Notes under the pieces: generated by a model | What the model saw: the letters and a program-made list of their open reading frames with translations, nothing else | Database searches by the model: none | Told to the model about the DNA's origin: nothing | Source of the DNA: a virus | Strand: one strand, 5' to 3' | Length of the DNA: 43,230 nt | IMG/VR virus record: IMGVR_UViG_3300030099_002102 | Location: 1-43,230 of that record | Shown: positions 1 through 43,230 of the stretch, piece by piece | Position numbering within the stretch: the stretch's first letter is position 1 | Layout: every line of letters starts with the position of its first letter | Made by a program: the position numbers and the translations under genes

Positions 1-20
1 ACCCAGTAGGAAGATTAATG

Positions 21-956
21 TTAAGAGTCTGTACATATTTTATGTGTAGGATATTTCTTACAAAACTTTGGTTTAGTATAAGCTTTAAATTCATGTGTGG
101 CAAGTTCTTTTTTTACGTCTTCCCAGTCAGGTCTATCTTCTGGGTTTTGTTCCCAAGCAATACGTGCCTCTTCACCTATCTTACCTTTATACGGACAGGG
201 TGTGCCTGCTTGCATCATCGATTTCCACACGCCAGGATTTTGACAGAGTAGAGCAACAGCAGCTACCTTCATTCCCATGTCGTAAAGAGCCTTGGAGTTT
301 TTCAATCTCTCACAATTTTCGTCTCTTACACTTCTACCAGTCGATACACCAAAGAACTGAGTCTGGACTGCCGAACTAGCTCCTGTAGTGCAAAGGTCTT
401 GGGAATAGGACATTATCGAAGGAGCTATGGCGGAGGGAGGAGCAGTTTTAATTCTTTGCGTTACTTTTTGTGTAGAATTATTTTCAGATACACTAGTACT
501 ACTATTGTTATTTATGTTGGTATTCTGATTTGTATTTGTGTTTACATTTTCTGTAGTCACAGAAGAAGTGCTTGTAGAGTTATTGGTATTTAGGTTAGTG
601 CTGTTATTTGTATTTAGGTTTGTATTGCTTGCTGTCGAGTTACTAGTTATAGCACTAGTAGTATTGTTTGTTACATTTTGTGTTTGAGTAATGTCAGATG
701 TCACAGTGCTTGTACTAGTTGTAGTATTGTTGTTAGTAGCAGTCGTAGTTATAGTGCTAGTATTTACATTGTTATTATTATTAGTTGCAACAGATGTACT
801 GTTTATAGTATTATTATTGGTATTATTATTTGTATTTGTACTGGTTACGGTACTCGTAGTTGTATTAGTTATGTTAGAGTCTTCAGCTAGTAGAAGGCTA
901 CTAACAGATATTAGTGCTACCCCTATGATAGCATACTCTCGTAGGTTTTTAATCAC
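21..956 (-). CDS. Exported Asn/Thr/Ser-rich protein with Cys-containing C-terminal domain
   Basis: 311 aa. Residues 1-24 form a signal peptide (basic start, hydrophobic core, cleavage likely after LLLA). Residues 25-165 are almost only N, T, S and V in short NTN/NST units, a flexible low-complexity stalk. The C-terminal 125 residues form a normal domain with six cysteines (189, 215, 238, 254, 299, 308) and a segment LYDMGMKVAAVALLC followed by AGTPCP. I recall similar segments in marine phage proteins of unknown function, but cannot name the family. It is the last gene of the leftward late operon in this window, 19 bp after the 1411-aa gene. An exported, possibly disulphide-bonded protein encoded beside virion genes could act at the host envelope or be attached to the particle; that role is inference. 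The coding call is confident. Confidence 0.85.
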   Translation of the reverse strand: MIKNLREYAIIGVALISVSSLLLAEDSNITNTTTSTVTSTNTNNNTNNNTINSTSVATNNNNNVNTSTITTTATNNNTTTSTSTVTSDITQTQNVTNNTTSAITSNSTASNTNLNTNNSTNLNTNNSTSTSSVTTENVNTNTNQNTNINNNSSTSVSENNSTQKVTQRIKTAPPSAIAPSIMSYSQDLCTTGASSAVQTQFFGVSTGRSVRDENCERLKNSKALYDMGMKVAAVALLCQNPGVWKSMMQAGTPCPYKGKIGEEARIAWEQNPEDRPDWEDVKKELATHEFKAYTKPKFCKKYPTHKICTDS

Positions 957-975
957 AACAATCTCCTATTGTGGT

Positions 976-3900
976 TTATCTATTTATTTTAACTTCGTAC
1001 TCTCTTTCTGCTGAGTCAAGTATTTCATCATCACTTATGTCTTCAGATATAGCAAACATACCTCTAACCATACTAACGTATTTGTTTCTAAATCTTACAC
1101 TTTCCCAAGAGTCTTTTTGTAAAGCTTTAGCAAGCACATCAGCAGACCTAGGGTTAGATATTACGTCTTGTAATGCTTTTAATCTTTTTCTTCTAAATAA
1201 TTGTAAAGTTATTTCACTTGCTACGTATCTAGGACTAACTACACCTCTTACAACACCATAAATTCTAGACATACCTGATTCTGCAGACATAGGTCTAGCC
1301 AAACCTCTTACACCTATAGCTGAAGTACCTTCACCAACCACTACAGAAAATTGAAATAATTTTTCTAAATCTTCTGCATGTTCTGGGTCTAAGTATTTAA
1401 ATAATTCTTTATGTTTTTTTAGAGACTGTTGAAAAAGCATACTATCTACTTCTTCTTGATACAATATTTTTATATCAGTTTCAGTTAAATCTTTTATAAA
1501 TAAATCTTTTCTATTCTTCTTAAAGTCTTCAAAAGATTTTCTATTTATAGATTGACTCATCTTTGTTACATCTTCATTTATAACTTGAGAAGATAAACGT
1601 AACATATCAGACTTAACTGCTTCTATTCTAGCCGCTTCGTCTACACCCTCATACCCTTTAGCTATTTCTTTTATAGTATCATCTAATCTTTTAACATCTT
1701 TAGTTGATGCAAATTTATTTAAAGTTTGAAATAACTCTAAATAACTATCAGTGCCCTGTTTTCCTAATACATTAAAAAGCCTGTCTTCTTCACTAAGTTT
1801 ATTTTGTCTTTGTTTTAAAGCATCCATTAATCTTTTTCCAGACTTTTCCATTTCTCTTTCAGCATTTTTAGCAAAGGGAACACCATTTAAATCATCTATG
1901 TTATCTACAACTTCTTGAGGTATAATATTTCTTTCAGCTAATTTTTTTAAAGTAATAGGGTTTAATGTATTTTCTCTGTTATTATCAATAACATTAGCAA
2001 TAGCATTTCTTATTATCATATTACCTCCTTCACCGCCATCTTTTAAAATTTGATCTAGCTGTGCTTCTACTTTTATGTGGTCACTATCTGTTAAAAAATC
2101 TTCAAATATTTCAAAGGTAGGTTGTGTAGTATCTCCTGTAGCGTCTTTCTTAAAAGGTTTATAACCTGTGCCTCTAGCATAAGGTTTAATATATGTTTGA
2201 TGAAATACATCACTAGCTTTTTTATAGGTAAATACTTCTATACCTTTTTTCATAGACACTATTTCTGAACCTATATCTAATAGTTCTTTTAACTGATTTG
2301 AAGTTTGAGCTGCATCAAATAACTCATCTCCTTCTAAACCTTTTCTAATTCTTAAATCTATTCCTTTTTTCATAAAGTGTAAATCATCTAAACGTAGTAA
2401 AGATTCTCCTGGGTCTACACCAAACTGTTCAGCTCTATTTATTAACTGTTTGTTTACTCTTTTTAATTCATCTACAGTTAAATCATCCAAACTTGATACT
2501 AAATCTAAATTGTTTACTTCCCTTTGAATATTAACAGTTTCTATAATTCTTTCATTAATAGCATCTCTATTTTTAGTATTAGCTGTCATTCTATTTAAAT
2601 TATCTATTAAAAGGTTTTCTTTATTTAATTTATTTACATAATCTACTTGAACTTGTTTTAATAATTTATTTATAGCAAAACCCATGTCAGGAGTTTGGGC
2701 TACACCTTTTACTGCTGCTGATCTATCCCTGCCAAATGAACTAGAACTTACATACTCAAACAATTCAGGAAAAGATGTTTTTATACTATCTGGGTCTTGA
2801 CTATCTAAGAAATTTACAAAATCATCGCCTACAAGTTCTTCTTGTCCTACATCTTGAAATGCCTGTTCGTAGGCTTTATCTTTTCTGTCTAAAGCTTTTT
2901 TTCTTGCAGCCTGTATATAAGAAGACTGTTCTTGACCCATTTCATTTAATTCATCTCCTGTCTTTCTACTATCAGGAACGTAGTTTTTATTTAAACTATT
3001 TATAGTTTCTTGTTTAGCCTTCATGCTATCCGCATTTTTTATAGGTCTAAGAATTTCAACTTCTTCTATATTATCTCCATATATAGTTTGTCGGTACTTT
3101 TTGTATTGTTCGTCTTTTTGTTTTGCAAGAAGGTCTTCCATACTATTTAATTCAATTTGATTAGATTCCATAATATTATTATTTCTTCTTCTTACCGCTT
3201 GTAAGATATTTTCAGAGGCTTCAAAAGCTGCCTGTTCATCATCCCCTAAAATATCATCTAACAAATCTTTAATTCTAGCACGTTGAGCATTTTCTTTTTC
3301 TAACATCTTCTGTGCTCTACCTTGCATATCTGCTGCAGTTAAACCTTGTTTTAATCCTAAGTTTATATCTTCTTTAGCTGCTAACCTAATGCCTCTTAAT
3401 GAGTCAGACATTAAAACTTGATCTAGAAGAAGGTCTAAATCTTCTGCTACTTTAGGATCAGTATTCATCATGTCATCTACGTTTTTAAAACCTTTTCTTC
3501 TAGCCGCTACGTCTAGCATATCATTTCTTAAAGCTAATGTAGTTTCAAAAGAATCTATTATATCTTTTGCTGCATCTCTATCGGCTTTATTAGCAGACTG
3601 TTGTAATTTTTTTATAGTTATAGAAAAATCTCTTAATTGAGACATGTCTTGTTTAGATATATCTACAAGTTCTGATAATTGAGTTGCATTTAAATTTTTA
3701 ATTTTATTTGGATCATATCCCAACACCTCAATTAAAAACTCTCTATCGCCTTTTTGCCTACCATCATCAGATACTACAAATGCCATCTTTTTTATTAAGT
3801 TAGTGGTTTCTTCTTTACCACCTAAAACAAAATCACTTACTCCAAACAGTCTTTGACCAGTTATTAAACCTATCCCAAGAAGAGGAAGTTTAAGAAAATT

Positions 3901-5211
3901 ATAGATAGTACTATCATTTAAAGTAGCAAATTCGCTAGTTTGTATTTGTCCTGCACCTTCTAAAGCAATATATGCACCAGTCATTCCTACATTACCAAAT
4001 GCTATATCTTTTGCTACATTTATTTTGTAAGCATTTTCGCCTAATTCTTCAAGTTGTTGCATCCTAGCAAGTCTTCTTGATGCACCGCCTTGAGTTACAC
4101 CAAACCTTACGAGACTTTCTATACTTTTTCCTCTACCTCTAAATATACCTTTTAAATCTTTTTCTAGTACTTTATGTAGAGCAGCTTTAGCTTCATCACT
4201 TTTTAAATAACTTATAGTGCCTCTACCTGTTTTAAATAAATATTCAACCCCACCACCTGTAAATAGTTGCCCACCTACATCTATTGTATCTGCTTTCTTT
4301 TTATTATATTTTAAATCACCACCATAGGCTAATTCATCATCAGCAATATCTTGAAATAATTTTCCAAAGTAATACATACCAGAACGAATTAAAGGTGAAC
4401 TTTTTCCTGATCTTTGGTACTCTTCAAACTGTTCTTGCCCAAAAGGATTTTCTAATCTTTTTTGATAACCTGCAACATCGTTTGGGTCCATGAACATAGC
4501 AGGTAAATCTAATACGGCTTCTTTAGGTAATGCTAAATTTAAAGCTGCAACTCTAAAAGGAAACTTAAATAAATCTTTTGTATTTTCAACAACTCTATCA
4601 GCTTCTCTTTTGTTATTAACTACTAAATCTTGAAACATCCCTATGCCTAAAGGGCTTATTTTTTTTTCTAATTCTTCTCTATTGTTAGGAGTAATAGCAG
4701 TAAAATCTCTTTGTTTGTACAATGCTACAGCCTCTTTATATGCTTGTTCTATCTCTTCTTCAGTTTTACCATTTGCTAAAAGATTTTTTTGTATAGCTGC
4801 TATAGCGTTATGAGAATTATAATTGGACAGTTCATCAGAATATTCTCCACCTTGTTTTATACCATTTCTAACCATGTCTTGTAAATAAAAAGCATTTAAC
4901 ATAATTTCTTTAGGTTCTAAATTTTCGTACACGCCTTCTTGATAAAAGTCTTTAACATTATCATTTAAAATACGAATATCTGAACCATTATCTTCTCTAA
5001 AATAACCCCCTTCAACACTTCTTCCTTGTTGTAAAGTTTCAAAAGTTTCTACATTTTGTTTACCTTTTTCAACAATACCTTTTACACTTCCCATCCAGTC
5101 AGGAATTTTTTCTTCTATAACAGCACCTAGTCTTCTTGTACCAAAGATGTTTGTATCACCTCTACCATCTTTAGTTTCTTCTATCTTTTTCATTTCATCT
5201 TCAATAGCCAT
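976..5211 (-). CDS. Very large (1411 aa) virion-type protein, probable internal/ejection protein
   Basis: 1411 aa, charged and largely alpha-helical in composition, with many K/E/D-rich stretches likely to form coiled coils. Two apolar segments stand out at about residues 405-425 and 437-457, flanking an otherwise hydrophilic chain; a further apolar stretch lies near 218-242. I recognise no enzymatic motif. Proteins of this size in the tail half of a podovirus late operon are commonly internal core or ejection proteins that enter the host envelope with the DNA (T7 gp15/gp16 are functional examples). No sequence similarity to those is claimed. It lies 15 bp downstream of the 628-aa gene and the start is preceded by AAAAAGGATTAAAT. 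Gene certain, function inferred from size and place. Confidence 0.8.
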   Translation of the reverse strand: MAIEDEMKKIEETKDGRGDTNIFGTRRLGAVIEEKIPDWMGSVKGIVEKGKQNVETFETLQQGRSVEGGYFREDNGSDIRILNDNVKDFYQEGVYENLEPKEIMLNAFYLQDMVRNGIKQGGEYSDELSNYNSHNAIAAIQKNLLANGKTEEEIEQAYKEAVALYKQRDFTAITPNNREELEKKISPLGIGMFQDLVVNNKREADRVVENTKDLFKFPFRVAALNLALPKEAVLDLPAMFMDPNDVAGYQKRLENPFGQEQFEEYQRSGKSSPLIRSGMYYFGKLFQDIADDELAYGGDLKYNKKKADTIDVGGQLFTGGGVEYLFKTGRGTISYLKSDEAKAALHKVLEKDLKGIFRGRGKSIESLVRFGVTQGGASRRLARMQQLEELGENAYKINVAKDIAFGNVGMTGAYIALEGAGQIQTSEFATLNDSTIYNFLKLPLLGIGLITGQRLFGVSDFVLGGKEETTNLIKKMAFVVSDDGRQKGDREFLIEVLGYDPNKIKNLNATQLSELVDISKQDMSQLRDFSITIKKLQQSANKADRDAAKDIIDSFETTLALRNDMLDVAARRKGFKNVDDMMNTDPKVAEDLDLLLDQVLMSDSLRGIRLAAKEDINLGLKQGLTAADMQGRAQKMLEKENAQRARIKDLLDDILGDDEQAAFEASENILQAVRRRNNNIMESNQIELNSMEDLLAKQKDEQYKKYRQTIYGDNIEEVEILRPIKNADSMKAKQETINSLNKNYVPDSRKTGDELNEMGQEQSSYIQAARKKALDRKDKAYEQAFQDVGQEELVGDDFVNFLDSQDPDSIKTSFPELFEYVSSSSFGRDRSAAVKGVAQTPDMGFAINKLLKQVQVDYVNKLNKENLLIDNLNRMTANTKNRDAINERIIETVNIQREVNNLDLVSSLDDLTVDELKRVNKQLINRAEQFGVDPGESLLRLDDLHFMKKGIDLRIRKGLEGDELFDAAQTSNQLKELLDIGSEIVSMKKGIEVFTYKKASDVFHQTYIKPYARGTGYKPFKKDATGDTTQPTFEIFEDFLTDSDHIKVEAQLDQILKDGGEGGNMIIRNAIANVIDNNRENTLNPITLKKLAERNIIPQEVVDNIDDLNGVPFAKNAEREMEKSGKRLMDALKQRQNKLSEEDRLFNVLGKQGTDSYLELFQTLNKFASTKDVKRLDDTIKEIAKGYEGVDEAARIEAVKSDMLRLSSQVINEDVTKMSQSINRKSFEDFKKNRKDLFIKDLTETDIKILYQEEVDSMLFQQSLKKHKELFKYLDPEHAEDLEKLFQFSVVVGEGTSAIGVRGLARPMSAESGMSRIYGVVRGVVSPRYVASEITLQLFRRKRLKALQDVISNPRSADVLAKALQKDSWESVRFRNKYVSMVRGMFAISEDISDDEILDSAEREYEVKINR

Positions 5212-5226
5212 ATTTAATCCTTTTTA

Positions 5227-7113
5227 CTATTCATCAAGTACTTTTAAATATTCTTCGTAAGCATCTGTTGGAACAGGGTCACCGATACGTACATCTTTAC
5301 CAAAACCAGTTATGCTTCTTCTAAAGAAAGGTGATCTAATTTGATTAAAACCTTCTGCAACTTCACTAGATTTTCCTTGTACTGTATTGAGACCCATAGT
5401 ATAAGCAGGTCTTATTCTACTTCCTGGAGTTTTTCCTGGGGCTAAGTCATTAAAAAATAAAAATCTTAATTTAAGAGAATCTTCTGGGTTACGTATTCTA
5501 TCTACAAATCTATAATTTCCTACAGGTGAGGCTGCTCTACTTGAGGCTAATTCAGAAATTGATCTATTCATTATTTGTGCAGCTTCTTCCTCTTCTCCTG
5601 GTAGGCTTCTAAGATAAACTTCTGCGTCAAAAGCTTTTCTTCCTATTTCTCCAAAAAGTGTAGCATGAATATTTGCTGTTTGTTCTAAACTAGCAGACCT
5701 AGCAAATAGACCACCTTCTTTATCTTCTCCTGTTATTTGTTGGAAAGCCCTAATAAAGTCAGCATCAGACACGGCTTTACCACCTTCATAGCCTTGGTTA
5801 GCAATAGCTATTGTAAATGCTAAAGCAATTTGTAAAGATGCTATAGCTGCAGTTTGATCTTCTTCACTTAGTAAACGTTCTTGACCTTCTGATATAGTGT
5901 ATAGTTTACCATCTTCTTTTAATCTATATTCATTTTGATCGTCAACTAAACTACTCATATGACCTCTTATGTCTTTTCCTGTAGCTTCCATTAAAAATTC
6001 ATTGGTTCTTCTTAAATCTTCACTATCTGCATACTTATTAGTATAGCCAGTTAACTCTGTTCTTAGTTGACTAATTTGACCTGTTCGACCAAACATACCT
6101 GCAATAGTTCTTCTTAAACTAAAAGCAGGACCAGTAACCATTTCACCTTTATTAAAAGTACCTTCTATAGGCACACCATTAGCATCTACCTCTACAGAAC
6201 CAAATTGTAAAATTCCTATTTGACTTAATAGTTTAAAAGCTGTTTTTTCAGCATTATAGGCTTGCTGCATTTCTGCTTGTCGTTTAGAATCTTTTTTTGT
6301 TTCTGAACTTACTTCATAAATGCCTGATATTCTTTTTTTATATAATTGATCGTTAATAGCTGCATACACATCATCTTTATTTCTATTACTCCAATTATTT
6401 TCAAATAAATTTTGACCAAGTGTAACATAATTTTCTGATACTTTAGGACCTTTAAAGAAAGTACCTATAGACTGTTCTACCTTACCCTTATTGATTAAGG
6501 CATTTGTATCTGTCAAATTTGCAAATCTACCGTCTGTATTAAATGTGTTAGACTTGTCATCCCAATCATCACCATACCTTTCTTTCATAGTAGGATTAAT
6601 TATTCTATTACTAAGACCTGTGCCTTCTCTTATGTCTCTAAAAATTTCTATTTCAGAAGGAGTCCAAGTACTTCTGTCACCCCACAACTGTTCTAAATCT
6701 CTAGTTCCAAGTTGCTTGTCTGGTCCAGATTTTTGAATATCAGTTTCTGACTTTTCTAATATTAAAGGATTTACTACAGTAGAGTAAAGTAATCTTTTCG
6801 CTTCCTCGTCTTTTAATATACTTGCCTGTTCATCTGCACTTAATTGTCCAAAATTAACCCAATTTTCTCTAGCAATAATTGGTATATCTGTTGCATTTAT
6901 ATTTTCACCTACTACAGGTTTAAAAGCTGTAAATCTATTATTACCTAAGTTAATAGTGTTAGTTGAAGTACCATCATAAAAATTGTTCCAAAAAGCTGTT
7001 CTTTCAGCTTTTTCTTCTATAGATTCTAATTCTCTTTCTCTTTCCCTTTGTTCGTCTTTTCTTTTATTTACTTCTTTAGCAGCACCTCCTAGAAGTCTTA
7101 AAAAATTACTCAT
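5227..7113 (-). CDS. 628-aa virion-type protein, probable internal protein
   Basis: 628 aa. The N-terminal 45 residues are a highly charged helix (repeated K/R/E), the rest is mixed helical without transmembrane segments. Residues about 415-440 contain an Ala/Ile-rich apolar stretch (IASLQIALAFTIAIA) that could pack in a core or touch a membrane. No catalytic motif recognised. It is separated by 1 bp from the upstream 203-aa gene and by 15 bp from the 1411-aa gene, so the three are almost certainly co-translated from one late mRNA. Together with its large neighbour it is a candidate for the internal core or ejection apparatus of a short-tailed phage; alternatives are a minor tail or head-tail protein. 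Confidence 0.78.
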   Translation of the reverse strand: MSNFLRLLGGAAKEVNKRKDEQRERERELESIEEKAERTAFWNNFYDGTSTNTINLGNNRFTAFKPVVGENINATDIPIIARENWVNFGQLSADEQASILKDEEAKRLLYSTVVNPLILEKSETDIQKSGPDKQLGTRDLEQLWGDRSTWTPSEIEIFRDIREGTGLSNRIINPTMKERYGDDWDDKSNTFNTDGRFANLTDTNALINKGKVEQSIGTFFKGPKVSENYVTLGQNLFENNWSNRNKDDVYAAINDQLYKKRISGIYEVSSETKKDSKRQAEMQQAYNAEKTAFKLLSQIGILQFGSVEVDANGVPIEGTFNKGEMVTGPAFSLRRTIAGMFGRTGQISQLRTELTGYTNKYADSEDLRRTNEFLMEATGKDIRGHMSSLVDDQNEYRLKEDGKLYTISEGQERLLSEEDQTAAIASLQIALAFTIAIANQGYEGGKAVSDADFIRAFQQITGEDKEGGLFARSASLEQTANIHATLFGEIGRKAFDAEVYLRSLPGEEEEAAQIMNRSISELASSRAASPVGNYRFVDRIRNPEDSLKLRFLFFNDLAPGKTPGSRIRPAYTMGLNTVQGKSSEVAEGFNQIRSPFFRRSITGFGKDVRIGDPVPTDAYEEYLKVLDE

Positions 7114-7114
7114 G

Positions 7115-7726
7115 CTATACCTCTTCCATTTCTATAAAACTGCCATCTGATTCTACAGGGGAGTCTTCTATGCGTTGATCTATTTTCCTACGTGCAGCAA
7201 CTGCTTTTTGGGCTTCCATAGCACGACCCTCTAATTCTTTTTCAAACGCCATGCCTCTCATTATTCTAGCTTCTTCAGGTTTTTGATTAACAAATGTTTC
7301 TAAAAGCATATTTTCTCTACCTTGCATAGCTTCCATTTCTGCTTCAGGGTCTTCTAAGAATATTTGTATATCTACACCTTCTTGTTTTGCCATGTCTACA
7401 AAAAACACAGTTAACGAAGGTTTTATTCCTTCAGCTAAGTCTGGAGTTATAGCACCAGTATGTGCTAAATGTTTTGTCATAGTATTTATAATTACTTCTA
7501 AAGGTATACCTGAAGCTAATGTTTCTAATGTTCTTTCTTTTAACTCTGGAGAAGAAAATTTTTTAGTTAGTTTTTGATACAATTCTTCAGGGTCTGTAAC
7601 TCTAGGAGGTTTTTCAAAAGGCATATCCCCTTGTTCTGTAGTTAAGGATTGACCTGGTATTGGATAACCAAAAGGATCACGTCTACCATTCATATCCATA
7701 TCAGGTGTTTCTAATCTTGTTTCCAT
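7115..7726 (-). CDS. 203-aa Met/Glu-rich hypothetical structural-region protein
   Basis: 203 aa, acidic, with many methionines (repeated MEAMQ-like and RGMAFEKELEGRAMEAQ segments) and a helical C-terminal half. A middle segment reads ETLASGIPLEVIINTMTKHLAHTGAITPDLAEG and then a short apolar strand, resembling small helper proteins found among phage tail genes, but I cannot name a family. It starts 1 bp after the preceding 169-aa gene, and ends 1 bp before the 628-aa gene, consistent with tight translational coupling. A chaperone or assembly role is possible from its acidic Met-rich helix, but this is only inference. Confidence 0.75.
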   Translation of the reverse strand: METRLETPDMDMNGRRDPFGYPIPGQSLTTEQGDMPFEKPPRVTDPEELYQKLTKKFSSPELKERTLETLASGIPLEVIINTMTKHLAHTGAITPDLAEGIKPSLTVFFVDMAKQEGVDIQIFLEDPEAEMEAMQGRENMLLETFVNQKPEEARIMRGMAFEKELEGRAMEAQKAVAARRKIDQRIEDSPVESDGSFIEMEEV

Positions 7727-7727
7727 T

Positions 7728-8237
7728 CTAGTCTCCTTTTAAAACATCAGGCAATTTTATATTTACTTCTGGAATATCAACAAAAGCTGAAGATGTATTT
7801 ATTGGAATATTTTTACCTTGAACAATACTATCTCTAAGTTTTTCTACTTGTGACTCTGTATCTTTAAGAATACTTTCTACTGTTCCTTTAAAGTCTTTCA
7901 TACCTGTTGCCTGCACATTATAATTTGGATAAGGTTCTACTACTTTACTTGAAACAGAAGACGGTCCAACTGTTGGAGTTTTTGATTGCTCTCCTACATT
8001 TTCAACTAAAGGTTGAATAAGACTCCTAGTTCCTCCAGGTTCTTTTTTTGTTCTTTCTCTTGATTCTTTATACTTTTCTTTTAAATCATCTACACCTATA
8101 AAACCAAACAACTCTCCTTCTTCATCTACAAAAGGAGAAGCTACAATTTTTAAAGCATCTGAAGCAGCATCACCTACCCAGTCTAAAGTGTCTCCTATTG
8201 CACCCCACATATCTCTTAATCCAGGAATACCTGCCAT
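7728..8237 (-). CDS. 169-aa hypothetical protein of the late operon
   Basis: 169 aa. The N-terminus (MAGIPGLRDMWGAIGDTLDWVGDAASDALKI begins the protein) is amphipathic and Trp-containing, like N-terminal membrane-active helices of virion proteins. The middle is charged and Pro/Ser-rich and the C-terminus contains a short helix (ESILKDTESQVEKLRD). No domain recognised. It sits 10 bp after the 930-aa gene and 1 bp before the 203-aa gene, inside the series of probable internal or tail proteins. A strong ribosome site (AAGGAGAGTAAA) precedes the ATG. Function unknown. Confidence 0.75.
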   Translation of the reverse strand: MAGIPGLRDMWGAIGDTLDWVGDAASDALKIVASPFVDEEGELFGFIGVDDLKEKYKESRERTKKEPGGTRSLIQPLVENVGEQSKTPTVGPSSVSSKVVEPYPNYNVQATGMKDFKGTVESILKDTESQVEKLRDSIVQGKNIPINTSSAFVDIPEVNIKLPDVLKGD

Positions 8238-8247
8238 TTTACTCTCC

Positions 8248-11040
8248 TTAAATTTCTATTGCAGCATCTACAATTATAGAACCAATAGATTCTACAGCAT
8301 CGCCTTTTACTTGTAAATTATACAAAGCTCTTTGTTGTGCAGCATTTAAATTCATTTTAGCTATTTCATGTGCATACTGTCTATCTGTCATACCTGAAGT
8401 AAATAACCAACCTGCTTCATCTCTATATTGTTGCCATAAATTATTTAAAGCACTTTGATTTATACCTAAAACATTTAATGCATTTTGCCTATTAGCTTCA
8501 TTTTGTATTGCAGTGTTTTGTGTATTTATTTGCCTACGCCAAGCTGCATTAGACTGATTAATCTGTGCTTGCATTGTAGAATTAAATTTTTCTCTATTAT
8601 CTATTAATGATGCATTAAATCTTGAATGAGCATTGGTTTGATCTACGTTAAACTCTTTCATAGAGGCTACTCTATTTGCATTTTGTTGAGCTACAGAAGC
8701 CCCTAACTGTGCAAAAAATTCATCTACTTGATTTTCACTAGTAGCATTAAATTGTTGTCTAGCATTGTCTGCTGCAGCATCTGTAAACAATGCATTAATT
8801 CTAGATTGGTAACTTAAAACTTCACCCTGTTGTTTGTTTGAAAGGTTTGCCATATCCATATTTAAAAAGTTTTGAGCATTTACTACTTGTGCTTGTTGTC
8901 TGTTATTTAAATTAGCCATATCCATACTTGCATATGTTGCAGCATTTTGTAAAGCCATTTTCATTTCAGAGTCTAAGTTTGCTAAAGTCATGTTTTGCAT
9001 AAGCTGTGAGTTATTTAAATTACGTTGTTGTTCTTCATTAAACGTTAGATTGTTTACTTCAGCTACTCTAGCAGCATTTACAACAGCTCTTTGTTGATCA
9101 TTACTAAGTTCTTGCCCTGTAAGTGCAGCATCTATTTGTGCTTTAGACAACTCTCTTTGTTGTTTAAATGACATGTTAGACATAGACACTTGCATATTAT
9201 TTATAGAATCTTGCATAATTCCTTGCTGTTCATTATTAAGGTTAATACCTTCTATTTCAGCATATCTTGTAGCATTTACTATTTGTCTTTGTTGTTCAAA
9301 TCCTAACTCTCTTTCTTGTAAAGAAGCTCTTAACTGTGCATTAGCTAAAGAAGCCTGTTGCATGTTAGAAAGACTTTGAGATTGTAACTTGTAACTGTTA
9401 GTAGAATTAGATAAAGCTTCTTGTTGTCTTGCATTTAGATCAGCTAAACCTATTTTTAAAGCAGCAGCTTGATTAGCCAAAGCAACTTTCTGTTTATTAT
9501 TTATATTAGTAAGATTTATTTCTCTAAATATTTGAGCATCCTGTGCAGCTATAGGTAAAGAAGACTCCATTGCAGCTTGCATAATTGCAGCACCTGCCAT
9601 AGAACTTGCAGATAAACCTCTAGCAGCCATTTGTGCTTCAGCATTTCTTATTGCACCTGCAGCGTATGGTGGAACTTTACCATCAGCAAATTGTGCCATA
9701 AGGTTTGTTAGTTGCCCTTGTATAGTAGCCTCTACAGGTACTTCGGACATTTGTTGTGTTATAGCTTGAGCAGTAGCTCTAGTTTGTTCATCTTCACTAG
9801 ACTGTGCAGCTACCATTGTAGCATTATCTCTTAACTCTGCCATAACTTGTGCAGTGCCTTGGTTAGCAGTTCTAGGATCAATAGGTTGTACTATTTCATT
9901 TGTAGTTATAGAACGTGAAGCCGCATCTATTTTATCATTAAAGTTACCAGTAAAATCGCCTACAGTCGGTGTCTTTCTTCTATCTACACTAGCCATGTCT
10001 GTAGCAACAACACCTTCAGCTTTCTTCTGTTCTATGCTTTCTCTTTGTGGTGCTTGCCCAATAATAGATTCGCCTACAACTGGTCTACCTGTTATCTCAT
10101 CTACAGTATCTGTAAGTGTGTTTAGAGTCTGTGCATTTAAAGCTTGGTTTGTTACATCATTAATAGTATTTGTAGTGCTTGCTACGGTATCGGCATTGCT
10201 TTTAATTGTATAGCCTGCTGCTTGTAGGGCTTGAATTTGTTCGTCACTTATAATTTCTGTAGGTGCTAATTGTGTTGGTCCTAACTGTACGCCTGCAGTG
10301 GTTTCTAATTCACCTGTCTTTACTTCTATATCTGTAGGTTTTATTTTAGCTGTTTCAGGAAGATTAGGGTCGATACCTGTAAGTCCTGCCGTCTGATCAA
10401 ACTGATTTATTACATTTTCGAATCTAGTTTCAAGAGCAGCTTCGCCTGTACCTTGTCCTCCAGTACCCCCAGTGCCTCCAGTACCTCCAGTTACAGTATC
10501 ATTACCTGCACCACCAGTGATAGTATCGTTACCTGCACCACCAGTGATAGTATTATCTGAAGTGCCTGCTGCACCGTCAGGACCGAGTGTAGTATTACCT
10601 CGTAGTATTCTTGTATCTGCTGCATTAACTTTACCATCAGCATTTAAGTCTACCGTAGCGTTTGGACCAAAAACATCTTTAGATGCATTTAATGCAGCTA
10701 AGTCACTTTTATCTATTGCTAAAGTAGAGTTTTCAGTAGGTATACCTGCCTGTGTTGTTTGAGTAAGAAAGTCTGTAGTTCCCTGAGCACCGACACCTGT
10801 GTCCATTGCGGTAGATACTTGCCCTTGAGGAGTAATAAATTGAGAAGGTATAGTATCATTACCTGCACCACCAGTTAAAGTAACATTAGGAGTTACAGGT
10901 CCAGGAGGCTGATTAATTTGATACTGCTTAACCATATCTGTTATCTGAGATTGAGTTAAACCACCAAGAAACATGTTTTGCCTAGCTAAGGCTCCTGCTC
11001 TCATTTGTTTTTCTTTATCTGTTAATGGTACTTTAGGCAT
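8248..11040 (-). CDS. 930-aa Ala/Asn/Gln-rich virion protein with RTX and dockerin-like calcium motifs
   Basis: 930 aa in three parts. Residues 1-200 carry GGAGNDT at 57-63 and two consecutive RTX-type nonapeptides at about 167-184 followed by a GGTGGTGG linker. A dockerin-like calcium loop, DLNADGKVNAADTRILRG, lies at 131-148, with a degenerate partner (IDKSDLAALNA) at 109-119. Residues 200-430 are a plain soluble region. Residues 430-900 are a very long helical region of near-repeats built on [LN]-N-x-[EK]-QQ-[RQ]-x-V-x-N-A, that is, Asn/Gln/Ala-rich coiled-coil repeats without hydrophobic membrane segments. RTX and dockerin loops are known calcium-binding motifs; their use here in a phage structural protein is inference. 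Likely a fibrous or scaffolding-like tail/virion component. SD AAAAAT is weak, but the ATG follows the upstream small gene by 10 bp. Confidence 0.82.
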   Translation of the reverse strand: MPKVPLTDKEKQMRAGALARQNMFLGGLTQSQITDMVKQYQINQPPGPVTPNVTLTGGAGNDTIPSQFITPQGQVSTAMDTGVGAQGTTDFLTQTTQAGIPTENSTLAIDKSDLAALNASKDVFGPNATVDLNADGKVNAADTRILRGNTTLGPDGAAGTSDNTITGGAGNDTITGGAGNDTVTGGTGGTGGTGGQGTGEAALETRFENVINQFDQTAGLTGIDPNLPETAKIKPTDIEVKTGELETTAGVQLGPTQLAPTEIISDEQIQALQAAGYTIKSNADTVASTTNTINDVTNQALNAQTLNTLTDTVDEITGRPVVGESIIGQAPQRESIEQKKAEGVVATDMASVDRRKTPTVGDFTGNFNDKIDAASRSITTNEIVQPIDPRTANQGTAQVMAELRDNATMVAAQSSEDEQTRATAQAITQQMSEVPVEATIQGQLTNLMAQFADGKVPPYAAGAIRNAEAQMAARGLSASSMAGAAIMQAAMESSLPIAAQDAQIFREINLTNINNKQKVALANQAAALKIGLADLNARQQEALSNSTNSYKLQSQSLSNMQQASLANAQLRASLQERELGFEQQRQIVNATRYAEIEGINLNNEQQGIMQDSINNMQVSMSNMSFKQQRELSKAQIDAALTGQELSNDQQRAVVNAARVAEVNNLTFNEEQQRNLNNSQLMQNMTLANLDSEMKMALQNAATYASMDMANLNNRQQAQVVNAQNFLNMDMANLSNKQQGEVLSYQSRINALFTDAAADNARQQFNATSENQVDEFFAQLGASVAQQNANRVASMKEFNVDQTNAHSRFNASLIDNREKFNSTMQAQINQSNAAWRRQINTQNTAIQNEANRQNALNVLGINQSALNNLWQQYRDEAGWLFTSGMTDRQYAHEIAKMNLNAAQQRALYNLQVKGDAVESIGSIIVDAAIEI

Positions 11041-11050
11041 ATTTTTCTCT

Positions 11051-11218
11051 CTAGCTCATTATAATTTTTATTAGCAAACCTATTACAGAAACACTAGCTC
11101 CTATAAGTATAGCTTCTATTCTGTACAGTCTTTTATCTATTGCTTCATATCTACTTGTACATGCATCTACATGATCGTCTATTTTTTGGTTTACTATACT
11201 TGCAGTGGTTTTAGGCAT
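11051..11218 (-). CDS. 55-aa small protein: coiled coil plus one C-terminal membrane helix (XhlA-like layout)
   Basis: An ORF of 55 aa that fills the gap between two larger genes. It begins MPKTTASIVNQKIDDHVDA, has a charged heptad-like helix (residues 10-36) and then one hydrophobic segment (about residues 37-53, ILIGASVSVIGLLIKII). The ATG is preceded by a very good ribosome site (AAGGAG with a 5-nt spacer). This layout, soluble helix then single membrane anchor, is that of XhlA/holin-accessory proteins and of some phage small membrane proteins. No sequence match is claimed. Placed between tail-fibre-side genes, it may belong to lysis or to the virion. Confidence 0.75.
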   Translation of the reverse strand: MPKTTASIVNQKIDDHVDACTSRYEAIDKRLYRIEAILIGASVSVIGLLIKIIMS

Positions 11219-11231
11219 GTTTGCTCCTTAG

Positions 11232-11687
11232 TTATATTTGTATTACATTAGCCATAATACTATGACTTGCAGCACTTGTTGATGCAGTTCCTCTAGTGCA
11301 ACCTGTAAGATTTGTTCCATCTACTCCAGTATAAGTAATTTTTTCATCACCTATTTGTACAGTACCAGATGTTGTAAATGGGTTTGAATTACCTACATTA
11401 ATAGTCGTTACAGAGTCATTAATATCAGCTTTTAAAAATCTTTCACCTTTAAAATTTGTATTAGCTGACCATGAAGAGCCATCATATTTGTATTTATCAC
11501 CGAACCAATCTGATTTAGCCTCTACGCCTGTGTGTAGTGTTACATTACTTGAATTGCAATCTGCAATAGTTAATTCAACTGTGTCACCCTCACTTACAGT
11601 AGTTTGTGTAGAAGTAACATTTATTGTTTTACTATCTGAAAAATAGTGCATACTTATGTTATTTTCTTTCCATGTTAATGTTTGCAT
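11232..11687 (-). CDS. 151-aa beta-rich tail-associated protein
   Basis: 151 aa, rich in T, S, G, N with alternating strands, no membrane segment. Residues 90-140 contain a module of the type SVTTINVGNSNPF...GTVQIGDEKITYTGVDGTNLTGCTRG, a pattern common in phage tail and adhesin proteins (a small beta module presenting a CTRG loop). It lies 17 bp downstream of the tail-fibre gene and 13 bp upstream of the small membrane protein. Probable tail-fibre accessory or receptor-side protein; alternatively a small head decoration protein. Family recall is from memory and not checked. Confidence 0.75.
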   Translation of the reverse strand: MQTLTWKENNISMHYFSDSKTINVTSTQTTVSEGDTVELTIADCNSSNVTLHTGVEAKSDWFGDKYKYDGSSWSANTNFKGERFLKADINDSVTTINVGNSNPFTTSGTVQIGDEKITYTGVDGTNLTGCTRGTASTSAASHSIMANVIQI

Positions 11688-11704
11688 TGTTCTATTCCTT
11701 TATT

Positions 11705-14700
11705 TTATGCCGAAGCACCACCTGTTCCTGTTACTAATATTTTATCAGCAGCTATAGCTTTACCAACAAGTGCTTTAGAAGAACCTGCAGAAGTTTCTAA
11801 ATTGTTATTAGTTTCAAGATAATATGTAGTGCCTATAGTTAAACTTGATTGGTTGTCACCTACGCTACCTAACATAGCAACTTTAGCAGTTCCACCATCA
11901 GATACTGAATTTGTAGATATGCCTATAAAATCTAAATTATTACTGTCGGTAGATAATTGTCTTACCACCATTTTACCTGGATTGTCAGTATCATCACTTT
12001 TATAAAATACAGGTGTAGCATTACCTGAAGGCATTGATGTTGTTGTGTTTATAACAAAAGGGGTAATATTAGCGTAGCTTACACCTAGTAGAGCTCTATC
12101 AGAACCTTTTGCAAAACTGTTACCATTAAAACTAATTTCATTAGAGTACATATAATTACTTATATCTCCATTTTCATACACAGCTAAAAACTTTTTAGCA
12201 CTTGCATTATAACCTATTCCTGCACTTGGATAATTTGTAATATTATCATTAACTACAGAAGCACTTATAGTTGCAGAGGGGTCAGTACCAAGTGCACTAT
12301 TGCTCATACTCACACCTGCACATTCTAAATCATTGTTACCACTATTTCTAAAAGCAACTGCAAACAATTTAGAATCTTCACTGTCATACGGTATAGGTAC
12401 TGATAGCTGACCTTCAGCTTGCTCTCCAAGAAGAGTGCAACTAGTTGACTTAACAGTTAATGCACCTGAACCAGAGGCTTTATCTACTACACCTGCTCCT
12501 GAGTTACCACTATGGTCATAAGCAAGGGAAAGACATTTTACATGATGTGAATTATCATAGTCTATATATGAAAATAAAATTTTGTTATATTGAGTATCAA
12601 TTCCTACTTGTGCTTGATAAACCTCACCACCATTTCCACTTATTATACCTTCCCAAGAATTATTACTATTAGAAGGTAAATTTTGCACATCATTATCAGT
12701 GCCACCACGAACAGTGATAACATGAGTAGCAACACCATAACTATCAGTACTACCTAAAGAACCTCCACCAGAACCTATAGCCATGTAACAAATTCTACCT
12801 GTTCCTTTATTGCTACTGGTGGTTGAACTACCACTAATTGAACCAACATCTTCTAAAGAGAAAAATATTTCTCCTTGAAATGTATTTAAATCTAAAAGTA
12901 ATGCAGGACTTGTCCAACTAATACTTGTGCCTGAAAGAGTACCTATACAATATTTTTGTTTGTTGCTGTCAGCATCGTCATTATATTTAAAAAATATTCT
13001 ATCAATACTTGGAAGATATATTGCGGATATTCTACTTTGATAACCCCCTGATGTATCAACTACTTTTCCTTCACTGCCAAAACTAGCAGTACCGTTTGAC
13101 GCAATAGTTACTACTTTATAATATAAATCTCTATTGTCACTGTCTTGATTCCATCTATAAAACAGCACTATTTTACCAGTATCAGCTATTTTACATGCTC
13201 TATATATAAATCTAGCAGTACCGAAAGTTTCTACTTCACCTTGCAACGAACCAGATGTCCCTGCTGCAGCAGTAGCTTTTACTTTACCTGCACTTGTTAG
13301 AGCAACTGTGTTACCTGCTGATATTGAACCATCTGCTACCATGTCAACAGTAGTGCCACCCCCATCAGCCCAAGATAAATTATTAGAACCATCTGTTTTA
13401 AGAACTTGATCTGCAGTTCCATCGGCATTAGGTAATACCCATACTTCATTAGAAGCTATAGCATCTGGAGCTTTAAAACCTACATAGTTTGCACCATTAG
13501 CTGCAAGTTCTTGAAATTTTAATTCTGTAGTATTACCTGAACTAGAACCATGTGGAGCAAGAGCAACACCATTTGCAGCTACAATAGCTGTAGTATCATT
13601 ACCATCTTCATCATATTCTATACTAAAATCTTGATCTGATCCAAGATAAATTTTCTTATCATCTGCAATATATAAGTCACCCCATTCAAGAGATGTACTA
13701 CCTATATCAGCACCACCTGAAGTATCAGGTACAATAGAAGTTTCTGCTGTAAATGTATTTGTTCTAATTCCAGAAGTGCCATTATCAATAGCACCAAAAC
13801 CTGAAGTTATAGAGCCCCCATCTAATGCTCCTGTAGATGTAATATTAGTTTGTGCTGCAGTAGACAATGTTCCTGCTAAAGTTCCACCAGTTACTGTACC
13901 TGTAGTAGTAATAGCAGAAGAACCTACATCTATAGCACCAAAATTAGATGATATAGAACCACCATCTAAAGCACCTACAGAAGTTATGTTTGTTTGTGCG
14001 GCAGTTGTTAATGTACCTGCAATGTTACCAAAAACTACATTACCTGCTGTGCCACTAAATACTTCTGAAGAGTTTGTAGCATCTGGTATAAATGTAAATG
14101 CACTTGCAGAATCATCATAGCCAAAAAAGCCTACTTTAGCTGCAGAACCATTATGGTATCTAAACTCAATACCTCTATCTTTGTTATCATCAGAACCTGG
14201 AGCAGTATCACCACCTAATGTAAAGATAGGATCATCTATAGTTACTGTAGTTGAATTTACTGTTGTCGTAGTTCCATTTACTGTAAGATCACCTGCTACC
14301 GCAACATTAGCACCATCAAATGTTAAAGCAGTAGTAGTGCCTGATTTAATAATTAAATTACCAGAAGTATTTGTAGCACTACCAAATGTTGTGCCTCCAT
14401 CTTTAAAGAATATATCTCCCCCATCTGCATCTAATATAATATCTGTTGTAGCATCTAAAGTTAAATCACCACCAGAGTCTATTTCTGCTATTACAGGAGT
14501 TGTTAATGTTTTATTTGTTAAAGTGTCTGTAGTAGTTTTACCTACTAAAGTATCTGTCGTAGCAGGTAAAGTTAAAGTTATATTACCACTAAAATCTGAG
14601 TGTGCAGGAGCTTGTAGCTGTGCATAGTGTGCATTACTAACTTCACAATAAAATCTTACATAAGATTGAGCACCAGAATTTTTAATTGATATAGCACCTG

Positions 14701-15832
14701 ATTGCATATCAATACCATTAGAACCATCTATTCTTACAACACCAGAACCATTTGGTGTAAGAGCTATGTTACCATTAGATGTAGAAACTAAACCATTACC
14801 ATTTACATCTAAATCTCCACCTAGTTGTGGAGTAGAATCTTCTGCAACATTAGCTATACCAGAAGATGTAGCAAGACCTGATACCAATGTGCTTCTTGTT
14901 ATTTTTTTTAATCCACCACCAGAAGTATCTACAGCTAATAAAACATCATCATTAGCCACACTACTTATTTCAGATAAATCACCTACTGCTGTAGGATTAT
15001 AATTTGTACCATCAGCAATAAGTAAATTACCTGCAGTGTTAGTAGCCATAGTAAGATCATCACCAGATATAGTAAGATCACCTGCAATAGTTAAGTTTCT
15101 TATACCAGTTAAGTCTTTGTTTGAGTCAACTATAACAGCTTTTGATGCTGAAACTGTACCTGGAGTTATACCGTCAACTAAATTTAATTCTGCTGTAGTA
15201 GACGTAACACCATCTAATATATTTAGTTCTGCAGTAGTAGAAGTTACACCATCAAGTATGTTAAGTTCTGCTGTTGTAGAAGTTACACCATCTAAAATGT
15301 TTAATTCTGTTGCTGTTGCTGTAACACCATCAAGTATATTTAACTCTGCACCTGTAGCAGTTATTGTAGTGCCACCTAAAGTTAAAGAACCTGATATGTC
15401 TACATTACCATTTATATCTACAGTAGTAGCAGCTATTTGTATTTCTGTATCAGCAACTAAATCTAACTGCCCATCAGTAGAAGAGTTAATGTATATTGCA
15501 GTGTCTCTAAATTGTATTTTTTCTGTAGTGCTTAGTAGTAGATCATCAGAAAACTGAAAATAATCTTCATCTTCCATCCAAGTAATAACACCATCATTTG
15601 AATTAGCATTAAATGTAACAGCTATATCGGTATCTGCACCTGTACCCATACTAATAGTATTACTAAATAATGTAGATATAGGACCACCATCACCTGCTGT
15701 GCTACCATCATGTTTGTGACCTGTACTTACGTTAAAAGCTGCTAATATAGCATTAAACTCATTATTAGTATGAGCTGCTGTAATTGTATCTCCTGTAGTA
15801 TAAGTTGATTGTCTTGCTGAATAACCTGCCAT
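11705..15832 (-). CDS. Tail fibre protein with ELNILDGVT repeats (1375 aa)
   Basis: 1375 aa, Gly/Thr/Ser/Asp-rich. Five tandem 14-residue units of the type ELNILDGVTSTTA lie near residues 160-230, a signature seen in many marine phage (notably cyanophage) tail fibres. Further on are repeated TLPATTDTLVGK / TDTLTNKTLTTPV segments and two copies of a TNIT-S-GALDGGSI-FGAID unit, all typical of trimeric fibrous shafts. The last 450 residues are a more complex, non-repeated part (probable receptor-binding head). I do not see an S74 intramolecular chaperone motif at the C-terminus. The gene is 3 bp after the 508-aa tail gene. Host-recognition role follows from the family. Confidence 0.88.
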   Translation of the reverse strand: MAGYSARQSTYTTGDTITAAHTNNEFNAILAAFNVSTGHKHDGSTAGDGGPISTLFSNTISMGTGADTDIAVTFNANSNDGVITWMEDEDYFQFSDDLLLSTTEKIQFRDTAIYINSSTDGQLDLVADTEIQIAATTVDINGNVDISGSLTLGGTTITATGAELNILDGVTATATELNILDGVTSTTAELNILDGVTSTTAELNILDGVTSTTAELNLVDGITPGTVSASKAVIVDSNKDLTGIRNLTIAGDLTISGDDLTMATNTAGNLLIADGTNYNPTAVGDLSEISSVANDDVLLAVDTSGGGLKKITRSTLVSGLATSSGIANVAEDSTPQLGGDLDVNGNGLVSTSNGNIALTPNGSGVVRIDGSNGIDMQSGAISIKNSGAQSYVRFYCEVSNAHYAQLQAPAHSDFSGNITLTLPATTDTLVGKTTTDTLTNKTLTTPVIAEIDSGGDLTLDATTDIILDADGGDIFFKDGGTTFGSATNTSGNLIIKSGTTTALTFDGANVAVAGDLTVNGTTTTVNSTTVTIDDPIFTLGGDTAPGSDDNKDRGIEFRYHNGSAAKVGFFGYDDSASAFTFIPDATNSSEVFSGTAGNVVFGNIAGTLTTAAQTNITSVGALDGGSISSNFGAIDVGSSAITTTGTVTGGTLAGTLSTAAQTNITSTGALDGGSITSGFGAIDNGTSGIRTNTFTAETSIVPDTSGGADIGSTSLEWGDLYIADDKKIYLGSDQDFSIEYDEDGNDTTAIVAANGVALAPHGSSSGNTTELKFQELAANGANYVGFKAPDAIASNEVWVLPNADGTADQVLKTDGSNNLSWADGGGTTVDMVADGSISAGNTVALTSAGKVKATAAAGTSGSLQGEVETFGTARFIYRACKIADTGKIVLFYRWNQDSDNRDLYYKVVTIASNGTASFGSEGKVVDTSGGYQSRISAIYLPSIDRIFFKYNDDADSNKQKYCIGTLSGTSISWTSPALLLDLNTFQGEIFFSLEDVGSISGSSTTSSNKGTGRICYMAIGSGGGSLGSTDSYGVATHVITVRGGTDNDVQNLPSNSNNSWEGIISGNGGEVYQAQVGIDTQYNKILFSYIDYDNSHHVKCLSLAYDHSGNSGAGVVDKASGSGALTVKSTSCTLLGEQAEGQLSVPIPYDSEDSKLFAVAFRNSGNNDLECAGVSMSNSALGTDPSATISASVVNDNITNYPSAGIGYNASAKKFLAVYENGDISNYMYSNEISFNGNSFAKGSDRALLGVSYANITPFVINTTTSMPSGNATPVFYKSDDTDNPGKMVVRQLSTDSNNLDFIGISTNSVSDGGTAKVAMLGSVGDNQSSLTIGTTYYLETNNNLETSAGSSKALVGKAIAADKILVTGTGGASA
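15178..15360 (-). repeat. 42-bp tandem repeats inside the tail fibre gene
   Basis: About four to five imperfect 42-bp units encoding the 14-aa ELNILDGVT-type repeat. Copies differ mostly at third codon positions, so the protein repeat is kept by selection while DNA identity has decayed, which would limit unequal recombination. Confidence 0.8.
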
Positions 15833-15835
15833 TGC

Positions 15836-17362
15836 TTATCTCCTACCTGCTGCTGCAAATTCTAAACTAAAACCTCTTAGTGAATAAGGTGCTGAGGTTT
15901 CATTTTGTTTTTCTGTAAATTGGACTGCTACTGCAAATCCTGAACCTGTTATAGGTTGTCTAACTAGTATAAATTCTGCACCACCATATATTGAACTTCC
16001 ATATGTTGCTGATCCATATAATGCTAAATCTGCTATTTCTGTAAATGGTATACTGTTTGGATTTAGTACATCTTGTGAACCAAAATCATATTCTAAACCT
16101 AAGTTAGTAGTTAGCTCACCTTCTGGTCTATAATTTAATATTACTCTGTGAAATCTTTTTCTAATACCAGGGTCGCCCATAGTTAAGTGTGCTGATTTAA
16201 ATCTAGCTTCTAAACTTATTGTATCATTAGAAGCATTTGTAAAAGTATTACCAGATTCTTGTTTATATACATAACCATCATAACCACCATGCACTATAGT
16301 TTCTACATCATTTATATAATTACTATCTGCACAGTTAGGTTTTATTCCTCTTATATCAGAATACTCCCACCTATCGCCTTTAAATACAGCTATAACTCCT
16401 TTACAATCTGCTTCAGCACCTTGATCTGCAAAAAATATTCTATATTGTGTTTTAGCTTTTATAACTACAGAGTTTATTTTATCTGCTACAGTGCTAAAAT
16501 TTAATTCTGTAAATCTTCTTTGTATAGGTCTAGATATAACACCTAACTCTACATCACCAATTTTTTCTGTACCTGCAATAGTTCTTAAACCATCGGCAGC
16601 TAAAAAAATAATATCACCGCCTACTTCTTGTATGCTTTGCGGTGCAATACATCCTACATTAGTTGTAACTGGTTGCATTTGAAAGTCTGATATACTGTTT
16701 CCTACTATTCTAAATATTGCATTATCACAAAACACATAAAGTTGTTCTCTAAATACTTTTAATCCTGTTATATTACCTGTTACAGATATAGAACCTGCAC
16801 CTTTAGCAGCACTAAACTCTCCCTCTGCATATGGGGCAGAGAATATTACTTTTTGTGGTGTAGCAGACATGCCTGCATAAAAAGCATGATTTCTAAATAT
16901 CTTTACAAACTTAGGGTTAGCAGGTGCTCCTGTGCCATTTATATCTGTTACTGAACTATTGTTGTAAGAAGATGCATTGTTAGCACCATCAGCCCATATT
17001 ATTTTATCTGTACCATCCATATTGTATGTATCAAAATCATATCTACCTGCACTAGTTCTACCAGAATCTATTTGTGTTATAGAACCATTAGATGTAGGCA
17101 CTCTAAATACTTCAGTACCTCTAGCAGCTATAACTTGATCTTTATATACAGCAGCCATAAGAATAGCACCTGTAGTGCTTCCAGATGTAATTTCATTTGT
17201 ATTAAATTTAGTAAAACCTGAAATACGCCTATACCCACCACCAATATCAGGTTCAAAATTTCTTAACTCCATAGCTTCTCCTGGCTCCATCTCAAACTGT
17301 GACTTGTTCAAGACTAAACCGCCTCTAAAATTAACTACAAATGGGTTCAACATATCTGCCAT
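15836..17362 (-). CDS. 508-aa tail protein, beta-propeller-like, stabilisation/tail-tube-B type
   Basis: 508 aa. The N-terminal segment (NFRGGLVLNKSQFEMEPGE...LRNFEPDIGGGYRRISGF) is the pattern of podovirus proteins annotated as phage stabilisation or tail tubular B-like proteins, which start by describing a bound strand and continue as repeated beta blades. The rest has many short strands with repeated GxI/V patterns (for example VISRPIQRRFTELN and DNAIFRIVGNSISDFQ), compatible with a propeller. It overlaps the tail adaptor gene by 1 bp and precedes the tail fibre by 3 bp, the order adaptor, tail tube, fibre expected in short-tailed phages. Assignment is by pattern and place; the exact family is not verified. 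Confidence 0.75.
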   Translation of the reverse strand: MADMLNPFVVNFRGGLVLNKSQFEMEPGEAMELRNFEPDIGGGYRRISGFTKFNTNEITSGSTTGAILMAAVYKDQVIAARGTEVFRVPTSNGSITQIDSGRTSAGRYDFDTYNMDGTDKIIWADGANNASSYNNSSVTDINGTGAPANPKFVKIFRNHAFYAGMSATPQKVIFSAPYAEGEFSAAKGAGSISVTGNITGLKVFREQLYVFCDNAIFRIVGNSISDFQMQPVTTNVGCIAPQSIQEVGGDIIFLAADGLRTIAGTEKIGDVELGVISRPIQRRFTELNFSTVADKINSVVIKAKTQYRIFFADQGAEADCKGVIAVFKGDRWEYSDIRGIKPNCADSNYINDVETIVHGGYDGYVYKQESGNTFTNASNDTISLEARFKSAHLTMGDPGIRKRFHRVILNYRPEGELTTNLGLEYDFGSQDVLNPNSIPFTEIADLALYGSATYGSSIYGGAEFILVRQPITGSGFAVAVQFTEKQNETSAPYSLRGFSLEFAAAGRR

Positions 17363-18477
17363 TAGACTGCAAACATGTAATTTTTACGGTTAAGCAAATC
17401 GGTTCTCATTCTTTGTAAGCCAAAACTATACTCTTGTAAGTATATTTGTGCTAGTTGTGGGTCAGAACGTGTAAGTAAAGTATAGTAAGCTGCCCTTTTT
17501 ACTATAAGGTCGTGGTAACGAGTTGGTAAGCTAGGCGTATCGCTTGAACCAGATAAATCTGTAGGGGCAGTATAATAATCATACTCCACTGTATAAGAAC
17601 TTTTATCTGGAACAGGTGATACCCCAAACGTAAGTGCTGTAGCAGAACTAGTGGTCCTGTATACACACTCAGGTTCTGAAAAATGATCTGGATTTTGGTG
17701 TTTGTCAGTATTAGCGACACGTTGTCTCCACTCATCCTCATTTAAATATTTTAAACTTTTAGGATGAAAATTTTCTTTTACGCTTACGTTATCTACAAGT
17801 ACTGTGGAAGATGCTGTAGAATTTTTTATTGTTAAAAAGTGTTGTGTAGCAGATGCGTCAAAAGTAAAATTGTGATAACTTAAATCACCTTCATCATTTG
17901 ATCCACCTGCAGATGTATATGTTCCTGTTGCTACATCAGTAGCTAGTGCACTTGTGCCTACAGAAACGTCTAAACTAGGGCTAACGGCTGTTCCAGATTC
18001 ACTAGCATTTTTCATAGCAAATGATACCATGTATTGCCTACCCCTAGTTAAAGAAACCGCTTGATAAACTGCGGATGTTCCTGAACCTGCCGCTAAAGAT
18101 AGTGCATCAGTAGAATGTGTTGCTGAACCAGTGCCAGAATTAGATGTAGTCCAACTATTTATATTGCTATCATATGTACCATTAGTTATAAGTTCTGTAG
18201 GTAATAAAATAAAACTATCCCAGTCTATTGTATTAGCATCTGTTGGTGCTGTATATTCCGATATACCTGCTGTTAATGCAGATGTGCCTGAAGCTATTAA
18301 GTAAGACCACTCTACCTCAGAAGTAGCGATATCTCTTATAGATTTGTTTATGTTTTCTTTTACTGTATTTTGTATACCTACAGTAGCTGCTGCCGAAGAT
18401 AAGTCTGCAGAAGTAGAAAGCTCAGGTTCGTTTAATTCTACTAATACTTTATTTACTAATGAAAGAAATGATGCCAT
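17362..18477 (-). CDS. Tail adaptor (head-tail connector) with inserted CBM-like domain
   Basis: 371 aa. Residues 1-94 (VNKVLVELNEPEL...INKSIRDIATSEVEWSYL) and 237-371 (PKSLKYLNEDEWRQR... ending in LPTRYHDLIVKRAAYYTLL) look like the helical adaptor/tail-tubular-A type protein that binds the portal in short-tailed phages. Between them, residues about 95-236 form a separate beta-rich block: it starts LITNGTYDSNINSWT, has SLTRGRQYMVSFAMKN and ends STVLVDNVSVKE, the hallmark pattern of a jelly-roll carbohydrate-binding-module-like domain. Such a domain inserted into an adaptor is unusual. Overlaps the next gene by 1 bp. Confidence 0.75.
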   Translation of the reverse strand: MASFLSLVNKVLVELNEPELSTSADLSSAAATVGIQNTVKENINKSIRDIATSEVEWSYLIASGTSALTAGISEYTAPTDANTIDWDSFILLPTELITNGTYDSNINSWTTSNSGTGSATHSTDALSLAAGSGTSAVYQAVSLTRGRQYMVSFAMKNASESGTAVSPSLDVSVGTSALATDVATGTYTSAGGSNDEGDLSYHNFTFDASATQHFLTIKNSTASSTVLVDNVSVKENFHPKSLKYLNEDEWRQRVANTDKHQNPDHFSEPECVYRTTSSATALTFGVSPVPDKSSYTVEYDYYTAPTDLSGSSDTPSLPTRYHDLIVKRAAYYTLLTRSDPQLAQIYLQEYSFGLQRMRTDLLNRKNYMFAV

Positions 18478-18484
18478 GTTTTGC

Positions 18485-18826
18485 CTACGTTGTTAATGGA
18501 TTATAAATTAATTCTACACCTACTACTGCGTGTATTGTATTTGCTGTTCCTGCAGTAACTGTTACTTTATCTCCTGCTTCTAATACTAAAGTTATATCTA
18601 TCCAGTTTATAAAACCTTCTCCTGTTATAGATGTTGCACCTGATAAAGCATAGTATGTAGTAGCAGATAAATCGTAGTATTCTATCTTAGCTGTCTTGTT
18701 TGATGCATTTACATTTGCTACGTTTATAAATTTTACTACACCTTTAAAATTAGTAGGGCACTCAAATACATCTGTTCTATTTGTATCAGATGGTGCTGCA
18801 CCTGCAGTAATAAACGTATTGTTCAT
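18485..18826 (-). CDS. 113-aa small beta-rich head/tail protein
   Basis: 113 aa, compact and beta-rich without charge clusters. It contains NATNKTAKIEYYDLSATTYYAL-like strands and GDKVTVTAGTANTIHAVVGVELI near the end, similar in style to short head-closure or decoration proteins of marine phages. It is 7 bp upstream (in transcription order before) the adaptor gene, and 1 bp after the small lipoprotein gene. Function unknown; head completion or tail attachment is an inference from position. Confidence 0.72.
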   Translation of the reverse strand: MNNTFITAGAAPSDTNRTDVFECPTNFKGVVKFINVANVNASNKTAKIEYYDLSATTYYALSGATSITGEGFINWIDITLVLEAGDKVTVTAGTANTIHAVVGVELIYNPLTT

Positions 18827-18827
18827 T

Positions 18828-18965
18828 TTAATCGTTTGATTTTTTAGTTTCGATTGAAATTATTACTTCTTGCTCTTTAGGTATATCTGCAGATATATTA
18901 ATTGCACTTGCTGCACATCCTGTAATTGTAAAACCTAATAAAGCTATTATAAATATGTTTTTCAT
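18828..18965 (-). CDS. 45-aa lipoprotein
   Basis: A 45-aa ORF with a signal peptide and lipobox: MKNIFIIALLGFTITGC, with Cys17 as the acylation site, then a short hydrophilic tail ending KKSND. It begins just after the terminator at 18978-19004 and ends 1 bp before the 113-aa gene. The length and lipobox resemble the outer-membrane o-spanin subunit of some phages, but no matching i-spanin or endolysin is visible nearby, so it may equally be an exclusion or immunity lipoprotein. The ribosome site is modest (AGGATATACA before ATG). Confidence 0.7.
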   Translation of the reverse strand: MKNIFIIALLGFTITGCAASAINISADIPKEQEVIISIETKKSND

Positions 18966-18977
18966 TGTATATCCTAT

Positions 18978-19004
18978 AAAAAGTGGGGAGAATTAACCCC
19001 CCAC
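18978..19004 (-). terminator. Intrinsic terminator after the capsid genes
   Basis: Read on the minus strand, a perfect 6-bp GC stem (GTGGGG at 19004-18999, CCCCAC at 18988-18983) with a 10-nt loop is followed by five T residues. It lies 13 bp after the decoration-like gene, so it should reduce transcription from the abundant capsid genes into the tail genes (partial termination or an mRNA 3' end). Confidence 0.8.
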
Positions 19005-19016
19005 CTTAGTTGATTG

Positions 19017-19463
19017 TTAAGCGTATGTATCGCCTGTAGCGTCATCACCGACTGGACCTTCACAGTCAGCCATTAAAGCCCATACTCGAACTTTAGAGTT
19101 AACGTCTGCAGTAGCAACAGTCACATCAAGTGTGTCTGCAGCAGGATAAGATACAAACATTTCTGCAACAGCATCACCAGAAGTCATAGCACCTGCAGAA
19201 GTTTGAACAGCAGCAGCAACATAAGTTACTGTACCATCTCCTAATGCAAGTGTACCTGTTCCAGTACCTGCTGTTATTTTATCAATGCCTGCATTTAATA
19301 CCACTGAATTAGCAGGGACATTAATTGCTTGGTAAACATCACCACTTGTTAAAGCAGTTGATGTTCCATCAATAACAGTTGTTTGTACATAAACTTTAGC
19401 AACAGCATTACCTGCAACGTGACCTGTAGTGCCTGTACCGCCTGTTTTAGTTAAAGTAGCCAT
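19017..19463 (-). CDS. 148-aa head decoration-like protein
   Basis: 148 aa, composed mostly of G, A, T, V; beta-rich with no membrane segment and very few charged residues. It contains regular TLALGDGTVTYVAAAV and LDVTVATADVNSKVRVWAL strands. It follows the major capsid gene by 14 bp and is closed by the terminator at 18978-19004, as expected for a high-copy capsid-decorating or cementing protein. The family is not recognised; a minor capsid or head fibre protein is an alternative. Confidence 0.72.
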   Translation of the reverse strand: MATLTKTGGTGTTGHVAGNAVAKVYVQTTVIDGTSTALTSGDVYQAINVPANSVVLNAGIDKITAGTGTGTLALGDGTVTYVAAAVQTSAGAMTSGDAVAEMFVSYPAADTLDVTVATADVNSKVRVWALMADCEGPVGDDATGDTYA

Positions 19464-19477
19464 TAGTTATCCTCCTT

Positions 19478-20389
19478 CTAATCTATTTTAACGAAGGCTT
19501 TTGCAATGGATTCAGTTCTTAAAACTTTTCTTCCATATACATGTAAGCCTCGAACAATGTCAGCGAAAGATTCAGTGTCTCTTACAACTTCTGTTTTAGC
19601 AATTTGTGAAGCAGTAGATACACCGCCTTGGTGTCCTGCTAACACTTGATAAACGTCAGAAGTACTAGCAGCAGGCATATTGTTTGACTTATAAAGTCTA
19701 AAGCCATTTACTAGCTGAGGAACTACTAAACCATTTCTTAATTGAGAACTACCTTCATTTAAGAAGTTAGCATCAACTAATTTTGAGCTTGTTTGTGATA
19801 GTTGTTCAAAGAAAATCGGAGCAGCTACAGCCCAACGGTTGTCCGTAGGAACGTTTCCGTCATCTAGTAATCTTCCTAGACGAGCAAGTACGTTAATAGG
19901 ATCAACTTCATCGGTATCAAAACCAGTGTCGATTGAGTTTGTTGCATGATCCGCACCAAATGTATTACCTGAAGTAACACTTGAAGCGATATTTGAAAGA
20001 ACCTCTGCATCATAGCTGTCTTTAAGTGCATATGCACCTGCTGACGTTGCTAATGTTTCAAAATTAACATGTCCTTGTCTTTCTTCAATGTCGTCTACTT
20101 TAAAAGCAAATGCGTTAGCTTTATCAATAGTTAATTGAATTTCATCATCTGCTAGGTCTTGCGTATTAACTGCAGCACCTCTAGAGTATGAAGAGACAGA
20201 GATTGTTGGTTCTTTTATTATTCTTACAGTATCGCCAAAGTTTTCAATTTCTCCTGTATAGTCAGTGTTGGTAATATCCTCAACAACTGAAGCTTTACGG
20301 AAGAATTTAAGAACTTTTTGACTGTAAATTTCAGGTAAAAAATTACCTGAAGGCAGATTAGTATAACCTGCTGAACTTGAGATAGCCAT
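19478..20389 (-). CDS. Major capsid protein (HK97-type fold expected)
   Basis: 303 aa. The order scaffold, this gene, decoration protein is the classical one. N-terminal segment SGNFLPEIYSQKVLKFFRKASVVEDITN followed by FGDTVRIIKEP and DKANAFAFKVDDIEE matches the N-arm, strand and E-loop pattern of podovirus/P22-like coat proteins that I know from marine phages. C-terminal part contains the P-domain-like VVRDTESFADIVRGLHVYGRKVL segment. Length of 300 is typical. It has a weak-to-moderate ribosome site (AAGGATATAGATT) and is 33 bp after the scaffold. Confidence is high on context, moderate on the fold assignment. Confidence 0.88.
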   Translation of the reverse strand: MAISSSAGYTNLPSGNFLPEIYSQKVLKFFRKASVVEDITNTDYTGEIENFGDTVRIIKEPTISVSSYSRGAAVNTQDLADDEIQLTIDKANAFAFKVDDIEERQGHVNFETLATSAGAYALKDSYDAEVLSNIASSVTSGNTFGADHATNSIDTGFDTDEVDPINVLARLGRLLDDGNVPTDNRWAVAAPIFFEQLSQTSSKLVDANFLNEGSSQLRNGLVVPQLVNGFRLYKSNNMPAASTSDVYQVLAGHQGGVSTASQIAKTEVVRDTESFADIVRGLHVYGRKVLRTESIAKAFVKID

Positions 20390-20422
20390 AATCTATATCC
20401 TTGTTAGTTAAAAGTTAATAAA

Positions 20423-21259
20423 CTAACGGATTCTGCCCTCTCTTCTTGCTAAGTCGATTTCTTTTTCGTACTTTTCAAATTCGTGAGGTTTCATCCGTCT
20501 GATTTCCTCAGAAGTCCACTCTTTCTTGCCTTTACTAGGTTCCGTTTTCTTTTTAGTTGGAACGTATTCAGCAGCAGAAGTGTCTTTCCGTTTTGATGTA
20601 CGATTAATACCTTTATCAGCTTTATATAAGTCTAGTACTCTAGAAGCCCATTTTGCATCTGTGTTATTCTTAAGAACTCCATCTGCAATAGATGGTGGTT
20701 GTTCTTCTAGCCAGTTAATAAAATCTTCATCTGATTTAATAGTCATAAAGTCTGGATGTAATCTTAAAAGTTCTTGTTCAGCTTTTTGTTTAGTTAGCTG
20801 TACTCTTTCTTTTTTAAGTTCTTCAACTTCTGACTGCAGAGATTTAGTTTTATTATCTGCTTGAGAATATGCCACCGTTTCTATAACGTTGTAAACATCT
20901 GGATATTCCTTCTTAAACTTTTCTAGTTCTTCAGGAGTTTTAGGTGGTTTATAATTAATTCCACCGCCTGATGCTTGTTTTGCTAAATCTAAAAGTTCTT
21001 TTTCTTTTCCTTTAAACTCTTCTATTTTAGCGTCATAGTGTCTTTTTAAATCATCATACCTTTTTTTATAATCATGTTCAGGTTCTGTTGATTCGGTCTT
21101 CTCTACAAAACTGTCTGTTTTTGCCTGCGGAGTAGCCTCTTGCTGAATATCTTCTTCTGTGGTGTCCGCTTCTGGTTCATCTTCTAGTTTTTGCCTGTAA
21201 GCTCCTTGATATGGAACTGGTTCTAGGTCTTCTTTTTCTTTTTGGTTTTCTTCGTTCAT
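20423..21259 (-). CDS. Capsid scaffold protein
   Basis: 278 aa, strongly acidic and helical. Residues 1-65 are Glu/Asp/Gln-rich and disordered, residues 65-180 form a long coiled coil (YKKRYDDLKRHYDAKIEEFKGKEKELLDL and EVEELKKERVQLTKQKAEQE), and the C-terminal 60 residues are rich in K/R and helical (EEIRRMKPHEFEKYEKEIDLA), the usual capsid-binding end. This is the composition and location expected for a phage scaffold, directly before the major capsid gene. No protease motif is seen, so maturation may not involve cleavage by this protein. Confidence 0.85.
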   Translation of the reverse strand: MNEENQKEKEDLEPVPYQGAYRQKLEDEPEADTTEEDIQQEATPQAKTDSFVEKTESTEPEHDYKKRYDDLKRHYDAKIEEFKGKEKELLDLAKQASGGGINYKPPKTPEELEKFKKEYPDVYNVIETVAYSQADNKTKSLQSEVEELKKERVQLTKQKAEQELLRLHPDFMTIKSDEDFINWLEEQPPSIADGVLKNNTDAKWASRVLDLYKADKGINRTSKRKDTSAAEYVPTKKKTEPSKGKKEWTSEEIRRMKPHEFEKYEKEIDLARREGRIR

Positions 21260-21312
21260 CTGTACCTCAATGGGGGCTGTTGCTGCAGGTAGCCCATATT
21301 AGTTATTAAAGA

Positions 21313-21340
21313 GACAGGGTTGCTTTCGCAAGTAGCTGTC
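21313..21340 (-). other. Stem-loop between the 909-aa gene and the scaffold gene
   Basis: On the minus strand a 5-bp stem (GACAG/CTGTC), an internal loop and a 4-bp stem capped by a GAAA tetraloop (TTGC-GAAA-GCAA). There is no long T run, so it is probably an mRNA processing or stabilising structure ahead of the capsid genes and not a terminator. A second weaker hairpin (GGGCT/AGCCC) lies at 21272-21294. Confidence 0.5.
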
Positions 21341-21342
21341 GA

Positions 21343-24072
21343 TTAGGTGTTGGGTCTTTCACCAACTGACATAAGACCCCTGTTGTTCATAGTTTCTAGA
21401 ACATTGGAGCCTATATATTCTGTTAATTTTTTAGGTATAATGTATTCACCGTTGTGTACATTAACTGGTACTTTACCACCAGATTTAAGATTTGTGCCTG
21501 CTTCGTTAGCTGCTCTTTGAACCATTCTGTTTATAGTGTCTTCACCATAAAGGGCTACTGCAGGCTGAGAAAGTACAAAATCTCCCTCTTTTAAAGTCAT
21601 TGGAACATCATCTGCTCTTGCAGACGGTGGAGCTTTGCCTTCTTTATCGACAAGTCCGTAATTCTTTGTTTGGTTACTATTATACAACACTTTTGAAGTT
21701 TTGTCAAGAATTTTTCCGCCATCTTGCATAAAAGTAAAATTACTCATATCAAAACCAAATTTTTGAGTGTCTGCTTGTATTTCTTCTGCAGATTTTACTA
21801 CTCCTGTATAATGTGTTAAATCTGTAATTTTGTTTTCAGCAATATATGCTAAATCAGCGTACAAAGATTCATACATAGCTTCTAAACCTTCTTTTGTAGG
21901 TTGAAAAAATCTACGATAAACTCTACCACCATCCTGTGTGGATTGATCCTTACCGTTATAGTAGTCTGGTCTATTTAAAAGCATTTCTCTAGCAGATAAA
22001 CCTTCTTGATCTACATTACCTATAGTATAATATACTCCTGCACCTTTTTTACCTTGGGAGTAGTGTATTTGTAAATCACCTTTAAAATTAAAACCTGTTG
22101 TTTTTTCTAACTCTTGCATATAAGGTATCATAGGAGATAATAACTTTTTAGAAAATTCTACGTTAGATGGGTTTGCTTTACTAGGATCATAATCTCCCTG
22201 TGAATAGGTGTTCATTTTAAACTCATCAAAATCAAATGAAGCGTAACCTGATTTATATGAGGGTTTAGATGCTGTTAAAAATTGTAAAGCCATTGCTGCA
22301 ATACCTAATATGGGGTTTACAGAAAACATGTAAGATGTTGCTCCTGATATAGCTGCTTGTTCTACATCTCCAGTTCTTAAAAATGATACTACTGCAGCTA
22401 TTGCTGCTGCACCTACTGCACCTTGAGCATCGGCTGCAGTTTCAAAACCAGGAAGTTTTTCAACACCTAGAAATGAACCCAACTGTTCAGCACCATATTC
22501 TGTAATTAAATGTTGTACACCTGCAGTAAGAGCAGCCTCCTCATCACCGCCTAAAGCTAGTACACCTGCTATAGAAGCTGCAGCACCACCAAAACCTCTC
22601 CATCTTGTAGCAGTAGCTTCGGCAGCAGCATCGGCAGCCGTTTGACCTCCTCCTGCGTTTATTATAGCTTTACTAGCAGCTTCTCCTGCCTTTAAAGCAT
22701 AAGACTCTATAACTTCAGTCTTAATAAACTGTGTACCACCTGCAATAGCAGCCTTTCCTGCATCGCCAGTAGCTACACCTACTAATAGTGCTGCAGTAAA
22801 TTCATCATATAAGTCTCTTAGTGTTACATTGTATGTGCCATCTTGCAGAGTAAATAAGTGTTTGTCTCCTAATTTTGCTATAGCTTCTTTTATATTATCA
22901 AAAGCAGAATTTTCTGCTCCATAATAAATATCTAAATTTGCATCTAAAGTATTATGTGGAGGATATTTTTTAGGATCACTCATTATTTCTTCAGCTACAG
23001 TTCTAGGAACACCTCTTTCTACATAATCTGCTACACCACCATAATAAATATCTAAATTTGCATCTAATGTATTACTTTCAGGATATATGTTTCTATTATT
23101 TGTAAAAGTATCAGATACTGTTTTAGAAATACCCCTATCTTGATAAAGGTATGTTTCAGCTTTAGCACCCTCTCCTACCATTACGTCACTTAAAGTTCCT
23201 AAAGTTGTTAATGTAGCTAGTTCACTTTCACTTAAACCTGAATCTGTAGGAAGATTTATTGCATTAGAGTCACTAGTTAAATTGCTAGTATCTGTATAAT
23301 CTAATGTAGCTTTTTTACCAAAACCAAATAAATTTTCAAATGAATCAGATACTCTAGGGCTTACGTAACCTTCTGGTGGTCTGAAAGAGGATGTTTTTAC
23401 TTTAGGTACATCTACAGGTTGAGTATACTGCATAGTCCTTTGTTCAAAATTTGCACCACTTTCGCCAGGAGCAGGGTTTACAGAATAAAAACCTTGTGTT
23501 GTATCTACTGTATTTGCATTAGAAATGTTATCTACAAAACCTGTAGGTTGTACTGTTTCTGTAGGTAAGACTGAAGATGTAAGGTTTGGTTGAGTTATGT
23601 TTTCTTTTACTTCTCCACCTTCTTGAAAACCAAAGTCTGCCATAAATCCAGGTGCCATTTGTTTTGCTGTAAAAAATGCAAAAGGGTTAGACCCTGCTAC
23701 AGTTTTTTGATATGCAAGACCTAATAATGGAGTATCAGCTATAGTTCTACTTGTTTCAGAAGCAACTTTATAAATGCCTTTTAATACTTCATCTACAGTT
23801 TGCCCTTCATATCTAACTTCTGGATTTAACTTTTCTAATTCTTCTATCTTTGGTTTATTTATTTCTACTGGAATACTTTTTATATCTTCAGCTAAAGATT
23901 GATCTACCTCATGCATGCGTTCAAGAAACTGTTTATTATTACTAATTGAACGTAATACTTCTAAATTTGAAGGATCACCCCTACCTGCATAATTTGAAAA
24001 ATCATTCATAAATGAAAAATCATCTCGAGGAGCTCTTACTACAATTTCGTCTATACCTCTAGGTTTTGTCAT
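21343..24072 (-). CDS. 909-aa probable internal virion protein with a long Ala/Gly-rich apolar region
   Basis: 909 aa. Residues 310-386 hold two copies of a ~40-aa unit ending NTLDANLDIYYG (at 334-345 and 374-385). Residues about 425-600 are Ala/Gly-rich and largely apolar (VGVATGDAGKAAIAGG, IAGVLALGG, GAVGAAAIAAVVSFL, PILGIAAMALQFL), suggesting membrane-interacting helices as in ejected internal proteins. Near the C-terminus are PMTLKEGDFVLSQPAVAL and VPVNVHNGEYIIPKKL, segments I have seen in other marine phage virion proteins. It begins inside the end of the small overprinted gene (14-bp overlap), with the portal stop just before it. Probable ejection/internal protein; function inferred. 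Confidence 0.8.
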   Translation of the reverse strand: MTKPRGIDEIVVRAPRDDFSFMNDFSNYAGRGDPSNLEVLRSISNNKQFLERMHEVDQSLAEDIKSIPVEINKPKIEELEKLNPEVRYEGQTVDEVLKGIYKVASETSRTIADTPLLGLAYQKTVAGSNPFAFFTAKQMAPGFMADFGFQEGGEVKENITQPNLTSSVLPTETVQPTGFVDNISNANTVDTTQGFYSVNPAPGESGANFEQRTMQYTQPVDVPKVKTSSFRPPEGYVSPRVSDSFENLFGFGKKATLDYTDTSNLTSDSNAINLPTDSGLSESELATLTTLGTLSDVMVGEGAKAETYLYQDRGISKTVSDTFTNNRNIYPESNTLDANLDIYYGGVADYVERGVPRTVAEEIMSDPKKYPPHNTLDANLDIYYGAENSAFDNIKEAIAKLGDKHLFTLQDGTYNVTLRDLYDEFTAALLVGVATGDAGKAAIAGGTQFIKTEVIESYALKAGEAASKAIINAGGGQTAADAAAEATATRWRGFGGAAASIAGVLALGGDEEAALTAGVQHLITEYGAEQLGSFLGVEKLPGFETAADAQGAVGAAAIAAVVSFLRTGDVEQAAISGATSYMFSVNPILGIAAMALQFLTASKPSYKSGYASFDFDEFKMNTYSQGDYDPSKANPSNVEFSKKLLSPMIPYMQELEKTTGFNFKGDLQIHYSQGKKGAGVYYTIGNVDQEGLSAREMLLNRPDYYNGKDQSTQDGGRVYRRFFQPTKEGLEAMYESLYADLAYIAENKITDLTHYTGVVKSAEEIQADTQKFGFDMSNFTFMQDGGKILDKTSKVLYNSNQTKNYGLVDKEGKAPPSARADDVPMTLKEGDFVLSQPAVALYGEDTINRMVQRAANEAGTNLKSGGKVPVNVHNGEYIIPKKLTEYIGSNVLETMNNRGLMSVGERPNT

Positions 24073-24289
24073 CCCTTTTAGCTTCCGCCCTCACCCTGTC
24101 CTGTAATTGGAGTAACATTCCCAGTAAAGCCGCCTTCCCCTGGAGTTGGCGTAGTTCCTGTTCCGATTGTGCCACCACCAACGCCTGATGGGTCAGCAGG
24201 ATTTGCTCCTGCAGGAACTCCTTGAGGGGCTCCCATGTTTGGTTGTTGTTCACTAGGGGCAGTAGTCTCTTCGCCAGTTGTTTGTCCAT
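24059..24289 (-). CDS. 76-aa helical protein overprinted on the portal 3' end
   Basis: 76 aa, read in a different frame from the portal gene over 212 bp and running on into the start of the 909-aa gene (14-bp overlap). It is amphipathic and helical: LLPLVNNNQTWEPLKEF, then LTHQALVVAQSEQELRQLQGKAALLGMLL. The pattern ELRQLQG-KAALLxxLL is one I recall from small proteins encoded after portal genes in other phages. The start is preceded by AAAGGA with a 7-nt spacer, a good ribosome site. The overlapped portal tail is low-complexity (P/G/T/N-rich), as expected when one frame is overprinted. Function unknown; a small portal- or packaging-associated protein is possible. Confidence 0.75.
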   Translation of the reverse strand: MDKQLAKRLLPLVNNNQTWEPLKEFLQEQILLTHQALVVAQSEQELRQLQGKAALLGMLLQLQDRVRAEAKRDDKT

Positions 24290-26213
24290 TGTTCAATCCT
24301 TTCAGCATTTCAGCAAATATTTGTGCTTCATTCATGTCATTAACTAGTTCGTCAGGGTCCATGTCCTGAGCTATAGCTAACTCTTTAATCAACGTAGGTA
24401 ATTTAACAAAAGGAGCAAGCATAGGATTAGTTACTGTTTGTAGTAACATTGTTAATCTTTGCGATCTTACTTCTTTCATCATTACAGACGATGTACCTTT
24501 AGGCTTGATCTCCAAATCACCCATTATGTCTTCTTCATCCTCTGAAAACTGCATATTCCACATAAACATACTTTCTCCTAGAGGTCTTAGAAGATGGTCA
24601 TCTATATTTTTAATTACGGTTTTAATACCTAAAGAGGCAGAACCCATTAACATAGATAATCCTGATGCAGTACGACCAGTGCCAGTCACGCCTGTTTGTC
24701 CATGACTTATACTTGGTATACCTGTTTCTTCGTCAGCAAGTTGTCTTGCCTTATCATACATTTGTAAATTTTCTACAGCAGTGCTCGGAAACTTAATTCC
24801 TGTAATACCTGTACCAGGAGCACCTGACTGTCTTCTAAATATCTTTCCAGGGTATATATCCATAGACTGCCCTGGAACCATCATGTTTTCATCTACTTCA
24901 AAAATAAGATTACCTGCTAATGCTAAATTATCAATAGCCATACGTACATGTCCATTCATAAGAAGCTGTGCATCCTCCATATTTTCAGCTACACCTATAC
25001 CAAAAAATCTATATGGGTTTTTTTCGTAAGGCACAACTTGATATGGTAATCTTTCTGGTACAAATGGGTTGAGAACTACTCTTAGTATCTCATTACCACA
25101 AATCCAAGCATTAATATGCACTTGATCTAGGTCAGATGTAGATTCTGGTATGTCTAATTGTATTTCTTTAGCCATTTTAGCATCTAAAACACCCCAATAT
25201 TCTAATACTTCATAACGACCTTCACTGTATGTAGGATCATTATCTGCATATAAATCATGCTCAAAATACCTTTCTTCGTATTGTGTGCCCATATATAGTG
25301 ATGCTTCTATAGCATCTTTATCAAAAAATGGTCTATTAGCAAGGTCACGTAGCTGTGATCTGTTCATTCTATGACGTTCTACTACATATTCTGCATCATC
25401 TAGGCTTACAGCAGAAGGGTCAGGATATAAATCCCAACAAGAAACAGCATTTAATCTAGGCACTAACTTGTCTTGTGGGTCATAGAATCTAGTACCATCA
25501 TCATCTTTAGACCATTTGTGTATTACTTTGTTGTGGTTAAAGGGTCCTTTAACAATACCTGTACCTAACAAACACTGTTCAAAGATACCTTTTCTGAGTT
25601 CGGAAACTGCTGAAGCATCTAGTAATTGGTCATGGATTAGTTTCTCCATTTTACGAGCTGCTTCCTTAGCAGGAGATAGCTGTGGTTCTCCTATGTTAGA
25701 TGGTCCTGCAGCAAGATTAGCTTCAGCCATATCTTTTTCATATGGACCTAATTCTAATTCTTGTTGTTGTGGTTCTGTAGCTTCAAAAGCTCCTGCAGGT
25801 AAGTCTCTACCATCTCCTTCAAACCCATAAGGGTCTAGTCCTTGTTGTTGATCTAAAGGCGTTTCTAGGTGAACAAACTCTTCTATGCCTTCAGGCACAG
25901 GAGTAGGGTCTACAGAAATCGGAACTTTACCATTAGAAAAAAGTATATCTACTAACTGTCCAAAAGCAGCAAGCACTTTTACTTTTGTTATTTTAACAGT
26001 AACTTTAGAACGTTCTGATTGCCTATAGTCTTCACTATCTTCTGAAGTACCTCTATAGTTTTTGTAAGCACGTAACCAACGTTGTTCATCAGCCAAACGA
26101 CCATCTTCTGCTTGTTTATACTTTGATCTTATGTAGCCTGCTAAACCGACCATTTCCTCATCGGTAATGTCTTTTTGTTCGCCAGTGCCTATTAGTTCAC
26201 CTATCTCAGCCAT
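24078..26213 (-). CDS. Portal protein
   Basis: 711 aa. The gene lies between terminase/recombinase and scaffold, the standard portal location, and has the typical podovirus portal length. Recognisable segments are KVKVLAAFGQLVDILFSNG near residue 90, a long acidic insertion, LLMNGHVRMAIDNLALAGN, and TGRTASGLSMLMGSAS followed by VIKNIDDHLLRPLGE, the stem/clip-type helical portion of the portal fold. The last 70 residues (642-711) are P/G/T/N-rich, disordered, and overprinted by the 76-aa gene. The protein forms the dodecameric DNA channel at one vertex of the capsid. Confidence 0.88.
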   Translation of the reverse strand: MAEIGELIGTGEQKDITDEEMVGLAGYIRSKYKQAEDGRLADEQRWLRAYKNYRGTSEDSEDYRQSERSKVTVKITKVKVLAAFGQLVDILFSNGKVPISVDPTPVPEGIEEFVHLETPLDQQQGLDPYGFEGDGRDLPAGAFEATEPQQQELELGPYEKDMAEANLAAGPSNIGEPQLSPAKEAARKMEKLIHDQLLDASAVSELRKGIFEQCLLGTGIVKGPFNHNKVIHKWSKDDDGTRFYDPQDKLVPRLNAVSCWDLYPDPSAVSLDDAEYVVERHRMNRSQLRDLANRPFFDKDAIEASLYMGTQYEERYFEHDLYADNDPTYSEGRYEVLEYWGVLDAKMAKEIQLDIPESTSDLDQVHINAWICGNEILRVVLNPFVPERLPYQVVPYEKNPYRFFGIGVAENMEDAQLLMNGHVRMAIDNLALAGNLIFEVDENMMVPGQSMDIYPGKIFRRQSGAPGTGITGIKFPSTAVENLQMYDKARQLADEETGIPSISHGQTGVTGTGRTASGLSMLMGSASLGIKTVIKNIDDHLLRPLGESMFMWNMQFSEDEEDIMGDLEIKPKGTSSVMMKEVRSQRLTMLLQTVTNPMLAPFVKLPTLIKELAIAQDMDPDELVNDMNEAQIFAEMLKGLNNGQTTGEETTAPSEQQPNMGAPQGVPAGANPADPSGVGGGTIGTGTTPTPGEGGFTGNVTPITGQGEGGS

Positions 26214-26214
26214 T

Positions 26215-26412
26215 TTAGTAGTCTTTTTCGTCAGCTAAAGCCATGAAGTTAGAATCTATTTGATTCTTACCTGAAAGGCTTGCAGCGTTAACAGTAGACT
26301 CTTCGGATGCGGTGTATTTTTTATTAACCCAACTCTCCATTTTTTCTCTAGAAAGTTGTGCTTCATTTTCCATACCCATATCACCCTGTTTGTATTTGCT
26401 CATTAACGGCAT
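26215..26412 (-). CDS. 65-aa hypothetical protein between recombinase-fusion and portal
   Basis: 65 aa, hydrophilic, starting MPLMSKYKQGDMG and ending ALADEKDY; no membrane segment or domain recognised. Its first 32 bases overlap the end of the 1012-aa gene, and it ends 1 bp before the portal start. A consensus ribosome site (AAGGAG with a 6-nt spacer) supports the ATG at 26412; an internal Met (26403) is an alternative. Probably a small head-assembly or DNA-packaging helper. Confidence 0.7.
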   Translation of the reverse strand: MPLMSKYKQGDMGMENEAQLSREKMESWVNKKYTASEESTVNAASLSGKNQIDSNFMALADEKDY

Positions 26413-29400
26413 TTTCTTCTCCTTGTTGGTTGGTTGATAAATTTAACTTATTCATTTGATTTCTTATTTCTTCTGCTTTAGGGTCTTTAATAAATTTTTT
26501 AATTATTTTGCCCCCATATTCATCTTCTATTCTTTGTGCAGCATCTCTTCTTCTTTGAACAGTAGCTTCTCTTTCAGGAAGAAATTTAGTTATTTCTTCA
26601 TCTGATGTTCTTCTTGCAATGTCTGGAGCAGCACCTGCTAATTCAGATTCACTTAATTCTTCCATTGCACCTGCAAAAAAATCTGGGTCTCCTGTACCGA
26701 AAGCACTTGCTGCAATAAAACTTCTTCCTACATCTTTAAGTTTTTCTTTATAAACTTCTCTAGTAGTTACTTCTTTTTCAGGTGCTTTTGTTTTACTTAT
26801 TAATTTAGCTATTACTTCTGGTGATGATTTTTCTAAAAAAGTTCTTGTTTCTTCAGGATCAGCACTAGGAGTAAACCCTAATTCGTCTGTTGGTAAAAGG
26901 TTTCTACCTAAAACATCTTTACCTAGAGTGCTCATATCAGCAAAATAACTTCTAGTTCCTAATTCTATAGCAGCCTCAAGACCAATAGCCGATGCTCTAG
27001 CACTAGTGCCATAAAAAGGAATTATAAAAGCTGCACCTTTTCCAAAACCTTTTAATGTAGTATTTAATAATTTTACATACTTGTGTTCATTTGTAGGTTT
27101 ATATCCACCTTTTATAGTTTGTTTAAAATCTCCTTCTGTTGTATCTTCTACATCATCTATATCGTTAAATATAACAGCAGACCTTTTTGCAGTTCGTTCT
27201 ATTCCTTTTGCTACTACGATTTGGTCTGGATCAGGGTAAGCAGCTTGAAATACCTGATTAAAACCAGTAGATCGTATTTCAGGAACAAAAGGTGTAGATG
27301 TTCTTAAATCTACAGTGCCATCTTTTTTAAACTTAATTTTTTCTTTTAATGGAGTTTCTAAATCCCCATCTTTTAATAATTCTTGTTCAGAAAAAAATAC
27401 TACATCATCTATAATACCTTGATCATTAAAAAATTGTAAATAAGGTTCAAGCCTCATTCTGTTTAACACTTCTTCTGGATATATTCTTTTTAAGTTATCA
27501 CTAACTTCAGGAAAAGCATCAGGGTTATCATTAATTACTGATTTAAGATAGTCTTTACTAATATGACTAAAATCTTTATTATCACCTATAGGCTGAATAG
27601 ATATAGCAATTCTATCTACTATTTCTCTTATATTTAAATCTCTACCTGAAAGATTGGAATATCCTACAGAAAATTTTTGACCTTGTTTAGTTTTTAAAAA
27701 ATTATCTAAAGCATCCTCTATCATTACTTTTTGATATTTAAATCTTTCTGCACCTGAGTTAGCAACATTAGGAGGATATTGTAAATAATCTAATTGGTCT
27801 ACTATTCTTTTTGTTAAATAATCAAATCTAGAAACTTCTTCTAAAGTAAGAAATATATCATTTACAACTTTTTTATCTAACTTTAATTCTGCACCTTTAT
27901 TACCTAAAAATTTTGTTCCTGAAAATATTTCAGACAAACCTTTACTGTTATTATCCCAACTACTAGAATCCCAGTCTAACATGTCTCCTGCATTGTATTT
28001 ATATATAGCTGCTTCATCTAATAAATTACCTAACATTTTCTTAACATTATTATTATATCTATTAAAATCTAAAGCATCTATAGATTCTTCTACAGCTTTT
28101 GTTGCATTATTTTCATCTAGTATTATATTCTTTTTAATTTTTGTTTCAGATTCTCTATCATACATATCATCAATAGCATCTGTTTGTTTTTTATCAAATA
28201 CTGCCTGAGCTATTGCAGCCTTGTTCCAATTACCCATCCTAGCTCTATCTATTTTTTCTTTTGTAGAATAGTCTGGAAAATTTCCTATAGTAGGTTCTTT
28301 TGTACCTTTAGGTACTTTTATATCTAATTTATCAGAAGTTACACCTAATTCTATTTGTTTTAGTCTATCTACCTGATCGTCTACAGATAGTATCTCTACA
28401 CTGGGAGCAAATTTTTGATTAAAACTTTTACCTGATTGTTTGTACCTACTTGTTTTTGTAAACTTAGAAATCTCTTCGTCTGTTTTTAAATCTATTTGTT
28501 TAATATTCTGCTCTACTATTTTTTTATTTACAATTTCTTTTTTTCTATTTATTAATTTTATGTTTTCATCTATCTCTATATGTTTTTGATAAGTTCTATC
28601 ATATTCATAAAACTGTCTTTGAAAATCTAAATGAGTATCTAATATGTCTGCTTGTTCAGGAAGTATGTCAAATTGTTTTATGATACTACTTCTAGGATTT
28701 AAAGCATCAGAAGCATAAAATACTTTCATTAAGTTATCTTTATGACCTAATATTTCTTGAACATATTTAGAATCAAGACCTGCTTGTATAGCCATAGTAG
28801 CCCAAGCCTTTCTAAATTTATGAGTTTTTTCTCTGTTCCATACTTTAATATCAAACAAGGCTTCACCGTTGGGTCCTCTTTTTTGTAATACTTTGTCTAG
28901 CCTACCTAAGACTACATTATCAGATACAGGTTTTGATATATCTGTAGGTGATGGAAACAACAGAGAATTAGGTTTTAATTTTTTTAATTTTACTAATTCC
29001 ATTAAATCTTTCTTCATAGTTTTAGACATAGGCACTATTCTTTTCTTTTTACCTGAACCTCCCTCACCTTTGCCTCTTTCTATATATATTAAGTTTTTGT
29101 CAAAATCTATTTCTTTTAATTTTAAAGAACTAAGATCACCTACTCTAGCTCCTGTATGTAATTGCATCTTCATTAAAAGATAATAATCATCTCCCATATT
29201 TTTTAGTTCATCTAAAACTGCATTGACACTTATAAAATCTCTGGCATTTTTTTTAGAAACACTTATCATATTCATGCCTGATTCAATTACATTAGATTTA
29301 GGCAGATTTTTTATGTTGTTTTGCATAGCCTTATATTGCTTTTTTTGCAAAGGAGACCAATCACTTTGATCTGAGTTAGACCATTTGATTGTTTCATATC

Positions 29401-29419
29401 CGTATGTTTTAGTTGCCAT
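26381..29419 (-). CDS. Tyrosine recombinase domain fused to a ~750-aa virion-like protein (1012 aa)
   Basis: 1012 aa. Residues about 60-250 are a tyrosine recombinase catalytic domain: Arg92 in HTGARVGDL, a lysine-rich beta hairpin (KKKRIVP, 124-130), His200 and Arg203 in THKFRKAWATMA, His226 in EILGH, and the nucleophile Tyr235 in KVFY. This is a full R-K-H-R-H-Y set. Only about 60 residues precede it, too short for a normal core-binding domain. Residues 260-1012 are unrelated to integrases: helical, charged, with an apolar segment near residue 790 (GFGKGAAFIIPFYG) and a basic C-terminus. Integrases are usually 300-400 aa. Position between terminase and portal suggests it is made late with virion proteins and might be packaged. 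Alternative: an integrase whose fused tail acquired a virion role. Confidence 0.85.
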   Translation of the reverse strand: MATKTYGYETIKWSNSDQSDWSPLQKKQYKAMQNNIKNLPKSNVIESGMNMISVSKKNARDFISVNAVLDELKNMGDDYYLLMKMQLHTGARVGDLSSLKLKEIDFDKNLIYIERGKGEGGSGKKKRIVPMSKTMKKDLMELVKLKKLKPNSLLFPSPTDISKPVSDNVVLGRLDKVLQKRGPNGEALFDIKVWNREKTHKFRKAWATMAIQAGLDSKYVQEILGHKDNLMKVFYASDALNPRSSIIKQFDILPEQADILDTHLDFQRQFYEYDRTYQKHIEIDENIKLINRKKEIVNKKIVEQNIKQIDLKTDEEISKFTKTSRYKQSGKSFNQKFAPSVEILSVDDQVDRLKQIELGVTSDKLDIKVPKGTKEPTIGNFPDYSTKEKIDRARMGNWNKAAIAQAVFDKKQTDAIDDMYDRESETKIKKNIILDENNATKAVEESIDALDFNRYNNNVKKMLGNLLDEAAIYKYNAGDMLDWDSSSWDNNSKGLSEIFSGTKFLGNKGAELKLDKKVVNDIFLTLEEVSRFDYLTKRIVDQLDYLQYPPNVANSGAERFKYQKVMIEDALDNFLKTKQGQKFSVGYSNLSGRDLNIREIVDRIAISIQPIGDNKDFSHISKDYLKSVINDNPDAFPEVSDNLKRIYPEEVLNRMRLEPYLQFFNDQGIIDDVVFFSEQELLKDGDLETPLKEKIKFKKDGTVDLRTSTPFVPEIRSTGFNQVFQAAYPDPDQIVVAKGIERTAKRSAVIFNDIDDVEDTTEGDFKQTIKGGYKPTNEHKYVKLLNTTLKGFGKGAAFIIPFYGTSARASAIGLEAAIELGTRSYFADMSTLGKDVLGRNLLPTDELGFTPSADPEETRTFLEKSSPEVIAKLISKTKAPEKEVTTREVYKEKLKDVGRSFIAASAFGTGDPDFFAGAMEELSESELAGAAPDIARRTSDEEITKFLPEREATVQRRRDAAQRIEDEYGGKIIKKFIKDPKAEEIRNQMNKLNLSTNQQGEENAVNEQIQTG

Positions 29420-31090
29420 CTAATATCCAAATATAGGGTCTTGCACCTCATACCTATCAAACTCTTTAGGTTTTCTAAACCTAGGATGATAGTATGGGCT
29501 GTTAACTAATCTTGTCATGCACATATATCTTAAAGCATCATAAGCATGATCTTCTGCTTTTGTATCTACATCCTCTGGGTTTGTTTTACTTAGAGGTAGT
29601 GTAGGTAAAGTTCTTATCAACTGGCTACAGTGATTAAATATTCTAAGTCTAGGTTCTCCCATATCATTCATACCTAAACGTTTGTGCATCTCTATCTTAC
29701 CTGCCAGTCTGTCTCTGTTAGAAGCCATCCATCTTAGGTTAAACCTATTCATGGATTCTGCTATACTTAAACCATGTCCTGTTCTACTAAAACATGATTC
29801 GTCTAGCACTGCTGTTTGCATGGTAGGATCATCATACTCTAATTCCATAATCCTCTCTGCTAACCCTTCTCCTGTGTAACCTTTTCCGTAAAGCTCTCTA
29901 TATATCCATAGGTTACCATCATAATCGACAGCCCCCCATAAAACACAAGAAGGACTAGAGTAACCATAATCTGCAGCCCTAATACGAGCCCAAGACCTAG
30001 GAATCTCAAAGGGGTCAACAACATGTACTGTACGATCAAACTCAGCAAATGCTGCACCATCTGTAACATCCCAATCTCCATCTAATAGTCTTCTTCTCTC
30101 TACTTCTGGTAGAGAATATAACATAGCTTCATATTCCCCTGAAGCTATAAGATAGGGGTTATCCGTTAGTCTTGCAGGGATGAATCTTCTTTGGAAGAGG
30201 GGTTTTCCTGCTTTTTCTTGGGCTGAGGCTCCGTATCTGAGGATAGTACCTGATTCAACATCTTTAGCCCAAAAAGGCGTATTTGGTTCGGCAGCATCAA
30301 TATACATCTTTTTAACCCACCAACCACCCATTCCACCTGGGTTAGCTGTGCAACGCATGTACGGTATAATGCTTTGATCCGTTGTACGGAGTCTTGAACG
30401 AAGGTACTCCCATACGTAAGGAGTTGGGTAATGCGTGATTTCATCAATCGCAATCCAGTTAAAACTTTGTCCTTGATATCTTGTAACATCTGTGTCCCTA
30501 TCTAAATATGAAAATAAAATCGTAGCCCCTGATGGGAATACCCAAGTCGATTTACTTTCTCTAAATATAGCTTCTGGGAAAGCCTTTTTATATAGTTGCC
30601 TACTCTTGTCTATAAGCTCTGTTAGTTCGCCCAATGTTCTTCTAAGAAGCAACCCTCTATGGTTTGGGTTGTGGGCATATCTTAATGCGTCTGCAAGTAA
30701 AGCATATGATTTACCTCCACCTGCTGCACCACCATAAAGAACATCACGTTCAGGTGCTGCTAAGAACTCCATCTGAGGACCTGGATTCGGTTTGAACGCT
30801 ACTTCCTGTTCTGCAACAAGCTTTTTCACTGCTACAGGAGCATCTGCAAGCACATCCTCTGTCATTGCAGCTTTCCCTTGTATCGCCTTGTCCAAGTGTT
30901 TGAACTTTTCTATCTTCTCTTTCTTTAATTGTTTCTGCCTCGATAGTTGGTTCTTGTGTTTTTTAATCTTCTTATCTCTATACCGCAACTGGGCTAGAGC
31001 AGCTCTACGAGCTTTTTCTTTAGCTGATAATCTATATCGACCTTTCTCTCCTTTTTTGAGTTTAGGTCTTCCTTTCTTAGGTGTTTCCAA
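29420..31090 (-). CDS. terL: Terminase large subunit
   Basis: 556 aa. ATPase domain: Walker A GGAAGGGKS at 120-128, Walker B WIAIDEITHYP with Asp216/Glu217. RNase H-like nuclease domain: Asp374 in AADYGYS, Asp430 in AVLDES and Asp518 in DHAYDAL are the expected metal-binding residues. The N-terminal 70 residues are very basic; a KKGRPKLKKG stretch resembles an AT-hook core (GRP flanked by basic residues), an unusual extension that could bind AT-rich DNA. It starts 14 bp inside the end of TerS and ends directly before the recombinase-fusion gene. It cuts and pumps DNA through the portal. Confidence 0.95.
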   Translation of the reverse strand: METPKKGRPKLKKGEKGRYRLSAKEKARRAALAQLRYRDKKIKKHKNQLSRQKQLKKEKIEKFKHLDKAIQGKAAMTEDVLADAPVAVKKLVAEQEVAFKPNPGPQMEFLAAPERDVLYGGAAGGGKSYALLADALRYAHNPNHRGLLLRRTLGELTELIDKSRQLYKKAFPEAIFRESKSTWVFPSGATILFSYLDRDTDVTRYQGQSFNWIAIDEITHYPTPYVWEYLRSRLRTTDQSIIPYMRCTANPGGMGGWWVKKMYIDAAEPNTPFWAKDVESGTILRYGASAQEKAGKPLFQRRFIPARLTDNPYLIASGEYEAMLYSLPEVERRRLLDGDWDVTDGAAFAEFDRTVHVVDPFEIPRSWARIRAADYGYSSPSCVLWGAVDYDGNLWIYRELYGKGYTGEGLAERIMELEYDDPTMQTAVLDESCFSRTGHGLSIAESMNRFNLRWMASNRDRLAGKIEMHKRLGMNDMGEPRLRIFNHCSQLIRTLPTLPLSKTNPEDVDTKAEDHAYDALRYMCMTRLVNSPYYHPRFRKPKEFDRYEVQDPIFGY

Positions 31091-31526
31091 GTGCTTCAGC
31101 CTCTACATCTGATAAGTCTAACGCTTCTGCTTTTTTTGCAGGTAACAAAACAACAGCATGTAAATGTTTGTTTTCTGTTACTACCTCTTGTCGTTTAGAT
31201 ATACCACACCTATCAAGTATGTCAGTTGCTGCTTCAAACCTAAGTTTCTGTCTAGCTATTGGTTCTTCTGTTGTTCCTGATAAAGCATCCTTTATCTGTC
31301 CTACTGCATTAGCTGTTGTCGTTGCTAGCAACTCTTTTGCTCTGTCTATAATGTGAGGTCGCATAGCTTTCGATACTGAAGACCTTGAGGACTCCGAATA
31401 GCCTGCTTGCAATAGACTTTGGGTGATATTCCCAAAGGTTTTTTCTCCTTCCGCAAAGTATGCGTCAAGAAAATTTTGTTGTTTTTTTGTTAACTCTTGT
31501 GATTTTTTAGGTTGTGGTGTTAACAT
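31077..31526 (-). CDS. terS: Terminase small subunit
   Basis: 149 aa. The N-terminal segment LTKKQQNFLDAYFAEG followed by QSLLQAGYS and a helix is the winged/HTH DNA-binding pattern of small terminase subunits (Terminase_2-like). The middle is helical (oligomerisation) and the C-terminus is acidic. It overlaps TerL by 14 bp, which is the expected pairing. TerS recognises the packaging site and controls TerL. Family name assigned from pattern, not from a search. Confidence 0.85.
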   Translation of the reverse strand: MLTPQPKKSQELTKKQQNFLDAYFAEGEKTFGNITQSLLQAGYSESSRSSVSKAMRPHIIDRAKELLATTTANAVGQIKDALSGTTEEPIARQKLRFEAATDILDRCGISKRQEVVTENKHLHAVVLLPAKKAEALDLSDVEAEALGNT

Positions 31527-31852
31527 TATCTTGGATATACCCTACCGCCATTGGCGTATCTTTTGTTTTGTGATATATATTTCATAACTCCACCTTCTCT
31601 TGCAAAGGTTTTAACATTAGTAGGCTTACCTCCTACTCCTTGTGCTTTTGATCTTTTACGTCTTACAGCACTAGCTATCTGTTTTTTAGACATTCTGTTT
31701 GCTTTAGCTCTAGGAACACACTTAGGATATTTTCTTTTAGAGCCTTTAGCAGACTTTCTACCACAAGATTGAAACTTACCGTTTTTCTTTTTGGCTCCTA
31801 TGTCTACCCAGTCTCCTTTAGGTCCTTTACCAAACCATTCTTTTAGGCTCAC
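31526..31852 (-). CDS. 108-aa basic Cys-containing protein (DUF5872-neighbour type)
   Basis: 108 aa, strongly basic (Lys/Arg-rich). It begins SLKEWFGKGPKGDWVDIG, then CGRKSAKGSKRKYPKC with two cysteines, then RAKANRMSKKQ. I recall this type of SLKxWFG / CGR / KYPxC protein from cyanophages and large algal viruses, where it neighbours DUF5872-type proteins. The C-terminus NKRYANGGRVYPR is nearly the same as the C-terminus of the 167-aa gene four genes upstream. It overlaps TerS by 1 bp. DNA binding in the virion or on the packaged DNA is inferred from charge. Confidence 0.78.
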   Translation of the reverse strand: MSLKEWFGKGPKGDWVDIGAKKKNGKFQSCGRKSAKGSKRKYPKCVPRAKANRMSKKQIASAVRRKRSKAQGVGGKPTNVKTFAREGGVMKYISQNKRYANGGRVYPR

Positions 31853-32235
31853 TTATATCCTCCGCCACGTTTTTTGTATGTGCGAACTAACCATGCATTA
31901 GCATAGGCTGAAGGGTAAACATCAAATTTTCTTTTAGCTTCTGCTTTTACCCTAGCGTACAAAGAAGGGTTATTAGGAGTAGGACCGCTTTTTTTTTTCT
32001 TCTTTTTCTTTGCTGTAACTTTAGTTCCTTTTTTCATGTTTTGAATAGGACCACCTACTCTTTTAGATGGTCTAGCTTTTTTCTTTGCAGTCTCAGATAA
32101 ATCTTTAAAATGAAATAGTTTTTTACTATTTTTAGTATGAGTTTTACCTGTGTGCAAAGTACCATCTGACATTTTGTGGGTACTGCCAGTCCATTCTGTA
32201 CCATTTCTTAAGTAATGTTTTACGCCTTTTGCCAT
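31849..32235 (-). CDS. 128-aa basic protein with a DUF5872-like C-terminus
   Basis: 128 aa, very basic, with a run of lysines in the middle. The final 40 residues contain PSLYARVKAEAKRKFDVYPSAY-type sequence ending in AWLVRTYKKRGG, which matches my memory of the DUF5872 signature of phycodnaviruses and marine phages. Function unknown in the family. It overlaps the next gene by 4 bp (ATGA-type), so the two are coupled. The Lys run and overall charge suggest binding to DNA or an acidic partner; this is inference. Confidence 0.78.
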   Translation of the reverse strand: MAKGVKHYLRNGTEWTGSTHKMSDGTLHTGKTHTKNSKKLFHFKDLSETAKKKARPSKRVGGPIQNMKKGTKVTAKKKKKKKSGPTPNNPSLYARVKAEAKRKFDVYPSAYANAWLVRTYKKRGGGYK

Positions 32236-32236
32236 G

Positions 32237-32536
32237 TTAACACTTCCACCTTCTTCTTGCCTGCCTTATGCGAGAGTTTGGATTATTTCTTGTTTTGGCA
32301 GAACTTCGTTTTAGTTGACCTAATGATCTCGCACAATAACTTTTTCTTCTTTTAGCAGCTTTACTGCCTTTTTTTACTTTGCCAGTTACGGCTGTTTTTA
32401 ACTTAGAGCCAGGATTTGCTTTACGATAAGCTCTAACTCCTTTAGCTGTCATACCTGCACCAGACTTAGTAGGTCGGTAATTAGCACCCTTACCTTTAGT
32501 AGTTCTACGTATAGGGTTTTCTTTTTTTCTAGCCAC
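32237..32536 (-). CDS. 99-aa histone-like basic protein (DUF6321-like)
   Basis: 99 aa with about one third K/R. The segment SGAGMTAKGVRAYRKANPGS, then LKTAVTG and KRRKSYCARSLGQL and a terminal RRRWKC is, from memory, the pattern of the DUF6321 family, found in marine phages and algal giant viruses. No biochemical function is known to me. The two Cys and high charge could allow DNA or RNA binding. It lies 1 bp before the DUF5872-like gene and overlaps the preceding gene by 1 bp. Confidence 0.78.
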   Translation of the reverse strand: MARKKENPIRRTTKGKGANYRPTKSGAGMTAKGVRAYRKANPGSKLKTAVTGKVKKGSKAAKRRKSYCARSLGQLKRSSAKTRNNPNSRIRQARRRWKC

Positions 32537-32898
32537 TACGTAGTTCCCATAGGTTTTCTTGGGTTGGGCATATTAGCACTTCCACCATACTTCTTACCTT
32601 CAGACGTATAGGTTTTCATTTTGCCACCAATAGACATTTTTCTTCTGGTCTTACATACGTTACCGCCTGTGCCCATGTCCATATTTTTTTTAAATCCTTT
32701 AGCCCCTACTTGAATAAGATAATCTTTTCTGGTAACTTTATCGTCACCGCTTAGGTCAGTTAGACCACCAGTTTTCATATTCTTGGCTGTTCTGGCTGCA
32801 GCAGCAAAATCTTCTTCTTTAGGTGCACCTGGGTCACCTTTCTTTCTCATCTTTTTGCCACTTCTTCTTCTTTTGTTTATGTTTTCATATAGTGACAT
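32536..32898 (-). CDS. 120-aa basic protein of the SLYxNINKRR type
   Basis: 120 aa, basic and Gly/Met-rich. The N-terminus MSLYENINKRRRSGKKMRKKG is a pattern I know from marine phage and algal virus proteins of unknown function (SLYxNINxRK). A middle helical segment (EDFAAAARTAKNMKTGGL) is followed by DGDDK-like acidic residues and a GGxxM tail. It overlaps its neighbours by 1 bp at both ends (32536 and 32898). Likely part of the same basic-protein set as the genes around it. Confidence 0.75.
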   Translation of the reverse strand: MSLYENINKRRRSGKKMRKKGDPGAPKEEDFAAAARTAKNMKTGGLTDLSGDDKVTRKDYLIQVGAKGFKKNMDMGTGGNVCKTRRKMSIGGKMKTYTSEGKKYGGSANMPNPRKPMGTT

Positions 32899-33401
32899 TA
32901 CATTTTCCCCTTTGATGGGTATATTTTACCACCGTTGGCATATCTTTTATTCATGGATGCGTACATCTTTCCACCGCCCATCATGCCATTCTTTTTTTTC
33001 TTTTTAGTAACCATGCTACCATACATCATGTCTTTTTTCTTTTTATCACCATGGACCATACTTCCGCCCATCATGCCTTTTTTCTTTTTAACTGAACTAC
33101 CGTACATCATACCCTCTCTGTCTACTTTTAATTTTTTAGGTAACTTCTTACCTTTAGCTTTAGCTGTCTCTCTAATACTTTTTGAACCTCTTAAGTCAGT
33201 GCCCATTTTGTACTCAGCATCTGACATAGACATTTTTGTATCTAAAAGCTTATCTAAAATTTTTTGCTTAGACATCAGTCCTGTTTCATACATACTTACG
33301 CCTTTACTTAAATCTCCTGCTTTTAAATCGCCTGTTTTTTGTAGATTCTCTAACGTCTCAAAAAAATCTGATACTTGTTTTGCTGTTGGTTTCTTTGCCA
33401 C
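32898..33401 (-). CDS. 167-aa basic protein with KKK-MMGG / MYGS repeats; first late gene
   Basis: 167 aa. The N-terminal 100 residues are a normal helical domain; residues 100-165 contain four near-repeats of lysine blocks followed by GMMGGSM, DMMYGSM or GMMGGGKMYASM, an unusual Met/Gly/Lys pattern. The C-terminus NKRYANGGKIYP matches the tail of the 108-aa gene. It is the first gene behind the late promoter at 33542-33570, with a 130-nt leader. An RNA- or DNA-condensing virion protein is a reasonable inference; metal binding by the Met clusters cannot be excluded. Confidence 0.76.
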   Translation of the reverse strand: MAKKPTAKQVSDFFETLENLQKTGDLKAGDLSKGVSMYETGLMSKQKILDKLLDTKMSMSDAEYKMGTDLRGSKSIRETAKAKGKKLPKKLKVDREGMMYGSSVKKKKGMMGGSMVHGDKKKKDMMYGSMVTKKKKKNGMMGGGKMYASMNKRYANGGKIYPSKGKM

Positions 33402-33474
33402 TTCTATATCTCCTAATTATTTATTAAATGCCTACAGAAGGGTGGGGAGAGGTAGAGAAAAACGTTGCATCTTC

Positions 33475-33534
33475 CTATGGCTTGCAAGCTCTTTGTGGGT
33501 TACGTATACTACCTCTCATGGTAACCCCCTTCAT
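33475..33534 (-). CDS. Possible 19-aa leader peptide in the late mRNA leader
   Basis: A short ORF (MKGVTMRGSIRNPQRACKP) whose ATG coincides with the predicted start of the late transcript (33534/33535), so it could be read as a leaderless mRNA. An internal ATG at 33519 has a ribosome-like AAGGGGG before it and gives a 14-aa version. A perfect 7-bp hairpin (GGGTTAC/GTAACCC at 33527-33521 and 33503-33497) overlaps it. Peptide or simply mRNA structure; low confidence. Confidence 0.25.
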   Translation of the reverse strand: MKGVTMRGSIRNPQRACKP

Positions 33535-33541
33535 GTACTTT

Positions 33542-33570
33542 ATTATAGAACTAATGTTGCATTTTGTCAA
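33542..33570 (-). promoter_or_regulatory. Consensus sigma70 promoter for the late operon
   Basis: On the minus strand TTGACA (33570-33565), a 17-nt spacer and TATAAT (33547-33542): a perfect match to the bacterial housekeeping consensus. Predicted start is about 33535, about 130 nt before the 167-aa gene. No phage RNA polymerase is visible in the window, so host polymerase probably reads the late genes. Confidence 0.85.
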
Positions 33571-33589
33571 CACAAAAAAAAAATTTTAC

Positions 33590-33618
33590 TTGACAGTATG
33601 AATATTTGCATGTACAAT
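33590..33618 (+). promoter_or_regulatory. Divergent sigma70 promoter for a small RNA
   Basis: TTGACA (33590-33595), 17-nt spacer, TACAAT (33613-33618), five of six at the -10. The -35 boxes of this and the leftward late promoter are only 19 bp apart. Predicted start near 33625, inside an inverted repeat (TTAACCC/GGGTTAA at 33623-33629 and 33635-33641). Confidence 0.8.
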
Positions 33619-33624
33619 GGACTT

Positions 33625-33695
33625 AACCCTCCTGGGGTTAATACTATATATAGGTAGGCTTTTAATATCCCTCAGTTTTGACTGGGGGTTTTTTT
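33625..33695 (+). ncRNA. Predicted ~70-nt small RNA
   Basis: The transcript from the promoter at 33590-33618 would begin at about 33625 and end at the terminator at 33669-33695. It contains no ORF with a ribosome site. Its 5' end can form a hairpin with most of the TTAACCC/GGGTTAA repeat, then a linker with CTATATATAGGTAGGC, then the terminator stem. It could be a regulatory or decoy RNA, an antitermination leader, or a packaging-like RNA. Prediction only. Confidence 0.55.
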
Positions 33696-33718
33696 ATGTT
33701 CCCTATATAAAGGTAGGC
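33644..33718 (+). repeat. Direct repeat CTATATAWAGGTAGGC
   Basis: Two 16-bp copies, 33644-33659 and 33703-33718, differing at one base and 59 bp apart, one inside the small RNA and one just past its terminator. The core GTAGGC recurs at 34178, 34704, 37156, 37768 and 40665 (approximate starts). Possible protein-binding site. Confidence 0.6.
33669..33695 (+). terminator. Strong intrinsic terminator of the small RNA
   Basis: Stem CCCTCAGT/ACTGGGGG (33669-33676 and 33681-33688; 8 bp with one G-T) with a TTTG loop followed by seven T residues. Rightward-acting; on the opposite strand there is no T run. Confidence 0.85.
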
Positions 33719-34130
33719 AAAACTACTTGCGACTTATTCTCAACTAACTAAAAATTAAAAAAAATCTGGCATCTGTGTATACGTAGGTGTGGGTGGGGGG
33801 TAGTGTCGCTTGCGTACCCCAGAATGGCTGTAATTAGCCATTTTGCTTGATGCTTAATTAATCTTTTAATTAATTACATAGTCTTCCTTTTTTAAACCTT
33901 GCACAATTCCACCAGTAAAAGCAGCTAGAAAAAACAATCAATACATCATTACCATTAATCAAATACATTTCGCACACATACACGCCATTAAAGAACATTT
34001 TGACAAATTAATTTAATATTATTTAGGGTCAATCGAGGGGGGGTGGGCGTGTCCTTTTTAACTGTAATAAAGGGGGCACTGGGCAATAGTTCTTATAAGT
34101 TCAATAAGTTACATATTATTTAGGACAAAG
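33719..34130. other. Gene-free AT-rich region with G-rich tracts and hairpins
   Basis: No gene is supported on either strand. Contents: a hairpin GGGGTA/TACCCC around 33797-33820, a perfect 7-bp hairpin AATGGCT/AGCCATT around 33823-33842 followed by TTTT, an AT inverted repeat of TTAATTAA type around 33854-33875, and G-rich tracts on the plus strand around 33788-33800 and 34034-34048 that stand out in this AT-rich sequence. This and the terminase-proximal location make it a candidate packaging or origin region, without proof. Confidence 0.5.
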
Positions 34131-34159
34131 AAAAACCCCCCTCAAATTAATGAAGGGGG
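34131..34159 (-). terminator. Intrinsic terminator after the 135-aa gene
   Basis: Minus strand: CCCCCTTCA, AT-rich loop, GAGGGGGG and then five T residues. It follows the 135-aa gene by about 30 bp. Its sequence, including the TTAAT loop and a following GTAGGC-containing stretch, is closely similar to the terminator at 34657-34688. Confidence 0.75.
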
Positions 34160-34188
34160 CATGGGGAGGGAGCTCTGAAAGTAGGCTT

Positions 34189-34596
34189 TTATTTTACCAG
34201 TTTGTACTGGATAACCCTGTTAAATGGTTTATCACAATCAGAAGAGAGCAAGCCGTTCTCTTTTGCTATTGTATATTGTTTATTCCTATATCGTAAGCCG
34301 TCCTGTACTCTTAGAAGAAAGTCTTTCTCTTCATCTGTAAAATATTCAAAGTCATTGCAATCTTCTAAAGCACCATAAACGGCAAGCAATTCTTTAACAG
34401 TCATGTTTTCAATTTTACGCCTGTTGAAGTTATCACAATAAGCAAAAGCACTGTGAAAACTTGCAATGGCGTCATCTAAAGATTCGCACCTTGTGGGTGA
34501 AATACCCAAGTTTCTGTGTAGATACCTAGAAAATAATGTCTCTGTGTAACTATCAAACTCATTTCTTATTTCTTTATTTCTATTTTTATCAACCAT
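34189..34596 (-). CDS. 135-aa hypothetical early protein
   Basis: 135 aa, charged and helical (EFDSYTETLFSRYLHRN, TVKELLAVYGALEDC, TDEEKDFLLRVQDGL). No recognised domain or membrane segment. It stands alone: terminators lie just after it (34131-34159) and between it and the preceding 104-aa gene (34657-34688), so it has its own transcript start, possibly from TTGACC with weak -10 near 34629-34656. The ribosome site CAGGAGAAAATT before the ATG is good. Small early proteins of this kind often act on host functions; this is inference. Confidence 0.75.
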   Translation of the reverse strand: MVDKNRNKEIRNEFDSYTETLFSRYLHRNLGISPTRCESLDDAIASFHSAFAYCDNFNRRKIENMTVKELLAVYGALEDCNDFEYFTDEEKDFLLRVQDGLRYRNKQYTIAKENGLLSSDCDKPFNRVIQYKLVK

Positions 34597-34656
34597 AATT
34601 TTCTCCTGTAATTGGTTTATAAATTCAAGTTAATTTGATTTGTTTACTGGGTCAAG

Positions 34657-34688
34657 AAAAAACCCCCTAAGAAATTAATCAAAGGGGG
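34657..34688 (-). terminator. Intrinsic terminator after the 104-aa gene
   Basis: Minus strand: CCCCCT (34688-34683), 14-nt loop, AGGGGG (34668-34663) and six T residues (34662-34657). Sequence-related to the terminator at 34131-34159, including the AATTAAT loop. Confidence 0.82.
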
Positions 34689-34715
34689 CTACAGGGGAAA
34701 TACTGAAGTAGGCAA

Positions 34716-35030
34716 TTAGTCGTCTTGCTTACCTTGTTTCTTTCTATGCAAGCTCTCAGCATATGCCTTTACTTTGGCAAAGTCCTCTTCTGATAGAATT
34801 TCCTCATCCTTTCGCACTTCCTTGTCCAGTTCCATTAATGTCCTAGAAACATGCTCAGTGACATTAAAAGACAATTCGTTGAATGTGCCCATGATTGCAA
34901 TTTGACTGGCAATATGACAACTTTCAAACTCTCCGCTCATCCAAGTCTGTAATCTTTTCATTATGTCAAGGAATGTATCTTGAGATTTTTTCTCTGCTTT
35001 AGTCTGTGGTCTATTCCTAGCACCAGTCAT
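34716..35030 (-). CDS. 104-aa hypothetical early protein
   Basis: 104 aa, charged and helical, basic N-terminus (RNRPQTKAEKKSQDTF) and C-terminus (SLHRKKQGKQDD). No known domain. Its start overlaps the stop of the 64-aa gene (ATGA, 4 bp), with GGAGG 9 nt upstream of the ATG, so the two form a coupled pair. Function unknown. Confidence 0.75.
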   Translation of the reverse strand: MTGARNRPQTKAEKKSQDTFLDIMKRLQTWMSGEFESCHIASQIAIMGTFNELSFNVTEHVSRTLMELDKEVRKDEEILSEEDFAKVKAYAESLHRKKQGKQDD

Positions 35031-35221
35031 TTTTTTATACCTCCAAATTCTTCAGTTAAATTGTCAATCATATAGTCAGTCTTTGCCTTGATACTCATCA
35101 AATCCTCGACGGCACTTTTAAGGGTGCTATTGTTTTCCATGATTGATTTGCCAATACACTCAAGACGATTTTTTATTGTCATGGTGTAAAGTTTCAGCTC
35201 ATTTTTTTGTTCTAAAGTCAT
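35027..35221 (-). CDS. 64-aa coiled-coil early protein
   Basis: 64 aa, almost entirely a charged amphipathic helix (LEQKNELKLYTMTIKNRLE, then NSTLKSAVEDLMSIKAK). AAGGAG with a 6-nt spacer supports the ATG. It overlaps the following 104-aa gene by 4 bp, suggesting the two proteins act together. No family recognised. Confidence 0.72.
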   Translation of the reverse strand: MTLEQKNELKLYTMTIKNRLECIGKSIMENNSTLKSAVEDLMSIKAKTDYMIDNLTEEFGGIKK

Positions 35222-35237
35222 TAATCACTCCTTATTG

Positions 35238-35315
35238 TTAAAAGATAAACCCCAACAGGGCTATACCTAAAATGACCAGTACAGCCCTGTAAATGCCTGA
35301 GATTAGCTCATACAT
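35238..35315 (-). CDS. Possible 25-aa single-helix membrane peptide
   Basis: A 25-aa ORF starting 2 bp after the stop of the 375-aa gene. Sequence MYELISGIYRAVLVILGIALL then GFIF; residues 11-25 are a good membrane helix. There is no clear ribosome site, so expression would rely on coupling to the gene before it. The same DNA forms a strong RNA hairpin (35255-35290), so it could be just an mRNA structure. Listed because similar tiny membrane peptides occur elsewhere in this window. Confidence 0.4.
   Translation of the reverse strand: MYELISGIYRAVLVILGIALLGFIF
35255..35290 (-). other. 12-bp RNA hairpin after the 375-aa gene
   Basis: ACAGGGCTATAC (35255-35266) and GTACAGCCCTGT (35279-35290) pair over 12 bp in the minus-strand RNA (one G-U that is an A-C mismatch on the other strand), loop 12 nt. 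A single wobble that only works in the transcribed orientation supports an RNA function, such as 3'-end stabilisation. Confidence 0.6.
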
Positions 35316-35317
35316 AA

Positions 35318-36445
35318 CTAACTAGCCAATTCAGTAAATAAAGGACTATCGATTGCCTTCAATACTCGACCTTCTCGTCTTAGTCTCGTCTCGTGCATTT
35401 TGCCCTTTTTTTGGTGCATAGTTTTAATTTGCCCTTCTTCATTTTCATAACTATCTAAGGAAGTGCCAGCGTGCGTTGACCAGTTTGTCAAGGCATTGTA
35501 AAGGGTGTATAAGTTTCTGCTCATACCAGTCTTTAACTCTTCCTCCCATTTATGAATAAGAAAGCCCAACTCTTTTTGATTATACTGTTTTTCAATGTCT
35601 TCATCATTGTCGACTGCTGTTTGTAATTGAACATTGTCAGCAAGTTTTTTCTTACATAGCACTTCTTTAAAGAAATGAATTACCTGCTCATCAGTCACCT
35701 TTGTATTGAGCCACCTTCTAAAAACATCACCTTGATTTGCAAAGTTGGAAACAGCATTTTTAATTTTGCTTACTTCCTCTTTATAATCGAATCCTGAGGT
35801 ATGTTTTTTCATAGCGTAATATTGCCTTTCGCCACCGAATACCATTGAATTGCGGCAATAATCACGATAAGCACCAGTAAACACTTGAAATTTCCATGAT
35901 GAGTTTGTTGAGTTCAATACATCAATTCGCATGTTTAACTTGCCTGTTCCTTCAATGTCCATTTCATGGTCAAGAAGGTGAATTGTTCGGATTGCTTTGG
36001 TATCTTCTTCATAGGTTCGGTCTTCAATATGAACCCTAGCTGTAGATATGTCCTCGCACTCAACAAGTTGGTCTGTTACTTCTTCAAATAATGGCAAGTG
36101 GTCAACTAGTTTGTAGTCCTTACTAGGCAGGCTAACAAAAGAAAATTTTTGCTCGCTTTCCTCATCTCTGAAAATGCCCTTCCGTCCTTCAACCTTCTCG
36201 AATTTTTGGGTGTAGGGATTTAATCCATAAACATCACCCTCTGAAAATTTACTTTTAAAGATTGAATGGTCATTTATATCAGAATGAATTTTAAATTGAC
36301 TATCCCAGTCAGTCCGCAAAATCTCTTGGCTGCTTTCTTGGTTGGGGTTGTGAAGGTCAACTTCTGTTGTGCCATGTTGTGGCGTTGGGTTTGTAAAGTC
36401 CTCAATATCTGTTTGAACTGGGTTTTGTATGTTATCATTTTCCAT
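35318..36445 (-). CDS. DUF932-like phage/plasmid protein (375 aa)
   Basis: 375 aa. The first 50 residues are acidic and probably disordered. The central part has the features I know of the DUF932 (phage/plasmid-like) family: a GxxRDYCRNSMVFGG segment (the usual RxxCxNxM motif near residue 190), preceded by beta strands (GKLNMRIDVLNSTNSSWKF) and followed by helices (EEVSKIKNAVSNFANQG and FFKEVLCKKKLADNV). Lengths of 300-400 aa are typical. Its function is not settled in the literature I know; it accompanies DNA metabolism genes in phages and plasmids. SD AAGGAAAAAATT before the ATG. Separated from the upstream gene by a bidirectional terminator. Confidence 0.75.
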   Translation of the reverse strand: MENDNIQNPVQTDIEDFTNPTPQHGTTEVDLHNPNQESSQEILRTDWDSQFKIHSDINDHSIFKSKFSEGDVYGLNPYTQKFEKVEGRKGIFRDEESEQKFSFVSLPSKDYKLVDHLPLFEEVTDQLVECEDISTARVHIEDRTYEEDTKAIRTIHLLDHEMDIEGTGKLNMRIDVLNSTNSSWKFQVFTGAYRDYCRNSMVFGGERQYYAMKKHTSGFDYKEEVSKIKNAVSNFANQGDVFRRWLNTKVTDEQVIHFFKEVLCKKKLADNVQLQTAVDNDEDIEKQYNQKELGFLIHKWEEELKTGMSRNLYTLYNALTNWSTHAGTSLDSYENEEGQIKTMHQKKGKMHETRLRREGRVLKAIDSPLFTELAS

Positions 36446-36464
36446 AATTTTTTCCTTATGTTAT

Positions 36465-36485
36465 AAAAGGGGAAATCCCTTTTTT
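36465..36485. terminator. Bidirectional intrinsic terminator
   Basis: AAAAGGG (36465-36471), 5-nt loop, CCCTTTT (36477-36483) with T runs on both sides (six T rightward, four T leftward). It would end the mRNA of the 227-aa gene before the DUF932-like gene. Confidence 0.6.
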
Positions 36486-36526
36486 CTAATTATCACCTTC
36501 AGGGTGTTCGTTTTGGTAGTCAAGCA

Positions 36527-37210
36527 TTAATGTTTAAAAAATCCAATTATTGTTTTCCTTTTTGTATGTGAGCAAAGTTTACAATCCAAACATTTTATCC
36601 CTTGAGTTTGCTCTGGGCATATTGTTATTTTCTTACCTAAAGGAGTTTTAACGGCTGACAAATCAACTTCCATTTTTTCAAATTGTTTTTTGGTAAATGG
36701 TAAAACAACAGTGGTGGGGATTTTGGTATCTGACAAAATGTCGGCTTGTTCAAGTGTATCGGCTGACAAATTAATAGTAAATCCTTTGTTGTTTGCGTAC
36801 CTAATTAAATTTAAATTATGGGCTGACAATTTTCTTTTCTTACCTGAGACTGTTGTGTGGTGGTGCGTATAACAAATAACTTTACCGCCCCTATTGGCTT
36901 TTACAAGTTGTTTTAGTTTCTTGGCGTCAATCTTGTTTTTCTTAACTACCAAATCACCGACAACATTGTGTCGCCATAAACCTTCACGATTATGTTTTCT
37001 AAAGTAAGAAACTTGTTTTACAAATTCTGACCAGTTGTCATTATTATCTTGGCTGTATCTATTCCAATGTAAACGAATAGGGAAGTTGTCTCCATAACAA
37101 CCATTGTTTTTGAGGCTACAAGAAGCAGGACAAGTTTGTCTTGGACTGTAAGAAGTAGGCATTGCTCCCACTTTTTTTGACTGTGTATTAGTTACAAATT
37201 TATAAGTCAT
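36527..37210 (-). CDS. 227-aa Cys-rich phage protein (DUF7227/Gp88-like pattern)
   Basis: 227 aa. N-terminal SPRQTCPASCSLKNNGCYG and C-terminal ICPEQTQGIKCLDCKLC give two clusters of three or four cysteines, likely for a metal or iron-sulphur centre. Between them is a region with THHHT and LNLIRYANNKGFTINLSADTLE, alternating strands and helices. From memory this resembles phage proteins annotated as DUF7227 or gene-product-88-like, of unknown function. It is coupled to the 47-aa gene before it (stop/start TAATG). Confidence 0.75.
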   Translation of the reverse strand: MTYKFVTNTQSKKVGAMPTSYSPRQTCPASCSLKNNGCYGDNFPIRLHWNRYSQDNNDNWSEFVKQVSYFRKHNREGLWRHNVVGDLVVKKNKIDAKKLKQLVKANRGGKVICYTHHHTTVSGKKRKLSAHNLNLIRYANNKGFTINLSADTLEQADILSDTKIPTTVVLPFTKKQFEKMEVDLSAVKTPLGKKITICPEQTQGIKCLDCKLCSHTKRKTIIGFFKH

Positions 37211-37353
37211 TATATTTTTTTAAGCACAATTTTAATATAATCTTTTAATTGGTGCTCATCACAATATTTGTTGTCTTCATTGCTATCTAATAAAGTTCTT
37301 ATCTCATCAATCAAGTCTGCTTTTGTGTCGTAATCTTGGGCTAATTTTTCCAT
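37210..37353 (-). CDS. 47-aa acidic small protein
   Basis: A 47-aa ORF, MEKLAQDYDTKADLIDEI at the start and KDYIKIVLKKI at the end: one or two amphipathic helices, no membrane segment. A good ribosome site (AGGAG, 7-nt spacer) precedes the ATG, and the stop overlaps the start of the 227-aa gene by 1 base (TAATG), so the two are co-translated. A consensus promoter lies about 30 bp upstream. Confidence 0.72.
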   Translation of the reverse strand: MEKLAQDYDTKADLIDEIRTLLDSNEDNKYCDEHQLKDYIKIVLKKI

Positions 37354-37375
37354 TGTTTTTTCTCCTATACATCCC

Positions 37376-37404
37376 TTTATATATTACAGATAAAACCTTG
37401 TCAA
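37376..37404 (-). promoter_or_regulatory. Sigma70 promoter for the 47-aa/227-aa pair
   Basis: Minus strand TTGACA (37404-37399), 17-nt spacer, TATAAA (37381-37376). The -35 box overlaps the stop of the preceding gene. Confidence 0.78.
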
Positions 37405-37580
37405 TAATATTTTTGATTTTTTTCCTCTGCTTTCTCAAGTAAGAATTCTCTTTTTTCTTCATCAGTCATATTGTAGTTACGAAAAACATCCTCAAGTGTG
37501 CTTTCTATACCTAAGAAAGCAAGCAATTCTTCGTCTGTATATGCTGACAAAGGTTTTTCATTTTTAGGGTCAAATGACAT
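37401..37580 (-). CDS. 59-aa acidic early protein
   Basis: 59 aa: MSFDPKNEKPLSAYTDEEL, then LLAFLGIESTLEDVFRNY and a charged helix to the end. The start at 37580 has GGGAG 8 nt upstream and comes 1 base after the stop of the 101-aa gene; longer starts (37595 or 37739) would run far into that gene in a frame without protein-like composition, so I reject them. Small helical protein of unknown role. Confidence 0.68.
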   Translation of the reverse strand: MSFDPKNEKPLSAYTDEELLAFLGIESTLEDVFRNYNMTDEEKREFLLEKAEEKNQKYY

Positions 37581-37581
37581 G

Positions 37582-37887
37582 TCATACACTCCCATTCTTT
37601 TTACCTGACAAAATTGCGTCTTGTGTATACAATTTACCACACTTGACAAAAGCTGTTTTTCTGATGACAAAACTTCTGTAGTGCTTGGCTGACAAGTCGT
37701 AAGCAGTAAAAGTGTAATCTTTAGCTGTGCTTTCGCCACCCTTTAAATGTTTCTTGACATTTAAAAGTAGGCTTCCATAGTTTTCGTATCTACCTTTACT
37801 TTGTGAATAATACCTGACGCTGAAGAAACAATCTCCGACAATATCTCTTAAGTTTTCTTTAAACCTTTTGTTTACATCATTAACCAT
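37582..37887 (-). CDS. 101-aa hypothetical protein
   Basis: 101 aa, mixed alpha/beta: FKENLRDIVGDCFFSVRYY, SLLLNVKKHLKGG, DYTFTAYDLSAKHYRSFVI. Balanced composition with aromatic residues suggests a folded domain, but I cannot name it. A TTGACA-N18-TATACA promoter lies about 35 bp upstream and the 59-aa gene follows 1 bp after it. Confidence 0.72.
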   Translation of the reverse strand: MVNDVNKRFKENLRDIVGDCFFSVRYYSQSKGRYENYGSLLLNVKKHLKGGESTAKDYTFTAYDLSAKHYRSFVIRKTAFVKCGKLYTQDAILSGKKNGSV

Positions 37888-37921
37888 ATTAAAAAACTCC
37901 CTATAAAAATTACTATAATTC

Positions 37922-37951
37922 TGTATACCATGACAATTATTTCCATGTCAA
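37922..37951 (-). promoter_or_regulatory. Sigma70-type promoter for the 101-aa gene
   Basis: Minus strand TTGACA (37951-37946), 18-nt spacer, TATACA (37927-37922). Confidence 0.6.
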
Positions 37952-37954
37952 CTC

Positions 37955-38077
37955 CTAACTTTTACCATACCATTTTCTGTCTACCTCATCAAAGTAAACA
38001 TTTTTAGCCCTTACAGGTCTATGCGAATACCTTTTACCTTTTGATTTTTTCTTACCTTCGATAAGTCGCTTTGCCAT
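37955..38077 (-). CDS. 40-aa basic protein
   Basis: A 40-aa ORF, very basic at the N-terminus (MAKRLIEGKKKSKGKRYSH) with a short mixed C-terminal half ending KWYGKS. The ribosome site GGGAGAG with a 6-nt spacer is good. A 14-bp perfect palindrome lies 18 bp before the ATG. Its charge suggests nucleic-acid binding or a ribosome or RNA-polymerase-directed peptide. Not recognised. Confidence 0.65.
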   Translation of the reverse strand: MAKRLIEGKKKSKGKRYSHRPVRAKNVYFDEVDRKWYGKS

Positions 38078-38094
38078 TGTTTGCTCTCCCAGTT

Positions 38095-38108
38095 TTCGTA
38101 GCTACGAA
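38095..38108. promoter_or_regulatory. 14-bp palindrome TTCGTAGCTACGAA
   Basis: Perfect inverted repeat directly upstream of the 40-aa gene's ribosome site; it could be an operator for a dimeric regulator or a small RNA hairpin in the leader. Confidence 0.5.
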
Positions 38109-38134
38109 GCCACTGTTTTGTGTTTGTGTTTACT

Positions 38135-38377
38135 TTACCCTTTATCAAATTGAAACTCTGCATTTTTATCAATCCATTGTTTAGCTTTTTTTATTGTTTT
38201 AAATTCTTTTGTTCCTACTCTAGAAAGTTTTAAAGTTTCAAAAACTACATCTTTAATATCTGGATTCCATATTGAATACCTATCAAAGTCATAGTTGTCT
38301 TTTACATGGCTCATATGCCAACCTTTATAAAGGAAAAAACAATCGTTGTTCCTAAGATATTCTTCTTCTATAGTCAT
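38135..38377 (-). CDS. 80-aa hypothetical protein
   Basis: 80 aa from the ATG at 38377, which has AAGGAAAAAATA before it; a longer upstream start would overlap the preceding gene in a frame of poor composition. Sequence is mixed: LRNNDCFFLYKGWHMSHVKD, then YSIWNPDIKDVVFETLKLSR and a basic helix (KTIKKAKQWIDKN). Unrecognised. Starts 10 bp after the preceding 93-aa gene. Confidence 0.68.
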   Translation of the reverse strand: MTIEEEYLRNNDCFFLYKGWHMSHVKDNYDFDRYSIWNPDIKDVVFETLKLSRVGTKEFKTIKKAKQWIDKNAEFQFDKG

Positions 38378-38387
38378 TATTTTTTCC

Positions 38388-38669
38388 TTACCATTTAAAC
38401 ACTTCATTTTCAACAAAATCTCTTTCATCTGCATAAGATACATCTTCAGCACCATATTGCCATTTGCCTTCAATAATTATCTTTTTATATAAATCCGATT
38501 CTTCTTGAGTTATACATTCCCCATCTTCATATTCTTCTGTCCAATATCTTTGGAATATTTCATAAACATCAATTCCTTTTTCTTTAGATACTTTCTCAAC
38601 ATCTTCAGCTTTTATTTTAAATTTTTTGTAAGCTGGTACTATAAAATAATATTCTTTTTCTTTAGCCAT
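38388..38669 (-). CDS. 93-aa hypothetical protein
   Basis: 93 aa from 38669 (SD AAGGAAAAG, stop of the previous small membrane gene overlapping the ATG). Segments EYYFIVPAYKKFKIKAED, VSKEKGIDVYEIFQRYW, and an acidic C-terminal half. Looks like a small soluble regulator or helper; no family recognised. Confidence 0.68.
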   Translation of the reverse strand: MAKEKEYYFIVPAYKKFKIKAEDVEKVSKEKGIDVYEIFQRYWTEEYEDGECITQEESDLYKKIIIEGKWQYGAEDVSYADERDFVENEVFKW

Positions 38670-38779
38670 TATTCTTTTCCTTCTGTTTTTAAAAATATAT
38701 AAATTACAAGTAAGGCTGTAGATAAAAGTGTAAATGCACAACCCCAACCAAACATTAAAGATACTGTTACTAAATCCAC
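38669..38779 (-). CDS. 36-aa membrane peptide with GTG start
   Basis: A 36-aa ORF read from GTG at 38779. Its start overlaps the stop of the 76-aa gene by one base (TAGTG) and its stop overlaps the start of the 93-aa gene (TAATG); such double coupling strongly supports translation. Sequence MDLVTVSLMFGWGCAFTLLS, then TALLVIYIFLKTEGKE; residues 4-30 are one membrane helix. Function unknown; could modify the host membrane, as many phage microproteins do. Confidence 0.7.
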   Translation of the reverse strand: MDLVTVSLMFGWGCAFTLLSTALLVIYIFLKTEGKE

Positions 38780-39009
38780 TAGGGCAACCTTTTTACAAAT
38801 TCTGCCTGCTCATCTGCGGCTACTCTTCGCCTTGACAGTTCTTTTGCTATCCTATCTAACAAAGTAATAATTTCTTCTCTAAGATGTGCAGTGCCACCAC
38901 CTCTTTGTAATCTAAGAAGAGCATGAAGTTCATGCTGTGCAAACTCATATTCTTCTGTAAGAGTTCCTAACCTAATTAACTTTTCGTACTTACTTAAATC
39001 TATATCCAT
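38779..39009 (-). CDS. 76-aa helical protein
   Basis: 76 aa. Two long helices: LIRLGTLTEEYEFAQHELHA and LREEIITLLDRIAKELSRRR, with a Gly-rich turn between them. Charged and soluble. Preceded by AAAGGAGATAAC (good ribosome site) and by the structured region 39032-39280 in its leader. It could be the regulated output of that RNA element; function itself unknown. Confidence 0.72.
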   Translation of the reverse strand: MDIDLSKYEKLIRLGTLTEEYEFAQHELHALLRLQRGGGTAHLREEIITLLDRIAKELSRRRVAADEQAEFVKRLP

Positions 39010-39031
39010 GTTATCTCCTTTTCTAACTAGC

Positions 39032-39280
39032 GAAAGAAGGCTATTGTTTGGGACACAATTTAATGGCTTTCCCTTTTCCTCCTGTAATTCTACAGGACTG
39101 CTATGCCAACCTTCTTTCTGTCCGAAAGGCTAATAGGCTCTATAGTATTATCTATCACCGACCTTTCACCTTCGTATTCTTTTTGTTAAACGACAACAGA
39201 CAAGGGGGAAAAATAATGGGAAAAAACCTTGCCTGTTGTCTGGACTTGGCTTTGACAGGAATCAATTTAATGGGTTTCCT
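39032..39280 (-). ncRNA. Structured leader RNA region (predicted) before the 76-aa gene
   Basis: No gene on either strand. In the minus-strand RNA: a 14-bp stem (39240-39227 with 39205-39192, one G-U) around a U-rich loop; a hairpin CCTGTA/TACAGG (39081-39096); two small hairpins with different stems (AGGAA/TTCCT at 39257-39280; GGGA/TCCC at 39050-39073) but the same 11-nt loop CCATTAAATTG (39263-39273 and 39056-39066); a 9-bp stem CCTTCTTTC/GAAAGAAGG (39110-39118 with 39032-39040) that encloses the CCTGTA hairpin and one of the loop hairpins. GAAAGAAGG can alternatively pair with CTTTC just upstream (39124-39128). The mutually exclusive pairings next to a ribosome site suggest a switch or attenuator. 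Structure predicted by eye. Confidence 0.55.
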
Positions 39281-39346
39281 TTTTATTAAGAGAATACACT
39301 CACCTACTTAAAGGCTTTTCCCAACCAAGTCAATTCTTTTATCTCC

Positions 39347-39547
39347 TTATGGTTTAAATTCAATTTCAGGGCTATATTCCATAAAAGGATATTTTGCTGA
39401 TAAAACTTCCCTTTTCAAATACTGACAAGCCGCTTCCCAACTCGGCTCATCACATATCGTCATACTAATTGTTAGGGTCATTGTTACTCCCCATTCCTCG
39501 CCATACTCATCATATTTATCAGTTACGAATTCTTCATTTGTTTCCAT
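39347..39547 (-). CDS. 66-aa acidic hypothetical protein
   Basis: 66 aa: an acidic start (TNEEFVTDKYDEYGEEWG), then a beta segment VTMTLTISMTICDEPSW and a helix. Composition fits a small folded alpha/beta domain. Ribosome site GGGAG with a 6-nt spacer. No family recognised. It is the last gene before the structured region. Confidence 0.7.
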   Translation of the reverse strand: METNEEFVTDKYDEYGEEWGVTMTLTISMTICDEPSWEAACQYLKREVLSAKYPFMEYSPEIEFKP

Positions 39548-39557
39548 AATTTACTCC

Positions 39558-39938
39558 CTACTTTAGTTCAAACTTCTTTGAAACTTCATTAATAATATCA
39601 TCTATGTTTTCGTGGCTAGACAATTCCATAAGATGTAGTTCATCTACAATGCTATCTTTTAAATAATACGAAGTTATTTTAGTTTTGCCTGTATCGTCAT
39701 CTATATAAATATATGACACACCTTTACCAAAAATGTCTTCAGCTAAAGTACTTTTTAAATTACGAGATACATCTGTTAAAGCATCATACTTTCGATACAT
39801 AGCATCTGCTTTATCTTTAGCTTTTCTGTACTTAACAAAAGCAGGATGATTTGCTACTGATTTTGATTTAAAATTATTTGAAACTTTTTTAGCTATTTGT
39901 CTAGCTATCAGTTCTTTTTGCTTGTTTGTTATTCTCAT
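39558..39938 (-). CDS. 126-aa hypothetical protein
   Basis: 126 aa from the ATG at 39938 (AGGAG, 8-nt spacer; an upstream in-frame ATG at 39959 has no such site). Mostly helical and basic at the start (NKQKELIARQIAKKVSN), then DKADAMYRKYDALTDVSRN and a beta part (VSYIYIDDDTGKTKITSYYL). Overlaps the 65-aa gene by 38 bp. Unrecognised. Confidence 0.72.
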   Translation of the reverse strand: MRITNKQKELIARQIAKKVSNNFKSKSVANHPAFVKYRKAKDKADAMYRKYDALTDVSRNLKSTLAEDIFGKGVSYIYIDDDTGKTKITSYYLKDSIVDELHLMELSSHENIDDIINEVSKKFELK

Positions 39939-40098
39939 TATTGTTTCTCCTAAGTTCATTTAAAAATGTTACTATCACATTGATGTCTGCTACTTTGTAT
40001 TCTAGTTCAGTTAATGCCTTCTCAATGCGATTTACTCTAGCATTAACTTTTTCGGCTTCTTTGTCAACACCTAAAAAATTTTTTATTATTTTAATCAC
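39901..40098 (-). CDS. 65-aa coiled-coil protein, GTG start
   Basis: 65 aa from GTG at 40098, directly following the stop of the 60-aa gene with no gap. A helix with heptads (EAEKVNARVNRIEKALTELE) followed by VADINVIVTFLNELRR. The 38-bp overlap with the 126-aa gene in another frame and the coupling to the gene before it support it. Function unknown. Confidence 0.6.
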   Translation of the reverse strand: MIKIIKNFLGVDKEAEKVNARVNRIEKALTELEYKVADINVIVTFLNELRRNNNENNKQAKRTDS

Positions 40099-40281
40099 CT
40101 ATTCTTCATCCTCTTCATAACCTTCCCCATACTCAGTGCCTTCTTCTAAGTGTTCTATTAACATATCAAGACCATCTACAATCCCTTTATATTCTGAGGC
40201 ACTATGGCTATCGTTTATCCAAGAGTCGTCATCTTTAATATCTTTTGCGACTTTTTTTATTCTTTCTAATGAAATTTGCAT
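40099..40281 (-). CDS. 60-aa acidic protein, first gene of the leftward early operon
   Basis: 60 aa: a basic helix (SLERIKKVAKDIKDD), then a regular acidic helix and a Glu-rich C-terminus (EEGTEYGEGYEEDEE). Preceded by AGGAG with a 6-nt spacer and by the promoter at 40315-40343. Being first it is expressed early; acidic small phage proteins often mimic DNA or bind RNA polymerase, but this is only a possibility. Confidence 0.7.
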   Translation of the reverse strand: MQISLERIKKVAKDIKDDDSWINDSHSASEYKGIVDGLDMLIEHLEEGTEYGEGYEEDEE

Positions 40282-40314
40282 TACTTCTCCTAATTATAAT
40301 TATTAAATATAACC

Positions 40315-40343
40315 CTTATAAAACCTACCTTTCTTATTGTCAA
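40315..40343 (-). promoter_or_regulatory. Sigma70 promoter for the leftward early operon
   Basis: Minus strand TTGACA (40343-40338), 17-nt spacer, TATAAG (40320-40315). Confidence 0.75.
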
Positions 40344-40429
40344 GTAATTTTTTATTTTTTATTTATTGACTATAAGTATATTAGTATTAGTATATTAAAT
40401 ATTCCTTTAATAATATTATAATTTTTATG

Positions 40430-40443
40430 TAGACTAAAGTCTA
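40430..40443. promoter_or_regulatory. Inverted repeat TAGACT-AA-AGTCTA
   Basis: Perfect 6-bp arms with a 2-bp centre, 40 bp upstream of the 28-aa gene, in the divergent region; candidate operator. A stretch of TATTAG-type short repeats lies just before it (40378-40400). Confidence 0.45.
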
Positions 40444-40481
40444 TTTTAAAAGTGTTTGTTTTTTATGTCAAGGAGGGAAGT

Positions 40482-40568
40482 ATGAAAATAACTTTATTTA
40501 ATTTTATGATAGTAAGTTATGTATTACAATTATCCATAGTTCTGATAGTTGCTTTAATGAGAAGCTGA
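40482..40568 (+). CDS. 28-aa membrane peptide at the head of the rightward operon
   Basis: A 28-aa ORF with an excellent ribosome site (AAGGAGGGAAGT). MKITLFNFMIVSYVLQLSIV and LIVALMRS: a single membrane helix over nearly its whole length. Its stop lies in the first of the TGACA copies. One of several membrane microproteins in the window; function unknown. Confidence 0.65.
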   Translation: MKITLFNFMIVSYVLQLSIVLIVALMRS

Positions 40569-40677
40569 CAAAATGTTTGCTGACAAAAAGGTGATATTAT
40601 GGTTGACAAAAAAAATTGAAAAGTTATACTGACAAACTTGACATTTGCTTTGTACTGCCTGACAGTAGGCATTGACA
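40566..40677 (+). repeat. Cluster of seven TGACA motifs
   Basis: TGACA starts at 40566, 40581, 40604, 40630, 40639, 40660 and 40673, seven in 112 bp, all in the same orientation, several within GCTGACAAA or TTGACA. They overlap a probable promoter and precede the primase operon, so they may be operator or replication-initiation iterons. Confidence 0.7.
40603..40630 (+). promoter_or_regulatory. Probable promoter for the rightward replication operon
   Basis: TTGACA (40603-40608), 16-nt spacer, TATACT (40625-40630). It would initiate near 40637, about 110 nt before the 97-aa gene, after the 28-aa ORF. Confidence 0.6.
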
Positions 40678-40746
40678 TACAATTAGTGCACTCTAAGTTT
40701 AACAGACGAGGTAAAATTAAGTTGCAGATAACTTCGGAGATAGATA

Positions 40747-41040
40747 ATGATTACATGGGATAGATTAAATGACGCCATTATAGGAACAGGTGGTCGCTGT
40801 GGTATGGAAGAAGTGTTTGTGTATAGCTATGACAAAATTCTTGACATTTTAATGACAGAAGATGAGATGACAGAAAGAGAAGCTATTGACTACATAGAGT
40901 ACAACATTGCAGGCTCATATGTTGGAGAGCTGACACCTATACTTGTACGCAGTCTTGACGAAGTAGAAAAATTTATTATTGACAAACAAACCAAATCAGT
41001 GTTTACTGACAAAAAGATTGACGATAAGGAGATAAATTAA
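40747..41040 (+). CDS. 97-aa conserved-type phage protein
   Basis: 97 aa, mixed alpha/beta, acidic. ITWDRLNDAIIGTGGRCGME, VFVYSYDKILDILM, EREAIDYIEYNIAGSYVGE and TPILVRSL: I have seen similar short proteins ahead of phage replication genes, with no known function. GGAG lies upstream of the ATG with a 7-nt spacer. The primase start follows 1 bp after its stop. Probably a replication accessory protein, inferred from position. Confidence 0.75.
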   Translation: MITWDRLNDAIIGTGGRCGMEEVFVYSYDKILDILMTEDEMTEREAIDYIEYNIAGSYVGELTPILVRSLDEVEKFIIDKQTKSVFTDKKIDDKEIN

Positions 41041-41041
41041 T

Positions 41042-41830
41042 GTGGGCAAATTTAAACAAGTAGATACTATGATACAGGACATTGTTTTACAGTTAGCACC
41101 CCCACCTTCTGATGTAGCGTTACGTATGGATTGTCCTGCCTGTAACCACAAAAATACATTGTCTATAATGAATAATAATGGAACAATTCTTTATCATTGT
41201 TTTTCTGCTTCATGTAATGTGAAGGGCAGAGTATCTGACAGAAAAGAATTAAAGTTCACAAGGCATGAAGTAATTTCTCCTAAGGCTGTTCCCCTTGACT
41301 CACGTAGTTTTGTACCCCTAAGTAGAGACTGCAAGGCACTCGACATGGTGGTCAAGCGGAACAGTTATGAAGCTTTTCAACACGCAAGAGCTGACATACG
41401 ATATGATGTACGACAAGACAGGGTTGTTTTTATGGTATATAAGAATGGAAAAACTGTTGACGCTGTAGGTAGAAAATTAAATGAAGATGACAACAGACCT
41501 AAATGGTTTCGTTATGCACGAAGCCGACACCCATTTGTTTGTAAAGCAAAAACTGACACTGACATAGCATTTTTAGTAGAAGATTGTTTTTCTGCTTGTG
41601 CTGTATCACAAGTATACAATGGCGTTGCACTAATGGGTACAAATCTTCCAAATGAATACTTGACAACTCTTAAATCTTACAGTAAAATAGTAGTAGCATT
41701 AGATAGAGATGCTTCCAAAAAAGCCATTGAGCTGACAAAACAACTTAAGTTGTATGTGCCTTCTACCCTTGTTTTTCTGGAAAAAGATATTAAGAATATG
41801 AATTTGACAGAGATACAGGAGCTAATATGA
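41042..41830 (+). CDS. DNA primase (zinc finger plus TOPRIM, no helicase)
   Basis: 262 aa. GTG start, after AAGGAG 11 nt upstream. Zinc motif: Cys31-x2-Cys34 and Cys53-x4-Cys58 (CPAC ... CFSASC). TOPRIM-like catalytic part: FLVEDCFSA with Glu180/Asp181, and IVVALDRDASKK with Asp221 and Asp223. This resembles the primase half of T7 gp4; the length shows no helicase domain, so a separate helicase is probably downstream. It makes primers for lagging-strand synthesis. Overlaps the next gene by 4 bp (ATGA). Confidence 0.85.
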   Translation: MGKFKQVDTMIQDIVLQLAPPPSDVALRMDCPACNHKNTLSIMNNNGTILYHCFSASCNVKGRVSDRKELKFTRHEVISPKAVPLDSRSFVPLSRDCKALDMVVKRNSYEAFQHARADIRYDVRQDRVVFMVYKNGKTVDAVGRKLNEDDNRPKWFRYARSRHPFVCKAKTDTDIAFLVEDCFSACAVSQVYNGVALMGTNLPNEYLTTLKSYSKIVVALDRDASKKAIELTKQLKLYVPSTLVFLEKDIKNMNLTEIQELI

Positions 41831-42282
41831 AACCACATACTGCACCAACAAAAAAATTTGACAGACGATTATTTAATGCTAACGATCCTCAAACAAGAGA
41901 GTCTGCAAAAAAATTATTACCACCAAAATTAAAAGAAATACTAGGATTAGATGAAGAGCCTATTCTAGAAGACAATCCTAAACCATATGGTATTGATCTT
42001 CTTTGTAAAAAACATAACCTAAGTGTTGAAGTAGAAACTAAACATGGGTGGGGTAATGGTAAATTTCAATGGAACGATATGCACATACCAAGAAGAAAAT
42101 TTAGATACACAGAAATTGATGGTGATGTTTTTTTTGTAGTGTTTAATACTGACAGAACACAGGCAGGTATAATGACAAAAGACTCTGTTAAAAAACAAAG
42201 AGTAGTTAATAAATTCAATAGGTTATCAAGATTACATGAGGATTATATCTCTGTGCCTGTTGAGGAAATTATATGGGTTTAG
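41827..42282 (+). CDS. PD-(D/E)XK-like endonuclease
   Basis: 151 aa. YGIDLL with Asp57 followed by LSVEVETKHGW with Glu70-Thr-Lys72 gives the D...ExK pattern of PD-(D/E)XK nucleases, preceded by helices and followed by aromatic and basic residues (MHIPRRKFRYTEIDG) and an FFVVFN strand. Small nucleases of this fold in phage replication operons resolve junctions or degrade host DNA. The assignment rests on the motif alone. Coupled to the primase (4-bp overlap). Confidence 0.65.
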   Translation: MKPHTAPTKKFDRRLFNANDPQTRESAKKLLPPKLKEILGLDEEPILEDNPKPYGIDLLCKKHNLSVEVETKHGWGNGKFQWNDMHIPRRKFRYTEIDGDVFFVVFNTDRTQAGIMTKDSVKKQRVVNKFNRLSRLHEDYISVPVEEIIWV

Positions 42283-42291
42283 GAGATACCA

Positions 42292-43230
42292 ATGCAGCAA
42301 GTAGAGTTACCATCAGATTATCAAAAATTTATACACCAATCACGCTATGCTAGATGGAAAGAAGAAGAAGGTAGAAGAGAGACATGGGAAGAGACAGTAT
42401 CAAGATATTTTGATTTTATGTCTGACCATCTTCTAGATAACTTTGATTACGAATTACCTGACGGTATAAGAGAAAGAATAGAAAACAGAGTTCTTAATCT
42501 TGACATTATGCCTTCTATGAGAGCATTGATGACAGCAGGAGTTGCATTAGAAAGATGCAACGTTGCAGGCTACAACTGTTCTTACTTACCAGTTGACAAC
42601 CCAAGATCATTTGATGAATGTCTTTACATACTTATGTGTGGCACAGGTGTAGGTTTTTCTGTTGAGACTAAGTACACAACACAATTACCCATAGTAAATG
42701 AAGCGTTACATGACTCTGACACTGTAGTAGTAGTGTCTGATTCTAAAGAAGGTTGGGCTAAAGGCTACAAAGAACTAATATCATTGCTATACTCTGGACA
42801 AATTCCTAAATGGGACTTATCTCGCCTACGCCCTGCAGGTGCAAGACTAAAGACATTTGGTGGTAGATCATCTGGTCCAGAGCCTCTTGATGATTTGTTT
42901 AGATTTACTGTAGATATTTTTAAGAAATCTGCAGGTAGACGTTTAAAGTCTATAGAGTGCCACGACATCATGTGTAAGATAGGTTCAGTAGTAGTAGTGG
43001 GTGGCGTAAGGCGTTCTGCACTTATAAGTTTATCTGACCTTGAAGACCAAGAGATGTCATTAGCTAAATCAGGAGAATGGTGGAGTGATGAAGGGCAAAG
43101 AGCTTTAGCAAACAACTCTGTATGTTATCAAAACACACCTCCTGTAGGCATTTTTATGAGAGAGTGGCTAAACCTATATAACTCTAAGTCTGGTGAAAGA
43201 GGTATATTTAGTAGAGATGCTTCCGTTAGG
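42292..43230 (+). CDS. nrdJ: Class II (B12-dependent) ribonucleotide reductase, cut by window end
   Basis: 313 codons in frame to the window end with no stop; the usual length is about 700. Start ATG at 42292 has AGGAG upstream. SMRALMTAG, then GYNCSYLPVDNPRSFDE with Cys96 (the N-terminal redox cysteine position of class II enzymes), CGTGVGFSVE, RPAGARLKTFGGRSSGPE and VGGVRRSALISLSD are typical of adenosylcobalamin-dependent ribonucleoside triphosphate reductase. The enzyme makes deoxynucleotides from ribonucleotides and needs B12, so the host must have it. The C-terminal active-site part lies outside the window. Confidence 0.92.
   Translation, partial: MQQVELPSDYQKFIHQSRYARWKEEEGRRETWEETVSRYFDFMSDHLLDNFDYELPDGIRERIENRVLNLDIMPSMRALMTAGVALERCNVAGYNCSYLPVDNPRSFDECLYILMCGTGVGFSVETKYTTQLPIVNEALHDSDTVVVVSDSKEGWAKGYKELISLLYSGQIPKWDLSRLRPAGARLKTFGGRSSGPEPLDDLFRFTVDIFKKSAGRRLKSIECHDIMCKIGSVVVVGGVRRSALISLSDLEDQEMSLAKSGEWWSDEGQRALANNSVCYQNTPPVGIFMREWLNLYNSKSGERGIFSRDASVR

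Follow-up and report, generated by a model that had tools for sequence, protein, structure and literature searches.

Tyrosine recombinases are known from phages of the HMO-2011 type as integrases located ahead of the primase (PMC9038755, PMC6918029), and a survey of HMO-2011-type phages placed the integrase nowhere but upstream of the replication module. The canonical example is gp09 of HMO-2011, an enzyme of 292 amino acids (aa) which directly precedes the primase; the int products of CRP-1, CRP-2, and CRP-3 belong to the same class. Other members of the superfamily are the Xer recombinases (XerA, XerC/D, and XerH). The nucleocapsid of baculoviruses contains VLF-1, a protein from the tyrosine recombinase superfamily with a part in genome packaging (PMC11654684); it is made as a structural/packaging component and is essential.

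Portal-adjacent polymorphic and polyvalent proteins, packaged or predicted to be packaged, are also already known (PMC5576092, PMC5512222). Among MuF polymorphic toxins, which are encoded next to the portal and have one constant-like and one variable end, SPP1 gp7 is a portal-bound minor capsid protein (PMC5576092). Phage polyvalent proteins are multidomain polypeptides encoded near late or portal genes and predicted to be packaged and delivered (PMC5512222). The locus described here shares traits with each of these systems.

The Phage and Its Head Operon

The window, i.e., the whole stretch of 43,230 nucleotides that was analysed (IMG/VR record IMGVR_UViG_3300030099_002102), is the 43.2-kb record of an HMO-2011-type marine podovirus. 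Among annotated phages, its terminase large subunit (TerL) and portal are nearest to those of HMO-2011-type phages of SAR11, SAR116, and Roseobacter, with identities of ~50–54%. A 48.1-kb relative, 98% identical in the overlap, overlaps the window at both ends and supplies the remainder of a genome of ~55 kb. Among the genes beyond the window is one for a DNA polymerase of family A into which a DnaJ motif, CXXCXGXG, is inserted (L152:4574-6145), a described trait of HMO-2011-type phages (PMC6918029).

The head genes lie on the minus strand. A probable terminase small subunit (31077–31526; Terminase_2, 4e-5, just under the Pfam cut-off) and TerL (29420–31090) are followed by a gene for a protein of 1012 aa (26381–29419) and by the portal (24078–26213), a match to the PHROG head-tail adaptor. 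The space between TerL and portal is here called the slot, and its occupant the slot gene; the start of the latter directly adjoins the TerL stop codon, TAG, and its end falls within a 65-aa open reading frame (ORF; 26215–26412) preceding the portal. The arrangement agrees with the original prediction, made on this DNA alone, of a tyrosine recombinase fused to some 750 further residues and encoded between terminase and portal: the ORF is real, single, and on the minus strand, with TerL ending at 29420 and the portal starting at 26213.

Upstream of the operon there is a divergent promoter-like pair, consisting of a perfect sigma-70-type consensus on the minus strand (33570–33542, a consensus match only) and a second one on the plus strand (33590–33618) with 11 of 12 sigma-70 positions. 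Between this pair and the terminase genes, positions 31526–33401 (minus strand) encode five small, strongly basic proteins with a net charge of +18 to +33. Two of them end in YANGGRVYPR / YANGGKIYPSKGKM, and slot proteins of one family of relatives (L045) end similarly, in YAMGGKVY; such shared ends are a possible candidate for a targeting tag. On the other side, the portal is followed by a 909-aa protein without a known family (21343–24072, minus strand), which is highly variable among near-identical phages (39–73% in partial matches). Elsewhere in the window, a 930-aa protein (8248–11040, minus strand) matches RTX calcium-binding repeats (PF00353, 6.5e-9), and a DUF932 protein (35318–36445, minus strand; 3e-16) stands next to a DUF7227 protein (36527–37210; 3e-60).

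The Recombinase Domain

The Pfam family Phage_integrase (PF00589) covers residues 69–237 of the slot protein (28709–29215, minus strand) with E=5e-21, and PHROG integrases match it with values down to 3e-31. When a profile of 25 relatives was compared with solved structures, it matched XerA, XerC-like, and IntI4 proteins with values of 1e-15 to 1e-19, and the residues of the active site were in register. The full-length predicted structure is of moderate quality (pLDDT 67), and its N-terminal part matches the Tn1549 integrase, XerA, and IntI4 in the PDB. Xer recombinases are the best matches by both sequence and structure, and they share with the slot protein the catalytic domain and the order of its residues. 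The slot protein differs from them in its shortened N-terminal domain, its 750 extra residues, its being encoded by a phage accessory gene, and the lack of a detectable dif-like site; its scores stay far below the NCBIfam equivalog cut-offs (62.7 vs 220 bits for XerA, 45 vs 335 for XerC).

Within the PF00589 fold the R-K-H-R-H/W-Y set of the tyrosine recombinase superfamily is complete and Xer-like, being composed of R92, K117, H200, R203, H226, and Y235. Five of these assignments had been made correctly from the sequence of the window; the sixth, which placed the catalytic lysine at residues 124–126, was wrong, as K124–K126 are unconserved and K117 is found in 24 of 24 homologues. Conservation was counted in 24 members of family A, the group that contains P0001, which includes homologues down to ~20% identity. 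R92 is kept in 23/23, K117, R203, and Y235 in 24/24 each, and H226 (H-III) in 23/24, while the position of H200 holds His in 14/24 and Tyr in 8/24. Homologues have thus kept the catalytic residues, the loss of which had been named as evidence against the prediction. Calculated along the full length, dN/dS amounts to 0.19 between P0001 and L001, 0.12 with L004, and 0.35 with L097, and it ranges from 0.26 to 0.58 in other pairs of the family. Taken together, residue conservation and dN/dS argue that the recombinase is under selection and most likely active as an enzyme.

Just ~65 residues, predicted to form two helices, lie ahead of the catalytic domain, compared with ~100 residues in a full core-binding domain. 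With a region this short, a normal core-binding domain is probably absent, as the original prediction also had it.

The C-Terminal Part

The same fusion was sought in related phages and is present: in ~25 contigs there is one uninterrupted ORF of ~1000–1150 aa, or a fragment of one, at the same location. An assembly artefact or a frameshifted gene pair was rejected on this ground. Residues 385–735 (27215–28267, minus strand) are predicted with confidence to form a helical domain (pLDDT 83.7, pTM 0.82), the model of which has no match at E <0.4 in the PDB or a viral structure library. Comparison of the C-terminal part with PHROGs, INPHARED, PDB folds, and viral folds returned no known structural protein. 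The notion that the remaining ~750 residues are of the type of internal virion proteins was not supported, since no known virion protein resembles them by sequence or predicted fold. Nothing in 50,697 phage records corresponds to the full-length slot protein; the catalytic domain alone finds matches, and the C-terminal part has no significant one.

The most hydrophobic segment lies at about residues 796–826 (26942–27034, minus strand). Its relative position is common to other slot proteins. When 13 slot families without mutual similarity were compared, the 31-aa stretch of highest hydrophobicity, as a rule rich in Gly, Ala, and Ile, fell at 0.72–0.90 of the length in 12 of them, both in families with a recombinase and in families lacking one. 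The pattern is suggestive only, because it was observed post hoc and some of the 13 families are perhaps remotely related. Most slot proteins have a common design, with a variable N-terminus, a Gly/Ala-rich hydrophobic segment at 72–90% of the length, and a short tail.

The two ends of such proteins are exchanged as modules. In family B, a second group of slot proteins, one pair (L130/L131) is 18% identical in the N-terminal and 82% in the C-terminal part, and another (L126/L131) is 85% identical in the N-terminal and 22% in the C-terminal part. These identities indicate that the recombinase and C-terminal parts in family B are exchanged independently and have different histories. The conservation of the C-terminal tail may in part be due to hitch-hiking with the adjacent gene at a recombining border.

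A Hypervariable Slot between TerL and Portal

Contigs retrieved by TerL and portal similarity were used for the comparison of the slot; most are short metagenomic contigs and some are near-duplicates. The closest relatives have TerL and portal separated by either ~220 bp, with the 65-aa ORF only, or ~3.2–3.6 kb with one large gene, and the 65-aa ORF is present in filled and empty genomes alike. In filled genomes of the nearest clade, with the exception of L032, the TAG stop of TerL is followed directly by the in-frame ATG of the slot gene, whereas empty genomes of this clade (L007–L042) have TAA and 17–27 bases with a ribosome-binding site. Read-through of the TAG in filled genomes (29420–29422) would yield a TerL-recombinase fusion.

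The slot can be filled in one phage and empty in another when their TerL DNA is 97–99% identical. Mapped onto a tree of TerL DNA from 45 contigs, the filled or empty state requires at least six to seven gains or losses: seven changes are needed, and six of them are forced by well-supported branches. Where both slots are filled and TerL DNA is 98.3–99.9% identical, the slot proteins are only ~30% identical, barring one identical pair. The slot gene is thus accessory, one occupant of a hypervariable slot; as it is missing from near-identical phages, neither circularisation, nor the genome ends, nor packaging can depend on it. The suggestion that it circularises incoming DNA is consequently ruled out in the sense of a required circularisation or genome-end enzyme, and a protelomerase was rejected for the same reason.

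Eighty-one slot fillers were collected, nearly all of them directly between TerL and portal; searches seeded with L010 and L016 added little new. Family A has 26 members of ~1000–1150 aa when complete. Family B has 31 members, the complete ones ~600–745 aa long, and represents degenerate tyrosine recombinases whose domain is mostly below Pfam detection; the profile of this family aligns with that of family A over 147 columns (hhalign, probability 94%, E=1.4e-7). Three single proteins (L016, L044, and L047) carry a recombinase domain at different places, and the L078 group has a weak PF00589 match (0.0045, under the Pfam cut-off). Overall, PF00589 is matched by 21 of 47 slot representatives (E up to 0.05). 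Outside family A the fillers thus include degenerate recombinases and also non-recombinases, among them the L045 family of ~200–355 aa.

In more distant, annotated relatives the same interval holds ordinary genes, namely, a GDSL hydrolase in phiM6 (L085:4223-5830), which also has PhoH there, an FAD-dependent oxidoreductase in RHph_N3_19 (L086:2174-4723), and small genes in HTVC033P and HTVC103P. The oxidoreductase and the hydrolase mark the terminase-portal interval as a general accessory site, and, given such ordinary enzymes, the slot may be merely permissive.

Family B also bears on the proposal that the slot protein is a head protein which uses the recombinase fold for DNA binding and performs no strand exchange. 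Both arginines are invariant in this family, but H-II is Asp in 16 of 19 members and conservation is poor at the Lys position; within the P0001 family, a single member carries Gln at H-III. In the P0001 family, however, R, K, R, and Y are invariant, which DNA binding alone would not require, and this explanation is considered improbable for the slot protein.

The turnover of the slot also recalls homing endonucleases, and the recombinase might be a selfish cassette that drives its own insertion between TerL and portal. The precise presence or absence of a single gene at one site, the rapid replacement, and a GC content of 29.5% against 39–41% in TerL and portal are all in keeping with such an element. 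However, the slot is equally variable when filled by non-recombinases, the junctions show no repeats or recombinase sites, and homologous recombination in the conserved flanks would suffice to move its contents. A self-inserting gene is therefore given little credence, about as little as the co-opted fold.

Relation to Phage Integrases

The slot gene is distinct, as judged from position and sequence, from the canonical integrase of HMO-2011. Instead of lying directly upstream of the primase or replication module, it belongs to the head operon; the place of gp09 holds only a 97-aa ORF before the Toprim gene at 41042. The two proteins are 21% identical over 192 aa, and gp09 has no counterpart of the C-terminal part. 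Descent of the slot gene from the usual phage integrase was rejected owing to this low identity and the different place, which is in line with the expectation that it is unlike the normal integrase of these phages.

The prediction that no attachment site or tRNA lies next to the gene was likewise confirmed. There is no tRNA or Rfam match in the window, and att-like repeats at the slot borders do not exceed chance, a scan that a short att core without tRNA similarity could escape. The window has three weak 11-(6..8)-11 palindromes (dif-like 11-6-11), about as many as random sequence contains. The proteins scanned included no recognisable repressor, many small ORFs having no match at all, and the slot protein has no PADLOC match to a known defence gene. 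GTDB contigs were scanned with short peptide patterns, six each for the slot protein and TerL; no relative in a bacterial genome was confirmed and no prophage relative was found, but with so few patterns this negative is weak.

These results have to be set against lysogenic integration, which stays the main rival because the slot protein is the sole tyrosine recombinase in the genome: across the window and the 98%-identical record that covers the remaining genome, it is the only match to PF00589. In this explanation, a temperate phage would have its integrase placed in the head operon, the C-terminal part would serve regulation or partner binding, presence and absence would distinguish temperate from lytic variants, and diversity would reflect different att sites. 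The full catalytic set fits an integrase, integrases as a class diversify and move, and CRP-3, of the same phage type, lysogenises (PMC6918029). Nevertheless, the known integrase has another place and only distant similarity, neither tRNA, att-like repeat, nor repressor was recognised, the GTDB patterns gave no relative, and expression with the head genes together with 750 extra residues would be unusual. On balance, an integrase is regarded as unlikely.

Possible Packaging, Delivery, and Role

A gene adjoining those of both terminase subunits could also encode a VLF-1-like protein, expressed along with the head genes, whose task would be to resolve or process newly replicated DNA so that it can be packaged. 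VLF-1 offers a precedent as a superfamily member that is a structural component, homology beyond the superfamily not being implied. The slot gene differs in being accessory and highly variable: near-identical phages do without it and the phage encodes its own endonuclease I, so that any packaging role could not be essential, and the very high diversity would be odd for such a role. A function of this kind seems quite improbable, if slightly less so than a selfish cassette or a co-opted fold.

The portal-side position, the C-terminal design common to non-recombinase fillers, and the polymorphism together recall portal-associated polymorphic and polyvalent proteins. The first two of these traits lend the idea of a head-delivered protein indirect support. 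Like polyvalent proteins, the slot protein is a multidomain polypeptide whose gene lies among late head genes, and it combines a recombinase, a helical domain, and a hydrophobic segment. A recombinase or integrase domain is not mentioned in the main text of PMC5512222. Compared with MuF systems, a recombinase takes the place of toxin domains, the variable part is N-terminal, and the gene lies upstream, not downstream, of the portal; the MuF domain is absent from the Pfam matches of the 47 slot representatives.

The reading preferred here, tentatively and as somewhat short of an even chance, is that the slot gene product is a polymorphic, probably head-delivered recombinase effector. For catalytic activity, head association, delivery, and target, we infer the following course. 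The slot gene would be transcribed together with the TerL and portal genes, giving an active N-terminal tyrosine recombinase with a long nonenzymatic C-terminal part that includes the hydrophobic segment. The C-terminal part would most likely attach the protein to the procapsid or portal, a location in the virion being plausible, and a few copies would enter the next cell along with the DNA. There, the recombinase would act at specific sites, either in the incoming genome or in host or rival mobile DNA. It is more doubtful, yet possible, that tailed phages carry a polymorphic, head-delivered, site-specific recombinase with a swappable N-terminal enzyme and a C-terminal particle-loading part, so that each strain would take its own DNA-rearranging enzyme into the next cell, directed at its own genome or at resident rival elements.

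Should the slot protein prove to be part of the particle, tailed phages would have their first example of this kind, and site-specific recombination would join the activities that phages may bring into the cell along with the genome. Ready natural comparisons are offered by near-identical phages that differ in whether they have the gene. Even if the protein is not present in the virion, the locus represents a slot for recombinases whose turnover outpaces that of the adjacent terminase, in one of the most abundant groups of marine phages.
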